A stretch of 55,044 bases of DNA from Syntrophorhabdaceae bacterium (lineage in GTDB: Bacteria; Desulfobacterota; Syntrophorhabdia; Syntrophorhabdales; Syntrophorhabdaceae). Of this stretch, positions 1 to 55,044 are shown one piece after another. The notes beneath the pieces were generated by a model that was given only the letters and a program-made list of their open reading frames with translations, was not told where the DNA came from and searched no databases. Made by a program: the position numbers and the translations under genes. Numbering within the stretch: the first letter of the stretch is position 1; each line of letters starts with the position of its first letter. The stretch covers positions 1 through 55,044 of the forward strand of contig JAGOOA010000015.1 of NCBI GenBank assembly GCA_017992765.1, in the 5' to 3' direction.

Positions 1-598
1 GCGGTGCTTTGTCCGGCGATCCGCAGTCAAAAGGCGGCTTGGGGTCATACTCCATCCCGAGTTGTATGGTCTTTGCTGCATCGTCGCCGGCGATCTTGCT
101 CACTAAGTACAGCGCCATATCGATGCCTGCCGAAACTCCTGCCGATGTTATGACCTTGCCGTCCTGGACGAACCTGTCATCCTTGATATGAACGTTATAT
201 TTCTTTAGCTGCCCTTTGCGCCTCCAGTGCGTGGTACAATTTTTATCTTCTAAAATGCCCGCCTCTGCCAGCAGCAATGAACCTGAGCAGACCGAGACCG
301 TCCAACGGCTTGTCTTGTCGATCTCCCGGATCCGATCAACGATGTCTTTGTTTTTGAGAAGATCATCAACACCGAATCCCCCCGGGATAAGCAGGATCTC
401 AGCCTCCGTTATTTCGTTTATTGCACAGTCGGCCTTTAACTCCAGCCCATAGGTATCCCTATATCCTTTCTTTTCATATCCGGCAAAATATATCTTTGCA
501 CCAGGCAGCCTCGATAGCACTTCATAAGGACCGATCACATCAAGGGCCGTATAGCCGTCGAAAAGCAAAATGACAATCCTGATCAACTGTGCATCCAT
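1..598 (-). CDS. DJ-1/PfpI family protein (3' end cut by window edge)
   Basis: Class I glutamine-amidotransferase-like protein of the DJ-1/PfpI superfamily, closest in appearance to the isonitrile hydratase-like branch; substrate unknown. The 199 visible codons show the PGG-containing strand near residue 72, the nucleophile elbow with Cys104 (VSVCSGS), then LLLAEAGIL and a TTHW motif typical of this branch. The family C-terminal signature EYDPKPPFD is reached just before the edge, so only a short tail is missing. The chosen ATG has AGGTGG 8 nt upstream; another in-frame ATG lies at 604. It is the last visible gene of a minus-strand run with DUF2141, truA and a lipoprotein gene, although a 42-nt gap leaves co-transcription unproven. 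Confidence 0.85.
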   Translation of the reverse strand, partial: MDAQLIRIVILLFDGYTALDVIGPYEVLSRLPGAKIYFAGYEKKGYRDTYGLELKADCAINEITEAEILLIPGGFGVDDLLKNKDIVDRIREIDKTSRWTVSVCSGSLLLAEAGILEDKNCTTHWRRKGQLKKYNVHIKDDRFVQDGKVITSAGVSAGIDMALYLVSKIAGDDAAKTIQLGMEYDPKPPFDCGSPDKAP

Positions 599-640
599 GA
601 TCATAGCCACCTTAATGTCCTGCATCCGGTTTGCCGTGAG

Positions 641-1108
641 CTACTTAAGCTCGATAGCAATGTTTTCAACGTTTTTGTCAACTTCAAAGGAGACCTCGTC
701 GAAGCGGGGCGCGCGGAATGTTGGCCGTGCGGGCCTGTATGTGCCCCATGGTTGTTTCGGCCCGAACATCCCCTTTTCCATCTTGCCGGTCCCGCTCACG
801 TCCTGGAAGCAGCGTATGCCGTATGTGCCCTTGGGGACGCCTTCGAACGAGAAAGGCGCCCTGCCCTTTTTGATATCATCAGGACCGACGGCGACAATAA
901 TACCGAAACCGGCATCTTTATCGCTTTCGAACTCTTCCCTGGTAATGAGCTGGACATAAAGATCGCCTGTCTTGGGGAAGGCTATCTCGCCGCTTACCTT
1001 AAAAACCGCCTGCTGTGCAAGTAGCCGGCTGCCCGCCAAAAGAAAAAGGACGATTACGAAGATCAGCTTGCGCAATTTTTTCTGTCCCTTTATACGTCCC
1101 GGCTGCAT
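641..1108 (-). CDS. DUF2141 family exported protein
   Basis: A 155-aa protein with an N-terminal hydrophobic segment (about residues 12-31, KLIFVIVLFLLAGS followed by RLLAQQ) that looks like a signal peptide. The rest matches the DUF2141 pattern: a beta strand reading LYVQLI, a middle GTYGIRCFQDVSGTGKME stretch, a GPKQPWG motif and a FDEVSFEVD C-terminal strand. Family members are small, secreted or periplasmic beta-rich proteins of unknown function. The ATG lies 3 nt after the truA stop codon (TGACTCATG), so the two are probably co-transcribed. I infer no specific role. Confidence 0.75.
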   Translation of the reverse strand: MQPGRIKGQKKLRKLIFVIVLFLLAGSRLLAQQAVFKVSGEIAFPKTGDLYVQLITREEFESDKDAGFGIIVAVGPDDIKKGRAPFSFEGVPKGTYGIRCFQDVSGTGKMEKGMFGPKQPWGTYRPARPTFRAPRFDEVSFEVDKNVENIAIELK

Positions 1109-1111
1109 GAG

Positions 1112-1846
1112 TCAGTACCTGATCCTCCTCAGCAGCAGCCCTTTTGCCGGGGCTGTGGGGCCTGCGTTGACGCGGTCTTTCGACGCAAGGATCGCCGGGA
1201 GATCATCTCTTCCCAATCTCCCCGCGCCTATAAGAACAAGCGTCCCGACGATGTTCCTTACCATGTATCGTAAAAAGCCTTTTGCCTCTATGACAACATA
1301 AATAAATTCGCCCCGCCTTTTTACTCCCGCCATGAGCACGTTGCGTACGGTGCTTTTATATATCTCGTCCTTCTTCTTAAAGGCCGCAAAATCGTGCTCT
1401 CCTTTAATGTCGCCTATCGCTTTATCCATGGCGCCGCTGTCGATCTTGTAAGGGATATGCCATGAATAGCGGAAATGAAAGGGCGAATGGAAGGTCGTGT
1501 TTGCAATGGTATAGGAATAGACCTTGCTCTTCGCGGAATACCGGGCATGAAAGGATCGATTAACCTCAATGGCGCCCTTTACCTTTATATCGTCAGGCAA
1601 TAAACTGTTCAGCCCCTTCCTCAGATTTAAAAGCGGGATGTCTTTCCAGGTATTAAAATTAACTACCTGCCCTGATGCATGAACTCCGGCATCGGTCCTC
1701 CCCCCCGCATATATCTTGACCTCATGGTTAAGAATACGCGCAGCGGCTCCCCGTAAAACCTCTTCTACCGTTATGCTCTTTGGCTGGCACTGCCACCCGT
1801 GATAATCTGTCCCATCGTACTCTATCACAAGCGCAATATTCCTCAT
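1112..1846 (-). CDS. truA: tRNA pseudouridine(38-40) synthase TruA
   Basis: Converts U38-U40 in the anticodon arm of many tRNAs to pseudouridine, in the cytoplasm. The protein of 244 aa starts MRNIALVIEYDGTDYHGW, as the family does. The catalytic aspartate is Asp52 in GGRTDAGVHA, and later motifs FHARYSA, FRYSWHI and GFLRYMVRNIVG are those of TruA. An in-frame ATG at 1888 would add 14 residues without homology; I prefer 1846, which begins at the conserved strand and has an AAAGGT element 5 nt upstream. It follows a lipoprotein gene and precedes a DUF2141 gene in the same orientation. Confidence 0.95.
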   Translation of the reverse strand: MRNIALVIEYDGTDYHGWQCQPKSITVEEVLRGAAARILNHEVKIYAGGRTDAGVHASGQVVNFNTWKDIPLLNLRKGLNSLLPDDIKVKGAIEVNRSFHARYSAKSKVYSYTIANTTFHSPFHFRYSWHIPYKIDSGAMDKAIGDIKGEHDFAAFKKKDEIYKSTVRNVLMAGVKRRGEFIYVVIEAKGFLRYMVRNIVGTLVLIGAGRLGRDDLPAILASKDRVNAGPTAPAKGLLLRRIRY

Positions 1847-1902
1847 GGAAGACCTTTGTATATATGCTGAAATGTGCGTATCCGGCAAGACACGGCGCTT
1901 TG

Positions 1903-2184
1903 CTACCGCTTTACCTTTTCGTTCTCAGGCTTTTTAAGTTTGGAGGATTCCTGTGGCGCTTCCTTCTCTCTTTGCAGTTCCCTGGTCCGTGCGTTCTCTT
2001 TTTCTTCAATCTTTTTATAGAGTTCTTCAACTTCTTTTTTAAGACCGATGTTCTCTGCCTTCAGGTAGCTGTTCTCTTCCTTTAATGCCTTGATCTCCTC
2101 TTTTAACCCTTTTACCTCTTTGCCGCAGGAGGCACAAAAAGTCATCAGCATAACGACGGCGATTATGGTTGTAAGGTATTTCAT
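1903..2184 (-). CDS. Small coiled-coil putative lipoprotein
   Basis: A 93-aa protein with a short hydrophobic signal sequence (residues 5-18, TTIIAVVMLMTFCA) and a cysteine at position 20 in CASC that could be lipidated, although the lipobox is imperfect. Residues 21-65 are a charged coiled coil with heptad leucines (LKEEIKALKEEN and repeats of this kind). The tail is Lys/Glu/Pro-rich. I recognise no named family; the shape resembles small envelope lipoproteins. It is divergent from gyrA and upstream of truA. Function unknown. Confidence 0.6.
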   Translation of the reverse strand: MKYLTTIIAVVMLMTFCASCGKEVKGLKEEIKALKEENSYLKAENIGLKKEVEELYKKIEEKENARTRELQREKEAPQESSKLKKPENEKVKR

Positions 2185-2221
2185 AGTTTCAGTTTATTTA
2201 TTTTCCACGATGTTTGTCTCA

Positions 2222-2250
2222 TTGTCAATGCTTATTGTTTATGTTACATT
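2222..2250 (+). promoter_or_regulatory. Candidate sigma70-type promoter for gyrA
   Basis: TTGTCA (2222-2227) and TACATT (2245-2250) are separated by 17 nt in the divergent spacer ahead of gyrA. The start codon is 45 nt beyond the -10 box. Found by eye only. Confidence 0.45.
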
Positions 2251-2294
2251 ATTACCAAAAAACCGCTGAAAAACGACAATACAGGGAGGATTTA

Positions 2295-4718
2295 ATGCAG
2301 ACGTCCGTTGTCACCGTTCCCATTGAAGAGGAGATGCGAAGATCGTACCTCGATTATGCCATGAGCACCATCATAGGAAGGGCTTTGCCCGATATACGGG
2401 ACGGTCTAAAGCCTGTCCACAGAAGAATTTTGTACGCAATGTACGAGCTGAACAACACCCATGATAAACCGTATAAAAAGTCCGCCAGGGTCGTCGGCGA
2501 TGTGATCGGTAAATTCCATCCCCACGGAGACCAGGCGGTCTATGATGCAATAACAAGGATGGTCCAGGATTTTTCCCTCCGCTACCCCCTCATCGACGGG
2601 CAGGGGAACTTCGGTTCAGTTGACGGCGATGCTCCGGCGGCAATGAGGTACACGGAGATCAGGCTTTCAAGGATAGCGGAAGAGATACTGGAAGATATCG
2701 AAAAAGAAACGGTCGCCTTTAAGGCAAACTACGACGACTCCCTTGTCGAGCCTTCCATATTGCCCTCGAAGATACCGAACCTGCTCATCAACGGGTCTTC
2801 AGGCATAGCGGTAGGAATGGCGACAAACATACCTCCGCACAACCTTAAAGAGGTTGTGGACAGCATGGTCGCTTATATCGAAAACCCCGATATTACGGTA
2901 TCCGATCTCATTCAGTATATCCCGGGCCCTGATTTTCCTACCCAGGGAATTATTTACGGCAGGCAGGGCATCCGCGAAGCTTACGAAACCGGCAAAGGCC
3001 ATATCATCCTCCGTGCACGGGCTTCCATCGAGCAATACAGAAAAGACGGGCGGGAGGCGATCATAATCACCGAGATCCCCTATCAGGTCAACAAAGCCCG
3101 CCTCATCGAGAACATTGTTGAGCTGATCGAAGAAAAAAAGATCGAGGGCATTTCCACGATCAGGGATGAATCCAACCGGGAAGGCATGAGGATCGTCATT
3201 GAGCTGAAAAAGGGCGAAATTGCCGTGCCCATCCTGAACCAGCTCTATAAGCATACCCAGCTGCAAACCACCTTCGGCATCATTTTCCTCACCATCGTCA
3301 ACAATGAGCCAAGGCTTCTGAACCTCAGGGAAATAATAAAGGAGTTCATCGATTTCCGTAAGCAGATAGTAACGAAACGGTCTACCTTTGAGCTGAACAA
3401 GGCCCTCGACAGGCTCCATATCCTTGAAGGGCTCAAGATAGCCCTTGAGCATATCGATGAAGTTATTGCTCTAATTAAGAAATCGAAAAACACACAGGAG
3501 GCCCGGGCATCGCTGATCGAAAGGTTTGCGTTGTCCGAAAAACAGTCAACGAGCATACTTGAAATGCGCCTCCAGCGCCTTACCTCCCTTGAGCAGACAA
3601 AGATAATAGATGACCACGCAAACACAGCGGAAGAGATCAGGCGCCTGCAGAAGATACTCCAGAGCGAAAAGCTCCTCCTGGGCATTGTTAAGAAAGAGCT
3701 CCTCGAGATAAAGCAAAAATACGGGGACGCCAGGTATACCGAAATAGTTGATGAGCTTCCGGAGATCACCCTGGAAGATATGATCAAAGAAGAAGAGGTC
3801 GTTGTAACGATCACTTACAAGGGGTATGCGAAAAGGACTTCCCTTGATCAGTATAAGCACCAGATCCGCGGCGGGAAAGGGAAAACGGGCATCGTGGTGA
3901 GGGAAGAGGATTTTGTTGACCACCTTTACATAGCATCTACGCACTCGTATATCCTGTTCTTTACGAATACCGGGAAGGTTCATGTAGTGAAGGTTCACAC
4001 CATACCGGAGGCGAGCCTCTCTGCAAAGGGCAAGCATATCGTGAACCTCATCAACATCGGCAAGGGCGAAAGGATAACGGCCATAACGCATGTCAGGGAA
4101 TTTTCCCCTGATAAATATCTATTTTTTGTTACAAAAAAGGCCCATGTCAAGAGGATGGCCCTCGATCTCCTGAAGAATATACGGTCCACAGGGATCAGGG
4201 CGATAACCCTTCCCGACGACGATAGCCTCATAGGCGTTCTTGAAACGAACGGCGAAAGCGAGATCATGCTGGCAACAAAAAAAGGCCTGTCTATACGCTT
4301 CCTTGAAAAGCAGATCAGGCCTATGGGTAGGACTGCCTATGGAGTAAAGGGGCTGCGCTTCAAGAAAGGAGGCGACGAGGTCATCTCCGTAGAGATCGTT
4401 CATAAGGCTTGCAACATTTTTACGGTAACCCAGAAAGGCTATGGAAAGCGGGCGCCTTGCTCCCAGTACAGGATACAGTCAAGGGGCGGCTCAGGCATCC
4501 TCAACGTTAGGTGCGGCGCAAAGAACGGGGAAGTCGTAAGCTTAAAAAAACTGGGAGAAAAAGACGAGGTCATCCTGGTCACCGATACGGGAAGAACGAT
4601 CAGGTTCGGCGCCAATGATATACCTGTCCAGAAAAGGGGCGGCCTCGGTGTAAAATTGATGGGCCTGAAAGAAGGCGAAGCTATCAGCGGCACGGCGATA
4701 ATAGGCGAAGAAGAATGA
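2295..4718 (+). CDS. gyrA: DNA gyrase subunit A
   Basis: Type IIA topoisomerase subunit that breaks and rejoins DNA during negative supercoiling, as an A2B2 complex with GyrB (not in this window). The 807-aa protein has the N-terminal breakage-reunion domain with catalytic Tyr119 (AAMRYTE, equal to E. coli Tyr122) and a C-terminal beta-pinwheel. A GyrA-box-like IRGGKGKTG near residue 530 favours GyrA over ParC. The quinolone-resistance region reads [10 protein letters not shown]: Gln80 stands where E. coli has Ser83, while Asp84 (E. coli Asp87) is kept. The start was placed at the ATG with GGGAGG 5 nt upstream; an in-frame ATG at 2214 has no such site. The stop overlaps gpsA. Confidence 0.96.
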
Positions 4719-5707
4719 AGATCGGCCTGATAGGGGCAGGCGCCTGGGGTACGGCTTTCGCCCTTCACCTTGCGAGAACGGGAAACAAAGTACTGCTATG
4801 GTTCTTTGAAAGAGAACTTTTCGACATTGCGGAAAAGACAAAGGAGAATTCTTATTACCTTCCCGGCTTTGCCCTACCGGACAATATCTCATTTACCAAT
4901 GACATAAAAAGCGTCACTGAATTTTCCGGGAATATTATTTTTGCCACCCCATCCTTTGCCCTGAGAACGACCGCTGCAATGATCTCTGAAGAGCTACCGG
5001 ACAAACGCGTGCTGATCCTCACAAAGGGGATCGAGAACGGCACAAACCTGTTCATGAGCGAGGTCATCAAAGAGATGACAGCCGGAAGGGCCGGCATCGC
5101 CTCCCTTTCGGGGCCGTCTTTCGCGAAGGAGGTCGCGGAAGGTCTTTTCACATCCACCGTTATAGCTTCAAAGGACAAAGAGCTTTCGCTCTATTTTCAG
5201 AAGATCATACACAGCAATACGTTCCGGGTATATACGAGCGATGACATTGCCGGCGTTGAGCTTGGCGGGGCGATGAAGAATATCATGGCGATCGGCGCTG
5301 GCATTATCCAGGGCCTGGACCTTGGCACCAACACCCTGGCAGCGTACATAACCCGCTCTCTCGCCGAATTGAAGAGGCTGGGAAGGTCGTTGGGCGCAAG
5401 GGACACAACGTTCATGGGGCTTTCCGGAATGGGAGACCTCATACTGACATCCTACGGAAAACTAAGCAGGAACAGGTTTTTCGGCGTTGAGCTCGCACAG
5501 GGAAAAAAGGCGGCAGAGATCATTGAGGGCCAGAAAAGCGTCGTTGAGGGTTATTACACGGCCAAGGCGGCTTACGACCTTTCACGAAAATTGAATGTTG
5601 CAATGCCGATCACCGAAGAGCTCTACAAGATCATATACGAAGGAAAGAACATCCAGGCCTCTCTGCAGGATATCATCAGCAGGGAGTATAAGGAAGAAGA
5701 TCAATAG
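4715..5707 (+). CDS. gpsA: Glycerol-3-phosphate dehydrogenase [NAD(P)+]
   Basis: Cytoplasmic enzyme reducing dihydroxyacetone phosphate to sn-glycerol 3-phosphate for phospholipid synthesis. The 330-aa length is typical. The Rossmann motif is at residues 7-12 (GAGAWG), with the conserved lysines Lys138 in GPSFAKE and Lys188 in GGAMKNI. The ATGA overlap with gyrA indicates translational coupling. Just after the stop comes a heptad repeat block shared with the convergent transporter gene. Confidence 0.96.
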
Positions 5708-5840
5708 CTCATAGTTCATAGCTCATGGTTCATAACAAAAACTAAACAAAGTAAGCAGTAGGAAGTAGGCAGCAGAGGATTTGAGTGCATACTCGCCCTG
5801 ATCTTTGCTGTTGCCATGAGCCATGAGCTATCAGCTATGA
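5706..5840. repeat. Inverted pair of 7-nt repeat arrays between convergent genes
   Basis: Left array (5706-5733) is four heptamers: AGCTCAT, AGTTCAT, AGCTCAT, GGTTCAT. A second array at 5751-5778 reads GTAAGCA, GTAGGAA, GTAGGCA, GCAGAGG. The right array (5813-5840), GCCATGA, GCCATGA, GCTATCA, GCTATGA, is nearly the reverse complement of the left one, so the RNA could fold into a stem of about 28 bp with an 80-nt loop. It begins inside the gpsA stop codon and overlaps the end of the transporter gene, where it supplies the last codons and stop. It may act as a two-way terminator, though there is no clear U tract. Confidence 0.8.
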
Positions 5841-7060
5841 GCTTTATTTTTCACGTTCGGTCCTCCGCCTTTTACCGTGCTTACAATGACAAGGCCGGCG
5901 AGAAACAAGATGGAGATTGACAGGACAGCAGGCCTCTGGTCCCGGAATGTGGAAGATATGAACCCGAACAAAAGGGGGCCGATGATCGCCGATGATTTGC
6001 CTACCATGCTGTAGACGCCAAAGTACTCGGACTCAAATCCGTCAGGGACAAACTGCGCGTAAAAGGCCCTTGTTGCCGCCTGAACCGTTCCCAGCCCGAG
6101 GCCGGCAACGGATGCGATAACCACGAACTGTGCCTTGGTCCCGATGAAATAGACCGTTGTCGTTGTAAGTATCCAAAGCACAAGGGACAGCATGACCACC
6201 CTTTTAGGCCCCCAGTAGTCGATAAAGCGCGCCATGATGAACGCGCCCGCGAGCGCCGTCGCCTGAATGATAAGATATATGCCGATCAGCTCTACCGGTT
6301 TGAACAAAAGGGTCGTGGCGGCGAAAATGCTGGAAAAAACGATGACCGTATTAACGCCGTCTTCATATATAAGGTAGGCAAGGAGAAACCTTCTTTGCTC
6401 TTTATTTATCAGAAGCCTGCGAAAGGTCGATATCGTTGACCTGAGGCCGTCCATAGCTGCCTGACAGGGGCTGACATGGCCCTTTTCGTCACCGGGCAAA
6501 AAGAAAAAAGCCGGCAGCGAAAAGGCGCCGAAAAAGACGGCTACCATAGGCCAGACAAGTTCAATATGGCCGGCTTTCATGATAAGAAGCCCTATAAGGA
6601 GGGATATGATAGAGCCGGCATACCCTATTCCATATCCCCAGGCAGACACCCTGCCCTGGTGCTCCGTGTCGGCAATATCGTTGAGAAAGGCGTTATAAAA
6701 GACAAGCCCTCCCTCAAGACCTATATTGGCAAGAACGATCATCAGAAAACCCTCGACGGCCATTCCTTCTTTGAGAAAGTACAAAGAGGCCGTCATGACC
6801 ACGCAGAGCAGCGTATATGCCATAAGAAACCCTTTCCGCTTCTTTGCGTAGTCCGCCATACCGCCAAGGAAGGGGGAACTAAGGGCAACAAAAGCCATGC
6901 TTAACGCTATTGCCCTGCCCCACCACAGGTCCCCTTCGTTCGACGCGTTGCCGACAACAATGCCAGTGTAATATACAGGGAATATCACCGCTGCGATCAC
7001 AGCGGAGTAGCTCGAATTCGCAAAATCGAAAAGACACCAGGAAAATACTTTTTTATTCAT
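5831..7060 (-). CDS. MFS transporter, UMF1 (Atg22-like) family
   Basis: Inner-membrane protein of 409 aa with about 12 hydrophobic segments. The opening SWCLFDFANSSYSAVI and the C-terminal EYFGVYSMVGKSSAIIGPLLFG are signatures of the UMF1/Atg22 branch of the major facilitator superfamily. Fungal Atg22 exports amino acids from the vacuole; the bacterial substrate is unknown. I start at the ATG at 7060 because homology begins at once; an ATG at 7081 adds seven unsupported residues. The last codons (Ala-His-Ser-stop) fall inside the 5813-5840 heptad array, so the present C-terminus was apparently shaped by the repeat. Confidence 0.85.
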   Translation of the reverse strand: MNKKVFSWCLFDFANSSYSAVIAAVIFPVYYTGIVVGNASNEGDLWWGRAIALSMAFVALSSPFLGGMADYAKKRKGFLMAYTLLCVVMTASLYFLKEGMAVEGFLMIVLANIGLEGGLVFYNAFLNDIADTEHQGRVSAWGYGIGYAGSIISLLIGLLIMKAGHIELVWPMVAVFFGAFSLPAFFFLPGDEKGHVSPCQAAMDGLRSTISTFRRLLINKEQRRFLLAYLIYEDGVNTVIVFSSIFAATTLLFKPVELIGIYLIIQATALAGAFIMARFIDYWGPKRVVMLSLVLWILTTTTVYFIGTKAQFVVIASVAGLGLGTVQAATRAFYAQFVPDGFESEYFGVYSMVGKSSAIIGPLLFGFISSTFRDQRPAVLSISILFLAGLVIVSTVKGGGPNVKNKAHS

Positions 7061-7202
7061 CTTTGGGTAGCCATGATACAATACAATTTTTTCTTCGCCA
7101 TATCATCCTAAAAATATCTTTTGCAATTGCCGCGATAAAAGATATAATCGTTATGTCACCTGACGCAGATTGTTGACAGACAATAGGTGGAGAATGACAT
7201 AA

Positions 7203-7338
7203 ATACGAAATTCTAATATCGAAGCACGAAACAAATTCAAATGTTCAAAATTAAGAAACATGTATTTGTTTAAAGCATTTGATATTTGGATTTTGACATT
7301 GTTTAGTGCTTCGTGCTTATGATTTAGATATTCGTGTT
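7203..7338. repeat. Long inverted pair of period-7 arrays upstream of the DUF6125-like gene
   Basis: The left half (7203-7251) parses into heptamers ATACGAA, ATTCTAA, TATCGAA, GCACGAA, ACAAATT, CAAATGT, TCAAAAT. The right half (7276-7338) parses into CATTTGA, TATTTGG, ATTTTGA, CATTGTT, TAGTGCT, TCGTGCT, TATGATT, TAGATAT, TCGTGTT. The right half is an imperfect reverse complement of the left (GAAGCACGAA against TTCGTGCTT), giving a long AT-rich hairpin. It ends directly before the ribosome binding site of the next gene. It fills the 270-nt spacer; I see no gene here. Confidence 0.8.
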
Positions 7339-7351
7339 TTTAGGAGGGGTT

Positions 7352-7870
7352 ATGGACTTGCGGATCTTTGAGAAGATGGAGGCTCCCGAGCTGAGGAGTT
7401 ATATAGAATTTTTGCTCTGGCACTACCGGGTTATCGACGCCTTCTGGTTCCTTTTCGTAGCGGACAAATTTGACCAGCCGACGGCAGAGCAGATCAACGA
7501 ACAGGTCTGGGGGCGGGTGCCTCAAATGGCTGCCGATGATCTTATAAAAAGGTTCAATATCAAAGAGAAAGGCCTTAAGGGTTTTGTAAAGGCGTTAAAA
7601 TATTTTACCTGGACGATTATCGTAGGGTACCAGATCGAAGAGAAGGACGACGAGGTTATCATTACCGTGCCCAGCTGCCCTACGCAGGAAGCAAGGTTGA
7701 GAAGGGGCCTTGATGAATTCGTGTGCAAATTCATGCATAAAGGAGAATTTGAAAGCTTGGCCCGTGCAGTAGACCCGGGGATCAAGGTGGAATGCCTTTT
7801 CGCTCCTCCCGACCCGCATCCCAAAGAAGCGTTCTGCAAGTGGAGGTTCACCATGGAAGCAAACAAATAA
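7352..7870 (+). CDS. DUF6125-like protein with conserved cysteines
   Basis: A soluble 172-aa protein starting [20 protein letters not shown]; no signal peptide or membrane span. The opening helix with [14 protein letters not shown] resembles DUF6125 proteins, and the C-terminal arrangement of cysteines ([39 protein letters not shown]) recalls small-molecule-binding or hydrolase domains of the 2-amino-thiazoline-carboxylate hydrolase type. The cysteines could bind a metal. The ATG at 7352 follows AGGAGGGG at close spacing. A nitroreductase gene begins 24 nt downstream, probably in the same transcript. Function unknown; the family name is from memory of the pattern. Confidence 0.6.
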
Positions 7871-7894
7871 ATAATATATTAAAGGGGGAAAGAT

Positions 7895-8467
7895 ATGGAT
7901 CTATTTTCAGCAATGAAGGGGAGAAGAAGCTGCCGCCACTACCTGCCTGAAGCGATAAGCGAAGACATCATTGAAAAGATACTGGAAGCGGGTACATGGG
8001 CCCCATCTCCTCTTAATACGCAGCCCTGGGAATTTATCGTCATCACGAACAGGGAGGTCAGGGAAAAGATCTTTCATGAAGCAAACAGATGCCGCGTGTG
8101 GGCGCTTGATATAAGCCAATGGAAGTGGCTGGACACCTATCTCATCGATTTTCTCAAGCAGGCCCCGGTGATCATTGCTGTTGTCGGCGATCCGAAAAAA
8201 TCAGGCGTCGATATGTTCATGGAAGAAGGTATGGTGGGCTATCTGTCTGCATGTTCCGCCGCGATACAGAACATGCATCTTGCCGCATATGCTTACGGCC
8301 TCGGCAGCCTCTGGTTTACCTTATTTGACAAGAAGAAGCTGCGGGAGATCCTCGGCATCGACGAAGCCAAAAACCCGGTAGCGCTGGTATGTCTTGGAAA
8401 AAAGGCTAGCGAACCTGCCCCGTTGCCGAGAAAAAGCGTGAAGGACAAAACGAGGTACATCCGGTGA
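7895..8467 (+). CDS. Nitroreductase family protein
   Basis: FMN-dependent oxidoreductase of 190 aa, probably a cytoplasmic homodimer. The FMN-binding N-terminal motif RRSCRHYLPE and the PSPLNTQPWEF segment are diagnostic, as is the later YGLGSLWFTLFD. Family members reduce nitro compounds, quinones or other electron acceptors with NAD(P)H; the real substrate cannot be read from the sequence. AGGGGGAAAG precedes the ATG. It is likely co-transcribed with the DUF6125-like gene upstream, and the convergent FKBP gene ends 56 nt beyond the stop. Confidence 0.88.
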   Translation: MDLFSAMKGRRSCRHYLPEAISEDIIEKILEAGTWAPSPLNTQPWEFIVITNREVREKIFHEANRCRVWALDISQWKWLDTYLIDFLKQAPVIIAVVGDPKKSGVDMFMEEGMVGYLSACSAAIQNMHLAAYAYGLGSLWFTLFDKKKLREILGIDEAKNPVALVCLGKKASEPAPLPRKSVKDKTRYIR

Positions 8468-8523
8468 TCGCCGGTCCCGATCCCGTCCGCGGCATATTTT
8501 GCTTAATATGACGGTTTCGCCGG

Positions 8524-8958
8524 CTACGCCTTCTGTATCTCAACCAGCGTAACTTCGAAGCGAAGGTCTTTGCCTGCGAGGGGGTGGTTCATGTCGAGGG
8601 TAACATCGTTATCCGTTATCGCGGAAACGACAACATTCGTAACGCTGCCCTCCGGCGAGCGGACCTGAAGCACCATACCGATTTTTAGATCAATGTCTTC
8701 AGGTATGCGGGACTTTTCGACGACGCCCACGAGGTCTTGCCTGTAGGCCCCATATGCGTCTTCAGCCTCTATGGAGATCACCCTTGTGTCGCCTTCGCAC
8801 ATGCCAACCACGCCCTTTTCAAACCCGGGGATCACCATTCCCTGGCCTATTGTGAACTCAAGCGGCTGCCTGTTCTCCGATGAATCAAATACCGTACCGT
8901 CTTGCAGGGAACCTTTATAATGAACCTTGACCCTGTCGTTTTCTTTTGCCTCTGTCAT
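8524..8958 (-). CDS. FKBP-type peptidyl-prolyl isomerase, SlyD-like
   Basis: A 144-aa cytoplasmic folding catalyst and chaperone. The FKBP core is split by a flap domain as in SlyD: VKVHYKGSLQDGTVFDSS and GQGMVIPGFEKGVVGM, then EDAYGAYRQDLV and a final DMNHPLAGKDLRFEVTLVEI. There is no His/Cys-rich metal tail, so it is the short form. AAGGAG lies 6 nt before the ATG at 8958, which decides against the ATG 15 nt earlier. It is downstream of the RRM gene in the same orientation. Confidence 0.92.
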   Translation of the reverse strand: MTEAKENDRVKVHYKGSLQDGTVFDSSENRQPLEFTIGQGMVIPGFEKGVVGMCEGDTRVISIEAEDAYGAYRQDLVGVVEKSRIPEDIDLKIGMVLQVRSPEGSVTNVVVSAITDNDVTLDMNHPLAGKDLRFEVTLVEIQKA

Positions 8959-9008
8959 TTCTTGCTCCTTCAAAAACCTTTAATGCCGGCAGATCTGGAT
9001 CAGGCCTT

Positions 9009-9275
9009 CTAATACCTGCGGGAATATTTGCCTTTCTGCCTGTCTTTTGGCGGGCGCGCCTCCTGAACGGCGATCGTGCGCCCCATGAACTGTGTATCGT
9101 GAAGTTCCTTTTTCGCCTTCTCGGCGTCTGCCTGCGACCCCATCTCTACAAAACCAAAACCTTTTCCCTCTATGACCTTGACCTCTACAACGGTGCCGTA
9201 TCCGGAAAAAAGTTCTTTCAATTGCTCACTGCTGACAGCATAGCTTAGATTTCCTACATATAATTTGCTCTGCAT
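9009..9275 (-). CDS. RRM-domain RNA-binding protein
   Basis: An 88-aa protein that is essentially a single RNA recognition motif. RNP2 is LYVGNL (residues 5-10) and RNP1 is KGFGFVEM (38-45), with the aromatic residues for RNA stacking. A short basic tail (DRQKGKYSRRY) follows, without the long Gly-rich tail seen in some relatives. Bacterial single-RRM proteins are often cold-induced; here that is only inference. A strong GGAGG site precedes the ATG. The leader contains a perfect 8-bp hairpin (9321-9350). Confidence 0.93.
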   Translation of the reverse strand: MQSKLYVGNLSYAVSSEQLKELFSGYGTVVEVKVIEGKGFGFVEMGSQADAEKAKKELHDTQFMGRTIAVQEARPPKDRQKGKYSRRY

Positions 9276-9320
9276 TGCTACCTCCGTTTTTTAATAGTTT
9301 TGATCCTCAAGCTTTGCATG

Positions 9321-9350
9321 GAGATAGAGAGCGGTCAGCAGGTCTATCTC
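9321..9350 (-). promoter_or_regulatory. Hairpin in the leader of the RRM gene
   Basis: GAGATAGA (9321-9328) and TCTATCTC (9343-9350) form a perfect 8-bp stem with a 14-nt loop, about 45 nt before the RRM start codon. It could be a regulatory leader structure; no U tract follows, so it is not an obvious terminator. Confidence 0.4.
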
Positions 9351-9486
9351 AAAGTTGAACATTATATAAAAAGGAAAAAAATACCTGGGTGAGAGTATTT
9401 ATGCTCATCATTCAATGGGCGGCCTGTTATATCTACAGTATATGCCGATTTCTTTAAAAAGAAAAGGTTTTTCTATAGATATATGA

Positions 9487-10245
9487 TCATTCGTAAAGAT
9501 ATTGCTGCAATGTGCAGCGTTTATCGATCAGCATTTGCATCTCTCCATGGGGGATAGTAAAGGACGGCATACCGAGCGGACGGGGGCCAACCTCGTATTG
9601 CTGATAGGCAAACTCGATCCCCCTGTCGGTTACGGCAAAGTTTTCCGGAAGGTAAAATCTATCGAGGAACTTGTTGTCCAGGAGGTCGAGCATATCATCG
9701 GCCCTGGCCTTTTCGACAAAAAATTCTTTCCCTCGCCTGGCCAGCTTCTGGCGGCCGGGATCAGAAAAACAATCGTTGATGTTGAGCATTTTCCCTGTTC
9801 TGGCATCGAAGTTCAGATAGGTGAGGCTGTTTAATCCGTTCGCTGCGCCATAGGGCATTTCGTAGCTAATAACCTTTACAGTAAAAATGCTGCCGGCATT
9901 ATGGATCACATCTGCGGCTGACGAAAATTCATATCCTTTAAAATTATTTCTCATGATAAATCTTTTAACACCCTGCACAAAGTCCTTTTGTCCGCCAAAG
10001 GACTGGCTTGTAGCCTTTCCGGGAAAACGGATCGTCAATACGCCTTTTCTGATCTGCCCGTTGATGGAGCGGTATTGCCTGTTAATGCCTGCGACCTCAG
10101 GGTACCTCAGCTTGATCACTACCCCGTCCTGATTGTAATCGAAGGTCTTTATCGTGTACGCGAGGAAAGGATCTGTTTCAATGCCGTGGGCGGCCGGAAT
10201 AAAAAAAAGAAGGCTGCAGATGAAGGAAGGTATTGCCTTGCGCAC
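9487..10245 (-). CDS. Exported DUF3298 (RsiV-like) domain protein
   Basis: A 252-aa protein. Starting at the GTG at 10245 gives a clean signal peptide (RKAIPSFICSLLFFIPAAHG). The open frame extends upstream to 10386, but that stretch lies in tRNA-Asn, so the longer start is rejected. The middle (about residues 40-130) resembles the DUF4163 half and the C-terminal half carries the DUF3298 pattern: NINDCFSD, LPENFAVTDRGIEFAYQQYEV and SFTIPHGEM. Such domain pairs occur in the anti-sigma factor RsiV, where they bind lysozyme, and in other envelope proteins. Function here is unknown; no sigma factor is adjacent. Confidence 0.72.
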   Translation of the reverse strand: MRKAIPSFICSLLFFIPAAHGIETDPFLAYTIKTFDYNQDGVVIKLRYPEVAGINRQYRSINGQIRKGVLTIRFPGKATSQSFGGQKDFVQGVKRFIMRNNFKGYEFSSAADVIHNAGSIFTVKVISYEMPYGAANGLNSLTYLNFDARTGKMLNINDCFSDPGRQKLARRGKEFFVEKARADDMLDLLDNKFLDRFYLPENFAVTDRGIEFAYQQYEVGPRPLGMPSFTIPHGEMQMLIDKRCTLQQYLYE

Positions 10246-10305
10246 TATCCAGATCAAGCAGCCCAATATAGAAAAGACGCTTCCAACGATGCGCCTTTGT
10301 TTATC

Positions 10306-10382
10306 TGGCTCCCCGGGCAGGACTCGAACCTGCAACCTACTGGTTAACAGCCAGCCGCTACTGCCGATTGAGCTACCGGGGA
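10306..10382 (-). tRNA. tRNA-Asn (anticodon GTT)
   Basis: The minus strand folds as a cloverleaf: acceptor TCCCCGG pairs with CCGGGGA, the anticodon loop CTGTTAA is closed by CTGG/CCAG and gives anticodon GTT, and the T loop is GGTTCGAGTCC. The 3' CCA is encoded (10306-10308). It sits between tyrS and the DUF3298 gene, both in the same orientation. Confidence 0.96.
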
Positions 10383-10442
10383 ACATACATTTTTATTATT
10401 CCGTTACAACGGTCTATAATAAACAATAAAAGCATTTGCGTG

Positions 10443-11717
10443 TCAAGGATTCTCAGCCATAAAAATTACCTTTTTGAACTTCCTTTTGCCCACCTTCCAT
10501 ATATATCCAATGACGTTATCAAATGACATCTCTTTGCCGGTTACCCTTGCAAGCTTGATGTTCGCATGGGGCAATGTCAATTGCGCTTCAGATGTATATG
10601 CAAAGCCCGACACCCCGCCTTGCTCGATCATCCTGATCCCTTCCCCCACAGAGGTCACTGCACCGATATCCCGGAGAAAATGCGGGATCGAAACAGGGTC
10701 TTTTTCAGGTTTCTTCATTGTTGAGGTGTCTATCTCTTCGGGAACTTCCTTCTCCCTGAACATCTTTTCAAAGTTATCGTGGGCGGCCTTCGCTTCTTCT
10801 GCATTGTGGAACCTTGTTATGATCTCTTTCGCGAGGTTCACCTTTGCGACTTTCGGATGTACCGTTCCTCTCTGCATCCCCTCCTTCAGGTCTCTCAGCT
10901 CCTCGAGGGATATGTCGCTCAAAAGCTCGTAGTATTTCAGCATCAGCTCATCGGATATGGACATGAGCTTGCCGAACATGGCATCCGGCGGCTCGTCGAT
11001 GCCGACATAGTTCCCGTAGCTTTTGCTCATCTTATTAACGCCGTCGGTCCCTTCGAGGAGGGGGACGGTAACGATCACCTGCGATTCCATGCCATAAGAC
11101 CTCTGTATGTCCCTGCCGACAAAAAGGTTGAAGATCTGGTCATGGCCTCCGAGCTCCACATCGGCATGCAGGGCCACCGAGTCGTAACCCTGCACCAGCG
11201 GGTACAGAAATTCATGGATGCTGATGGACTGGTTGTTTTGATACCTGTTCCTGAAGTCCTCGCGCTCCATCATGCGCGCCATTGTGTACTGGGCGCAGAG
11301 CCTTATCATGTCCGCCGCGTTCATTGCCTCAAACCACTCGCTGTTAAAGCGAACCTCTGTCTTTTCTGGGTCAAGTATCTTAAACACCTGTCTTTTATAG
11401 GTCTCTGCGTTTGCGAGCAATTCTTCCTTTGAAAGGGCCGGTCTCGTCTCGATCCTTCCGGTAGGGTCTCCTATCATGCCCGTAAAATCACCGATGAGGA
11501 AGATGGCCGTATGGCCCAGCTCCTGGAACTGCTTGAGTTTCTGGAGGACAACCGTATGCCCGAGGTGCAGGTCGGGCGCTGTAGGATCGAGCCCGAGCTT
11601 GACCCGGAGCGGCCTTTTGTCTGATTTTGCCTTTATCAGCTTGCTCCTCAGCTCATTCTCATTAACGAGGTCAACGGCGCCTCGCTTAATGATCTCTATA
11701 TCTTTCTCTATGTCCAT
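10443..11717 (-). CDS. tyrS: Tyrosyl-tRNA synthetase
   Basis: Class I synthetase that charges tRNA-Tyr. The 424-aa protein has HLGH at residues 51-54 (the HIGH motif) in [11 protein letters not shown] and KMSKS at 229-233. The opening [11 protein letters not shown] and the length place it with the TyrZ-type bacterial enzymes rather than the E. coli form. The C-terminal 70 residues form a weak S4-like RNA-binding region. It is 16 nt after ymdB and 60 nt before tRNA-Asn. Confidence 0.95.
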
Positions 11718-11733
11718 ATGCCGTCCTAAGTAT

Positions 11734-12510
11734 TCAGTCTATCTTTTGCTTTACCCGTTCTATTGCAACGCACTTCTTGCTTGTGCTGTCTATCGTTATT
11801 ATCACGCCCTGCGCTTCAATATTATCCTTCCCGACCTCAAATTTCTGCGGCAGCTGTGTCAGGAACCTTTCAAGAACGACGTCTTTTTCCATGCCTATTA
11901 CAGAGTCCGCAGGCCCTGTCATCCCCGCGTCCGTAATATACCCTGTGCCCTTTGGCAGGATCCGTTCATCGGCTGTCTGAACATGGGTATGAGTTCCTAC
12001 AACAGCAGAGACCTTTCCGTCAAGGTACCATCCCATAGCTATCTTCTCGGAGGTTGCTTCGGCATGGAAATCGACGATGATAGGAACGTTCTCTGCGACC
12101 TCCCCGAGGAGCCTTTCCATTGCCCTGAAAGGGCATGTAAGGGTATTCATGAAGATGCGGCCCTCGATGTTCGCGACGCAAAGAGATTTCCCGTTCTTCC
12201 GGACGATCGTGTATCCGAAGCCCGGAGTGCCATCGGGATAATTCAAGGGACGTATTACCCTCTTTTCTTCCATGAGGAAAGTGGTGATCTCCTTTTTCTT
12301 CCAGACATGGTTCCCCGTAGTGATAATATCGACTCCGTGAGACAGTACTTCCAGCGCTGTTGAGGCGGTAACGCCTATTCCCCCGGCAAGGTTTTCACCA
12401 TTGATAACGTAAAAATCCGCTTTGACGGTTTTTATATACCTTTCAATCGCCCTTCGCCCCGGTTTACCGATAACATCACCGAGGAACAGTACAGTTATGT
12501 TATTTTGCAT
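11734..12510 (-). CDS. ymdB: YmdB-family metallophosphoesterase
   Basis: A 258-aa calcineurin-like phosphoesterase of the TIGR00282/YmdB type. Metal-binding motifs are visible in order: [40 protein letters not shown] and [11 protein letters not shown]. In Bacillus YmdB hydrolyses cyclic nucleotides and affects biofilm and motility decisions, and its gene follows rny, as here. The start codon overlaps the 3' end of rny by 11 nt, so translation is probably coupled. Confidence 0.93.
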
Positions 12511-14053
12511 ATTCTATTGACCTGGTTTCTCTGATCACGACAACCTTGATCTGCCCCGGATAGGAAAGATCTGTCTCTATCTTTTTTGCGATATCCCTCG
12601 ATATAACATTTATGCTGTCGTCGCTGATCTTTTCGCTGTTCACAACAATACGGATCTCACGGCCCGCCTGTATTGCGTAAGATTTTTCAACGCCCTGAAA
12701 GCTGTTGGCTATGCGCTCCAGCTCTTCAAGCCGTTTAATATATGTTTCCAGCATCTCTCTCCTGGCGCCTGGCCTTGCCCCTGACAGGGCGTCCGCTGCC
12801 TGGACGATGACGTCAAGAAGGCTTGTCGTCTCTACATCTTCGTGGTGTGCAAGGATCGAGTGGACGATCTCTTCGTTTTCACCGTACTTTTTCGCGAGAT
12901 CAGCCCCGATGGTTGCGTGCGAGCCCTCTATCTCATGGTCTACGGCCTTTCCGATATCGTGCAAAAGGCCTGCCCTTTTTGCGTCTTTTGGATTGAGCCT
13001 TAACTCAGAGGCAATGGCGCCGCAGATAAATGCAACCTCCAGGGAATGCTGGTATATGTTCTGGGCGTAGCTGCTCCTGAATTTGAGCCTTCCAAGCAAT
13101 TTAATGATCTCGGGGTGGACATTGTGGACGCCAAGGTCAAAAACAGCCTGCTCCCCTGAATCTTTTATCTTCTCCTCCATTTCCTCAGCGACCTTTGAGA
13201 CGATCTCTTCGATCCTTGCCGGATGGATCCTCCCATCGCTGATCAAACGCTCGATGGATATCCTTGCCACCTCTCTCCGTATGGGGTTGAAGCAGGAAAG
13301 GATCACTGCCTCGGGCGTATCGTCAATGATGATATCTACGCCGGTGGCAGCCTCAAGGGCCCTGATATTGCGGCCTTCCCTTCCGATTATTCTTCCCTTC
13401 ATCTCTTCGTTGGGAAGGCTTACGACCGATACGGTGTCCTCGCCGACGTAATCGCCGGCATATCGCTGAATGGCAAAGGCAATGATCTCTTTAGCCTTTT
13501 TGTCCGCCCTTTCCCTCGCCTCTTCCTCTATTTTCTTGATTATTTTCATGGATTCGTATTTTGCTTCGTCCTCCATTGCCTGCATGAGCATCTTCTTTGC
13601 TTCTTCTCCGGTAAGCCCCGATATCTTTTCCAGACGTTCTTTCCCTTTTATGATGAGGTTTTCATGCTCCCTGATCTTGGTATCGAGCAATGACTGTTTT
13701 TGCAAGGTCTCCCGATCTTTTTTCGATAGGTCGTCTTCCTTTTTGTCGATAAGCTCGATCTTTTTATCCAGGTTCCCCTCTTTCTGGGCGAGCCTTCGCT
13801 CGGTATTTTGCAATTCCTGCCTTCTTGCCTTGGTCTCCTGCTCCAGTTCATTCTTTGCCTGCAGGACGATATCTTTAGCCTGGATGGAGGCTTCCCGCAT
13901 CATAACGTCGGCCTCTTTTTTGGCATCCTCGAGTATCTTCTTTCCTATCTTCTCATACTCGCCAATTTTTTTCTTCTGGACAAAGCGGGCAAGTGCAAAG
14001 CCTATAAAAACAGCTACTAAGAAGCTGATCGCTGAAACAATTATTGTATTCAA
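12500..14053 (-). CDS. rny: Ribonuclease Y
   Basis: Membrane-anchored endoribonuclease that starts mRNA decay. The 517-aa protein has an N-terminal membrane helix (residues 4-24), a long charged coiled coil (about 30-190), a KH domain with [15 protein letters not shown], and an HD domain with [12 protein letters not shown] and ILAHHED. The start appears to be TTG preceded by GGGGG; no ATG or GTG lies upstream in frame. It follows the 6S RNA gene after 158 nt and overlaps ymdB. Confidence 0.95.
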
Positions 14054-14211
14054 AATTCCCCCTACGCAAAGGTTACTTTATACAGGGGTTAGGAAGATAA
14101 AGAACAGAGAGGGGTAACTAATCTATATGAAAGGAGTTTTAAGGCCTCCGTAAAAACACATAATATCTATATTAACCCTCTTTTTCTCTACTGCCAACCC
14201 TGAAATTTAAA

Positions 14212-14382
14212 CCCCGCAGGTGCCGTGTAAACAGTATGTCTTGAACCTCTTGTTAAAGTGGGCGCCATTTTGTCGCATCAGGCTTCTCGTTGCAAGAACG
14301 AGCATGCACACAGCAACAAGGTAAAGCTCCCCTTAGAGAGGTGTTGGCTCTAAGCCTACCATTTATCACGTACACTGCAGGG
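14212..14382 (-). ncRNA. ssrS: 6S RNA
   Basis: RNA that mimics an open promoter and binds the sigma70 RNA polymerase holoenzyme. The minus-strand sequence shares with E. coli 6S RNA, in the same order, GCATGCTCG, a CGAGAAGCCT block, TGCGAC, a GGTTCAAG block and a terminal CTGCGG. The closing stem is CCCTGCAG (14375-14382) with CTGCGGGG (14212-14219). This puts the 5' end about 27 nt inside the zapA coding region. Placement beside zapA matches other proteobacteria. The ends are estimated from the closing stem. Confidence 0.87.
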
Positions 14383-14646
14383 AACATCTATGTCCTCAAA
14401 CTTTTTTATTAATCGTAATGTCCTTCCCTCAACAAGCTCCGCCTGCTTTTTCATCTCGAGATATTCATCGGTCACTTCCATAAATGCCATTATCACCGCG
14501 TTCAATGTATTAATTATACCATACCTGTTCACTGCATGCTCTATCTTTTCGTTCACATAACGTGCATCTCTTTTGATCCTATCCTCATCTTCTCCTACGA
14601 AAGTAAATGGTTGCTTTAAAATGGTTACTTCAACTTTTTTCTCCAT
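14356..14646 (-). CDS. zapA: Cell division protein ZapA
   Basis: A 96-aa protein that binds FtsZ and stabilises the Z ring. The N-terminal half (VEVTILKQPFTFVGEDEDRI) forms the small globular domain and the C-terminal half (NTLNAVIMAFMEVTDEYLEM and on) the dimerising helix, as in ZapA. The last nine codons are also the predicted 5' end of 6S RNA. A small coiled-coil gene ends 10 nt upstream. Confidence 0.9.
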   Translation of the reverse strand: MEKKVEVTILKQPFTFVGEDEDRIKRDARYVNEKIEHAVNRYGIINTLNAVIMAFMEVTDEYLEMKKQAELVEGRTLRLIKKFEDIDVPCSVRDKW

Positions 14647-14655
14647 ATTTTACCC

Positions 14656-14910
14656 TCATATCTCTACTTTTTCAACTTTCTCTAAGATCTTAGTAACCTT
14701 ATCGATAAGGACTTCTCGCTCTTTTTTTATTTCAATAATTTTCTCTTGTATATTCTTATCGTTACCTTCTAATGATTTAAGTTTTACATTAAGTTTTTCA
14801 TTTTCTTCTTTAATAATTTTATAGTTTTCTATAAGTTTGTCAATCTTTTCTTCAAGTTCCTCGATCTTATTTTCGCTAAAAACATCTCTTTTTATGCTGA
14901 AAACTTCCAT
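14656..14910 (-). CDS. ZapB-like small coiled-coil protein
   Basis: An 84-aa protein that is almost all coiled coil (residues 13-82, heptads such as IEELEEKIDKLIENYK). It is rich in Lys, Glu and Ile and clearly AT-richer than its neighbours. The position directly before zapA and the size suggest a ZapB-type division factor; the sequence itself is too simple to prove this. Confidence 0.65.
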   Translation of the reverse strand: MEVFSIKRDVFSENKIEELEEKIDKLIENYKIIKEENEKLNVKLKSLEGNDKNIQEKIIEIKKEREVLIDKVTKILEKVEKVEI

Positions 14911-14937
14911 AATATATTAACCTTCCTCCCTATGTTC

Positions 14938-16057
14938 TTAATTATCCTCCCTTTTTTGTTCAAAAGTCAAGTATAAAAGGTAAGATTTAATAAAAGTATC
15001 GATATCCCCGTCGAGGACCGCCTCGGCGTTATGCTCTTCGTACTTTGTCCTGTGGTCTTTTATAAGCTTATATGGGTGAAGAATGTAGGAACGTATCTGG
15101 CTCCCCCAGGCAATATCCTTCTTCTCCTTGTTCAGCGCATTCAGCTTATCTTCCTGCTTTTTCTTTTCAAGCTCGTAAAGTCTCGATTTCAGGATAGCCA
15201 TAGCTGTTCCCTTGTTCTTATGCTGAGACCTTTCATTCTGGCATTGCACGACAATTCCGGTAGGGATATGGGTGATCCGTATCGCTGAATCTGTCCGGTT
15301 TACGTGCTGGCCGCCGGGTCCGCTGGAACGGAAAGTATCGATCCTCAGGTCCTCATCCTTGATATCTATCTGTATCTCTTCAGAGACCTCCGGGTATGAA
15401 TATACCGATGCGAACGAGGTGTGGCGCCTGTTGTTCGAGTCAAAGGGAGATACCCTCACGAGCCGGTGGATGCCGACCTCGCATTTCAGGTACCCGTATA
15501 CATAGGGACCTTTTACCATGAAGGTAACGTTCTTTATCCCCGCTTCCTCTCCCTCCAGCATGTCCACGATCTCCGTTTCAAAGCCTTTCCTCTCGGCCCA
15601 CCGCAGGTACATCCGCAGGAGCATCTCGACCCAGTCCTGGGCCTCTGTCCCCCCCGCCCCCGAATTGATGTACATGATCGCATTGGTCTTGTCGTTTTCT
15701 CCTCCAAGCATACGCTCGATCTCGTATTTTCCAAGAAGGGCGTCGAGGGAGGTAACCCTCTGGTCTAATTCTTCAATATCCTTGGGATCTTCCGTTTCTT
15801 TTGCGATCTCTGCGAGGATCAGTATCTCTTCCAGTTCTCTTTCTTTCCCTTTCCAGCTGTCAAGCTCTTCCTGGGCAAGGGACCTTTTTTTCAGGATGCT
15901 TTGCGCCTTTTCCTGGTCATCCCAGAAGGTAGTTTTTGATATTTCCGAATCGAATTCCTGAAGTTTTACCTGGAGGGCAGAGAGGTCAAAGATAACCTCT
16001 CAGGGAGCTCATTCTTTCAATTAATCCGTCGATCTTTATCCTTATTTCGTCATACAT
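14938..16057 (-). CDS. prfB: Peptide chain release factor 2 (programmed +1 frameshift)
   Basis: Releases polypeptides at UGA and UAA. Frame 0 starts at ATG 16057 (AGGA 7 nt upstream) and encodes 23 residues ending RGYL before an in-frame TGA at 15986-15988. A +1 shift at CTT TGA C continues with DLSALQVKL and the rest of RF2. The stop-recognition motif SPF is present (RVSPFDSNN), as is the GGQ peptidyl-transfer motif (GPGGQHVNR). Joined length is about 372 aa. A naive gene caller would report only the fragment from 15711. Confidence 0.95.
15985..16000 (-). promoter_or_regulatory. prfB +1 frameshift site
   Basis: On the minus strand the site reads AGAGGT TAT CTT TGA C. AGAGGT is the internal Shine-Dalgarno-like element, at the same distance from CTT TGA as AGGGGG in E. 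coli, and C after TGA makes a weak stop. The slippage lets RF2 sense its own level. Confidence 0.93.
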
Positions 16058-16091
16058 AATTTTTTCCTTCTGTAAAAAATTAGTTCCTGCT

Positions 16092-17231
16092 TTATAGCCT
16101 CAAAGCTACCTGTCGTCCAAATTCTGAACATTTTACAGGGGTTACATTACTGAGCTGCCTCGCGAGATCGTATGTAACTATCCCATCGCTTATCGTCTTC
16201 TCCACGGCGCCTTTAATGATCGCAGATACGCCGCCGAGCCCGATATGCTGGAAAAGCATCGCGCCGGAGAGAATGAACGATGCAGGGTTAACGACATCCT
16301 TGCCGGCGTATTTCGGGGCGCTTCCATGCGTCGGCTCAAAAATGGCGACCCTATCGCCTATATTTGCGCCCGGCGCCACACCAAGGCCGCCTATAAGCGC
16401 CGCGCACGCATCGGACAGATAATCTCCGTTCAGGTTTGGGCACAAAAGGATATCATACTCATCAGGCCTCAGTATAACCTGCATGAACATGTTGTCGGCG
16501 ATCCTGTCATTGAACGCTATCTTGCCCTTCTCTCCATCGAACGTGATCTCTTCGGGGAAGCCCTTGGCAACCTCGTATGCCCATTCCTTGAAGGCGCCTT
16601 CAGTATATTTCATTATGTTGCCCTTGTGGACCACAGTGATGGACCTTCTTTTGTTCTTTATCGCGTAATCGACAACCCACCTCGTAAATCTGACGGTGCC
16701 TGCCTTGCTTATCGGCTTGATCCCGATGCCCGTGCTGTCAGGCAGGTCTGTTTTCATGGTGTCTTTCAGGAAATGTATCAGATCCTGCGCTTCTTTCGTT
16801 CCCTCTTTCCATTCGATGCCCTTGTAGAGGTCTTCGGTATTTTCCCGAAAGATAATAAATTCGACCTTTTCCGGTGACTTCATCGGGCTTGGAAGCCCCT
16901 TGAAATATTTCACGGGACGCATGCATACGTAAAGGTCAAAGATCTGCCTCAGGTATACGTTAATGCTTCTGAACCCTCCGCCGACAGGCGTGGTAAGGGG
17001 TCCTTTGATGGCTATCTTATATCTTTCTATCGTTTCAACCGTTTCCTCGGGGAGAAGCTTTCTTGTTTTGTCCAGCGCCTTCTGTCCTGCCGCCAGTTCT
17101 ACCCACTCCACGCCCTTCTGGCCATCTGTGGCCTTTGTCACCGCCTCTTCAAATATCTCGTGAGAAGCGCCCCAGATGTCTTCACCTGTGCCGTCGCCTG
17201 CAATATAAGGTATGGTTATCTTCTCTTTCAA
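16092..17231 (-). CDS. icd: NADP-dependent isocitrate dehydrogenase
   Basis: Converts isocitrate to 2-oxoglutarate and CO2. The 379-aa protein carries the substrate motif with Ser89 and Asn91 (FRSINVYLRQ, Ser89 equal to E. coli Ser113) and VVHKGNIMKYTEGAF. Lys307-Tyr308 in HGSAPKYAG match the NADP-selecting pair of E. coli, and VTYDLAR keeps the matching Tyr and Arg. The start looks like TTG overlapping the stop of the aconitase small subunit gene (TTGA). It is the last step in a citrate-to-2-oxoglutarate operon. Confidence 0.92.
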   Translation of the reverse strand: MKEKITIPYIAGDGTGEDIWGASHEIFEEAVTKATDGQKGVEWVELAAGQKALDKTRKLLPEETVETIERYKIAIKGPLTTPVGGGFRSINVYLRQIFDLYVCMRPVKYFKGLPSPMKSPEKVEFIIFRENTEDLYKGIEWKEGTKEAQDLIHFLKDTMKTDLPDSTGIGIKPISKAGTVRFTRWVVDYAIKNKRRSITVVHKGNIMKYTEGAFKEWAYEVAKGFPEEITFDGEKGKIAFNDRIADNMFMQVILRPDEYDILLCPNLNGDYLSDACAALIGGLGVAPGANIGDRVAIFEPTHGSAPKYAGKDVVNPASFILSGAMLFQHIGLGGVSAIIKGAVEKTISDGIVTYDLARQLSNVTPVKCSEFGRQVALRL

Positions 17232-17725
17232 ATCTTCAAGCTCCCGTGTTTTTTAATATAGCTGTCAAGCCCGCCCTCGTCGAGGATCTTCCTCATTATG
17301 GCCGGCAGCGGCGAAAAGTTATTCTTGATCCCCTTGGTCATGTTGTCAAGTATGCCTTCGTCGAGCCTGACCTCCAGCTCGTTGCCTTCCTGGATGTCAT
17401 CGGTATTGCATATTATTGCAGCGAGCCCTACGTTGATCGCGTTTCTGTAAAATATCCTGGCGAATGATTTGGCAACGATCGCGTCGATCCCGGCAAGCTT
17501 TATAATGAGCGGCGCATGCTCCCTGCTCGACCCGAGGCCGAAATTCCTGCCGCCGGCAATGATATCCCCTTTGCCGATCTTTTTGTAAAAATCCGGCACG
17601 ACGTCTTCGAAGACGTGTTTTTTTAATTCTTCCAGGTTGGACCGAAGGTGATAGAATCTTCCCGGTATTATATGGTCCGTGGAGATGTCATCTCCAAACT
17701 TCCACGCCTTTCCTCTCAAAATCAT
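17228..17725 (-). CDS. Aconitase/isopropylmalate isomerase family, small subunit (probable aconitase)
   Basis: A 165-aa LeuD/HacB-type swivel domain that pairs with the large subunit encoded upstream. It begins [18 protein letters not shown] and has the [10 protein letters not shown] loop. In two-subunit enzymes the loop after IIPG selects substrate: archaeal homoaconitase has YLRT and isopropylmalate isomerase YLVM. Here the loop is YHLRS, with Arg28 able to hold a carboxylate, which favours aconitate over isopropylmalate. The operon position between citrate synthase and icd agrees. It overlaps the large-subunit gene by 38 nt; GGGAGG precedes its ATG. Confidence 0.8.
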
Positions 17726-18983
17726 CCAGAACCTCCCTGGGGTCAGTCAGTTTTCCCTTCAATGCTGTTGCCGCTGCTGTCGCCGGCGAACCAAGGATGA
17801 TCTTCGAATCAGGGTTGCCCATCCTCGCAAGAAAATTCCTGTTCGATGTGGAAACGCAGGTCTCTTTGTCTCCGAGCACTCCCTGGTGCAGGCCTATACA
17901 GGGCCCGCATCCCGGCGGCAATATAACGGCCCCGGCATCGAAAAGCGTTCCGAGGATCCCTTCGTGCAATGCCTGATAATATACCGCCCGCGATGCGGGG
18001 CAGACAAGCAGGCGGACATCGGGATGTTTTCTCCGCCCCTTCATGATGAGCGACGCAACCCTCAGGTCATCGATCCTGCCGTTCGTACAGGAGCCGATGA
18101 ACACCTGCTGTACCGGAATGTTCTTCACGTCCCCGTCATCAACGCTTTTCGTATTGTCGACCTGGTGGGGCAGGCTCACCATCGGTTTCAGCGTATGGAC
18201 GTCGATCTCGAAGGTCTTCTCATAGATGGCATCGTCATCAGGCACGATCTCGATGTACACCTTTTCTCTCCGCATCCGCCTGAGGTACATGAAGGTCATG
18301 ATATCCGACGGAAAAAGCCCGCATTTCGCCCCTGCCTCCACCGCCATGTTCGCTATGGTCATTCTCTCTTCCACGTCGAGGTGCTTCACCATCTCTCCTG
18401 CAAACTCCATCGATTTATAGGTTGCGCCGTCAGCGCCGACCATTCCGATGATCTTCAGGATCAGATCTTTCGTAAAAACACCGGATGGGAAGCGGCCGTT
18501 GAGAACAAATCTATAGCTCTCGGGCACCCTCATCCATGTTGTGCCAAGCCCCATGGCAACGGCGATGTCCGTAGAGCCCATTCCAGTGGAAAAGGCGCCC
18601 AGCGCCCCTCCCGTACAGGTATGGGAATCAGCGCCCACAAGGACCTCTGATGGGGCGAGGATCCTCTCCGCCATTATCTGGTGGCAGATGCCGTCGCCTA
18701 TCCCGGAGATGTTCGCCCCATGCCTTTCTGCAAAATCCCCTATCGCCCTGTGGTCGTTGGACAGTTCCATCCTGGGGCTCGGTGAGGCATGGTCGAGAAA
18801 GAAGGTCACGCGGCTTCCATCAAAAAGCCTTTTAAAGCCCATCTCGCCAAACTGCCTGATCGCGAGAGGGGCAGTGCCGTCCTGAAGCAGGATCCTGTTC
18901 ACGTTGACTATAGCATAGTCGCCCTGTCTGACATCGCTCCCTGTATTGATGCCGAGTATCTTCTCCGCTATTGTTTTCCCCAT
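17688..18983 (-). CDS. Aconitase/isopropylmalate isomerase family, large subunit (probable aconitase)
   Basis: A 431-aa LeuC/HacA-type subunit holding the [4Fe-4S] cluster. Cluster ligands are Cys299 (GSCTNGR) and Cys359/Cys362 (PPGCGPCIG), and [14 protein letters not shown] is the family active-site segment. By homology alone it could be leucine or lysine pathway; I call it aconitase because it lies between Re-citrate synthase and isocitrate dehydrogenase and no leuA or leuB is near. It would convert citrate to isocitrate. The start is 4 nt beyond the synthase stop with AAGGA just ahead. Confidence 0.82.
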
Positions 18984-18986
18984 CTC

Positions 18987-20798
18987 CTATCCTTCAGCCT
19001 TTGTCAGGTCTTCAAACCGTATATCGAGGCCCAGCACGCCGTTTATATCGCCGAACTGATCCCTGATGGGGCCCGATACGGTGACGCACAGAGCTTCGGT
19101 TATCTTCGATGAATAGATGTTGGTAACGCTTATCTTCCCTGTCTTCATGGGGCTTATAAACCATTCCCTGTCTGAGAAATCTTCATGAAGACCTATCTTG
19201 TAGTATTTTGCCCTGTCGACTGCCTGTGTTATATTCTTTGTGATCTTTATGCCCTCGCTGTTCACGATATAGGCAAACTGGATAAAAGGATAATCCTCCA
19301 CGATCTTTTTCAGTGCCTCTTCCTGTTTTTCGGGGACCATGGTTTTGATCTCGTCTTTTTCAATATATTTCTCGATAAGGTGGGCTGCCATGTCGTATGC
19401 CCTCTTCTTCAGAAGCTCGAACTCGGATACGAACATCTCCGGTATGTAGATCCTTACAAGGCGCTCTATCTCTTCCTCCGATATAGACGTGCATCTGCCT
19501 TCGTCATACTGCTTGATGATCCATTTATTTACCTTTGCCACGCCGGGGTGCATCTTGTCGATCCTGTCTTTTCCGACCAGGGCAAAATGGGAGTTGATCC
19601 AGTGGGTGATGCCGGCGAGGCCCGATTTGTCGGTAATATTGATCGCAAGAGGCCTGTTGAGGATCCTGTTCGTATCAAAAGGCAGGTAGATCTCCTCGTT
19701 CTTTAATAATCCGTCTATATGGACTCCCGCTGATGTCGCGTTAAAATCAAGGCCGATGAAGGGCTGGCCCTTGGGGATATTCTGTCCTATCACCTTCTCG
19801 AAGTAGTTGCGTATCTCCGTGATGACCGTCGGGTCTATGCCGTTGTCTTCGCCGGTGAATGCTATGTGCTCCATGATAAGCGCTTCTATGGGCGCGTTCC
19901 CGGTCCTTTCGCCTATGCCGAGGAGCGTGCCGTTGACATAGGTACACCCGTAAAGCCAGGCGCTGATGCTGTTCACGATGACCTTGTAGAAATCGTTGTG
20001 GCCGTGCCATTCGAGATATTCGGAAGGAACGCCGGCATCGTCGATCATGGCCCTGATTATCTTCCCTATCGACCGCGGCAGGGCGGCGCCCGGATAGGTT
20101 ATCCCCACTCCGAGGGTGTCGCAGAGCCTTATCTTGATCGGTATCTTCGCGTCCTCTGACATGCTCATGAGGGCCTGGGCAAAGGGCACGCAGAACCCGT
20201 AAATATCCGCCCTTGTTATGTCCTCGAAATGGCATCGCGGAGCAACGCCTTGCGAGAGGGCATTTTCAACGATCTTAATATATTCTTTAAAAACCTGTGA
20301 CCTCGTCTTTTTCAGTTTTAAAAAGATATGGTAATCAGAGGCGCTCGTCAGGATCCCTGTTTCCCGCAGGCCAAGATCCTTAACGAGCTGGAGGTCGTCT
20401 TTGTTCGCCCTTATCCATCCCGTTATTTCGGGGTATCTATACCCCTTTTCCAGGCATTTTCTTACAGCATCCCTGTCCTTTTCAGTATAGAGGAAGAACT
20501 CGCTTTGCCTGATGATACCGTTTGGCCCGCCAAGCCTGTGCATCATTTCATAAAGGTCTTCGATCTGCTTTGTTGTAAAGGGCGGCCTTGACTGCTGGCC
20601 GTCGCGAAAGGTTGTATCCGTTATGTAGATGTCTTCAGGAGGGTCGATCAGCTCTATCTTATGGTCAAACTTTACCTTGCAGACCTCAGTAAAAGGAAAT
20701 ATGTCCCTGTAAAATTCAGGAGTGTCCACATCGATCAAGGGGTATTTTGCGCCTTTGGCAACATTCTTAAATATAAAACCCTTTTTCTTCTTTTTCAC
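18987..20798 (-). CDS. Re-type citrate synthase fused to a C-terminal Cache/PDC sensor domain
   Basis: DRE-TIM metallolyase of 603 aa. The catalytic part (about residues 40-440) has DTTFRDGQQ (61-69), HGHND (265-269) and NGTLLGIGERTGN (289-301), resembling the Re-citrate synthase of Clostridium kluyveri and anaerobic syntrophs more than LeuA or NifV. It would condense acetyl-CoA and oxaloacetate. After a helical linker, residues 495-598 look like a Cache/PDC domain: AYIVNSEG, DRAKYYK, FSDREWF, VTNIY and GVLGLDI. There is no membrane segment, so this normally extracellular sensor fold would be in the cytoplasm, maybe for allosteric control. GTG at 20798 has AGGAGG 4 nt upstream; the ATG at 20816 does not. 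Confidence 0.82.
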   Translation of the reverse strand: MKKKKKGFIFKNVAKGAKYPLIDVDTPEFYRDIFPFTEVCKVKFDHKIELIDPPEDIYITDTTFRDGQQSRPPFTTKQIEDLYEMMHRLGGPNGIIRQSEFFLYTEKDRDAVRKCLEKGYRYPEITGWIRANKDDLQLVKDLGLRETGILTSASDYHIFLKLKKTRSQVFKEYIKIVENALSQGVAPRCHFEDITRADIYGFCVPFAQALMSMSEDAKIPIKIRLCDTLGVGITYPGAALPRSIGKIIRAMIDDAGVPSEYLEWHGHNDFYKVIVNSISAWLYGCTYVNGTLLGIGERTGNAPIEALIMEHIAFTGEDNGIDPTVITEIRNYFEKVIGQNIPKGQPFIGLDFNATSAGVHIDGLLKNEEIYLPFDTNRILNRPLAINITDKSGLAGITHWINSHFALVGKDRIDKMHPGVAKVNKWIIKQYDEGRCTSISEEEIERLVRIYIPEMFVSEFELLKKRAYDMAAHLIEKYIEKDEIKTMVPEKQEEALKKIVEDYPFIQFAYIVNSEGIKITKNITQAVDRAKYYKIGLHEDFSDREWFISPMKTGKISVTNIYSSKITEALCVTVSGPIRDQFGDINGVLGLDIRFEDLTKAEG

Positions 20799-20819
20799 GC
20801 TGCCTCCTGTTGGCATGGA

Positions 20820-22568
20820 TTACTTTATGACGGTCCTGATCTTCAGTTCGTTCAGTTGCCTCTGTCCGATCGCAGACGGCGCCCCGGTCATAAGGCATGT
20901 CCCCTTCTGGGTCTTCGGAAAGGGGATCACGTCCCTGATGCTTTCGAGCCCCAGGAACATCATCAATATCCTGTCGAACCCGAAGGCGATGCCGCCGTGA
21001 GGAGGGGCGCCCATCTCCAGGGCTTCGAGGAGGAAGCCGAACTTCTCGGCAGCTTCCTCTTCCTTGATATTCAACAGCCTGAACATCTCAAGCTGTTCGT
21101 CCATCCTGTAGTTCCTGATGCTTCCGCCTCCGATCTCGACGCCGTTCAGGACAAGGTCGTATGCCCTTGCAATGATCGACTCGTAATCGCCGTTAAAGTT
21201 CCGGATGCTTCCCTTCGGCGATGTGAAAGGATGGTGTCTTGCTATATACCTCTTTTCCACATCGCTGTACTCAAGGAGAGGGAAATCGGTAACCCAGAGG
21301 AATTTGTCCGTTGCCTTGTCGATGAGCCCGAACTTTTCTCCTATATAGAGCCTGAATCTCCCCATTACCTCGTTCGCTTTGTCCTTTTTGTCGGCCACAA
21401 TGAACAGGACATCTCCGTTTGAAAGCTCAAAAACCTTCGACAACGATGCCTTTTCTTCATCTTTCATGAACTTTACCACAGGGGATTGGAGCGCGTCGTT
21501 CTCTTTCCTGATCCAGATAAGCCCTCCTGCCCCCATGTCCTTTGCCGCATCTACGGCAGTATCCAGGTCCTTTCTCGAAAGCGTCTTGCCTTTCAGGACA
21601 ACGGCTTTTATGATGCCGCCTTCGTTGATGGTCTTTTTGAAGACGCCGAATTCTGTTCCCTGGAAGATCCCTGTAATATCCTTAAGCGGCAGACCGAAGC
21701 GCAGGTCCGGCTTATCCGTTCCATAGAGTTCCATCGCGTCAGCATAGGTCATCCTCGGGATAGGAGAAGCCGCATCTGTTCCTTTCAGCTCCTTGTAAAG
21801 CGACATGATGAGGCCTTCCCCCAGTGCAAGCACGTCATCGACATCGACGAAGCTCATCTCTATGTCGATCTGCGTAAACTCCGGCTGCCTGTCTGCCCGC
21901 AGGTCCTCGTCCCTGAAGCACCGCACGATCTGGAAGTACCGGTCGAATCCGCCGATCATCAATATCTGTTTGAAAAGCTGCGGCGACTGCGGCAGGGCGT
22001 AGAACATGCCCGCATTTAACCTGCTCGGGACGATGAAATCGCGCGCGCCTTCCGGGGTGCTCTTTGTAAGAAAGGGCGTCTCGAACTCAAAGAAACCATT
22101 CTCTGTGAGGTAATCGCGGGTAACCTTATAGGCCTTGTGCCGGGCGAGGAATATCTTCTGGATCTCAGGCCTTCTCAGGTCCAGGTAGCGGTATTTCAGG
22201 CGCAGCGATTCATTCGGCTCATCCTCGTCGAGCTGGAAGGGCAACGGTTTTGACGTATTCAATATCTCGAAGGAACTGACCAGCACCTCTATATCGCCTG
22301 TGGGCATATTCGGGTTTTCCGTCTCCGGCGGCCTCTTCTCGACCTTGCCCGTCACTTTTAAGACATACTCCTGTTTGATGTCCCCTGCCCGCTCGTGCGC
22401 CTCGCGGGATATCTCGGGCGAGAACACGACCTGTACGATCCCGGTTATGTCCCTGAGGTCTGCGAATATAAGGCCGCCATGGTCCCTTCTCCTGAATACC
22501 CATCCGGCAAGGTCGATCACCTTGCCGATATCATCTCTGGAAACCGATCCGCAATGTTTATCTCTCAC
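20820..22568 (-). CDS. aspS: Aspartyl-tRNA synthetase
   Basis: Class II synthetase of the bacterial type, 582 aa: N-terminal OB fold (about 1-110), catalytic core with RCFRDEDLRADRQPEFTQIDIEMSF (motif 2 region), an inserted GAD domain, and motif 3 in GIAFGFDRILMM. His30 in RRRDHGG matches non-discriminating enzymes, where E. coli has Leu; such enzymes also charge tRNA-Asn for amidation by GatCAB. The start is GTG with AAGGGG ahead. A promoter-like pair lies just upstream, and the citrate operon follows closely. Confidence 0.95.
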   Translation of the reverse strand: MRDKHCGSVSRDDIGKVIDLAGWVFRRRDHGGLIFADLRDITGIVQVVFSPEISREAHERAGDIKQEYVLKVTGKVEKRPPETENPNMPTGDIEVLVSSFEILNTSKPLPFQLDEDEPNESLRLKYRYLDLRRPEIQKIFLARHKAYKVTRDYLTENGFFEFETPFLTKSTPEGARDFIVPSRLNAGMFYALPQSPQLFKQILMIGGFDRYFQIVRCFRDEDLRADRQPEFTQIDIEMSFVDVDDVLALGEGLIMSLYKELKGTDAASPIPRMTYADAMELYGTDKPDLRFGLPLKDITGIFQGTEFGVFKKTINEGGIIKAVVLKGKTLSRKDLDTAVDAAKDMGAGGLIWIRKENDALQSPVVKFMKDEEKASLSKVFELSNGDVLFIVADKKDKANEVMGRFRLYIGEKFGLIDKATDKFLWVTDFPLLEYSDVEKRYIARHHPFTSPKGSIRNFNGDYESIIARAYDLVLNGVEIGGGSIRNYRMDEQLEMFRLLNIKEEEAAEKFGFLLEALEMGAPPHGGIAFGFDRILMMFLGLESIRDVIPFPKTQKGTCLMTGAPSAIGQRQLNELKIRTVIK

Positions 22569-22593
22569 TCTCTACCCCTTTCAAAAGTCAATT

Positions 22594-22623
22594 ATTATAT
22601 ATGCTTTGGACGGCACAAGTCAA
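22594..22623 (-). promoter_or_regulatory. Candidate promoter for the aspS-citrate operon
   Basis: On the minus strand TTGACT (22618-22623) is followed after 18 nt by TATAAT (22594-22599), 25 nt before the aspS GTG. It probably drives aspS and the citrate-to-2-oxoglutarate genes. Confidence 0.6.
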
Positions 22624-22725
22624 GGTTTTAGGTTGATTTGAAGAGGATTTGCTTTATTTCTGATAGATCAGATTTTTTGCTGGTTCAAAAGCTCGTAGAC
22701 CTTTACCTTTTCCGACCTGGATCAG

Positions 22726-24471
22726 CTACTCAAACCTGAACCCCTTTTCTCTGAACAACCATATACAAGCATCAACGGCATCAGGATCATAGAGAATACC
22801 CTTGTTCTTTTCTATTTCTTTAAGGGCAACATCTATCCCAAGGCTGGGACGGTAAGGACGATGGGATGCCATTGCTTCTACAACATCAGCGACTGCCATG
22901 ATCCGCGCCTCCAGCATGATCTCTTCTCCTCTCAAACCCACTGGATATCCCGAGCCGTCAAGACGTTCATGGTGCTGGAACACGATCTGGGCGATAGGCC
23001 AGGCAAATTCTATGTCCTTAAGGATATTGTGTCCCACGGCTGGATGTTGCTTGACAAGATTAAACTCGGCATCCGTCAGTTTGCCTGGCTTGCTCAGTAT
23101 CTCCGCGGGCACCGATATCTTGCCGAGATCATGGATGACCCCAGCCATGCGTATGCCGTCGATCTGCTCCGGAGGCAGGCCTATCTCCGTCGCTATGGAC
23201 CTCGATATATTCGCAACCTTCTTCTGGTGGCCTGAAGTATAGGGATCTCTCAATTCCACGGTGGCAACAATGACGTTTATGATCCCTCCCATGGCGCGCC
23301 TCAACTTTTCCATGCTCTGTTTCAGTGCTTCTTCCGAGGATTTCCGTTCTGTAATGTCCTCAATAGTACCTTCATAATATGAGGTTTTCCCGGCGCTGTC
23401 TTTAATGGCCTTTATGTTTATTGAGACCCATACTATGCTCTTGTCCTTACAGTAGAATTTTGTCTCAAACCCTGTCACTCTGTTATCTTTGTTCAGCATA
23501 TCAATAAGCTCATTATGCTGCTCAGGGTTCACGTAAACCCGTCTTATATCGCTCACTGACGTTATAAATTCCTCAGGAGAGGCGTATTTCAATATTGAAG
23601 CGTAAGCGCTGTTCGCCATGAAGGGTTTCCCTTCAGGTGTAGTCTGGTATATGCCTTCTAAAGCGAACTCAACAATATCACGATACTTCTCTTCAGCAGC
23701 TATGATCTTTCTTTCGGCCTCTTTGCGGGCGCTTATATCACGTACGACAGCATGAATAAAAGTTCCCTTTTCCAACTTAACGGCGTTCAGGTTTACTTCG
23801 GCATCAAATGTCGCCCCATCGTATCTGCAGTGCTGCCATTCAAAAAATTGCGGTTTGCCTGCCAGTGCGGCCTTGATCTTTTCGAGCGCCTTTTCGGTAG
23901 AATTCCTGCCGTCAGGTTGGAGAGAGGGAGAAAATTTGTACGGCGGCTGCATAATGATCTGTTCCCTGTTACACCGGAACAATTCCAGGGTCTTAGGATT
24001 GCAATCAACAAACATATCGCCTTCTAAAAGAAATATGGCATCATCAGAAGAATCAAACAGTGTCCTGTACCGTGTCTCGCTCTCTTTGACGCGTTCCTCG
24101 GCCCTTATGCGCTCGGTAATGTCTTCAATGGAAAGGATGGTCGTGTTTGTATCCAATTTTACAGGTATTAAATTTATGATCTTATCCTGCCCGTTCTTGC
24201 AACGTACCGTGAAGACTCGTGGTCGTTGCTCTCCCAATCGGGAATCCTTCATATCATGTATCCAAGCCGCTGTCGCTTTTTGCCTGTATTCAGGATCAGG
24301 GTATATCTTCCTCAAGAACTCCTTACCGTTCGGAATATCCTTGATATCATATCCGAGTATCTCTGTAAATTTGCGGTTTATATAACTATATGCACCGTCA
24401 CTGCCGATCATCGCTAACCCAAATGGTACGTTTTCAGACAGCATGATGAATTTCGAATGTCCCTTACTCAA
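22726..24471 (-). CDS. PAS-PAS-PAS-HD-GYP phosphodiesterase
   Basis: A 581-aa cytoplasmic signalling protein. Three PAS domains (about residues 5-120, 125-255, 260-380, each ending in a DITER- or DISARKEAE-like PAC segment) lead to an HD-GYP domain (395-581) with HDLGK, HHE and the GSGYP motif, so it should hydrolyse cyclic di-GMP. The reading frame opens with TTG overlapping the previous stop by 8 nt, with AAGGA upstream; an ATG at 24444 is the alternative. Its HD-GYP domain is very similar to that of the neighbouring gene, which indicates duplication. Confidence 0.88.
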   Translation of the reverse strand: MSKGHSKFIMLSENVPFGLAMIGSDGAYSYINRKFTEILGYDIKDIPNGKEFLRKIYPDPEYRQKATAAWIHDMKDSRLGEQRPRVFTVRCKNGQDKIINLIPVKLDTNTTILSIEDITERIRAEERVKESETRYRTLFDSSDDAIFLLEGDMFVDCNPKTLELFRCNREQIIMQPPYKFSPSLQPDGRNSTEKALEKIKAALAGKPQFFEWQHCRYDGATFDAEVNLNAVKLEKGTFIHAVVRDISARKEAERKIIAAEEKYRDIVEFALEGIYQTTPEGKPFMANSAYASILKYASPEEFITSVSDIRRVYVNPEQHNELIDMLNKDNRVTGFETKFYCKDKSIVWVSINIKAIKDSAGKTSYYEGTIEDITERKSSEEALKQSMEKLRRAMGGIINVIVATVELRDPYTSGHQKKVANISRSIATEIGLPPEQIDGIRMAGVIHDLGKISVPAEILSKPGKLTDAEFNLVKQHPAVGHNILKDIEFAWPIAQIVFQHHERLDGSGYPVGLRGEEIMLEARIMAVADVVEAMASHRPYRPSLGIDVALKEIEKNKGILYDPDAVDACIWLFREKGFRFE

Positions 24472-25966
24472 GCCTGAATCCTTTCTCCCTGAACAGCTTT
24501 ACGCATGCATCGACTATTTTTGAATCATAAAAAATACCCTTATTTTTTTCGATCTCGTCAAGGGCGAAATCAATGCCGAGACCTGCCCTGTAAGGACGAT
24601 GGGAGGCCATGGCCTCCACTGCATCTGCAACGGCCAATATCTTTGCCTCGAGCAGGATCTGTCCATCTTTTAATCCTTGAGGGTATCCCGACCCATCGAT
24701 CCTTTCATGGTGCTGGAAAACAATATCGGCAACAGGCCAGGGAAAGTCGATGTCCTTGAGGATATTGTATCCTGCCTCGGAGTGAACTTTGATGATGTTA
24801 AACTCCATTTCAGTCAGCTTTGTTGGTTTGCTGAGGATTTCCGCAGGAACCGCTATCTTTCCTATGTCATGGATGAGGCCTGCCACCCGGATACCGTCTA
24901 TGACGTCTTTAAAGAGGTTCATCTCCTGTGCGATAGATCGCGCAAGGTTAGCTACCCTTCTCTGATGACCTGCCGTATATGGATCCTTCGTCTCGACGGT
25001 TACTGCCATTGCCTGGACAACAGAACCAAGGACCGTGCGAAGCTTTTCAAGGGTCTTTCTGGATTCTCTTTCAGCATTTATGCGAGCAGTTATATCTTCC
25101 GAGATGCCGAGCAGGTAGAGCGGTCGCCCTTCTCTGTCGGCGATAGGTATCTTCTTTGTATGAAGCATCCTCTCGCCGAGGTGTTTAGTGTGTATAGTCT
25201 CCTCAAGGATGTCCACAAGCTGCCTGTTTTCAAGAACTTCCCTGTCTTTTCGTATGAAAAAATCTGCCTGCTCCTTTGGGAAAAAGTCATAATCGTTCTT
25301 TCCGATCAGGTCTTGCCTGCCATAGCCCAGCAGATCCTCTCCTGCCCTGTTGAATCTCACAAAACGCAGGTTCTCGGCATCCTTCACGAATATCATGTTC
25401 GGGATATTCTCCACGACGCTGTCAAGAAATTCTTCATTTTTTCGCAACTCTTCTTCTTCCGACTTCAGTTTTTCAGACATCATCTCAAGATCAAGCATCT
25501 TTTTTTCGAGTTTCCTGAAGAGGATCTCATTATATTGTCTGAAGAATTCCATCTCTTCACCCAAGGGCTTTGTCGTTGGCCGTGTCTTTGTATCATTCTC
25601 CTGCCATACCTTGTTAAGAATGTCGATAAACACGTCCGGTTCCTGCGGCTTGAGGATGAACCGGTCGGCCCCGATGCTCAACGCAAACTTCTCATCTTTC
25701 GGCTCGGTATATGTGGCGGTATAAAATACAAAAGGGATATGTTTAAGTCTTTCGTCGAGCTTGCATTCCCGGCAAAGGGCATAGCCGTCCATCACCGGCA
25801 TTAGGATATCTGAGATAATAATGTCGGGTGGTTTGGCGCGAGCCTTGTTTAATGCGTCTTTGCCGTTTTCTGCCGTCATCACTTCCATTCCTTCTCCCTC
25901 CAGCAGATTTTTTAGCAGGTAAAGGTTTGTGTTGTTGTCATCGGCAATTAGTACAGCCTTTTTCAT
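24464..25966 (-). CDS. REC-PAS-HD-GYP response regulator
   Basis: A 500-aa response regulator and probable c-di-GMP phosphodiesterase. The receiver (1-125) has Asp53 as phosphorylation site (IISDILMP). A coiled-coil linker, a PAS domain (about 175-295) and an HD-GYP domain (310-500) with HDIGK, HHE and GSGYP follow. The start could be ATG 25966 (GGAGG close by, receiver begins at once) or ATG 25978. It overlaps the lone receiver gene before it and the next HD-GYP gene, so it belongs to one operon with the SBP-type kinase. Confidence 0.9.
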   Translation of the reverse strand: MKKAVLIADDNNTNLYLLKNLLEGEGMEVMTAENGKDALNKARAKPPDIIISDILMPVMDGYALCRECKLDERLKHIPFVFYTATYTEPKDEKFALSIGADRFILKPQEPDVFIDILNKVWQENDTKTRPTTKPLGEEMEFFRQYNEILFRKLEKKMLDLEMMSEKLKSEEEELRKNEEFLDSVVENIPNMIFVKDAENLRFVRFNRAGEDLLGYGRQDLIGKNDYDFFPKEQADFFIRKDREVLENRQLVDILEETIHTKHLGERMLHTKKIPIADREGRPLYLLGISEDITARINAERESRKTLEKLRTVLGSVVQAMAVTVETKDPYTAGHQRRVANLARSIAQEMNLFKDVIDGIRVAGLIHDIGKIAVPAEILSKPTKLTEMEFNIIKVHSEAGYNILKDIDFPWPVADIVFQHHERIDGSGYPQGLKDGQILLEAKILAVADAVEAMASHRPYRAGLGIDFALDEIEKNKGIFYDSKIVDACVKLFREKGFRLE

Positions 25967-26354
25967 CCCCTCCTCCATTATTATCCTGTATGCGCAGGTA
26001 CGCTTCTACCTGCGATGCAAACGTATCCGGATCGATAGGTTTTTCTATATAACCGCTGCAGCCTGATTCAATGGCCTTTTCTTTGTCGCCGGGCATAGCA
26101 TAGGACGTCACCGCAACGATCGGCGTTTTCTGAAGAACAGGGATCTGCCTCAATGCCTGCGCGACCGCATAGCCATCCATTACCGGCAGTTGGATATCGA
26201 GGAGGATCAGATCCGGAAGGAGCGACGCTGCCGTTTCGATGCCCTTCTTGCCGTCCATTGCCGAGAAGATCTCATAGCCGCAGTCCTCAAGAATATACTT
26301 GATGAGATAAAGGTTCTGTTCATTATCCTCTATGACCAATATTTTCTTCTTCAT
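25938..26354 (-). CDS. Single-domain response regulator
   Basis: A 138-aa receiver-only protein (DivK/CheY-like) with acidic pocket Glu9-Asp10, phospho-acceptor Asp53 (LLDIQLPVMDG), switch Thr/Ser in VTSYA and Lys in IEKPID. The tail (after about residue 125) is short and Gly/Cys-containing. It overlaps the stop of the kinase gene by 4 nt (ATGA) and the next regulator by about 29-40 nt. It probably receives phosphate from that kinase and could shuttle it to the REC-PAS-HD-GYP protein. Confidence 0.93.
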   Translation of the reverse strand: MKKKILVIEDNEQNLYLIKYILEDCGYEIFSAMDGKKGIETAASLLPDLILLDIQLPVMDGYAVAQALRQIPVLQKTPIVAVTSYAMPGDKEKAIESGCSGYIEKPIDPDTFASQVEAYLRIQDNNGGGDEKGCTNCR

Positions 26355-28045
26355 CCGGTCTTTCTCTCCTTTGGTATCGAGAAACTGAAAGTGCTCCCTG
26401 AGCCGAAAACGCTTGTCACCCGGATACTTCCGCCCATCAGTTTAACAAGCCTCTTCGATATGGAAAGGCCCAGCCCTGTGCCTTCCTGTTTTCGACTTAT
26501 TCCCGAATCTATCTGTCTGAATGTCTTGAAGATTGTCTCCATATCTTCCTCTCTGATGCCGATCCCGGTGTCAACGACCCTGACATTAAGATTTGGTCCG
26601 TCTGATTCGCATATTATGTTTACCGAACCCTTTTCAGTGAACTTTATCGCATTGCCGGCCAGGTTCAGCAGGATCTGCTCCAACCGTCGGTAATCGGCCT
26701 TGATGCCCGTGTTTCCGTCAATGATCCGGAAGTCGAGCCCGATTCCTTTGTTCTCGGCGAGGGGACGTGTGGTCTGCACCACCTTCTCAATCACTTGACG
26801 GACATCGACTTCTTCGTATGCCAACTGCAACTGCCCTGCTTCGATCTTCGATATGTCGAGGACATCGTTGATCAATGCAAGCAGGTGTTGAGAGCTGCTG
26901 CGCACCATATTGAGCTGCTTCTTCTGCTCGTCATTCAGAGGACCGACGCGTTCACGCAGGATTATTCCCGTGAAGCCTATGATAGAATTGAGGGGCGTGC
27001 GCAGCTCGTGAGACATGGTGGCGAGAAATGCCGACTTGAGTTTGTCGGCGGCCTGCGCCTTTTCCATGGCTGCTGCCAGCTCCGCTGTCCTCTCTATGAT
27101 GCGCTCCTCCATCCGCTGGTTTGCCTCCCGCAGCTCCCGGGTGCGCATGTTCACCTGATGCTTCAGCAGAATAGCCCCAATGATGCTCATGATAAGGGCA
27201 AGGCCGATGATGATGCCCAGGGTCCGCATCCAGGCTGGCAGTTCGAATTCAACCTCTTCGGATGTCCAGCGATTAAGGGACTTGTAATAGATTGAATGGG
27301 TATCCTTCTTCAGCCCGGGCAGAATGTTGTCAATGGCGTTCAAAAGCTCTTCATTGCCTCTGCGAGAGGCAAAATAAAGAGCGGAAGGATTGAAAACAAT
27401 AGCAGTATCTTCGAGCCCGAACTGTCTCGCATGGAGCGTTCCATAGAAATGGTTTGCAACGGCCACGTCGGCTTCACCGCGTTTAACGAACTCAAACACC
27501 TCGTCGTATTCTTGCACCGTGACGATGTTGATGTGCAGGCCGAACGATTCGGCCATCCTGGCGAATACCTCCTGCTGCACAGAATTCTTCAGTACCGCAA
27601 TTCGCTTCCCCCTCAGGTCCATCAATGATTTGATCCCGCTTCCCCGCAGGCTGTATACCTGGAACCACGACGAAAGGACCGGCACCTTGTTGAACGAGTA
27701 TCTTTTGTCCCGCTCTGCTGTGTACGCCACGTCAGGCATAAGGTCGATCTCCCCTCTTTCTAGACGCGTCAGGCAATCGTTCCACGTGCAGTGGACGTAG
27801 CGCAATTTCCATCGTTCATGGGCGGCAATGTATTCAATAATATCGATAAAGATACCTTCCGGTTTGCCGGATTCGGATACAAAAATCTTCGGCGCGTTAT
27901 CATATACGCCGACACGAACAACACGCTCACCAGCGTTCGACAAGGATACCGCAATGGTAAATACTATATACACTATTGCAAGAAAAGTGAGCGAGTATGT
28001 TGGCATGCGAGCATGTGGGCATGTAGCAGAAGCTCTCTTTTTCAT
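26351..28045 (-). CDS. Sensor histidine kinase with periplasmic SBP_bac_3 domain
   Basis: An inner-membrane kinase of 564 aa. After a signal segment (residues 14-33) comes a solute-binding domain of the amino-acid-binding type (about 40-270, VRVGVYDNAPKIF, LTRLERGEIDLMPDVAYT, LRGKRIAVLKNSVQQEVF), a membrane helix (about 275-300), a coiled coil, HisKA with His346 (MSHELRTP) and HATPase_c ending GTGLGLSISKRLVKLMGG. It should sense a small periplasmic solute. Start at ATG 28045 is supported by GGAG 7 nt upstream; the frame is open to 28183 and an ATG at 28006 is also possible. An 8-nt repeat array lies in the first codons. Confidence 0.87.
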   Translation of the reverse strand: MKKRASATCPHARMPTYSLTFLAIVYIVFTIAVSLSNAGERVVRVGVYDNAPKIFVSESGKPEGIFIDIIEYIAAHERWKLRYVHCTWNDCLTRLERGEIDLMPDVAYTAERDKRYSFNKVPVLSSWFQVYSLRGSGIKSLMDLRGKRIAVLKNSVQQEVFARMAESFGLHINIVTVQEYDEVFEFVKRGEADVAVANHFYGTLHARQFGLEDTAIVFNPSALYFASRRGNEELLNAIDNILPGLKKDTHSIYYKSLNRWTSEEVEFELPAWMRTLGIIIGLALIMSIIGAILLKHQVNMRTRELREANQRMEERIIERTAELAAAMEKAQAADKLKSAFLATMSHELRTPLNSIIGFTGIILRERVGPLNDEQKKQLNMVRSSSQHLLALINDVLDISKIEAGQLQLAYEEVDVRQVIEKVVQTTRPLAENKGIGLDFRIIDGNTGIKADYRRLEQILLNLAGNAIKFTEKGSVNIICESDGPNLNVRVVDTGIGIREEDMETIFKTFRQIDSGISRKQEGTGLGLSISKRLVKLMGGSIRVTSVFGSGSTFSFSIPKERKTG

Positions 28046-28083
28046 CCTCATTCTCCGCCTTTCCACTTTTCCGTTTCTCCGCT
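27991..28083. repeat. Two period-8 repeat arrays over the kinase gene start
   Basis: At 27991-28030 five octamers follow one another: GCGAGTAT, GTTGGCAT, GCGAGCAT, GTGGGCAT, GTAGCAGA. At 28052-28083 four pyrimidine-rich octamers follow: TCTCCGCC, TTTCCACT, TTTCCGTT, TCTCCGCT. On the minus strand three successive units of the first array begin with ATG, so start codons occur in all three frames. Confidence 0.7.
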
Positions 28084-28252
28084 TCTTTTTTGTCTTTATT
28101 TCCCCTTCCTGGCTCCCCCTATTCTCTGTTTCAGGCTTTTCCTTCGTCCGGCTTTGACGCCTCTCCGGTCTGTTCATATGCAAATTTTTTATGCCTGCCA
28201 GTCTTCATTCCTCCATATTCCCCTTTTATTTAACTATCGGAGATTACAGATA

Positions 28253-28298
28253 ATTATATCTATATATTGAAGAATAGCACAACAGACGGTTATTGCAA
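28253..28298 (-). promoter_or_regulatory. Candidate overlapping promoters for the kinase/HD-GYP operon
   Basis: On the minus strand TTGCAA (28293-28298) and TATTCT (28271-28276) are 16 nt apart, and TTGTGC (28277-28282) and TATAAT (28253-28258) are 18 nt apart. The spacer 28046-28342 holds nothing else I can assign. Confidence 0.35.
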
Positions 28299-28342
28299 GC
28301 AATTATCACCTGCTTTGCTATGGACATCAGGAATAATCCCAC

Positions 28343-28582
28343 TTATTCGTAATGCGGCTCAGCTGCATTACGACAATGTTGGAGGTCATTCACGGCCATA
28401 CTCATTGACTTGGTAATGCGCGGCGCGTTAATGTATTCGAATTTTATCCCCCGGTTTTTACCTCCGCCCTGCCAGAAAAGGTCCAACTCAGCCCCTGCAT
28501 GAGTACTCCAGAAATACAGCGAATGGTCTTCTTTCCAGCTTTTGTATCTCTCTGAAATCTTTTTTCTTTCTATGAAGTTCAT
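28343..28582 (-). pseudogene. Remnant of an AAA ATPase with DUF4143 domain
   Basis: The 79-codon frame contains YFWSTHAGAELDLFWQGGGK, then GIKFEYINAPRITKSM and AVNDL, which is the C-terminal nuclease-like part of DUF4143 proteins (normally about 400 aa with an N-terminal ATPase). The ATPase and most of DUF4143 are missing, and the usual ending after the DL motif (a VVYPG strand) is lost. It is therefore read as a decayed fragment, not a working gene. It sits next to a toxin-antitoxin pair, a typical accessory-gene setting. Confidence 0.7.
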
Positions 28583-28701
28583 GCTTACAGTGTGGCAGGG
28601 TCTCTTGAAATGTCAACAAGTTAATATGATATTTCAATGATAGCGTAAAGCGCCTTACCGAATCCTGACGTTCCTCCTTTAAATGTATATACTTAATGAT
28701 G

Positions 28702-28730
28702 TTGACTTACATTAATAATTATAGTATACT
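28702..28730 (+). promoter_or_regulatory. Promoter of the vapBC pair
   Basis: TTGACT (28702-28707) and TATACT (28725-28730) are 17 nt apart, 26 nt before the vapB ATG. The -10 lies in the palindrome AGTATACT, and a related GTATATAC occurs at 28685-28692; these could be operator half-sites for the AbrB-type antitoxin. Confidence 0.65.
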
Positions 28731-28756
28731 TATTTACAAAAGTAGGAGGAACAAGC

Positions 28757-28987
28757 ATGGATAAGGCAATTGTTACAATCAAAGGACAGGTCGTGATCCC
28801 TTCCAAGATACGGCGCAAACTTGGCATTAAACAAGGAACACAGGTCACCTTTTATGAAAGAGACGGCGAGATAGTGATCAAACCGATCACCGATGAGTAC
28901 TTGCAGAGAATGGCAGGATTCACGGGTACGAAGGGGAGGCTTTTGAAGGCCCTGAAAGAAGAAAAGGCAAAGGAGCGCGACCTATGA
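28757..28987 (+). CDS. vapB: AbrB/MazE-fold antitoxin of a VapBC-type system
   Basis: A 76-aa protein. The N-terminal swapped-hairpin DNA-binding domain (residues 3-46) reads VTIKGQVVIPSKIRRKLGIKQG, typical of SpoVT/AbrB antitoxins. The basic and acidic tail (48-76) should wrap and inhibit the toxin. AGGAGG lies 7 nt before the ATG and a good promoter lies upstream. The stop overlaps the toxin start by ATGA. It probably represses its own promoter together with the toxin. Confidence 0.9.
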   Translation: MDKAIVTIKGQVVIPSKIRRKLGIKQGTQVTFYERDGEIVIKPITDEYLQRMAGFTGTKGRLLKALKEEKAKERDL

Positions 28988-29388
28988 AAGCAGTTCTTAG
29001 GGTCCTTGATGCCTATAGCTTGATCGCTTATCTTGAAGGTGAAAAAGGCGCTGATACCATGGTTGAAGTATTCAAGTCCGCCAGAGATTCCGGGAAAAGC
29101 CTCCTTCTCTCAGTGGTAAACTGGGGAGAAGTCTATTATATTATCTTGCGGGAAGAAGGTCGGAGACGAGTTGACGAGATATCGCACCTCATATCAACGC
29201 TGCCTATAGAGATCGTTCCCGCTGACTCAGGGATCACAAGGCAAGCTGCCGAATACAAAGCCGTAAAGAAGATGTCCTATGCTGATTGTTTCGCTGCAGC
29301 GCTTGCAAAATTGCACAGGGCCGAGCTGGTAACCGGGGATATAGAATTTAAACAAGTCGAGGGCGATATAAAAATTAGATGGATTTAA
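28984..29388 (+). CDS. vapC: PIN-domain toxin VapC
   Basis: A 134-aa PIN-domain ribonuclease. The four acidic metal ligands are visible: Asp9 (VLDAYSL), Glu49 (NWGEVYY), Asp101 (SYADCFAAAL) and Asp119 (TGDIEF). VapC toxins cut tRNA or rRNA when the antitoxin is lost. It is translationally coupled to vapB. The set looks complete and so probably active. Confidence 0.92.
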   Translation: MKAVLRVLDAYSLIAYLEGEKGADTMVEVFKSARDSGKSLLLSVVNWGEVYYIILREEGRRRVDEISHLISTLPIEIVPADSGITRQAAEYKAVKKMSYADCFAAALAKLHRAELVTGDIEFKQVEGDIKIRWI

Positions 29389-29436
29389 TTGACCTTCCCC
29401 GTTTCTGCCTTCCACTCACATACCCACACACTTTCT

Positions 29437-30441
29437 TTACGGAAGCCTTACGCTTCTCAGGAACGCGGCGCTCTTCTCCGGCATGGCGGTGTTGATGAAC
29501 ATGCCGGTGCCCAGCTCGAAGCCTGCAGCCTGGGATACGCGCGGGATGATGGCGATATACCAATGGAAGAACTTCGAGTCGGCGCCTCGCGGCGACAGGG
29601 AGCGTATTGCATAATTGAAGTCTGGGTTCTCAAGTCCCACGTAGAGCCTGAGGAGGACATCCTTAAGTATATATGCGAGGTCGGACATCTCTTTGTCCGA
29701 TATGAGGCCGTAGCACGCCTCGTGCCTTCTGGGAAATATCCATAGGTGGAACGGGGACAACGCCGCATAGGGAATGAAGGCGACAAATGAATCGTTCTCG
29801 CAAATTATCCTCTCCCCGTCCTTCAGTTCCCCCTGCAAATAGGAACAGTAGAGGCATTCGCCGAAATTGACGTAGTAGTAGTTCCTGATCGCCTCACCGA
29901 GCCGCATCATGACCTGCCCCGGGAAGACCGGCGTCCCCACGATCTGGGAATGGGGATGCTCGAGGGACGTCCCGGCGCCTGCGCCGTGGTTCTTGAAGAT
30001 GATCACGTGCTCTACCCTTTCGTCGTTGTAAAAGGCGAGCTGGCGGTCCTTGTAGGCGAAGAGTATCTTCTCTATGTGCGAAGGCGGCAGTAGGGCCGTC
30101 GTCATGTTATGACCGGGCGACTCTATGATGACCTCATGGAGCCCCACGCCGGAGATGTATTGTTTGAAGTCAGTCTTGTTCTTGATGATCTCGCCTTCAG
30201 GCGACAGGGCAGAGAACTTGTTCGGTACTGAGCGGACCATCCATTTTCCCTGTCCGTCATTGATCCTGAAGGTCTCGTCAGGTGTCTGGCTCTCGTTCCC
30301 CGGGCAGAAGGGGCAGGTAGGGACATAGGCCGGTATCTCTTTTGCCTCTTTTTTGCGTGTAAAATCTTCCGGTCTTTTCGCACGCTCGGTGGCAATGATC
30401 ACCCAATCGCCTGTTACGATGTTCAATCGCACTTCCGGCAT
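29437..30441 (-). CDS. galT: Galactose-1-phosphate uridylyltransferase
   Basis: Transfers UMP between UDP-glucose and galactose-1-phosphate (or a related sugar phosphate). The 334-aa protein has CPFCPGNE near residue 40, zinc-type CLYC near 190, the nucleophile motif HPHSQ in GTSLEHPHSQIVG and a C-terminal FHWYIAIIPR. The start MPEVRLNIVTGDWVIIATERAKRP is the family start; the frame runs upstream to 30588 through repeats and is rejected there. It stands alone and could supply UDP-sugars for the polysaccharide genes that begin on the opposite strand. Confidence 0.9.
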   Translation of the reverse strand: MPEVRLNIVTGDWVIIATERAKRPEDFTRKKEAKEIPAYVPTCPFCPGNESQTPDETFRINDGQGKWMVRSVPNKFSALSPEGEIIKNKTDFKQYISGVGLHEVIIESPGHNMTTALLPPSHIEKILFAYKDRQLAFYNDERVEHVIIFKNHGAGAGTSLEHPHSQIVGTPVFPGQVMMRLGEAIRNYYYVNFGECLYCSYLQGELKDGERIICENDSFVAFIPYAALSPFHLWIFPRRHEACYGLISDKEMSDLAYILKDVLLRLYVGLENPDFNYAIRSLSPRGADSKFFHWYIAIIPRVSQAAGFELGTGMFINTAMPEKSAAFLRSVRLP

Positions 30442-30520
30442 AACGACCCCCTTTTTCTTATAATGCTGTATCCTTCTGTTAATGTTATGACAAATACACT
30501 CACCATACAAGAGCAAATGT

Positions 30521-30685
30521 CGTATTTCGTATATCGTATTTAGTATATCGAGATAATGCGTGAGGCGGGGGCGAAATGGGATCGCCACGTCATTTCGTCC
30601 CTCGTGCTATGTCACACGATCTGTAGGAAAATCGTCATTAGATCCTTTTGCAGTTCACTATATACGATATACTATATACTGTTCA
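30521..30685. repeat. Inverted pair of 7-nt arrays enclosing about 95 nt (MITE-like)
   Basis: Left array (30521-30548): CGTATTT, CGTATAT, CGTATTT, AGTATAT. Right array (30651-30685): CAGTTCA, CTATATA, CGATATA, CTATATA, CTGTTCA. The right is an inverted version of the left. The enclosed DNA has its own small inverted repeat (CGAAATG and CATTTCG). Together with the promoter and the next array it fills the 392-nt spacer between galT and the exopolysaccharide operon; no gene is seen. Confidence 0.75.
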
Positions 30686-30708
30686 CGGTTTTTTCATGTG
30701 AATTCAGT

Positions 30709-30736
30709 TTGACAGTCCGTTGCATATTGCTATAAT
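30709..30736 (+). promoter_or_regulatory. Consensus promoter of the exopolysaccharide operon
   Basis: TTGACA (30709-30714) and TATAAT (30731-30736), both perfect sigma70 consensus, are separated by 16 nt. The predicted transcript has a leader of about 90 nt that includes two heptad arrays before the first start codon at 30834. Confidence 0.72.
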
Positions 30737-30756
30737 CTCAATATAAATCTTAGCTT

Positions 30757-30831
30757 CTGGATGCTTGATGCTCGATGCCGGCAAGTACTATAACCGGCTG
30801 ATAGCTGATAGCTGATAGCTGAGAGCTGATA
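30757..30831 (+). repeat. Two heptamer arrays in the leader of the exopolysaccharide operon
   Basis: 30757-30777: CTGGATG, CTTGATG, CTCGATG. 30797-30831: GCTGATA three times, GCTGAGA, GCTGATA. The second array stops 2 nt before the start codon of the first TPR gene, so the only purines available for ribosome binding lie inside the repeat. Confidence 0.8.
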
Positions 30832-30833
30832 AG

Positions 30834-31316
30834 ATGAAAGCGCGGACAGCGATCATAGCGTTATTGTGCATTGCGGCGGCGACCACCCTCGCCTACCGTA
30901 CGATCAATCGCGATTGGGTTATATACAGGCATGCCGAAACGCTGTACAAGAAGAAAGAGTACGTAAAAGCGATACCCTATTATTCGTCGCTGCTGGAGAA
31001 GGGCTTCAAGGACCCCGTTGCGCTGTCGAGGCTCGGCGAGATGTACCTGGCGACATCGGACCTCGATAAGGCCCGGTCCGTTTATGAGGCGATGCTGAGG
31101 AACGACCCGCTCAACATGTGGGCAAGGGTCACCGTCGCGGATATCTACATGAGGCTCGGACAATATGAGAGGACGGTCGGCATATACACGATGCTCCTTC
31201 GCTCCCGGCCTGAGGACCGGCATCTCCATATCCTTCTGGCGCGGGCGCTGACCGCTAAAGGTGATTTCGACGGCGCCATCAGCCACTACAAGATTGCCCT
31301 GGGGGAAGAACGATGA
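30834..31316 (+). CDS. TPR protein, first gene of the exopolysaccharide operon
   Basis: A 160-aa protein with one N-terminal hydrophobic segment (residues 5-21, an uncleaved anchor or signal) followed by three to four tetratricopeptide repeats (for example YKKKEYVKAIPYYSSLLEKG and MRLGQYERTVGIYTMLL). It probably faces the periplasm and acts as a scaffold in a synthase-dependent polysaccharide export system, as TPR parts do in the Pga, Pel and alginate systems. It overlaps the next gene by ATGA. No enzyme motif is seen. Confidence 0.8.
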   Translation: MKARTAIIALLCIAAATTLAYRTINRDWVIYRHAETLYKKKEYVKAIPYYSSLLEKGFKDPVALSRLGEMYLATSDLDKARSVYEAMLRNDPLNMWARVTVADIYMRLGQYERTVGIYTMLLRSRPEDRHLHILLARALTAKGDFDGAISHYKIALGEER

Positions 31317-31939
31317 AACGAAACGCAAAGACGTTTTTAATCGCGTGCTGCGTCATCCTGTCCTTTTTGGTCATTGATGCCGCATACGGCCAGCAGAAGG
31401 CTCCTGAAGGATCGATCGTCCCGAAAAGCGATCAGGTCCCCGAGTGGAAGGCGCGCTGGGAGCTCGCACGGGTATTGGGCTATGCGAAAAGATACGGCGA
31501 AGCCGTTGACGAATATCAAAAGGTCCTCAAGGAGAAGCCCGATCTTCATGAGGCGAAGATAGAGATGGCAAAGACCCTTTTCTGGATGGGGAAGAAAGAT
31601 GAGGCGCTTCGGGCGCTCGAGGAAGTTCCCGTCGCAAAGCTCGACGGCCAGGCGAGATCCGCCCTTGCGGAGATCTATATCTCTCAGAAAAGATATGACA
31701 GGGCGGAACCGTTGCTGCGGGATCTCGTCGCAAAGGACCCGAAAGACCACAGGGCGCGGCTGAAGCTCGCAGAGCTCCTGAGCTGGAATAAAAGATATAA
31801 GGAATCCATCGATGAGTACGAGGCTATCCTGAGCGACCTGCCGGATGATAAGCAGGTGCGCCGCAAGTACGGCCTTGTCCTCATGTGGTCCGGCAGGCAC
31901 AGCGACGCCGCCGCACAGCTGAGGAAGACGCTGGAGTAA
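31313..31939 (+). CDS. Periplasmic TPR protein of the exopolysaccharide operon
   Basis: A 208-aa protein with a clear signal peptide (residues 1-26, ending IDAAYGQQ) and about four TPR units, including YAKRYGEAVDEYQKVLKEKP and WNKRYKESIDEYEAIL. The same WxKRYxxSIxxYE flavour is found in the large porin downstream, so the two probably arose from one repeat family. It is coupled to the gene before (ATGA) and ends 1 nt before the porin start codon. The likely role is a periplasmic bridge between synthase and outer-membrane porin. Confidence 0.8.
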   Translation: MKRNAKTFLIACCVILSFLVIDAAYGQQKAPEGSIVPKSDQVPEWKARWELARVLGYAKRYGEAVDEYQKVLKEKPDLHEAKIEMAKTLFWMGKKDEALRALEEVPVAKLDGQARSALAEIYISQKRYDRAEPLLRDLVAKDPKDHRARLKLAELLSWNKRYKESIDEYEAILSDLPDDKQVRRKYGLVLMWSGRHSDAAAQLRKTLE

Positions 31940-31940
31940 A

Positions 31941-34900
31941 ATGAATATAACGACAGCATATCGTATATCGTATATCGTATATCGGGATCCTAAAGGGAAC
32001 GCCCGGCATCGGCCGTTCGGACCGTTTCTTTGGTACTGCTTTATATGGGGGTTCGTTCTGGTCATGTGCTTTCTCCATGTCCTTCCCGTCTCTGCCTCTG
32101 AGAGGACCATCGTGCCCCCCGGAGAGGCCGTATCGGACTTCGATGCGAGGCTGGCGCTCGCACAGTCGCTCTCCTATGATGAGGCCACGCTCAATGATTC
32201 TGTCCGCGAATATGAGATCCTCAGCAGGGAACAGCCGCGCAATGCCGTTGTCCTTGCCGAGCTGGCCGGCGCGTATGCACGGCTGAAGCGGTACCCGGAG
32301 GCGCTTGAAAGGCTCAAGAAGGCCGTTGCGTTAAAGCCTGACGATAAAGACATCCTTCGTTCTGCCGGGGATGTGCACCTCTACAGCGGCGATCACGCCG
32401 GAGCAGAGACCTATTACAAAAGGGCATACAGCATCGATCCGGGATCAGAGGAGGTAAAAAAGAAGCTGGCCTTTGTCTTGAGCTGGCAAAAAAAGGATAA
32501 CGAGGCCTTACCTCTGTTCCTTGACCTCTACAAAAAATATCCTGACGATAAAGAGACCGCCGTGGAGGCCGCCCGGCTTTATGCAAGGCGCGGCGAGCAC
32601 GCGAGATCCCTGTCGATCCTCGAACACCTCCTTGCCCGGTATCCTGACGATCCGGAGCTGCTCGTTGAGCTCGCAGATATCGAGGCAGGACTCGGCCATG
32701 CAAAACGATGCAGGGAGCTCTACGAAAGGGTGCTCGGGAAAAGGACCGGCGACGACAGGCTCCTATTGCAATATGCCGAGCGAATGAAGCTGTGGGGCGA
32801 CTTTTACAGGGCGGAACGGATCTATGCAAATTGGTTGAAAAAGAACCCGGGAGACGCCGCCGCGATGCTGAAGCTTGCAAAGGTCTATGGGAGCGCACAG
32901 CAGTATGAGAAGGCCGAGGGCGCCTACAGGAAGCTGCTCCTGAAAGACCCGGAGGACACCGGCGCCCTCTTCGGGCTTGCAACGCTCAAGCTCTGGGAAA
33001 AGGATTTCGGGCCATCGCTCATGTATGCCGATCGGGCTCTTTCCATAGAGCCAAAGGACCCTGCCGCGCTTGCGGTAAAAGGAGAGGCGCTCATTTTCCT
33101 GCAGAAGTACAAAGAGGCGCAGGAGATATATATGCTGCTGGCGGGGTCGAAGGGCAACGAGGCGCGGGGTTATCTCGGCGCCGGGAAGGCCTGCCTCAAG
33201 GGGAACGAAAATGAAAATGCAAGGGACCTTTTCAACAAGGCGCTTGAGGCTGCGCCCGATGACGTTGAGGCACGATTCTACGCGGCGGGCTTTCGTGCCG
33301 TTCAGGAAAGACATTACATTGAAAATGTACGGGAAGGCAACAGGCGTAGCCCGTCAAAGCTCACCGCCTGGGCAAACCTCTATGTGCGGCACGGATATTT
33401 CGATGCAGCCATCAGCTTGCTTCAGGATGCGCTGAGCTATGATCCCGATTATTTTCCCGCAAAGATAGCCCTTGCCCAGACCTTCGGCATCAGCCTCCGG
33501 TATGGTCAGTCGATAGCGGCCTACGAAGAGCTTGAAAAGGATCTTCCCGGCAGCTCGAAGATACTCATAGAGCACGCGAGGGTCCTCGGATGGTCCAAGC
33601 GATACGGCGATTCGATCAGCTTATACGAACACGTCCATACGCTCAATCCCGGCGACGCCCTTCCGTTAAAGGAGATGGCGCGCGTCGCCATGTGGGGCAA
33701 GATGCCCGATGAAGCGATGGCGGCCTATCGTTCCCTTCTCGCCCCTTCGGTGGACAGCATGTTATCACAGAAGGCAGTCTCTGTCGTAGAGGCGTCGGAC
33801 GACGATAAAATACGCGAGGAATATGGGCATCTTCAGAGGATCATAAGAGAAGGCTCGATCTACCAGGGATATGAGGCGGTCAGGAAGCCTTTTGAGAACA
33901 ACGATCGGCTGAGGTCCGTCATGATGGATCTGCTTCCGGTATACAGGACGCAGAAGGCCGTGGCCCTCGAAAGCGAGGCAAAAAGGCTCTCCTTCGATAA
34001 CCGCTTCGCCCGTTCCATGCCATATTATGAAGAGCTTATGCGTTTTGATCCCGTGAACGAGGAGGCATATTTCGACTACGCCCAGGTCGAATGCGCCCTC
34101 GGCCTCTGCGACAGAGAGAAGGTCACCTATGGCCGCCTTCTCAATATCGACCCCCTCCACAACCTCGCAGGGATCGCCTTGGAAAGGCAGCAGATAAGGA
34201 AGGAACCTTCATTGAGGCTTGACTACTCTTACTGGATGGAGGACGGCAGGGGCGACCTCGCCCAGATAAGGAGGAACCGGTTCGACCTTGCCCTCGACCT
34301 GCCTGTCCTCTGCAGATACCATTTCAATGTTGTGCTCCACCAGTGGTTCGAAAGGCCGGCCTTCAACCACAGGGCATACGGGGCAACGGGGTTCACCTTC
34401 GGCTTCAACGGCGTGTTCAACGAATATGTGAGGGGCGAGGCAAGCTGGACCTACAAGGACTACGCCAATAACGACCTGAGCGACAGAAACACCGGCAAGG
34501 CGGGCGTGTGGCTCAACCTGAAGGAATACGTGCACATCGGCGCCGGCTATGAAAGGACAGATGAATTGTATAATTATTTCGGTTTAAAACAGGGCACCCA
34601 GGCAGACAGCTGGTGGCTCGGCGCCCGCGCGAACATCACGCGTCGCCTCGACCTCGACGGGAAGGCAAGGTTCATCTCCTACAATGACGACAACGAGGGG
34701 ACGCACTATTCCCTTGCCCTCGGATACGCCTTCACCGATCACCCGAAGGTCTTCAAGGTCGCCCTCTCCGGTGAATACCGCGACACGCAGCACGAGAACA
34801 TCTTCACTTACAGCGGAAGCGACCTTAAGGACATCACCCACCCTTACTGGACACCGAGGAATTACACGGGCGCGGCAATCACCTTCCAATGGCGCCACGA

Positions 34901-35117
34901 TTACTCGAAGCTGTTCTTTTGCGGCAACGAGCTTCGCTTCTACGACCTCCGGACCTCCTTCGGGACCGATTCGGAGAACAACCCTTACGCAAAGATCGAG
35001 GGGGAGCTGCACCATGAGTTCGGAAAGCGGTGGACCCTCGGCCTTAAGGCAATGTGGCACAGCTCGCCGGAGTGGGATGCCAACGGGCTGTGGGCCTTTT
35101 TGAGGTATCGATTCTGA
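31941..35117 (+). CDS. TPR and outer-membrane beta-barrel export porin (PgaA-like architecture)
   Basis: A 1058-aa protein. Residues 28-53 hold the hydrophobic signal segment (WYCFIWGFVLVMCFLHVLPVSA). About residues 60-740 are a long TPR superhelix. The last 300 residues are amphipathic beta strands rich in Tyr, Trp and Gly, ending in RYRF with the terminal phenylalanine used by the BAM machinery. This is the PgaA/AlgK-AlgE plan: export of a polysaccharide through the outer membrane. The only start codon ahead of the signal segment is the ATG at 31941 with GGAG upstream, so codons 6-15 are read through a heptamer array. One nt separates the stop and the synthase ATG. Confidence 0.83.
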   Translation: MNITTAYRISYIVYRDPKGNARHRPFGPFLWYCFIWGFVLVMCFLHVLPVSASERTIVPPGEAVSDFDARLALAQSLSYDEATLNDSVREYEILSREQPRNAVVLAELAGAYARLKRYPEALERLKKAVALKPDDKDILRSAGDVHLYSGDHAGAETYYKRAYSIDPGSEEVKKKLAFVLSWQKKDNEALPLFLDLYKKYPDDKETAVEAARLYARRGEHARSLSILEHLLARYPDDPELLVELADIEAGLGHAKRCRELYERVLGKRTGDDRLLLQYAERMKLWGDFYRAERIYANWLKKNPGDAAAMLKLAKVYGSAQQYEKAEGAYRKLLLKDPEDTGALFGLATLKLWEKDFGPSLMYADRALSIEPKDPAALAVKGEALIFLQKYKEAQEIYMLLAGSKGNEARGYLGAGKACLKGNENENARDLFNKALEAAPDDVEARFYAAGFRAVQERHYIENVREGNRRSPSKLTAWANLYVRHGYFDAAISLLQDALSYDPDYFPAKIALAQTFGISLRYGQSIAAYEELEKDLPGSSKILIEHARVLGWSKRYGDSISLYEHVHTLNPGDALPLKEMARVAMWGKMPDEAMAAYRSLLAPSVDSMLSQKAVSVVEASDDDKIREEYGHLQRIIREGSIYQGYEAVRKPFENNDRLRSVMMDLLPVYRTQKAVALESEAKRLSFDNRFARSMPYYEELMRFDPVNEEAYFDYAQVECALGLCDREKVTYGRLLNIDPLHNLAGIALERQQIRKEPSLRLDYSYWMEDGRGDLAQIRRNRFDLALDLPVLCRYHFNVVLHQWFERPAFNHRAYGATGFTFGFNGVFNEYVRGEASWTYKDYANNDLSDRNTGKAGVWLNLKEYVHIGAGYERTDELYNYFGLKQGTQADSWWLGARANITRRLDLDGKARFISYNDDNEGTHYSLALGYAFTDHPKVFKVALSGEYRDTQHENIFTYSGSDLKDITHPYWTPRNYTGAAITFQWRHDYSKLFFCGNELRFYDLRTSFGTDSENNPYAKIEGELHHEFGKRWTLGLKAMWHSSPEWDANGLWAFLRYRF
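31958..31985 (+). repeat. Heptamer array inside the porin leader codons
   Basis: Four tandem units, ATATCGT three times and ATATCGG, occupy codons 6-15 of the porin gene. It is the same unit as in the spacer before purF (51806-51840). A 7-nt change shifts the reading frame. Confidence 0.88.
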
Positions 35118-35118
35118 T

Positions 35119-36759
35119 ATGGAAGACAAGACATCACGCCAGCTCGCTCTGAAAATAGTGGTGATCATGGCACTGCCGATCGCCGCCATGGTCTTTGCCG
35201 CCACCTATCTGATAACGAGGGTCGTCCTTTTCTTTATTACCGACTACGCCTGGTACGAGAAGCTTCTCGCCTTCTTCCTCCTCCTTGCCGAGATCTTTAT
35301 CCTCACCCACGGCATCGGGTACTTTCTCGAGATCTTTTCCGTTGCATGGTCCAAAAGGACCCTTGCCAGGCGCTTCGACCCCCTCGTATCCCTTGACCGC
35401 CACCCTCCCGTCGCCGTTGTCATGCCCTCGTACAAAGAGCCCCTCGAGGTGGTGAAGAATTCGCTCATTACCTTTTATAATCTCTCCTATCCGAACAAGT
35501 ACATCTATTTTCTCGATGACACGCGATACGACACTAACTGGGACACGCCGGAGAACATGGAGGCCTACAAACGGTCTATCGAAGAGCTCTGCCAACATAT
35601 CGGCGTGGGGCTTTTCAGAAGGAAGTGGCACGGCGCAAAGGCAGGCATCATCAACGATTTCCTGCAATATCTCGGCGGCGACGGGAATGAGGACTTCAAG
35701 TTCTATAACTATTCCGGCAGGGCAAAGCCGGAGGTCGAAAAATACCTCGTGGTCTTTGACGCCGACTCCAACCCCTTCCCGGATTTTCTGGAACCGCTGG
35801 TCGCATACATGGAAAAAACCCCGCGCCTCGCCTTCATCCAGACCCCGCAGTATTACATCAATTTCGAGTCGAACCGCATTGCCCGCGCAGCCGGTCTCCA
35901 GCAGACGGTCTTCTATGAGTACATATGCGAGGGCAAGGCGTCGAAGGATGCCACCTTCTGCTGCGGCACCAACGTTCTCTTCAGGAGAGAGGCCCTTTCC
36001 GATGTCGGAGGGTTTGATGAATCCTCCGTCACCGAGGATTTTGCCACATCCCTCCAGTTCCACTTGAAAAAATGGAAGACCACCTACCTGAACAGGGTGC
36101 GCACGTTCCAGATGGGCCCCGAGGACCTGGGAGGATACTTCAAGCAGCAGTTCCGGTGGTCGCTGGGCACCATCGGCCTGCTCCCGAGGGTGATAGGCCG
36201 TTTTCTCATCAAGCCCCACGCACTGACCCTCTTGCAGTGGTGGGAATATTTTCTGTCCACGACGTGGTATTTCATCGGGTTTGTCTTCTTCATCATGCTC
36301 ATCTGCCCCGTGGTCTTTCTCTTCTTTAACGTACCCGTCTATTTCGCCTTGCCCGAGTTCTATTTCCTCGTCTTCTTCCCCTATATCATCGTTACCTTCA
36401 CTACGTTCTACTGGACGCTGAAGCAGAGGAACTATGCCGTAAAGGACCTTGTGACAGGCCAACTCCTTACCTTCGTGACCTTCCCCGTGTTCATGAAATC
36501 CGCGGTCCTCGCGCTTCTGGGATTTAAAGGTACATTCGGCATCACGCCCAAGGGGACGAGCCGGGCCCTTCCGTTGAGCGCAATGTGGGCGCAGCTCGCG
36601 ATGCTCGTCGTATGCTTCGCCGCGGCAGTATGGGGAGTGAACAGGATCATATATGAGCAGCAGCCCCTGGGCGGCCTGCTGGTGAACACCTTCTGGTGCC
36701 TGTACCACGCAGTCATACTCTCCTCTATCTTCTATTTCAACAAGCCGGTGAAAGAATGA
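35119..36759 (+). CDS. Processive GT2 glycosyltransferase, BcsA-like polysaccharide synthase
   Basis: Inner-membrane synthase of 546 aa. Two membrane helices (about 12-40 and 48-74) precede the GT-A domain, which has VVMPSYKE (100-107), the UDP-binding Asp133-Asp134, DAD (214-216), TED (305-307) and QQFRW (343-347): the full set for processive beta-glycan synthesis. Four or more helices follow, with FGITPKG recalling the gating-loop TPKG motif of cellulose and mixed-linkage glucan synthases. The C-terminal PilZ domain of BcsA is missing; a separate PilZ gene is located downstream. It couples to GH26 by ATGA. Product: a beta-linked polysaccharide, identity unknown. Confidence 0.9.
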   Translation: MEDKTSRQLALKIVVIMALPIAAMVFAATYLITRVVLFFITDYAWYEKLLAFFLLLAEIFILTHGIGYFLEIFSVAWSKRTLARRFDPLVSLDRHPPVAVVMPSYKEPLEVVKNSLITFYNLSYPNKYIYFLDDTRYDTNWDTPENMEAYKRSIEELCQHIGVGLFRRKWHGAKAGIINDFLQYLGGDGNEDFKFYNYSGRAKPEVEKYLVVFDADSNPFPDFLEPLVAYMEKTPRLAFIQTPQYYINFESNRIARAAGLQQTVFYEYICEGKASKDATFCCGTNVLFRREALSDVGGFDESSVTEDFATSLQFHLKKWKTTYLNRVRTFQMGPEDLGGYFKQQFRWSLGTIGLLPRVIGRFLIKPHALTLLQWWEYFLSTTWYFIGFVFFIMLICPVVFLFFNVPVYFALPEFYFLVFFPYIIVTFTTFYWTLKQRNYAVKDLVTGQLLTFVTFPVFMKSAVLALLGFKGTFGITPKGTSRALPLSAMWAQLAMLVVCFAAAVWGVNRIIYEQQPLGGLLVNTFWCLYHAVILSSIFYFNKPVKE

Positions 36760-37793
36760 ACGGATCATTTAATCCATACAGGCCATTGGCAGCCATATTG
36801 TTCTGTTGTCTCATTCTCTCGAGCAACGTATACGCACATGGATCGTTGATGTGGGGCTTTGCGCTCGACGGATACCCCGTAACGGACGACAGGCTACGCG
36901 CCGTGGAGGAAGAGACGGGAATAAGGCCCGACATCGTCGTCTTCTTCCTTCAATGGCCGGAGCACGGGGGTTCCGACGCAGCGGGCTTTCCCCGCGAGAG
37001 CCTCGACGCCATATGGAAGAGAGGGGCGGCCCCCTGCATCACCTGGGAGCCAATGTATTATGAAGATGGCAAAGAGGTCATGATCTCTTACGAGCGCTTG
37101 CTGAAAGGCGAATATGACCGATACATCAGGCGATTTGCAGAAGGCGCTGCGAGGTGGGAGAAGCCCGTCATGATACGGTTCGCGCACGAGATGAACATCA
37201 AAAGATACCACTGGGGTACCGGGGAAAACGAGTACGGGCCGAAAAGTCCCTCCCTATACAAAAAGATGTTCCGGTATATTGTTGACCGTTTCAGAAAGGC
37301 CGGCGCCGGTAATGTGCTATGGGTATACTGCCCCAACGCCGAATCCGTCCCCAATGCATCATACGACCCTTCCGCCTCCTGGAACACCCTGTCACAATAT
37401 TATCCGGGCAATGCGTACGTGGACATCCTGGGTATAGACGGATACAACTGGGGCACAACGCGGAAGAAAGAGAAACATGGCTGGGGCAGCAGCTGGAAGA
37501 CATTTGCGGAGATATTTGAACTTCCATGCAGGGAATTGCGGGCTGTCGCTCCGTCAAAACCGCTTATTATTTTTGAGACTGCCACCACCGGGCAAGGCGG
37601 CAACAAGGCGGAATGGGTGAAGGGCGCGATTAACGTAGCGGGGAAATTGGGGATAGAGGGCATCGTCTGGTTCCAGTCGAACAAGGAGCTTGACTGGCGC
37701 ATCAACATGAACGGCGACAGGAGCTACGTATCGCTGATTCGGTCATCGCCTTCTCAAGAATGGATAGAGCGGTTCAGAAGGAACAGGCGATGA
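36756..37793 (+). CDS. Secreted GH26 family glycoside hydrolase
   Basis: A 345-aa protein with a signal peptide (residues 1-27, ending NVYAHG) and a single (beta/alpha)8 domain. The acid/base is predicted as Glu145 in RFAHEMN and the nucleophile as Glu274 in IIFETATTG; NVLWVYCPN and LGIDGYNWG are GH26 hallmarks. GH26 enzymes cut beta-mannans or beta-1,3/1,4-glucans, so the polymer made by the adjoining synthase may be one of these. It likely trims or edits the polymer, like BcsZ in cellulose systems. The start at 36756 gives the ATGA overlap with the synthase; a longer frame from 36696 is rejected. Confidence 0.87.
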   Translation: MNGSFNPYRPLAAILFCCLILSSNVYAHGSLMWGFALDGYPVTDDRLRAVEEETGIRPDIVVFFLQWPEHGGSDAAGFPRESLDAIWKRGAAPCITWEPMYYEDGKEVMISYERLLKGEYDRYIRRFAEGAARWEKPVMIRFAHEMNIKRYHWGTGENEYGPKSPSLYKKMFRYIVDRFRKAGAGNVLWVYCPNAESVPNASYDPSASWNTLSQYYPGNAYVDILGIDGYNWGTTRKKEKHGWGSSWKTFAEIFELPCRELRAVAPSKPLIIFETATTGQGGNKAEWVKGAINVAGKLGIEGIVWFQSNKELDWRINMNGDRSYVSLIRSSPSQEWIERFRRNRR

Positions 37794-40477
37794 AGATACG
37801 CGGATTCAGCCTAAAGACCAAGATGGCAACGGTCGTTTCGGTCCTCTTCCTGTTCATCTTTGCCGCCGGCGCGATCATGTTCGAAAGCACCTTCGAGGAG
37901 CACTTCAAGAGGGCCATCGCCGAACAGCAGTTCGAGCTTGTCTCAAAAACGGTCAAGGATATCGATATGCAGATTCGCGAGGCACAAAAAATACTCGTCA
38001 GCGTATCGAAGATAATCCCTCTCGATGACATCAACAACTACATCGCGATGCAGAGGCACCTTGAGAAGATCGTTGAAACAAGGTTCTTCATCAAGACATT
38101 CTTCGACAACGGCATACTCCTCTATTCGAAGGCAGGCAGGGTCATAGGTGAGGTCCCCTATTCCCTGGAACGATACGGGAAGGACCTTTCCTACAGGGAA
38201 TATTTTCAATATACGGTAAAGGCGCGTATACCTTACATCTCAAAGCCATATCGCTCCATAAAGCCGCCTTACGACCCGGTGGTGATGTTCACTGTGCCCA
38301 TATTCAACAAGAGGAGCGAGCTTGTCGCGGTCCTCGGCGGCTCCGTTTCCCTCACCAAGGACACGACGCTTGGAGGCATCGCAAATGTTAAGGTAGGGAA
38401 GACAGGCTACATGTATCTGTACAACACAGACCGGACCATCATAGTTCACCCTGACAAGACAAGGATTCTCCGAAATGACGTTCCCCCGGGTGCGAACAGG
38501 CTCTTTGACAAGGCAATTAACGAATGGTTCGAAGGAAGCGGCGAAACGGTGACCTCAAGGGGCCTGCACGTTATCGGGACATTCAAGCGGTTCCAGAACA
38601 CGGACTGGATACTGGCCGCCAATTTTCCAATAAAAGAGGCCTATGCGCCGATCATAAAGGCACGATGGTACATGGTAGGCTACACGGCGCTTGGCATCTT
38701 CCTGTCCATACTGATCATCCTGATCGTTATGAGAAGGAACCTGTCGCCTCTTTCGGAGCTTGCCACGCAGGCAGAGGCCATAGGCAGGGCCTGGGAGCGC
38801 ATTCATTCTGTCAAAATAGAAACAAAAGGAGAAATAGGGGCCCTCGCATTCTCTTTCAACGAGATGCTGAAGAGGCTGCGTGACCGGGAAACGTCCTTGA
38901 AGAAGACCCTTGAAGAACTTCAGAAATTATACAATGCGGTGGAGCACAGCTCTGCAGTGGTTATCATTACGGATACACAAGGCGCCATAGAGTATGTCAA
39001 TCCGAAATTTGTTCAGGTAACAGGCTATGAAAAGTCAGAGGTCTTAGGCGGTACGCCGAGCATCCTCAAATCAGGGGAGACACTGCCTGAGACATACAAA
39101 GAATTGTGGGACACCATACAATCCGGCGAGGAATGGCAGGGGATATTCCATAATAAGAAGAAAAATGGCGAATTTTACTGGGCTTCTGCATCCATCTCAC
39201 CCTTGAAAGATACGAAAGGCGCGATAACCCACTTTGTCGGTATCCAGGAAGATATTACCGCCATCAAGCTATTCGAACAGGAACTGAAAAAGGCAAAAGA
39301 GGCAGCCGAAAGCGCAAACCAGGCCAAGAGCGACTTCCTGGCAGGCATGAGCCACGAGATACGGACTCCCATGAACGCAATCATAGGCATGAGCGAGCTG
39401 ATGATGGAAACGCCTCTCAATGACGAGCAGAAAAGATATGTCGAAACCCTTATGCATGCAGGAGAGAATCTTCTCAACATAATCAACGATATCCTCGACA
39501 TCTCGAAGATCGAGGCAGGCTATCTTGAGCTTGAATCAACGGAATTCAACCTTCAGGATTTATTGGACAAGGCATGCGATATCATGGCGATACGCGCGCG
39601 CGACAAGGGGATCGGGCTTGTCTGTAGCGTTCTCCCTGATGTGCCGGTCCATCTGATAGGGGACCCGGTCCGGCTCAGGCAGGTTATTCTCAACCTCCTC
39701 GGCAACGCAATAAAGTTTACCGACAACGGGGAGGTGGCTTTGGAAGTACGCAAAGAAAGCTCCGATGCGGGAACTCTTCTGTTTTCAATTCGCGATACCG
39801 GTATCGGTATACCGGAAGATAAGGTCAACAAGATATTTGAAAAATTTACACAGGCCGATTCGTCGACGACAAGGAAATATGGAGGAACGGGGCTCGGGTT
39901 GGCCATATCAAAGCGCCTCGTCAAGCTCATGGGAGGCAGGATATGGGTTACAAGCGCCGTCGGCGCGGGAAGCACATTCTATTTTACCGCCGGCTTTCAG
40001 CTTCAGGTGGAAAAGCTGAAGGCGGAACCTGTCGTTGCCCCAGTGCCCGAACGTGAAGTATTAAGGCCGCTGCGCATACTCCTCGTGGACGATTCCGAGG
40101 ACAACAGGCTCCTCATCAGGTCGTTCCTGAAAAAGACGCCCTATGTGATCGATACGGCAAACAATGGGCTTGCCGCAGTTGAGCAATACAAGACCGCGCC
40201 ATACGACCTCATCCTCATGGATATCCAGATGCCTGTGATGGATGGCTACGCAGCTACAAAAGAGATACGGGACTGGGAAAGATCGAATAAACGGGAACCC
40301 ACCCCTGTGCTCGCCCTCACCGCTTACGCCCTTCAGGAAGAAATACGGAAAAGTTATGACGCGGGCTGCAGCGGCCATCTGACAAAGCCGATCAAAAAGA
40401 ACGACCTGTTATATGCTATAGCGGCATATTCCAAAAAAACTTTGGGAAAAGACCAAAAGATAGTTAACAAGGGGTAA
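37790..40477 (+). CDS. Hybrid sensor histidine kinase (dCache-HAMP-PAS-HisKA-HATPase-REC)
   Basis: An 895-aa inner-membrane kinase. A membrane helix (about 12-31), a periplasmic double-Cache domain (35-290), a second helix (about 293-313), HAMP, a PAS/PAC domain (about 380-500), HisKA with His522 (MSHEIRTPMN), HATPase_c (GGTGLGLAISKRLV) and a receiver with Asp811 (LMDIQMPVMDG). The ATGA overlap with the GH26 gene puts it in the polysaccharide operon. The receiver needs a histidine phosphotransfer partner, which is encoded 6 nt downstream. The ligand of the Cache domain is unknown. Confidence 0.93.
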   Translation: MKIRGFSLKTKMATVVSVLFLFIFAAGAIMFESTFEEHFKRAIAEQQFELVSKTVKDIDMQIREAQKILVSVSKIIPLDDINNYIAMQRHLEKIVETRFFIKTFFDNGILLYSKAGRVIGEVPYSLERYGKDLSYREYFQYTVKARIPYISKPYRSIKPPYDPVVMFTVPIFNKRSELVAVLGGSVSLTKDTTLGGIANVKVGKTGYMYLYNTDRTIIVHPDKTRILRNDVPPGANRLFDKAINEWFEGSGETVTSRGLHVIGTFKRFQNTDWILAANFPIKEAYAPIIKARWYMVGYTALGIFLSILIILIVMRRNLSPLSELATQAEAIGRAWERIHSVKIETKGEIGALAFSFNEMLKRLRDRETSLKKTLEELQKLYNAVEHSSAVVIITDTQGAIEYVNPKFVQVTGYEKSEVLGGTPSILKSGETLPETYKELWDTIQSGEEWQGIFHNKKKNGEFYWASASISPLKDTKGAITHFVGIQEDITAIKLFEQELKKAKEAAESANQAKSDFLAGMSHEIRTPMNAIIGMSELMMETPLNDEQKRYVETLMHAGENLLNIINDILDISKIEAGYLELESTEFNLQDLLDKACDIMAIRARDKGIGLVCSVLPDVPVHLIGDPVRLRQVILNLLGNAIKFTDNGEVALEVRKESSDAGTLLFSIRDTGIGIPEDKVNKIFEKFTQADSSTTRKYGGTGLGLAISKRLVKLMGGRIWVTSAVGAGSTFYFTAGFQLQVEKLKAEPVVAPVPEREVLRPLRILLVDDSEDNRLLIRSFLKKTPYVIDTANNGLAAVEQYKTAPYDLILMDIQMPVMDGYAATKEIRDWERSNKREPTPVLALTAYALQEEIRKSYDAGCSGHLTKPIKKNDLLYAIAAYSKKTLGKDQKIVNKG

Positions 40478-40483
40478 GGCGCC

Positions 40484-40783
40484 ATGGACGACAATACCAT
40501 CTCAATAGACAAAGACCTTGAAGACCTCATTCCGGGCTATCTTGAAAACAGGCTCAGGGATATCGCATCAATAGAGGAAGCCCTCATAAAAAACGACTTT
40601 GAAACGATAAGGATACTGGGCCACAGCATGAAAGGCAGCGGCGGCGGCTACGGATTCGCCGCAATAACAGAGATCGGGAAAAGGATCGAAGAGGCGGCGA
40701 AAAAGATGGACAAAAAGGTCATCACGGAACAGGTAGAGGAACTGTCCACATACCTGCGCAATATTACAATCAAGTATGAATAA
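40484..40783 (+). CDS. HPt phosphotransfer protein
   Basis: A 99-aa helical protein with the phosphotransfer motif ILGHSMKGSGGGYGF, His47 being the phosphorylated residue. Placed directly after the hybrid kinase, it should take phosphate from Asp811 of that kinase and pass it to another receiver; the nearest candidate is the REC-PP2C protein at 41799. AAGGGGTAAGG precedes the ATG. Confidence 0.92.
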   Translation: MDDNTISIDKDLEDLIPGYLENRLRDIASIEEALIKNDFETIRILGHSMKGSGGGYGFAAITEIGKRIEEAAKKMDKKVITEQVEELSTYLRNITIKYE

Positions 40784-40790
40784 TATAAAT

Positions 40791-40870
40791 TCAGCTATCA
40801 GCTTTCAGCCCAAAGCCTATAAGGACCTTTTTGCTTCAGCTGACGGCTGTATGCTGACTGCTGACGGCTG
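40791..40870. repeat. Inverted heptamer arrays between HPt and PilZ genes
   Basis: 40791-40811: TCAGCTA, TCAGCTT, TCAGCCC. 40839-40866: GCTGACG, GCTGTAT, GCTGACT, GCTGACG. The two are inverted versions of each other with GCTGA as core, and related to the GCTGATA array at 30797. They fill the spacer between the convergent genes. Confidence 0.78.
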
Positions 40871-40873
40871 CCT

Positions 40874-41683
40874 TTATAGTGAATGTATATACAGCAGCAC
40901 TACGGTGTTGTAATTTGAGTAAAGCCTTTTTTCAAGGTTTTTGATCGCGTTGAGATAGGACATCACGCTTTCGTTTGAAAATGCTATCTTGAAAAGCTCT
41001 ATATATATCTCGGATTCGATGATCGGCCTTAGCTCTTCAAGATCAATGTACTTCGCGGTCTCAGACTGGGGTATGGTTTTATCCTTGATCTTTTCATAAA
41101 GCGCTTCCAATTCAGCACAATGCTCTTTGACCCTTTTGTGGATGTCAATAAGCAGGGACTCCTTGAGCTGGGGATATTCTTCCTGGGGATACCCGGAGAT
41201 CCTGGAAAAGAAAGTGATCAGGTGCTCCAGGTAAATGTCCACGCCTCTTTTCAGAAAAGCGGCATCTTTGATAACGTTTAACAGCACATTGCTGTCTGTC
41301 TCAAAATAATTAAAATTAACAGAGATCGATGAAGGTTCGATGGAGATGAATGCCGGGTATTGCGGTTGCTCCATGCTGCTCAAGCGGGCGCCGCAAAGCT
41401 CTCCCTGAGATGCCTCATCCCACTTTGTCCATAAAATGACGCTTTGGTTGTAGTAGTTGTCCTTGATATGCAGGGGCAAATGGAAATTTATTACATCATT
41501 CTTTTGTATCTTCGTCCTGTTGACAACCCAGTTCGGCACGACGAACTTGATCCCTCCCCTGCTTATATCAATGACAATATATTGGAAACATGAATGGTCC
41601 TCTTCCCGCGTGCCCAGGAACGGGAGGTTTATTGACCCGATGTCAAACCTCCCTTCTCGCCTTCTTTCGATAGCTTCAACCAT
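40874..41683 (-). CDS. PilZ-domain protein (predicted c-di-GMP receptor)
   Basis: A 269-aa cytoplasmic protein. The N-terminal 110 residues form a PilZ domain with the two c-di-GMP motifs: an arginine cluster ERRREGRF (RxxxR) and DISRGG (D/NxSxxG). The C-terminal 150 residues are alpha-helical without a recognised domain. It is the only gene on this strand in the polysaccharide cluster. Since the synthase lacks its own PilZ domain, this protein may provide the c-di-GMP control in trans; that is inference. Confidence 0.87.
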   Translation of the reverse strand: MVEAIERRREGRFDIGSINLPFLGTREEDHSCFQYIVIDISRGGIKFVVPNWVVNRTKIQKNDVINFHLPLHIKDNYYNQSVILWTKWDEASQGELCGARLSSMEQPQYPAFISIEPSSISVNFNYFETDSNVLLNVIKDAAFLKRGVDIYLEHLITFFSRISGYPQEEYPQLKESLLIDIHKRVKEHCAELEALYEKIKDKTIPQSETAKYIDLEELRPIIESEIYIELFKIAFSNESVMSYLNAIKNLEKRLYSNYNTVVLLYIHSL

Positions 41684-41798
41684 TTATACGGACAACCCTT
41701 ACGTATATGATACATTGCCAGTCTCAAAATTGCTATATCAGGCGAAAAAAAAACTGTATTATTTAAAAAAACATCTGTAATATTACCTAATACGGCTG

Positions 41799-42995
41799 AT
41801 GAAAGAAAAGATACTGATCGTTGATGACAGCGAAGATATACGGATACTTTTGCGGCGTATATTAAAGGCGGCAGGATACGAGGTCGTCGAGGCCGCCGAC
41901 GGCGACAAGGCCCTCCGTGATATCTCCGGACTTATGCCCGACCTTGTCCTTCTCGACATCGTAATGCCCGGCATCAGCGGATTCGAGGTCTGCGAAACCG
42001 TTAAGAGAATGGATGCTGCCGCAGACATACCGGTCATTTTTTTATCTGCCAAGTCAGATGCTGCCGACAAGGTCCGGGGCCTCGAAATAGGCGGATCTGA
42101 CTATATCACAAAACCCTTTGACAGAGGGGAGGTCCTGGCGCGCGTCGAGAACCAGCTTAAAATAAGGAGGCTCACAAGGGAACTGGTGAGAACGAACATC
42201 GAGCTTACCGACAAGCAAAAACGCCTTGACGATGACCTGAAGGCAGCGGCAGGTATCCAGCAGAGCCTTTTTCCTAAGAGCATGCCCGATATAAAGAATC
42301 TCGCCATTGCATGGAAATTCATGCCCTCTTATATGATCGGAGGCGATATCTTTAACGTATTTCGTCTTGACGAATCTCACGTGGGCATCTACATGGTGGA
42401 TGTCAGCGGCCACGGCGTGCCTTCGGCGCTCATAACCGTTTCCGTTTCGCAGGCATTGAACCCCGACAGCGGGAACGTCACAAAGAAGAAGACATCCAGG
42501 CCGCCCGGCTACGAAATAATATCCCCAAAGGCAGTTCTCGAAGCCCTCGACCACGAATACCCCATAGAGAGGTTCGATAAATATTTCACCATCGTTTACC
42601 TGATCATAGACACAAAAACGGGGGATCTCATATACGGCAATGCCGCCCACCCTGCCCCGATCATTATGCGCTCAAACGGCAACAGCAAATATCTTGATAA
42701 GGGCGGCACTATTATAGGGATGAACAATATTGTGCCCTTTGAGGAAGAGCAGATCACCCTGCAAAAAGGAGACAAGGTCATTCTCTATACCGACGGTATT
42801 ATTGAGTATCAGAACAACGACGGAGAATATTTCGGAGAGGACCGCCTCTCTTCTATCCTGAACAGGTCACGAAAAGAAAACGTTGAAGCGCTGCTTGACG
42901 GCATCCTTCATTCAATTGTTGATTTCGGTAAAGGAAGAGAATTTCAGGACGACATAACGCTTATCGCCATCGAATACAAAGGCACGGCCGTATGA
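41799..42995 (+). CDS. Response regulator with SpoIIE/RsbU-type PP2C phosphatase
   Basis: A 398-aa protein: receiver (1-122, Asp53 in LLDIVMPG), a coiled-coil linker, and a PP2C-type Ser/Thr phosphatase (about 160-395) with the metal ligands in GGDIF, VDVSGHGVPSAL, YTDGIIE and QDDITLI. When phosphorylated, most likely by the HPt above, it should dephosphorylate the STAS protein encoded next. The layout resembles HsbR of Pseudomonas and part of SypE in Vibrio fischeri, both of which control biofilm through STAS proteins. Confidence 0.92.
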   Translation: MKEKILIVDDSEDIRILLRRILKAAGYEVVEAADGDKALRDISGLMPDLVLLDIVMPGISGFEVCETVKRMDAAADIPVIFLSAKSDAADKVRGLEIGGSDYITKPFDRGEVLARVENQLKIRRLTRELVRTNIELTDKQKRLDDDLKAAAGIQQSLFPKSMPDIKNLAIAWKFMPSYMIGGDIFNVFRLDESHVGIYMVDVSGHGVPSALITVSVSQALNPDSGNVTKKKTSRPPGYEIISPKAVLEALDHEYPIERFDKYFTIVYLIIDTKTGDLIYGNAAHPAPIIMRSNGNSKYLDKGGTIIGMNNIVPFEEEQITLQKGDKVILYTDGIIEYQNNDGEYFGEDRLSSILNRSRKENVEALLDGILHSIVDFGKGREFQDDITLIAIEYKGTAV

Positions 42996-43009
42996 TGGCG
43001 CGTTCATCC

Positions 43010-43065
43010 CAAATTTGTCATTTGGTCGTTCTATATTCGATATGCGACATACTATATACGATATA
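43010..43065 (+). repeat. Heptamer array abutting the STAS ribosome binding site
   Basis: Consecutive heptamers: CAAATTT, GTCATTT, GGTCGTT, CTATATT, CGATATG, CGACATA, CTATATA, CGATATA. AGGAGG and the ATG of the STAS gene follow at once. The CTATATA/CGATATA units are those seen at 30651-30685. Confidence 0.8.
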
Positions 43066-43079
43066 TCAGGAGGATTCGT

Positions 43080-43421
43080 ATGCATTTAGAGAGCGTTAAG
43101 ACGGGCGGCGTGCTGATCGTTAAGCCGTCAGAGAAAAGGATCGACGCATCGGTTGCGACGGAGTTCAAGGGCAAAATGGTCGACTGGATCAACGAGGGAA
43201 ACACAAAGATAATCCTCGATCTGGTGAATGTAGATTTCATTGACAGCAGCGGCCTCGGGGCGATCGTCTCCAGCCTTAAGGCTATAGGGGGCAACGGCGA
43301 TCTTGTCATTTCCGGTTTACAGGAGACCGTGATGGGCCTTTTCCGCCTGACCAGGATGAACAAGGTGTTTCAGATCTTTTCCTCCGAGCAGGAAGCGATC
43401 CAGGCCCTTTCGAAGATGTGA
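43080..43421 (+). CDS. STAS-domain anti-sigma factor antagonist (RsbV-like)
   Basis: A 113-aa single STAS domain. The phosphorylation loop reads FIDSSGLGA, with the second serine (Ser57) at the position phosphorylated in SpoIIAA. The unphosphorylated form should bind the RsbW-like kinase encoded 15 nt downstream; the PP2C protein upstream removes the phosphate. A strong AGGAGG precedes the ATG, directly after a heptad array. Confidence 0.93.
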   Translation: MHLESVKTGGVLIVKPSEKRIDASVATEFKGKMVDWINEGNTKIILDLVNVDFIDSSGLGAIVSSLKAIGGNGDLVISGLQETVMGLFRLTRMNKVFQIFSSEQEAIQALSKM

Positions 43422-43436
43422 GCCCCGAAAATAGTT

Positions 43437-43880
43437 ATGCCCGAACCGATGCCGCAGAAAAAGATCACCTTTTTGATCGACAGCACCCTTGATAACGTCT
43501 CCCTTGCGGGCGTTGCAGTACGCGGGATATGCAGCTACCTTTCTTTGAGCGAGGCAGACGCGTATTACCTCGAGCTATGCGTCGTTGAAGCGGTCAATAA
43601 TGCTATCAAGCATGCCTATAACTCCGAAGCGGGAAATGCCGTGGAGATCAACATAACCTATTCAAAGGACTGCATATCCTTTGAGATAAGCGACTGGGGG
43701 ATAAAAATGGACTCTCAAGGTCCGCCTCGTTTAAACTTTGATGCCGGGAACCTTGTTATGATCCCGGAACACGGGATGGGTCTTTTTATCATAGATTCTG
43801 TTATGGATGAGGTAGCATACCGGTCAGATGGCGGAAAAAATACATTGACTATGCGTAAATATTTCCATTATAAAAATTAA
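43437..43880 (+). CDS. RsbW-like anti-sigma serine kinase
   Basis: A 147-aa GHKL ATPase of the HATPase_c_2 type. The N box is CVVEAVNNAIKHAYN, the G1 region ISDWGIKM and the G2 region GMGLFIIDSVMDE. It should phosphorylate the STAS partner and, in the classical scheme, hold a sigma factor. No sigma gene is near, so its target may be encoded elsewhere or be another protein. No good ribosome binding site is visible; another Met lies at residue 5. Confidence 0.9.
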   Translation: MPEPMPQKKITFLIDSTLDNVSLAGVAVRGICSYLSLSEADAYYLELCVVEAVNNAIKHAYNSEAGNAVEINITYSKDCISFEISDWGIKMDSQGPPRLNFDAGNLVMIPEHGMGLFIIDSVMDEVAYRSDGGKNTLTMRKYFHYKN

Positions 43881-43907
43881 GATTCTTTAAACAATGAGCT
43901 TGTTGAA

Positions 43908-45302
43908 ATGACGGAACAAGAACTGCTTCACCTTTTGCAACAATATGGCCAGGATCATCTTGTTGACCATTATCGCGGGTTATCTTCTCAGCATAAACGC
44001 GATCTTCTTCACAAGACCAATCAGTGCGATGTGCACCTTGCCTTTGAGCTCTATAAAGAATTTCACTCAAAGAAAGACGCGGCGGCCATGGAAAGAACGT
44101 TCGAGCCGCCGCAGGTGATCACTATCCCAAAAAACGACAGGGAGCAAAAAATCATCGATGAAGCCTGCGCTGCCGGTGAAGCGATGATCAGACAGCAGAA
44201 GGCGGCCGTTCTCATTGTAGCCGGAGGCCAGGGTTCACGGCTGGGCTACGAAGGGCCAAAGGGGACGTTCCCTATCTCGCCGATAAAAAGCAAAACGCTA
44301 TTTCAGCTTTTTGCAGAGCAGGTAATATCGCTTTCACGACGTTACGGAACGACCATCCCCCTGCTCATCATGACAAGCCGGGAGAACCATAAGGATACCA
44401 TCGGTTTTTTTCATGCCCATAGTTTTTTCGGCCTCGATCCGGAGGCGGTTTATTTTTTTCAGCAGGGGATGCTTCCCACGATCACCCCGGACGGCAGGCT
44501 GCTGTTAAAAAATGACGGCAGTTTTGTGGCCAATCCGGACGGCCACGGCGGGTCCCTGAAGGCGCTCCATGACTGCGGCCTCCTGGAAAAATTAACAGAA
44601 TTGGGGTACGAGGAGCTCTTCTATTGCCAGGTCGACAACCCTCTTGTAAAGATCGCTGATCCTGTTTTCCTCGGCCTCCACACAATGACGGGCGCCGACG
44701 CCTCCACAAAGGTTGTCAGGAGGCGGGATATCAACGAAAAGGTAGGCCTTTACGTCTATGCAAACGGCAGAGACGCCGTGGTTGAGTATAGCGACATAGG
44801 CGAAGGCTACATGTCTGCGCTTGATGAAGACGGCGACATCCTGTACTGGGCCGGCAACACGGCGATACATATATTTTCCCTCGGATTTATTCAGCGCCTT
44901 ACAGGCCATGGCTTCGTCTTGCCTTACCATTGCGCGCAAAAGGCTATTGAATACACCGACCACACCGGAAAGCGCTTCACCGCAGACGTATGGAAGTTCG
45001 AGACCTTCGTATTTGACGCGATCCCCTTCGCAGGCAAGACCTGCTGCATGGAGGTCGTGAGGGAAGAGGAGTTTGCCCCTGTCAAAAATAAATCCGGCCC
45101 TGACTCGCCGGAGACTGTCCGGAAAGCCATGGTCGGCCTTTACAGGAGCTGGCTGCAAAAGGCAGGCGCTGATGTTGGTCCCGATGCGAGGATAGAGATC
45201 GGCCCTCTCTTTGCCCTTGACGCCGTTGAGCTGTTCGAAAAGATCAAGGGGAGAACGTTCACGGGAAATAAAGATCTCTATCTGGATAATGAACAGTTAT
45301 GA
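43908..45302 (+). CDS. UTP-sugar-1-phosphate uridylyltransferase (UDPGP family, UAP-like)
   Basis: A 464-aa cytoplasmic nucleotidyltransferase. The signature LIVAGGQGSRLGYEGPKGTFP (split over residues 103-122) is that of UDP-N-acetylglucosamine and UDP-glucose pyrophosphorylases of the eukaryote-like type, followed by CQVDNPLVKIADP for the metal and sugar site. It would make UDP-GlcNAc, UDP-GalNAc or UDP-glucose; sequence alone cannot decide. Location after the polysaccharide and signalling genes suggests that it feeds the GT2 synthase. Confidence 0.85.
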   Translation: MTEQELLHLLQQYGQDHLVDHYRGLSSQHKRDLLHKTNQCDVHLAFELYKEFHSKKDAAAMERTFEPPQVITIPKNDREQKIIDEACAAGEAMIRQQKAAVLIVAGGQGSRLGYEGPKGTFPISPIKSKTLFQLFAEQVISLSRRYGTTIPLLIMTSRENHKDTIGFFHAHSFFGLDPEAVYFFQQGMLPTITPDGRLLLKNDGSFVANPDGHGGSLKALHDCGLLEKLTELGYEELFYCQVDNPLVKIADPVFLGLHTMTGADASTKVVRRRDINEKVGLYVYANGRDAVVEYSDIGEGYMSALDEDGDILYWAGNTAIHIFSLGFIQRLTGHGFVLPYHCAQKAIEYTDHTGKRFTADVWKFETFVFDAIPFAGKTCCMEVVREEEFAPVKNKSGPDSPETVRKAMVGLYRSWLQKAGADVGPDARIEIGPLFALDAVELFEKIKGRTFTGNKDLYLDNEQL

Positions 45303-45330
45303 TATTATTAATACACCAAGGAGACAGCGA

Positions 45331-45810
45331 ATGGACATAAAGACTTCGGGCGATCTGAAAGGGATACTGGAAGTTCTCGCTGCCATGTCAGAAACCGAGC
45401 TGACCATAAGCAGATTCTATGCAGCATGCAGCGAGCTTTCACAGGGCGCTTCCGCCTTCTGGGACGGGATCAGCAAGGCCGAGATAAGGCATAGCGAAAA
45501 TATAAAAAAGATGATCGACGTCATATCAACAAAACCGGAGCGTTTCGAAAAGGGCAGGCCATTTAACATCTTTGCGATCAAAACCTTTAACGACGGCGTA
45601 AAAAACTATATCAGCAAACTCATAAACGGCGAGATCGACGTAAACAAGGCCTGCTTCATCGCGCGGGACATAGAAAATTCACTTCTTGAAAACCGCTATG
45701 GCGAGATCGTCAAGACCGACGATATAGAGTTTAAAACGTTGATAGGGGAAATCATTTCGGAGACAGAGGAACACAAGGCAATCCTCGAGCGCAGGTGCCG
45801 GGAACGCTAA
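45331..45810 (+). CDS. Ferritin-like four-helix protein
   Basis: A 159-aa helical protein. Acidic and His residues are spaced as in rubrerythrin-like proteins: SETELTISRFY (helix 1), KAEIRHSENI with ExxH (helix 2), ARDIENSLLENRY (helix 3) and SETEEHKAIL (helix 4). The last motif is ExxxH instead of ExxH, so di-iron binding is uncertain. AAGGAG precedes the ATG; a longer frame from 45211 overlaps the uridylyltransferase gene and is rejected. The stop overlaps the cyclase start (TAATG). Confidence 0.6.
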   Translation: MDIKTSGDLKGILEVLAAMSETELTISRFYAACSELSQGASAFWDGISKAEIRHSENIKKMIDVISTKPERFEKGRPFNIFAIKTFNDGVKNYISKLINGEIDVNKACFIARDIENSLLENRYGEIVKTDDIEFKTLIGEIISETEEHKAILERRCRER

Positions 45811-46607
45811 TGTCAAAAATAAAAAAAGGATCGATCGTTGAATTCTGCAGAAGCTGCGAGAGCGAAACCGGATCGACAGACATGCTCCTGCGCGAATACA
45901 TCGGGTCCCTCGCCGTCATCGAGGACGACAACATACAGAAAAGGCTCCTCAAAGAGCTCGTCAAAAAATATGTGGCCCTTGAGAAGCGCGTTGACGGCTT
46001 ATTGAAAAATACGCTCCCCGGGGAGGTCGCCGAGGAGATCAAGTATCATTGGGCCTATCCCCCGCGTTCCTGCGAATGCACCATCCTCTTCACCGACATT
46101 GTCGGCTTCACCCATCTCGCAGAAAGGATGTCCGGCGAGCACCTCGTGGACACCCTGGACAAAATATTTAAAAAATTCGACGATATTGTGAACAGCTTCC
46201 GGGGGACAAAGATCAAGACGATCGGCGATGCCTACATGGCCGTCTTCGGGGCTCCCAATGCATATGACGGGCATGCCGTTATGGCAATTCGGTCTGCCCT
46301 TGCCTTTTTAAGATTTCTCGATCAGTTCAACAGAGATTCTGATCAGCATTTTCAGATGCGCATCGGGATCCACACCGGGAAGGTGGTTGCAGGCGTTGTG
46401 GGAAAGGAACGCATGCAGTTCGACGTGTTCGGCGATAATGTCAACATCGCTTCAAGGTTTGAATCATCAGGGGTCCCGGGGCGGGTGAATGTCTCCGAGG
46501 CTACTTACGGGGGCGCTCAGGGTTTCTTTGTTTTTGAGGAAAGGGGGGAGATTAGCCTTAAGAACAAGGCAAGCATGAAGGCCTATCTTGTGGTAAAAGA
46601 GGTATAA
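45810..46607 (+). CDS. Class III adenylate cyclase
   Basis: A 265-aa protein with an N-terminal 80-residue part containing CxxC (Cys13, Cys16) and a helix, and a C-terminal cyclase domain. The metal aspartates are in FTDIVGFT and TIGDAYMAVFG. Substrate-selecting residues are Lys (KIKTIGD) and Asp (FDVFGDNVN), the pair used for ATP, not GTP; the transition-state Asn and Arg are in NVNIASR. It should make cAMP. The ATG is inside the previous stop (TAATG); a GTG at 45795 is less likely. Confidence 0.88.
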   Translation: MSKIKKGSIVEFCRSCESETGSTDMLLREYIGSLAVIEDDNIQKRLLKELVKKYVALEKRVDGLLKNTLPGEVAEEIKYHWAYPPRSCECTILFTDIVGFTHLAERMSGEHLVDTLDKIFKKFDDIVNSFRGTKIKTIGDAYMAVFGAPNAYDGHAVMAIRSALAFLRFLDQFNRDSDQHFQMRIGIHTGKVVAGVVGKERMQFDVFGDNVNIASRFESSGVPGRVNVSEATYGGAQGFFVFEERGEISLKNKASMKAYLVVKEV

Positions 46608-46612
46608 AACCA

Positions 46613-47428
46613 ATGAAAAATAATCTCAAAGAATATGACAGACCTATACAGATCGCTGAGGGGATATACTGGGTAGGTTTTTATGATGAAAGCACTAATC
46701 TCCACTGCAATCCCTATCTGATCGTTGAGGAAGACGAAGCGATCCTCATAGACGCCGGGAGCAGGCCTGATTTCGCGACGGTCATGATGAAGATACTGCA
46801 GACAGGGATCGACCCTGACAATATAGTGGCCCTGATCTATCAGCACTTCGACCCTGACCTCTGCGGCTCAATGCCCAATGTCGTCGACATGTGCAGGAAC
46901 AAACGCCTCATGATCCTTTCTGATGTACATAACAATGTTTTCATCAATTATTATATCGACAGCGACAAACATAAACTTTTGGAAACCATCGACAACCTGA
47001 ATCTCACCCTGGAACTTAACGGCAGGGAGCTAACGTTCATCAAAACGCCTCACGCCCATTGCCCCGGCAGCTTCGTTACTTTCGATAAAAAGACGAAGAC
47101 GCTTTTCACCAGCGACCTTTTCGGAAGCTTCTCAAGACAATGGGAATTGTTCACCCGTTTGACCGATGAATGCCGCACCTGTGAGGATTACGAACACTGT
47201 ATCAATGAAAGGCCTTATTGCCCTTTGCCGGACATCATCAACTTCCATAGGGAGATAATGCCTTCAGGGAAGGTATTGCGTTTTGCCATGCGCCAGATAA
47301 GCTCTCTGGATATCGACCGTATCGCCCCCCAGCACGGGAGCGTCTTTGACCGGAAAGACGACATCCCCTTCCTCATAGAAAAGCTGGCCAGCCTCGACAG
47401 GGTAGGCATCGACGCCTTCGAACCCTGA
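46613..47428 (+). CDS. Di-iron oxygen-binding (ODP) protein of the metallo-beta-lactamase fold
   Basis: A 271-aa protein with the FprA-type di-iron site: His78, Asp80 and Asp82 (QHFDPDLCG), His147 or His149 (PHAHCPGSF), Asp168 (TSDLFG) and His241 (PQHGS). FprA itself reduces O2 or NO but has a flavodoxin domain, missing here, so a sensor role like that of Treponema ODP is plausible. A Cys insert at 187-203 (CRTC, EHC, PYC) could bind iron or zinc and is unusual. It is 5 nt after the adenylate cyclase gene, suggesting redox or O2 control of cAMP. Confidence 0.82.
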   Translation: MKNNLKEYDRPIQIAEGIYWVGFYDESTNLHCNPYLIVEEDEAILIDAGSRPDFATVMMKILQTGIDPDNIVALIYQHFDPDLCGSMPNVVDMCRNKRLMILSDVHNNVFINYYIDSDKHKLLETIDNLNLTLELNGRELTFIKTPHAHCPGSFVTFDKKTKTLFTSDLFGSFSRQWELFTRLTDECRTCEDYEHCINERPYCPLPDIINFHREIMPSGKVLRFAMRQISSLDIDRIAPQHGSVFDRKDDIPFLIEKLASLDRVGIDAFEP

Positions 47429-47512
47429 TTACGATATTTTCTAACCAAATCCGAATCACGAATTGCTCAACTCTCAACAATTGCCTGCGTAGCGCTTCGG
47501 GGTGTCGCTATT

Positions 47513-47550
47513 CCCTCTCCCCTTCGCGGGAGAGGGTCAGGGAGAGGGGG
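47513..47550. repeat. GC-rich hairpin repeat (CCCTCTCCC type)
   Basis: CCCTCTCCC (47513-47521) and GGGAGAGGG (47528-47536) form a 9-bp stem with a 6-nt loop; a second GGGAGAGGG at 47540-47548 could compete. It lies between convergent genes and may help to end transcription, although no U tract follows. Similar sequences are dispersed in many bacterial genomes. Confidence 0.65.
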
Positions 47551-47584
47551 GAAAGGCTGTTTTCAACGTGATCGGAGGTTCGGG

Positions 47585-49036
47585 TCAGGCCAGCTGGTGC
47601 ATCTTCATCAGGTTCGTCTTCCCCGATACCGACGGCGGGTGGCTCGCAACGATGATGACCCTGTCCCCCTTTTTCGCGTAGCCAAGCTTGACGAGCGTCG
47701 AATCGACGCCCCTGATCAGGTCGTCGGTATTGACAAAATGCTCGACCGGAAATGGCGTCACGCCCCAGTATAATGCCATCTGCCTGACCACCTCGTGCTC
47801 CGGCGAAAAGGCGATAACCGGCGTCTTCGGCCTGAACTTTGAGATAAGGCGCGCCGTAAATCCTGACCTCGTGAATACTACTATCCAGCGGGCGCTGACC
47901 TCCTCGGCAGCCTTGGACGCGGCATGGGCTACGGCGCCCGAGAATTCCCGGATCACGTTGCCGATCGGCACGTTCTCTCTCTGCTGCGTTGCGCCTGCCT
48001 GTGAATTCTCGGTGAAGGCGATGATCCTGTCCATTACCTTCACCGACTCGAAGGGATACTTGCCCGCAGAGGTTTCTGCGGAGAGCATGAGGGCATCGGT
48101 CCCGTCGATGACGGCGTTCGCTACGTCCGTCGTCTCGGCCCTCGTAGGCCTCATGTGCTGGGTCATTGACTCGAGCATCTGCGTTGCCGTAATGACAAGG
48201 CGCCCCTTTCTGTTCGCCTTTTCTATAAGCATCTTCTGGAACATGGGCACCTCTTCGAGGGGCATCTCGACCCCGAGGTCGCCCCTCGCGACCATCAGCC
48301 CGTCAACCTCGTCGAGTATCCTGTCAATGTCCCTGATCGCCTCGCCCTTCTCTATTTTCGCGATCAGCGGCATGCTGGCGCCCTTCTTCTCAAGCCACCT
48401 TTTTACCGCAAGAACATCGTTCACGCTCCTCACAAAGGACAGCGCCACATAATCAACGTTCATCGTGATCCCGAATTCAAGGTCCTGGCGGTCCTTATCC
48501 GTAAAGAAGGGCGCGCTGACCTTCATATTGGGAAGGTTCACCCCTTTTCTCTCCTTCAGTACTCCGCCTTCCACAACAGAGGCCGTCAAAGAGCCTTTGG
48601 ACTTTTTCAGCACCTCAAGGGCTATCAGGCCGTCGTCGAGGAGTATAACGTCCCCTATTTTTGCGTCCTCGATCAGCCATGGAAAGTCGATGTATATGCC
48701 CTTGTCGTCTCCTGTGCCCTTCCCTGTCCTGATGGTCAATTCTCCGCCTTTCACCAGATGGGCCTTTCCATCGCGAAGTTCGCCTACCCTGATCTTGATC
48801 CCCTGGAGGTCCTGAAGTATAGCCACGTGCCTGTCAAGTTTGGCCGCGATCCTCCTGATCCTCTCTATCAGCTGGCCGTGAAATTGATGGTCGCCATGAG
48901 AGAAGTTGAGCCGCGCCACGTCCATCCCGGCGAGCATCAACTTTTCTATCATCTTGTCGCTCGCTGACACGGGGCCTATGGTACAGACTATCTTGGCCTT
49001 TCTTCGCGCCTTCACTGAGCTCCCTTTTTTTGCCAT
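47585..49036 (-). CDS. pyk: Pyruvate kinase
   Basis: Final glycolytic enzyme, phosphoenolpyruvate to pyruvate with ATP formation. The 483-aa protein has KIVCTIGP at the start, RLNFSHG, the active-site helix IAKIEKGEAIRDIDRILDEVDGLMVARGDLGVE, and the C-terminal allosteric domain. The ATG at 49036 begins the natural N-terminus (MAKKGSSVKARRKAKIV) and has GGGGGT upstream; an ATG at 49072 would overlap recG and adds 12 unsupported residues. Confidence 0.96.
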   Translation of the reverse strand: MAKKGSSVKARRKAKIVCTIGPVSASDKMIEKLMLAGMDVARLNFSHGDHQFHGQLIERIRRIAAKLDRHVAILQDLQGIKIRVGELRDGKAHLVKGGELTIRTGKGTGDDKGIYIDFPWLIEDAKIGDVILLDDGLIALEVLKKSKGSLTASVVEGGVLKERKGVNLPNMKVSAPFFTDKDRQDLEFGITMNVDYVALSFVRSVNDVLAVKRWLEKKGASMPLIAKIEKGEAIRDIDRILDEVDGLMVARGDLGVEMPLEEVPMFQKMLIEKANRKGRLVITATQMLESMTQHMRPTRAETTDVANAVIDGTDALMLSAETSAGKYPFESVKVMDRIIAFTENSQAGATQQRENVPIGNVIREFSGAVAHAASKAAEEVSARWIVVFTRSGFTARLISKFRPKTPVIAFSPEHEVVRQMALYWGVTPFPVEHFVNTDDLIRGVDSTLVKLGYAKKGDRVIIVASHPPSVSGKTNLMKMHQLA

Positions 49037-49064
49037 AGCCACAACCCCCTTTGCAATGTGGACC

Positions 49065-51149
49065 TTATGCAATATCGGAAAAATTCAATTCATTGTTCCA
49101 TCGATTCGATATAATGACCTTCAGCCTTGCCATATCTTCTTCGCGGGCCCGATCAAGCATCGTCCCTGCAATTTTGCGGGCGCGGAGCATAATATCCATA
49201 TCCCTTATTATATCACCTGCCCTGAATTTTGGTATCCCCGATTGTCTCACCCCGAGCATATCGCCCACCCCTCTTATCCTCATATCCTCTTCCGCGATCT
49301 TGAAGCCGTCCGTGGTCTCCTCCATGATCTTCAGCCTTTTCGCAGCTATGCCGGTCCTCTTTTCGCCGGCAACAAGGATGCATTGCGAAGGATGGATGCC
49401 CCTGCCCACCCTTCCGCGAAGCTGGTGAAGCTGCGAAAGGCCGAACCTCTCCGCATGCTCGACGACGATCATCGTTGCGTTGGGCACATCGATACCTACC
49501 TCTATCACCGTAGTACATACGAGGATGTCTATCGACCTGTTCTTGAACTGAAGCATGATCTCTTCTTTTTCCTCGGCCTTCATCCTGCCGTGGAGAAGGC
49601 CCACCTTGAACGACGGGAACACGGCCTTCTGCAGATGGCCGGCCATCTCCGTGGCATTGAGGAGCTCCATCTTTTCCGATTCCTCAACGAGGGGATAGAC
49701 GATATATGCCTGCCTGCCTGCCATGGCCTCTTTTCCGACCAATTCATAGACGGCATCCTTGTCCTTCTCCGTGTACACCTTCGTCCGGATCTTCTGCCTC
49801 CCCTTCGGCATCTCGTCGATGAGCGACACGTCGAGGTCGCCGTAGACGACCATGGACAACGTCCTCGGGATGGGCGTCGCCGTCATCATGAGGACATCCG
49901 GCGTAAGGCCCTTGTCCTTCAACAATTTCCTTTGCAGCACGCCGAACCTGTGCTGTTCGTCGATGATCACGAGCCCGAGGTCTCTGAATTTCACATCCTG
50001 CTGGATGACGGCATGGGTGCCTACTACGACGGTTATCGCCCCTTCCGCGATCTTTTTCAGAACGCTGCCCCTATCCCTTCCGAGGTTGCCCCTCAGGAGG
50101 ACAACCGGGATGCCCATCATCTCAAGAGGCTTATGGACGGTAAGGTAGTGCTGTTCCGCAAGGATCTCCGTCGGCGCCATAAATGCGACCTGGTAACCGC
50201 TGTCAACCGCCCTTAGCGCGGCCAATACGGCACACACGGTTTTTCCCGATCCCACATCGCCCTGGAGGAGCCTGTTCATCGGATTATCGCGCACCATGTC
50301 ATCGTTGATCTCGGCGGCGACTCTTTGCTGAGCCTCCGTAAGGTCAAAATCAAGGCCTTTTAAGAACCTGTTGTAATAACCTCCGTCGGAGCAAAACCTT
50401 ATCCCTTTCTCCGATTCAACCTCTCTCTTCCTGATCAAAAGGGCGCTCTGGAAGATCACATACTCTTCCAGTATGATCCTTTCCAGGAAGGGGTTTCTTG
50501 TCCTGCCCCCTTCGAAGTAATCGTCCGGCAGGTGGAGCGAGAGAAAGGAGCTTCTCAGGGTGCTCAGGCTTTCAACTGTTTCAATGCCCGCGGGAATAAC
50601 GCTGCCGATATGTGCCCCGTATTCCGCCACGACACGGGCCATGATCTTTCTCAGGGCGCCCTGTCTGACCCCCTCTACTTCAGAATAAACAGGGACCACC
50701 CTTGTGTGATCGCCGGCATCGGGCTCTTCATCGAGTATCGTTATGTCGGGGTGGACCATCTGGAGCACACTCCCGAACCTGGTCACCTCGCCCGAGAGAA
50801 AGAGGATATTGCCCTTCTTGCAGACGTTTTTAAGGTACTGTGGGAACCATTGAAACCACTTCAGGGATATCTGCCCCGTATCATCGCCAACGACCGCCTC
50901 AAAGCCCTTTTTGCGCGAATGGCGGTAAAAAAGCGACCTGTATCGGATGACGCGCGCAATAATATTGACCCGCTGCCCTTCCCCGATCAGCCCGATCTTT
51001 GACAGGTGGCGCCTGTCAATGTACTTTACCGGCAGAAAGTAAAGCAGGTCCTCAACGGTCCTGACCCCTTTTTTCCCAAGGGTCTCTGCAATTTTCGGGC
51101 CGATGCCCTTAATATTGATCACGGGCGTCGCCAGTATATTATTAATCAT
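49065..51149 (-). CDS. recG: ATP-dependent DNA helicase RecG
   Basis: A 694-aa branched-DNA helicase for stalled replication forks. An N-terminal wedge/OB domain (about 1-250), helicase motif I in LQGDVGSGKTVCAVLAALRA, motif II as DEQH (IIDEQHRFGVLQR), motif III TATPIPRTL, and motif VI LHQLRGRVGRG identify it. An HhH-like start (IKGIGPKIAETLGKKGVRT) is visible. It is upstream of pyk on the same strand and divergent from the macrodomain gene. Confidence 0.96.
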   Translation of the reverse strand: MINNILATPVINIKGIGPKIAETLGKKGVRTVEDLLYFLPVKYIDRRHLSKIGLIGEGQRVNIIARVIRYRSLFYRHSRKKGFEAVVGDDTGQISLKWFQWFPQYLKNVCKKGNILFLSGEVTRFGSVLQMVHPDITILDEEPDAGDHTRVVPVYSEVEGVRQGALRKIMARVVAEYGAHIGSVIPAGIETVESLSTLRSSFLSLHLPDDYFEGGRTRNPFLERIILEEYVIFQSALLIRKREVESEKGIRFCSDGGYYNRFLKGLDFDLTEAQQRVAAEINDDMVRDNPMNRLLQGDVGSGKTVCAVLAALRAVDSGYQVAFMAPTEILAEQHYLTVHKPLEMMGIPVVLLRGNLGRDRGSVLKKIAEGAITVVVGTHAVIQQDVKFRDLGLVIIDEQHRFGVLQRKLLKDKGLTPDVLMMTATPIPRTLSMVVYGDLDVSLIDEMPKGRQKIRTKVYTEKDKDAVYELVGKEAMAGRQAYIVYPLVEESEKMELLNATEMAGHLQKAVFPSFKVGLLHGRMKAEEKEEIMLQFKNRSIDILVCTTVIEVGIDVPNATMIVVEHAERFGLSQLHQLRGRVGRGIHPSQCILVAGEKRTGIAAKRLKIMEETTDGFKIAEEDMRIRGVGDMLGVRQSGIPKFRAGDIIRDMDIMLRARKIAGTMLDRAREEDMARLKVIISNRWNNELNFSDIA

Positions 51150-51244
51150 TTTTCTTTTCCATTTTCAGAATTTTATATTACAATACTATTGTGCCCTTTT
51201 AAAGGAAACAAAGGCTGCCTTCGAAGTACTATCATGGTCAATGT

Positions 51245-51802
51245 ATGAATATCCTTAAAGAAGTCTCCATAAAAGGAACAAAGATCAGCATCATCAAAGG
51301 CGACCTCACCGAAAGCGGCGCCGACGCCATAGTCAACGCGGCGAACTCATACCTCCAGCACGGCGGGGGCGTCGCGGGGGCGATCGCAAGGAAGGGCGGC
51401 CCCGTCATACAGGAAGAAAGCAACGCGATCGGCTATGTTCCCGTTGGCGGATGCGCCGTCACGTCAGGCGGGAAGCTCAAGGCGCGGTACGTGATCCACG
51501 CCGTAGGCCCACGATGGGGAGAAGGCGACGAGCACAACAAGCTGAGGAATGCGGTCCGGAGCATATTGAGCACGGCCGCATCAAAGGGCTTCAGGTCGAT
51601 CGCGATGCCCGCCATAAGCGCGGGAATCTTCGGCTTCCCCAAGGCAGAGTGCGCAAAGATCATCATCGAAGAGATCGCGGCGTTCCTTAAAGGCAGCGCT
51701 CCATCGTTGAAGGAAATTTCCTTGTATCTTTTCGACGAAGAGATCATTGGGTTCTTTACAAAAGAGACGGGCTTGCTTGAGAAGGAAGCTGATGGCTCAT
51801 AA
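51245..51802 (+). CDS. Macrodomain (ADP-ribose-binding) protein
   Basis: A 185-aa single macrodomain. Ligand-loop motifs are GDLTESGADAIVNAANSYLQHGGGVAGAI (split around residues 19-47) and the phosphate loop MPAISAGIFGFPKAECA. Such proteins bind ADP-ribose or remove it from proteins or O-acetyl-ADP-ribose. No ADP-ribosyltransferase is seen close by, so the role is general. The end is followed by the 51806-51840 repeat array. Confidence 0.9.
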   Translation: MNILKEVSIKGTKISIIKGDLTESGADAIVNAANSYLQHGGGVAGAIARKGGPVIQEESNAIGYVPVGGCAVTSGGKLKARYVIHAVGPRWGEGDEHNKLRNAVRSILSTAASKGFRSIAMPAISAGIFGFPKAECAKIIIEEIAAFLKGSAPSLKEISLYLFDEEIIGFFTKETGLLEKEADGS

Positions 51803-51805
51803 TAA

Positions 51806-51946
51806 ATCGTATATCGTATATCGTATATCGTATATCGGAAGAATTATAAAGAAAACCCTTCGCCGTAACGCGTTCAGCAGAAGGGTAGAAGAAAATTGTT
51901 CTCTTTGTCTTTCACTTTTCACTTTTCACTTTTCACCTTTCACCTT
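51806..51946. repeat. Two heptamer arrays before purF
   Basis: 51806-51840: ATCGTAT four times and ATCGGAA. 51908-51942: a pyrimidine-rich array with period 7, CTTTTCA repeated and then CCTTTCA. The first has the same unit as the porin leader array (31958) and is not otherwise related to purF. They fill the 164-nt gap between the macrodomain gene and purF. Confidence 0.85.
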
Positions 51947-51966
51947 TATCAGTCGTTGGAGAATGT

Positions 51967-53349
51967 ATGTGCGGGATATTCGGGATATTCAATCATAAGG
52001 ACGCGGCAAACCTGACCTACCTCGGACTCCACGCCCTCCAGCACAGGGGCCAGGAAAGCGCCGGCATATCAAGCACCGACGGCTATACCGTCACAACCCA
52101 CAGGGAGATGGGGCTTGTATCCGACATCTTTGACGCCGATGTCCTGCAAAAGCTCAAAGGCAACGCGGCGGTCGGGCACGTCCGCTATTCCACTGCCGGG
52201 TCAAGCAACATCGGGAATGCGCAGCCTCTTTCTGTTGAATATTCACAGGGCTATCTCGCGATCGCCCATAACGGGAACCTTACCAACGCCAGGATCATCA
52301 AGGATGAGCTTCAAAACTACGGGTCCATCTTCCAGTCAACAACGGATACCGAGGTCATCATACACCTTATTGCCCTTTCCCATGAGAATTCGACCCTAGA
52401 GAGGCTCACCAGCGCCCTTAAAAGAATCGAAGGCTCATACTCCCTGGTCCTCCTTACCAACAAGGAGCTTATCGTTGCCAGGGATCCCCTGGGATTCAGG
52501 CCCCTCGCCCTTGGAAAGATCAAGGATGCCTACGCGGTATCGAGTGAGACCTGTGCCTTCGACCTCATGGGCGCCAGGTATATGCGTGAGGTCGAACCCG
52601 GCGAGATCATCCATATCAGCCACAATGGCATGAAAAGCTACAAACCTTTTAAAAAAACGGATCCGCAGTTCTGTATCTTTGAATATATCTATTTCGCAAG
52701 GCCCGACAGCTTTATGTTCGGGGAAACGGTATACTCTGTCAGAAAGGACCTGGGAAGACAGCTCGCAAAAGACACCCACGTAGATGCGGATATGGTGATA
52801 GCCATACCCGATTCCGGCATAGGGGCAGCGATAGGCTATTCCCAGGAAACCGGGCTCCCCTTTGAGCTCGGGCTCATCAGGAACCACTACGTAGGCAGGA
52901 CCTTCATAGAGCCCGAGGAGTCGATCAGGCACTTCGGCGTAAAGCTGAAGCTGAATGCGGTCCACGACATCGTTAAAGGAAAAAGGATCATCGTTATCGA
53001 CGACTCCATCGTGAGGGCCACCACCGGCAGGAAGATCATAAAGATGCTGCGGCAATACGGTGCGAAGGAGATACACTTCAGGGTCAGCTCTCCGCCGACC
53101 ACCCATCCCTGCTTCTATGGCATTGACACGCCTTCAAGGACCGAGCTCATAGCCTCGTCGCATACTGTCAGGGAGATCAACAAATACATGGGGTCAGACA
53201 CCCTCCGCTATCTGACCACGGAAAGCTTGAGAAGGGCCGTCGGCAGCGATAATTATACCTTTTGCGATGCTTGTTTTTCAGGTAAATACCCATCAAAGTT
53301 CCCATGGGGCATGGAGCTCGAACAGATGGAATTATTTTCGAAGAGGTGA
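51967..53349 (+). CDS. purF: Amidophosphoribosyltransferase
   Basis: First committed enzyme of purine synthesis: PRPP and glutamine to phosphoribosylamine. The 460-aa protein starts MCGIFGIF, with the nucleophile Cys right after Met and no propeptide. The PRPP loop is IVIDDSIVRATTG. Cysteines in QFCIFEYIYF, HPCFYGID and FCDACFSGKYP match the ligands of the [4Fe-4S] cluster of the Bacillus enzyme, so it should be oxygen-sensitive. pyrE begins 2 nt after the stop. Confidence 0.95.
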   Translation: MCGIFGIFNHKDAANLTYLGLHALQHRGQESAGISSTDGYTVTTHREMGLVSDIFDADVLQKLKGNAAVGHVRYSTAGSSNIGNAQPLSVEYSQGYLAIAHNGNLTNARIIKDELQNYGSIFQSTTDTEVIIHLIALSHENSTLERLTSALKRIEGSYSLVLLTNKELIVARDPLGFRPLALGKIKDAYAVSSETCAFDLMGARYMREVEPGEIIHISHNGMKSYKPFKKTDPQFCIFEYIYFARPDSFMFGETVYSVRKDLGRQLAKDTHVDADMVIAIPDSGIGAAIGYSQETGLPFELGLIRNHYVGRTFIEPEESIRHFGVKLKLNAVHDIVKGKRIIVIDDSIVRATTGRKIIKMLRQYGAKEIHFRVSSPPTTHPCFYGIDTPSRTELIASSHTVREINKYMGSDTLRYLTTESLRRAVGSDNYTFCDACFSGKYPSKFPWGMELEQMELFSKR

Positions 53350-53351
53350 AC

Positions 53352-53909
53352 ATGGACTATTTGGAAGAAGCAAGAGAAGTGCTGCTCAACATTTTAAAGT
53401 CCCTCTCTTATGAAGAAGGCGAATTTATTCTTAAAAGCGGTAAAAAAAGCTCTTACTACATTGACGCACGGGAAACTACGCTGAACCCCGAAGGCATGTA
53501 CCTAACGGGCTACATCATGTACAACATGGTAAAAGAAATACCCAATATCGAGGCCGTCGGCGGCGTAAGCATCGGGGCAGACCCTCTCGTATGCGCTACC
53601 GTCCTCGCGTCATGCAGCTGCAAAGACAACCTTTTCGGCTTTTTTATCAGAAAGGAGCCCAAGGGCCACGGGAGGAACCTCTGGATCGAAGGGGCAAAGA
53701 ACCTCAAGAAGGGGATGCACGTGATCATCCTCGAGGATGTGGTGACCACGGCAGGCTCTTCGTTGAAAGCGATAGAGGTGACGGAACAGGAAGGCTACAA
53801 AGTAAAGGGGGTTATTGCCTTATTGGACAGGCTTGAAGGAGGTAAAGAAGCTATAGAATCAAAAGGTTACATGTTTAAATCAATATATACTCTTAAGGAT
53901 TTGAGGTAA
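53352..53909 (+). CDS. pyrE: Orotate phosphoribosyltransferase
   Basis: Pyrimidine synthesis: orotate and PRPP to OMP. The 185-aa protein has FILKSGKKSSYYIDARETTL for the orotate side, GGVSIGADPL, and the PRPP-binding loop VIILEDVVTTAGSS. The start at 53352 follows GAGGTG directly after the purF stop; a longer frame from 53304 is inside purF. Purine and pyrimidine PRPP enzymes are thus encoded together. Confidence 0.95.
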   Translation: MDYLEEAREVLLNILKSLSYEEGEFILKSGKKSSYYIDARETTLNPEGMYLTGYIMYNMVKEIPNIEAVGGVSIGADPLVCATVLASCSCKDNLFGFFIRKEPKGHGRNLWIEGAKNLKKGMHVIILEDVVTTAGSSLKAIEVTEQEGYKVKGVIALLDRLEGGKEAIESKGYMFKSIYTLKDLR

Positions 53910-54011
53910 TATATTATAATAATTATTGATACTCGATAACAATAGCTTGCTCTTTGATTCTATAAAGCATCAGGTGAGGAGTATTAAAGACAGGCAATGC
54001 GTCTTTCCTCA

Positions 54012-54046
54012 TTACGCCTAACGCCTTACGACTTACGCCTCACGGG
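54012..54046. repeat. Heptamer array between pyrE and engB
   Basis: Five units: TTACGCC, TAACGCC, TTACGAC, TTACGCC, TCACGGG. It ends 4 nt before the engB stop codon. The remaining spacer (53910-54011) is AT-rich and shows no gene. Confidence 0.85.
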
Positions 54047-54050
54047 TTCA

Positions 54051-54662
54051 TCATCCGGCATCAAGTATATGGGCCAGCAGTTCTTTTCTCCCCTCCCCTG
54101 TCTTTGCGGAAAAGATGAGGATCTCGATGTCTTCCTTCACGTATTGCCTGAATAGTCTCTTCTTGTTCGCAGCATAGCCCCTGCTCTCCTTGTCGGTCTT
54201 GGTCAAGACAACCGAGAATGGCAGCTTCTGGTCAAAGAACCATTCCAGCAGCATTTCATCGAGATGGTCAGGTTCTCTCCTTACATCGTAGACCCAGATG
54301 ATCCTTTTTATCGCCTGGTTGCCCTCGATGTAGCCCTCTATCATCTCCTGCCAGCCTTGCTGCATTGACTTCGATACCTTGGCGTATCCGAATCCCGGGA
54401 AGTCGGAGAAGACGATCTGCTGCCTCGCACCCGCGTGTTCATATTCAATGTGGTAAAGATTGATGAGCCTCGTGGCCCCCGGCGTGGAGCTCGTCTTTGC
54501 GATCTTCCGCACGGCGAGACTGTTGATCATCGACGATTTTCCCACGTTTGACCTGCCCACAAAGGATATCTCGGGCATCTTCCCTTGCAGGGATTTGTCC
54601 GGGGAGATAACGCTTTTCAGATATTGCGCACTCAGGATCTTCACAGAGAGAGAATAATCCAC
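54051..54662 (-). CDS. engB: Ribosome biogenesis GTPase EngB/YsxC
   Basis: A 203-aa GTPase needed for 50S ribosomal subunit assembly. G1 is GRSNVGKSS, G2 is TPGATRLINLY, G3 is DFPGFGYAKVS and G4 is TKTDKESR, all in the EngB order. Start MDYSLSVKILSAQYLKSVI is usual for the family. It is the last gene of the window on this strand. Confidence 0.94.
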   Translation of the reverse strand: MDYSLSVKILSAQYLKSVISPDKSLQGKMPEISFVGRSNVGKSSMINSLAVRKIAKTSSTPGATRLINLYHIEYEHAGARQQIVFSDFPGFGYAKVSKSMQQGWQEMIEGYIEGNQAIKRIIWVYDVRREPDHLDEMLLEWFFDQKLPFSVVLTKTDKESRGYAANKKRLFRQYVKEDIEILIFSAKTGEGRKELLAHILDAG

Positions 54663-54918
54663 TTCTTCATATTTCTCAACAGCTCTTTGTTATTTGTCTT
54701 CATAAGGATGAGCATGTCGTCGGAACATCCCCCGCAAACACGCTCATTCCGCTCCTGCGGCTCCATTCGCTCGCGTTCGGCTTCGGAACTTTTGCTTCGC
54801 AAAAGACCGAGCTTCCTTGCCTCACGACGGTTTGCTCCGGGATATCCCGACGCCATGCTCTTATTATATGATCTGGGATAGATTATTTTCTACGTCATAT
54901 CAAAATTTGAATATTAGA
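54663..54918. other. Spacer with hairpin-rich repeat, no convincing gene
   Basis: The 256 nt upstream of engB contain a perfect 7-bp hairpin CTTTTGC/GCAAAAG (54789-54805) and a CG-rich stretch with several TTCGGCTTCGG- and GCTCGCG-like inverted repeats. A 71-codon minus-strand frame (54641-54856) has low-complexity composition and overlaps the engB start; I treat it as non-coding. Confidence 0.5.
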
Positions 54919-55044
54919 TGCGTATTCCGATGAAGTCGGCCACGTGTTATGATTCAACCCGGCCACCTGTTCCGAAGCAAGCCGGCCAGTCATTATGATG
55001 GACCCGGCCACCCTGATCGGAGCCGTCAGGCGACGCATGGTTTC
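54919..55044 (+). mobile_element. Left end of an IS21-family insertion sequence (genes outside window)
   Basis: From a possible TG terminus at 54919, four tandem units end in CGGCCAC-like cores at 54943, 54966, 54989 and 55011, i.e. every 22-23 nt. Units start TTCCGA or TTATGA and end CGGCCAC or CGGCCAG. Multiple terminal repeats of this form are typical of IS21-family ends, where they bind the IstA transposase. The istA gene would begin just right of the window. Confidence 0.65.

Follow-up and report, generated by a model that had tools for sequence, protein, structure and literature searches.

A four-unit heptamer array in a porin-like leader: probable in-frame capture of intergenic-type repeats in a deltaproteobacterial genus

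The question raised by this locus is whether a short ATATCGT array at the 5' end of a gene for a putative outer-membrane porin acts as a phase-variable switch. The gene was found in a window of 55,044 nucleotides (the whole stretch of DNA that was analysed, from a Syntrophorhabdaceae bacterium). The genome carrying the window is referred to as G000 and six congeners as G001-G006; the genus is a deltaproteobacterial MAG genus. Tandem Repeats Finder placed the array (ATATCGTATATCGTATATCGTATATCG) at 31958-31984, with 27 bases, 3.9 perfect copies and a score of 54. The original prediction had put it in codons 6-15 of a 1058-aa ORF, which was correct, and had extended it to 31985, which was one base too far. 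Base 31985 is G, and a complete fourth ATATCGT unit needs T at this position. The features of the window are collected in Table 1.

Table 1. Features of the array-bearing gene and heptamer arrays in the window
Feature	Position	Strand	Basis
ATATCGT array, 3.9 perfect copies, codons 6-15 of the 1058-aa ORF	31958..31984	+	Sequence, Tandem Repeats Finder
1058-aa secreted protein with a leader (about 53 codons), a TPR region and, at the C-terminus, a putative outer-membrane barrel ending in Phe	31941..35117	+	
Coupled stop/start TAA-A-ATG with GGAG just upstream; close stop/start kept in most congeners	31937..31943	+	
Signal-peptide hydrophobic core and cleavage region, codons 32-53	32034..32099	+	Sequence reading
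Upstream gene for a 208-aa TPR protein, probably translationally coupled	31313..31939	+	
ATATCGT array, intergenic; equal length in G004	51806..51837	+	
TTTCACT/TTTCACC array, intergenic; equal length in G004	51910..51947	+	
GATGCTC heptamers, intergenic; equal length in G002 and G005	30755..30781	+	
AGCTGAT array, intergenic, abuts the start of the gene at 30834; of equal length and with point changes in both G002 and G005	30794..30832	+	
TCGTATA heptamers, intergenic; G002 has a 7-nt gap plus 3 nt	30516..30548	+	
ATAGCTC/ATAGTTC heptamers forming the left half of an inverted pair	5704..5734	+	
CATGAGC heptamers forming the right half of the inverted pair; other heptamers occupy this site in G005	5813..5843	+	
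TTACGCC heptamers, intergenic; G001 has the GATACTT type instead	54010..54045	+	

The array is translated as YRISYIV (cyclic) in every frame, without stops. The gain or loss of one unit was claimed to shift the frame, and the computed stops agreed with this: translation ends at codon 20 after the gain of one unit and at codon 113 after the loss of one. The loss or gain of two units leads to stops at codons 13 and 120, respectively. The frame is kept when three units are gained or lost, and only multiples of three have this effect. The array therefore has the anatomy of a contingency locus, namely a unit that is not a multiple of three, a position in the 5' coding region and early stops in both other frames. 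Slipped-strand mispairing at such a locus would leave the gene on at four or seven units and off at three, five or six, similar to the CTCTT repeats of Neisseria opa, a precedent for coding leader repeats (PMC3960869).

The array was found to be well above chance level, since four perfect period-7 runs with at least 14 matches were present in the window, compared to 0-1 runs at any other period in the range 4-15. It belongs to a large genome-wide population of period-7 arrays, which the original prediction had missed. Sampling covered 519 kb of G000 and 733 kb of G005. In the G000 sample, arrays with at least 12 of 14 positions matching numbered 108 at lag 7, and 1, 14, 8, 12, 1 and 4 at lags 5, 6, 8, 9, 10 and 11. 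Intergenic DNA makes up 11.5%, and 99 of the 108 arrays were intergenic, where genes were called by a simple codon-usage script that set the porin start at 32064 and thus counted the porin array as intergenic. The population has the form of dispersed intergenic heptamer arrays, with many tandem arrays genome-wide, mostly between genes. A total of 71 unit types was observed among the G000 arrays, including ATATCGT, AGCTGAT, CTCATAG, TTTCACC, GATGCTC and CGCCTTA. Array density per kb was 3.7 in convergent gaps, 1.6 in tandem gaps and 1.1 in divergent gaps. Inverted pairs are frequent: 29 of 170 arrays had an inverted partner (score at least 14) within their own region, and 7 of 170 had one in other regions. 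A ten-copy TCTCTGC array, far longer than the other arrays, was observed at the extreme end of a G000 contig (L056:1-72), and contigs may break at long heptamer arrays of this kind.

ATATCGT-like arrays are essentially genus-specific. ATATCGT-like places numbered 255 in G000, 9-230 across the six congeners and 0-3 in the other genera of the family, where overlapping places were counted separately and arrays are fewer than places; a reversed-pattern control gave 0-1 everywhere. Three exact ATATCGT copies in a row were found in two genera only among 395 genomes of the phylum, and the unit therefore does not form a wide family. AGCTGAT arrays are more scattered within the family. None of the described units GGGACCG, TAACTGA and GGGAATC appeared in a list of the 40 commonest unit types of intergenic arrays in G000, so the arrays are alike in kind to those families and not members of them. 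An origin of the porin array by chance or as an assembly artefact is extremely improbable. The source is a MAG consensus, and nothing was found in support of an artefact; separate assemblies share the array (G006, and G005 in degenerate form), and the period-7 excess is large throughout the genome.

The stop codon of the upstream TPR gene ends at 31939, and the ATG of the ORF follows at 31941; translation of the two genes is therefore probably coupled. The name porin, given to the product by the original prediction, was found to be plausible for its TPR region and C-terminal Phe, but the barrel was left unconfirmed by structure prediction from a two-sequence alignment, which gave a pLDDT of 30. 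The label is based on TPR hits, the C-terminal Phe and a neighbouring cellulose-synthase-like glycosyltransferase, and not on a structure. Assignment to the PgaA poly-GlcNAc export porins (TIGR03939) was rejected at 57 bits, compared to a curated cut-off of 367, with the best stretch in the TPR region. At 35119-37793, adjoining the gene, a CelA-like glycosyltransferase (TIGR03030, 215 bits, below the cut-off) and a GH26 protein, with endoglucanase H as the best solved match (E 1e-38), were observed. A candidate locus for beta-glucan synthesis and export, formed together with the TPR/putative-barrel gene, is a guess. Putative Sec signal-peptide features (a positively charged n-region, a hydrophobic core and a cleavage site) were read from the sequence in the seven orthologs, and the array is predicted to encode the n-region of a putative extended signal peptide.

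Orthologs of the 1058-aa protein were found in all six congeners. One genome per species was compared, many of them MAGs, with home-made gene calls, array thresholds and signal-peptide calls. A count of units in related strains had been proposed, and at the species level it gave a divided answer. The G006 leader has four ATATCGT units, as in G000, in genes that are 73% identical at the nucleotide level. The G005 leader has about three, one of them mutated, followed by a 66-nt in-frame loss. TTTCACC-type heptamers take the place of ATATCGT in G001. The G002 leader contains an inverted AACCAAT/TTGGTTA heptamer pair (a hairpin, DNA fold z -4.5), whose right arm codes for part of the hydrophobic core. 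G003 and G004 have a plain short signal peptide without an array. Every ortholog has an in-frame leader free of stops, with a start codon at the upstream stop codon or shortly after it. Although the leaders of G000 and G002 are unrelated, their flanks are 97% identical, and this exchange is therefore recent.

The porin array is identical at 30 of 30 nucleotides between G000 and G006, compared to 67% over the next 15 codons, which differ at 15 of 45 bases. Differences between the two species at codon positions 1, 2 and 3 number 5/7/3 in leader codons 17-31 and 184/159/471 in the mature part, where identity at third positions is only 53%. This part of the leader is therefore not conserved as protein. 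Lack of protein conservation would fit a translation start beyond the array, such as ATG 32064, which would leave the array untranslated. This ATG is, as originally stated, the only in-frame ATG, GTG or TTG from the array to the hydrophobic core, and it was picked as start by the simple codon-usage gene caller. However, the position is CTG in G005 and G006, and a start there would leave only about 12 uncharged residues ahead of the cleavage region. The leaders of five species differ greatly and yet all preserve the frame, and the orthologs retain a start near the upstream stop codon. A downstream start is accordingly very unlikely, and the claim that the array is translated held.

The complete identity of the array in two diverged genes could also mean that it is kept for a function at the nucleotide level, either as an unstructured AU-rich start that aids coupled translation or as a shared protein-binding site. 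The TAACTGA repeats of Beggiatoaceae have been proposed to act in translation (PMC4679880). Such a function is improbable for the porin array, as other species carry unrelated heptamers or none at the site and the RNA fold of the start region is ordinary (z +0.5). Furthermore, the highest array density, between convergent genes, is not suggestive of upstream regulation.

A second gene with heptamers in its leader came from a search for arrays that would be translated from a start codon lying ahead of them. In G000, 6 of 113 near-start arrays were possible leader cases, few of them convincing. The gene (L154-L160) appears, from its sequence by eye, to encode a Memo/AMMECR1-like secreted protein. 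Heptamers follow directly after the ATG in six of the seven species, with the units GAGCGGA in G000, CAGCAGA in G002, GTTCAAA in G003, G004 and G005, and GTTCGGA in G006. In G001, 1.6 units are left, and the leader is shorter than that of G000 by exactly 21 nt, which equals 7 codons or 3 units. Identity between G000 and G002 was 96.6% in the mature protein and 80.5% in the leader. Substitutions in the leader array were concerted at lag 7 (19 of 27, compared to 2-6 at other lags). At L039:15435-15465, the start region of a prepilin-like protein (MNYEPSAMSKQRGFTLIE...) was observed within a CATGAGC-type heptamer array, and this array may therefore supply the start codon. A period-7 array at an ORF start (L044:10878) was rejected as a further leader; the ORF is spurious, and the real gene appears, by eye, to lie on the opposite strand.

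Turnover between species was studied in intergenic arrays aligned with G002, G004 and G005. No length change was seen in 10 of 18 and a clean 7-nt gap in one, in a set biased toward arrays that are still alignable, replaced arrays being common. These intergenic arrays gave no sign of concerted unit change, with 5 of 22 substitutions at lag 7, compared to 2-6 at other lags. In gaps with arrays in both species, the units often differ. G005 arrays were present in 10 of 23 gaps with G000 arrays and in 1 of 31 gaps without (Fisher p 0.0004, with gap length uncontrolled and the porin leader as one of the ten shared gaps), from which it follows that sites persist while units are exchanged. Several unit types are stacked within one gap at 5704-5843 and at 30516-30832. 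Most genes at 45795-53909 encode proteins 90-96% identical to those of G004, and most at 30834-45302 encode proteins with 47-79% identity; this mosaic probably arose by recombination. A 45-bp unit in two copies was observed at the right end of the window (54925-55012).

These results bear on the proposed switch in both directions. The perfect array in G000 and G006, despite diverged adjoining codons, and the concerted change of leader units in the second gene could both come from a locus that slips. On the other hand, only four units are present, in equal number in G000 and G006, which is low compared to the 13-38 copies at the H. influenzae hmw genes (PMC2651432). The orthologs with heptamer leaders are all in frame, some other species have different heptamers in the porin leader, and genome-wide the arrays mostly sit between genes and not in leaders. 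Alignable intergenic arrays, which are free of any frame constraint, are mostly equal in length across species, and this was counted against active switching. Of the original prediction, the translated array and the frameshift anatomy thus stood, while active switching did not find support, and a contingency locus is an unlikely explanation.

The explanation that we favour, and regard as probable, is that signal-peptide leaders are permissive and take up and exchange heptamer arrays of the intergenic type in frame, without high-rate switching. It draws on direct observation of the period-7 population, of in-frame replacement across species, of a second similar gene and of many aligned arrays of equal length. 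Short period-7 arrays of about 2-5 units, otherwise intergenic, would occur throughout the genus, and one of them would have been incorporated into the porin gene. Placed between the probably coupled start codon and the hydrophobic core, it would encode the n-region of a leader that accepts almost any stop-free sequence provided that the frame is kept. The leader is presumed to be permissive and cleaved off. Over evolution, leader arrays would be inserted, swapped for other heptamers or trimmed, all in frame, by insertion or recombination with other arrays. The frame would fix the porin unit number (3n+1), and switching would be rare. Against in-frame capture and exchange, a perfect array beside diverged codons could be explained by slippage. 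The 30/30 identity of the porin array and the concerted units of the second gene could be due to slippage, conversion between arrays or selection at the nucleotide level; slippage turnover in a coding leader would imply off states. A wider form of the favoured explanation is possible, although tentative: in this genus, secreted proteins may in general have leaders that serve as sites of in-frame exchange and are rebuilt from intergenic repeat DNA, with species-specific units and with the frame, the start and the mature protein kept.

Several bacterial groups have an excess of heptamer arrays, and there is no consensus on the origin or function of these arrays. With seven species, persisting sites with changing units and coding cases, the origin and turnover of period-7 arrays become testable, and in coding arrays the reading frame is a record of the length changes that survived. 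The case illustrates how repeat DNA can turn into part of a protein leader. In regards to phase variation, it indicates that repeat anatomy by itself is weak evidence.

Among known systems, the Neisseria opa genes share with the porin array a repeat that is not a multiple of three in the leader-coding region (CTCTT; PMC3960869), and the H. influenzae hmw genes share the heptanucleotide unit (PMC2651432). Copy number in opa and hmw varies between cells or strains, whereas the porin array has few copies, and just as many in one diverged species as in the other. Autotransporter extended signal peptides have a long N-terminal extension ahead of an ordinary signal peptide in a large exported protein (PMC2805444). 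The putative porin leader is similarly extended, but its extension appears to be heptamer-derived and not conserved. The Gmet_H4 elements of G. metallireducens (GGGACCG) are dispersed four-heptanucleotide elements between and within genes, and multicopy repeats of G. bemidjiensis are inserted in genes without frameshifts (PMC2700814, PMC2996986). Dispersed four-unit heptamer arrays and in-gene insertion without frameshift are seen here as well; unlike in Geobacter, many unit types occur per genome, sites persist while the unit changes, and signal-peptide leaders are hit. Beggiatoaceae and some Cyanobacteria have abundant intergenic direct TAACTGA heptamers, some near start codons, and heptamer-repeat indels between close Cyanothece strains are mostly in 7-nt steps (PMC4679880). 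In Beggiatoaceae one unit dominates, upstream of start codons and with the proposed role in translation, whereas here many units are enriched between convergent genes and one array lies inside coding sequence. The GGGAATC/GGGGAYT repeats of Xanthomonas and Nostoc form genome-wide heptamer arrays with about 4 units preferred and a non-coding excess (PMC4692102). They are G-rich and quadruplex-forming, in contrast to the AT-rich ATATCGT, which has no G-tracts. In kind, the arrays of this genus resemble the Geobacter, Beggiatoaceae and Xanthomonas/Nostoc families, from which they differ in their units and in the additional exchange in leaders.
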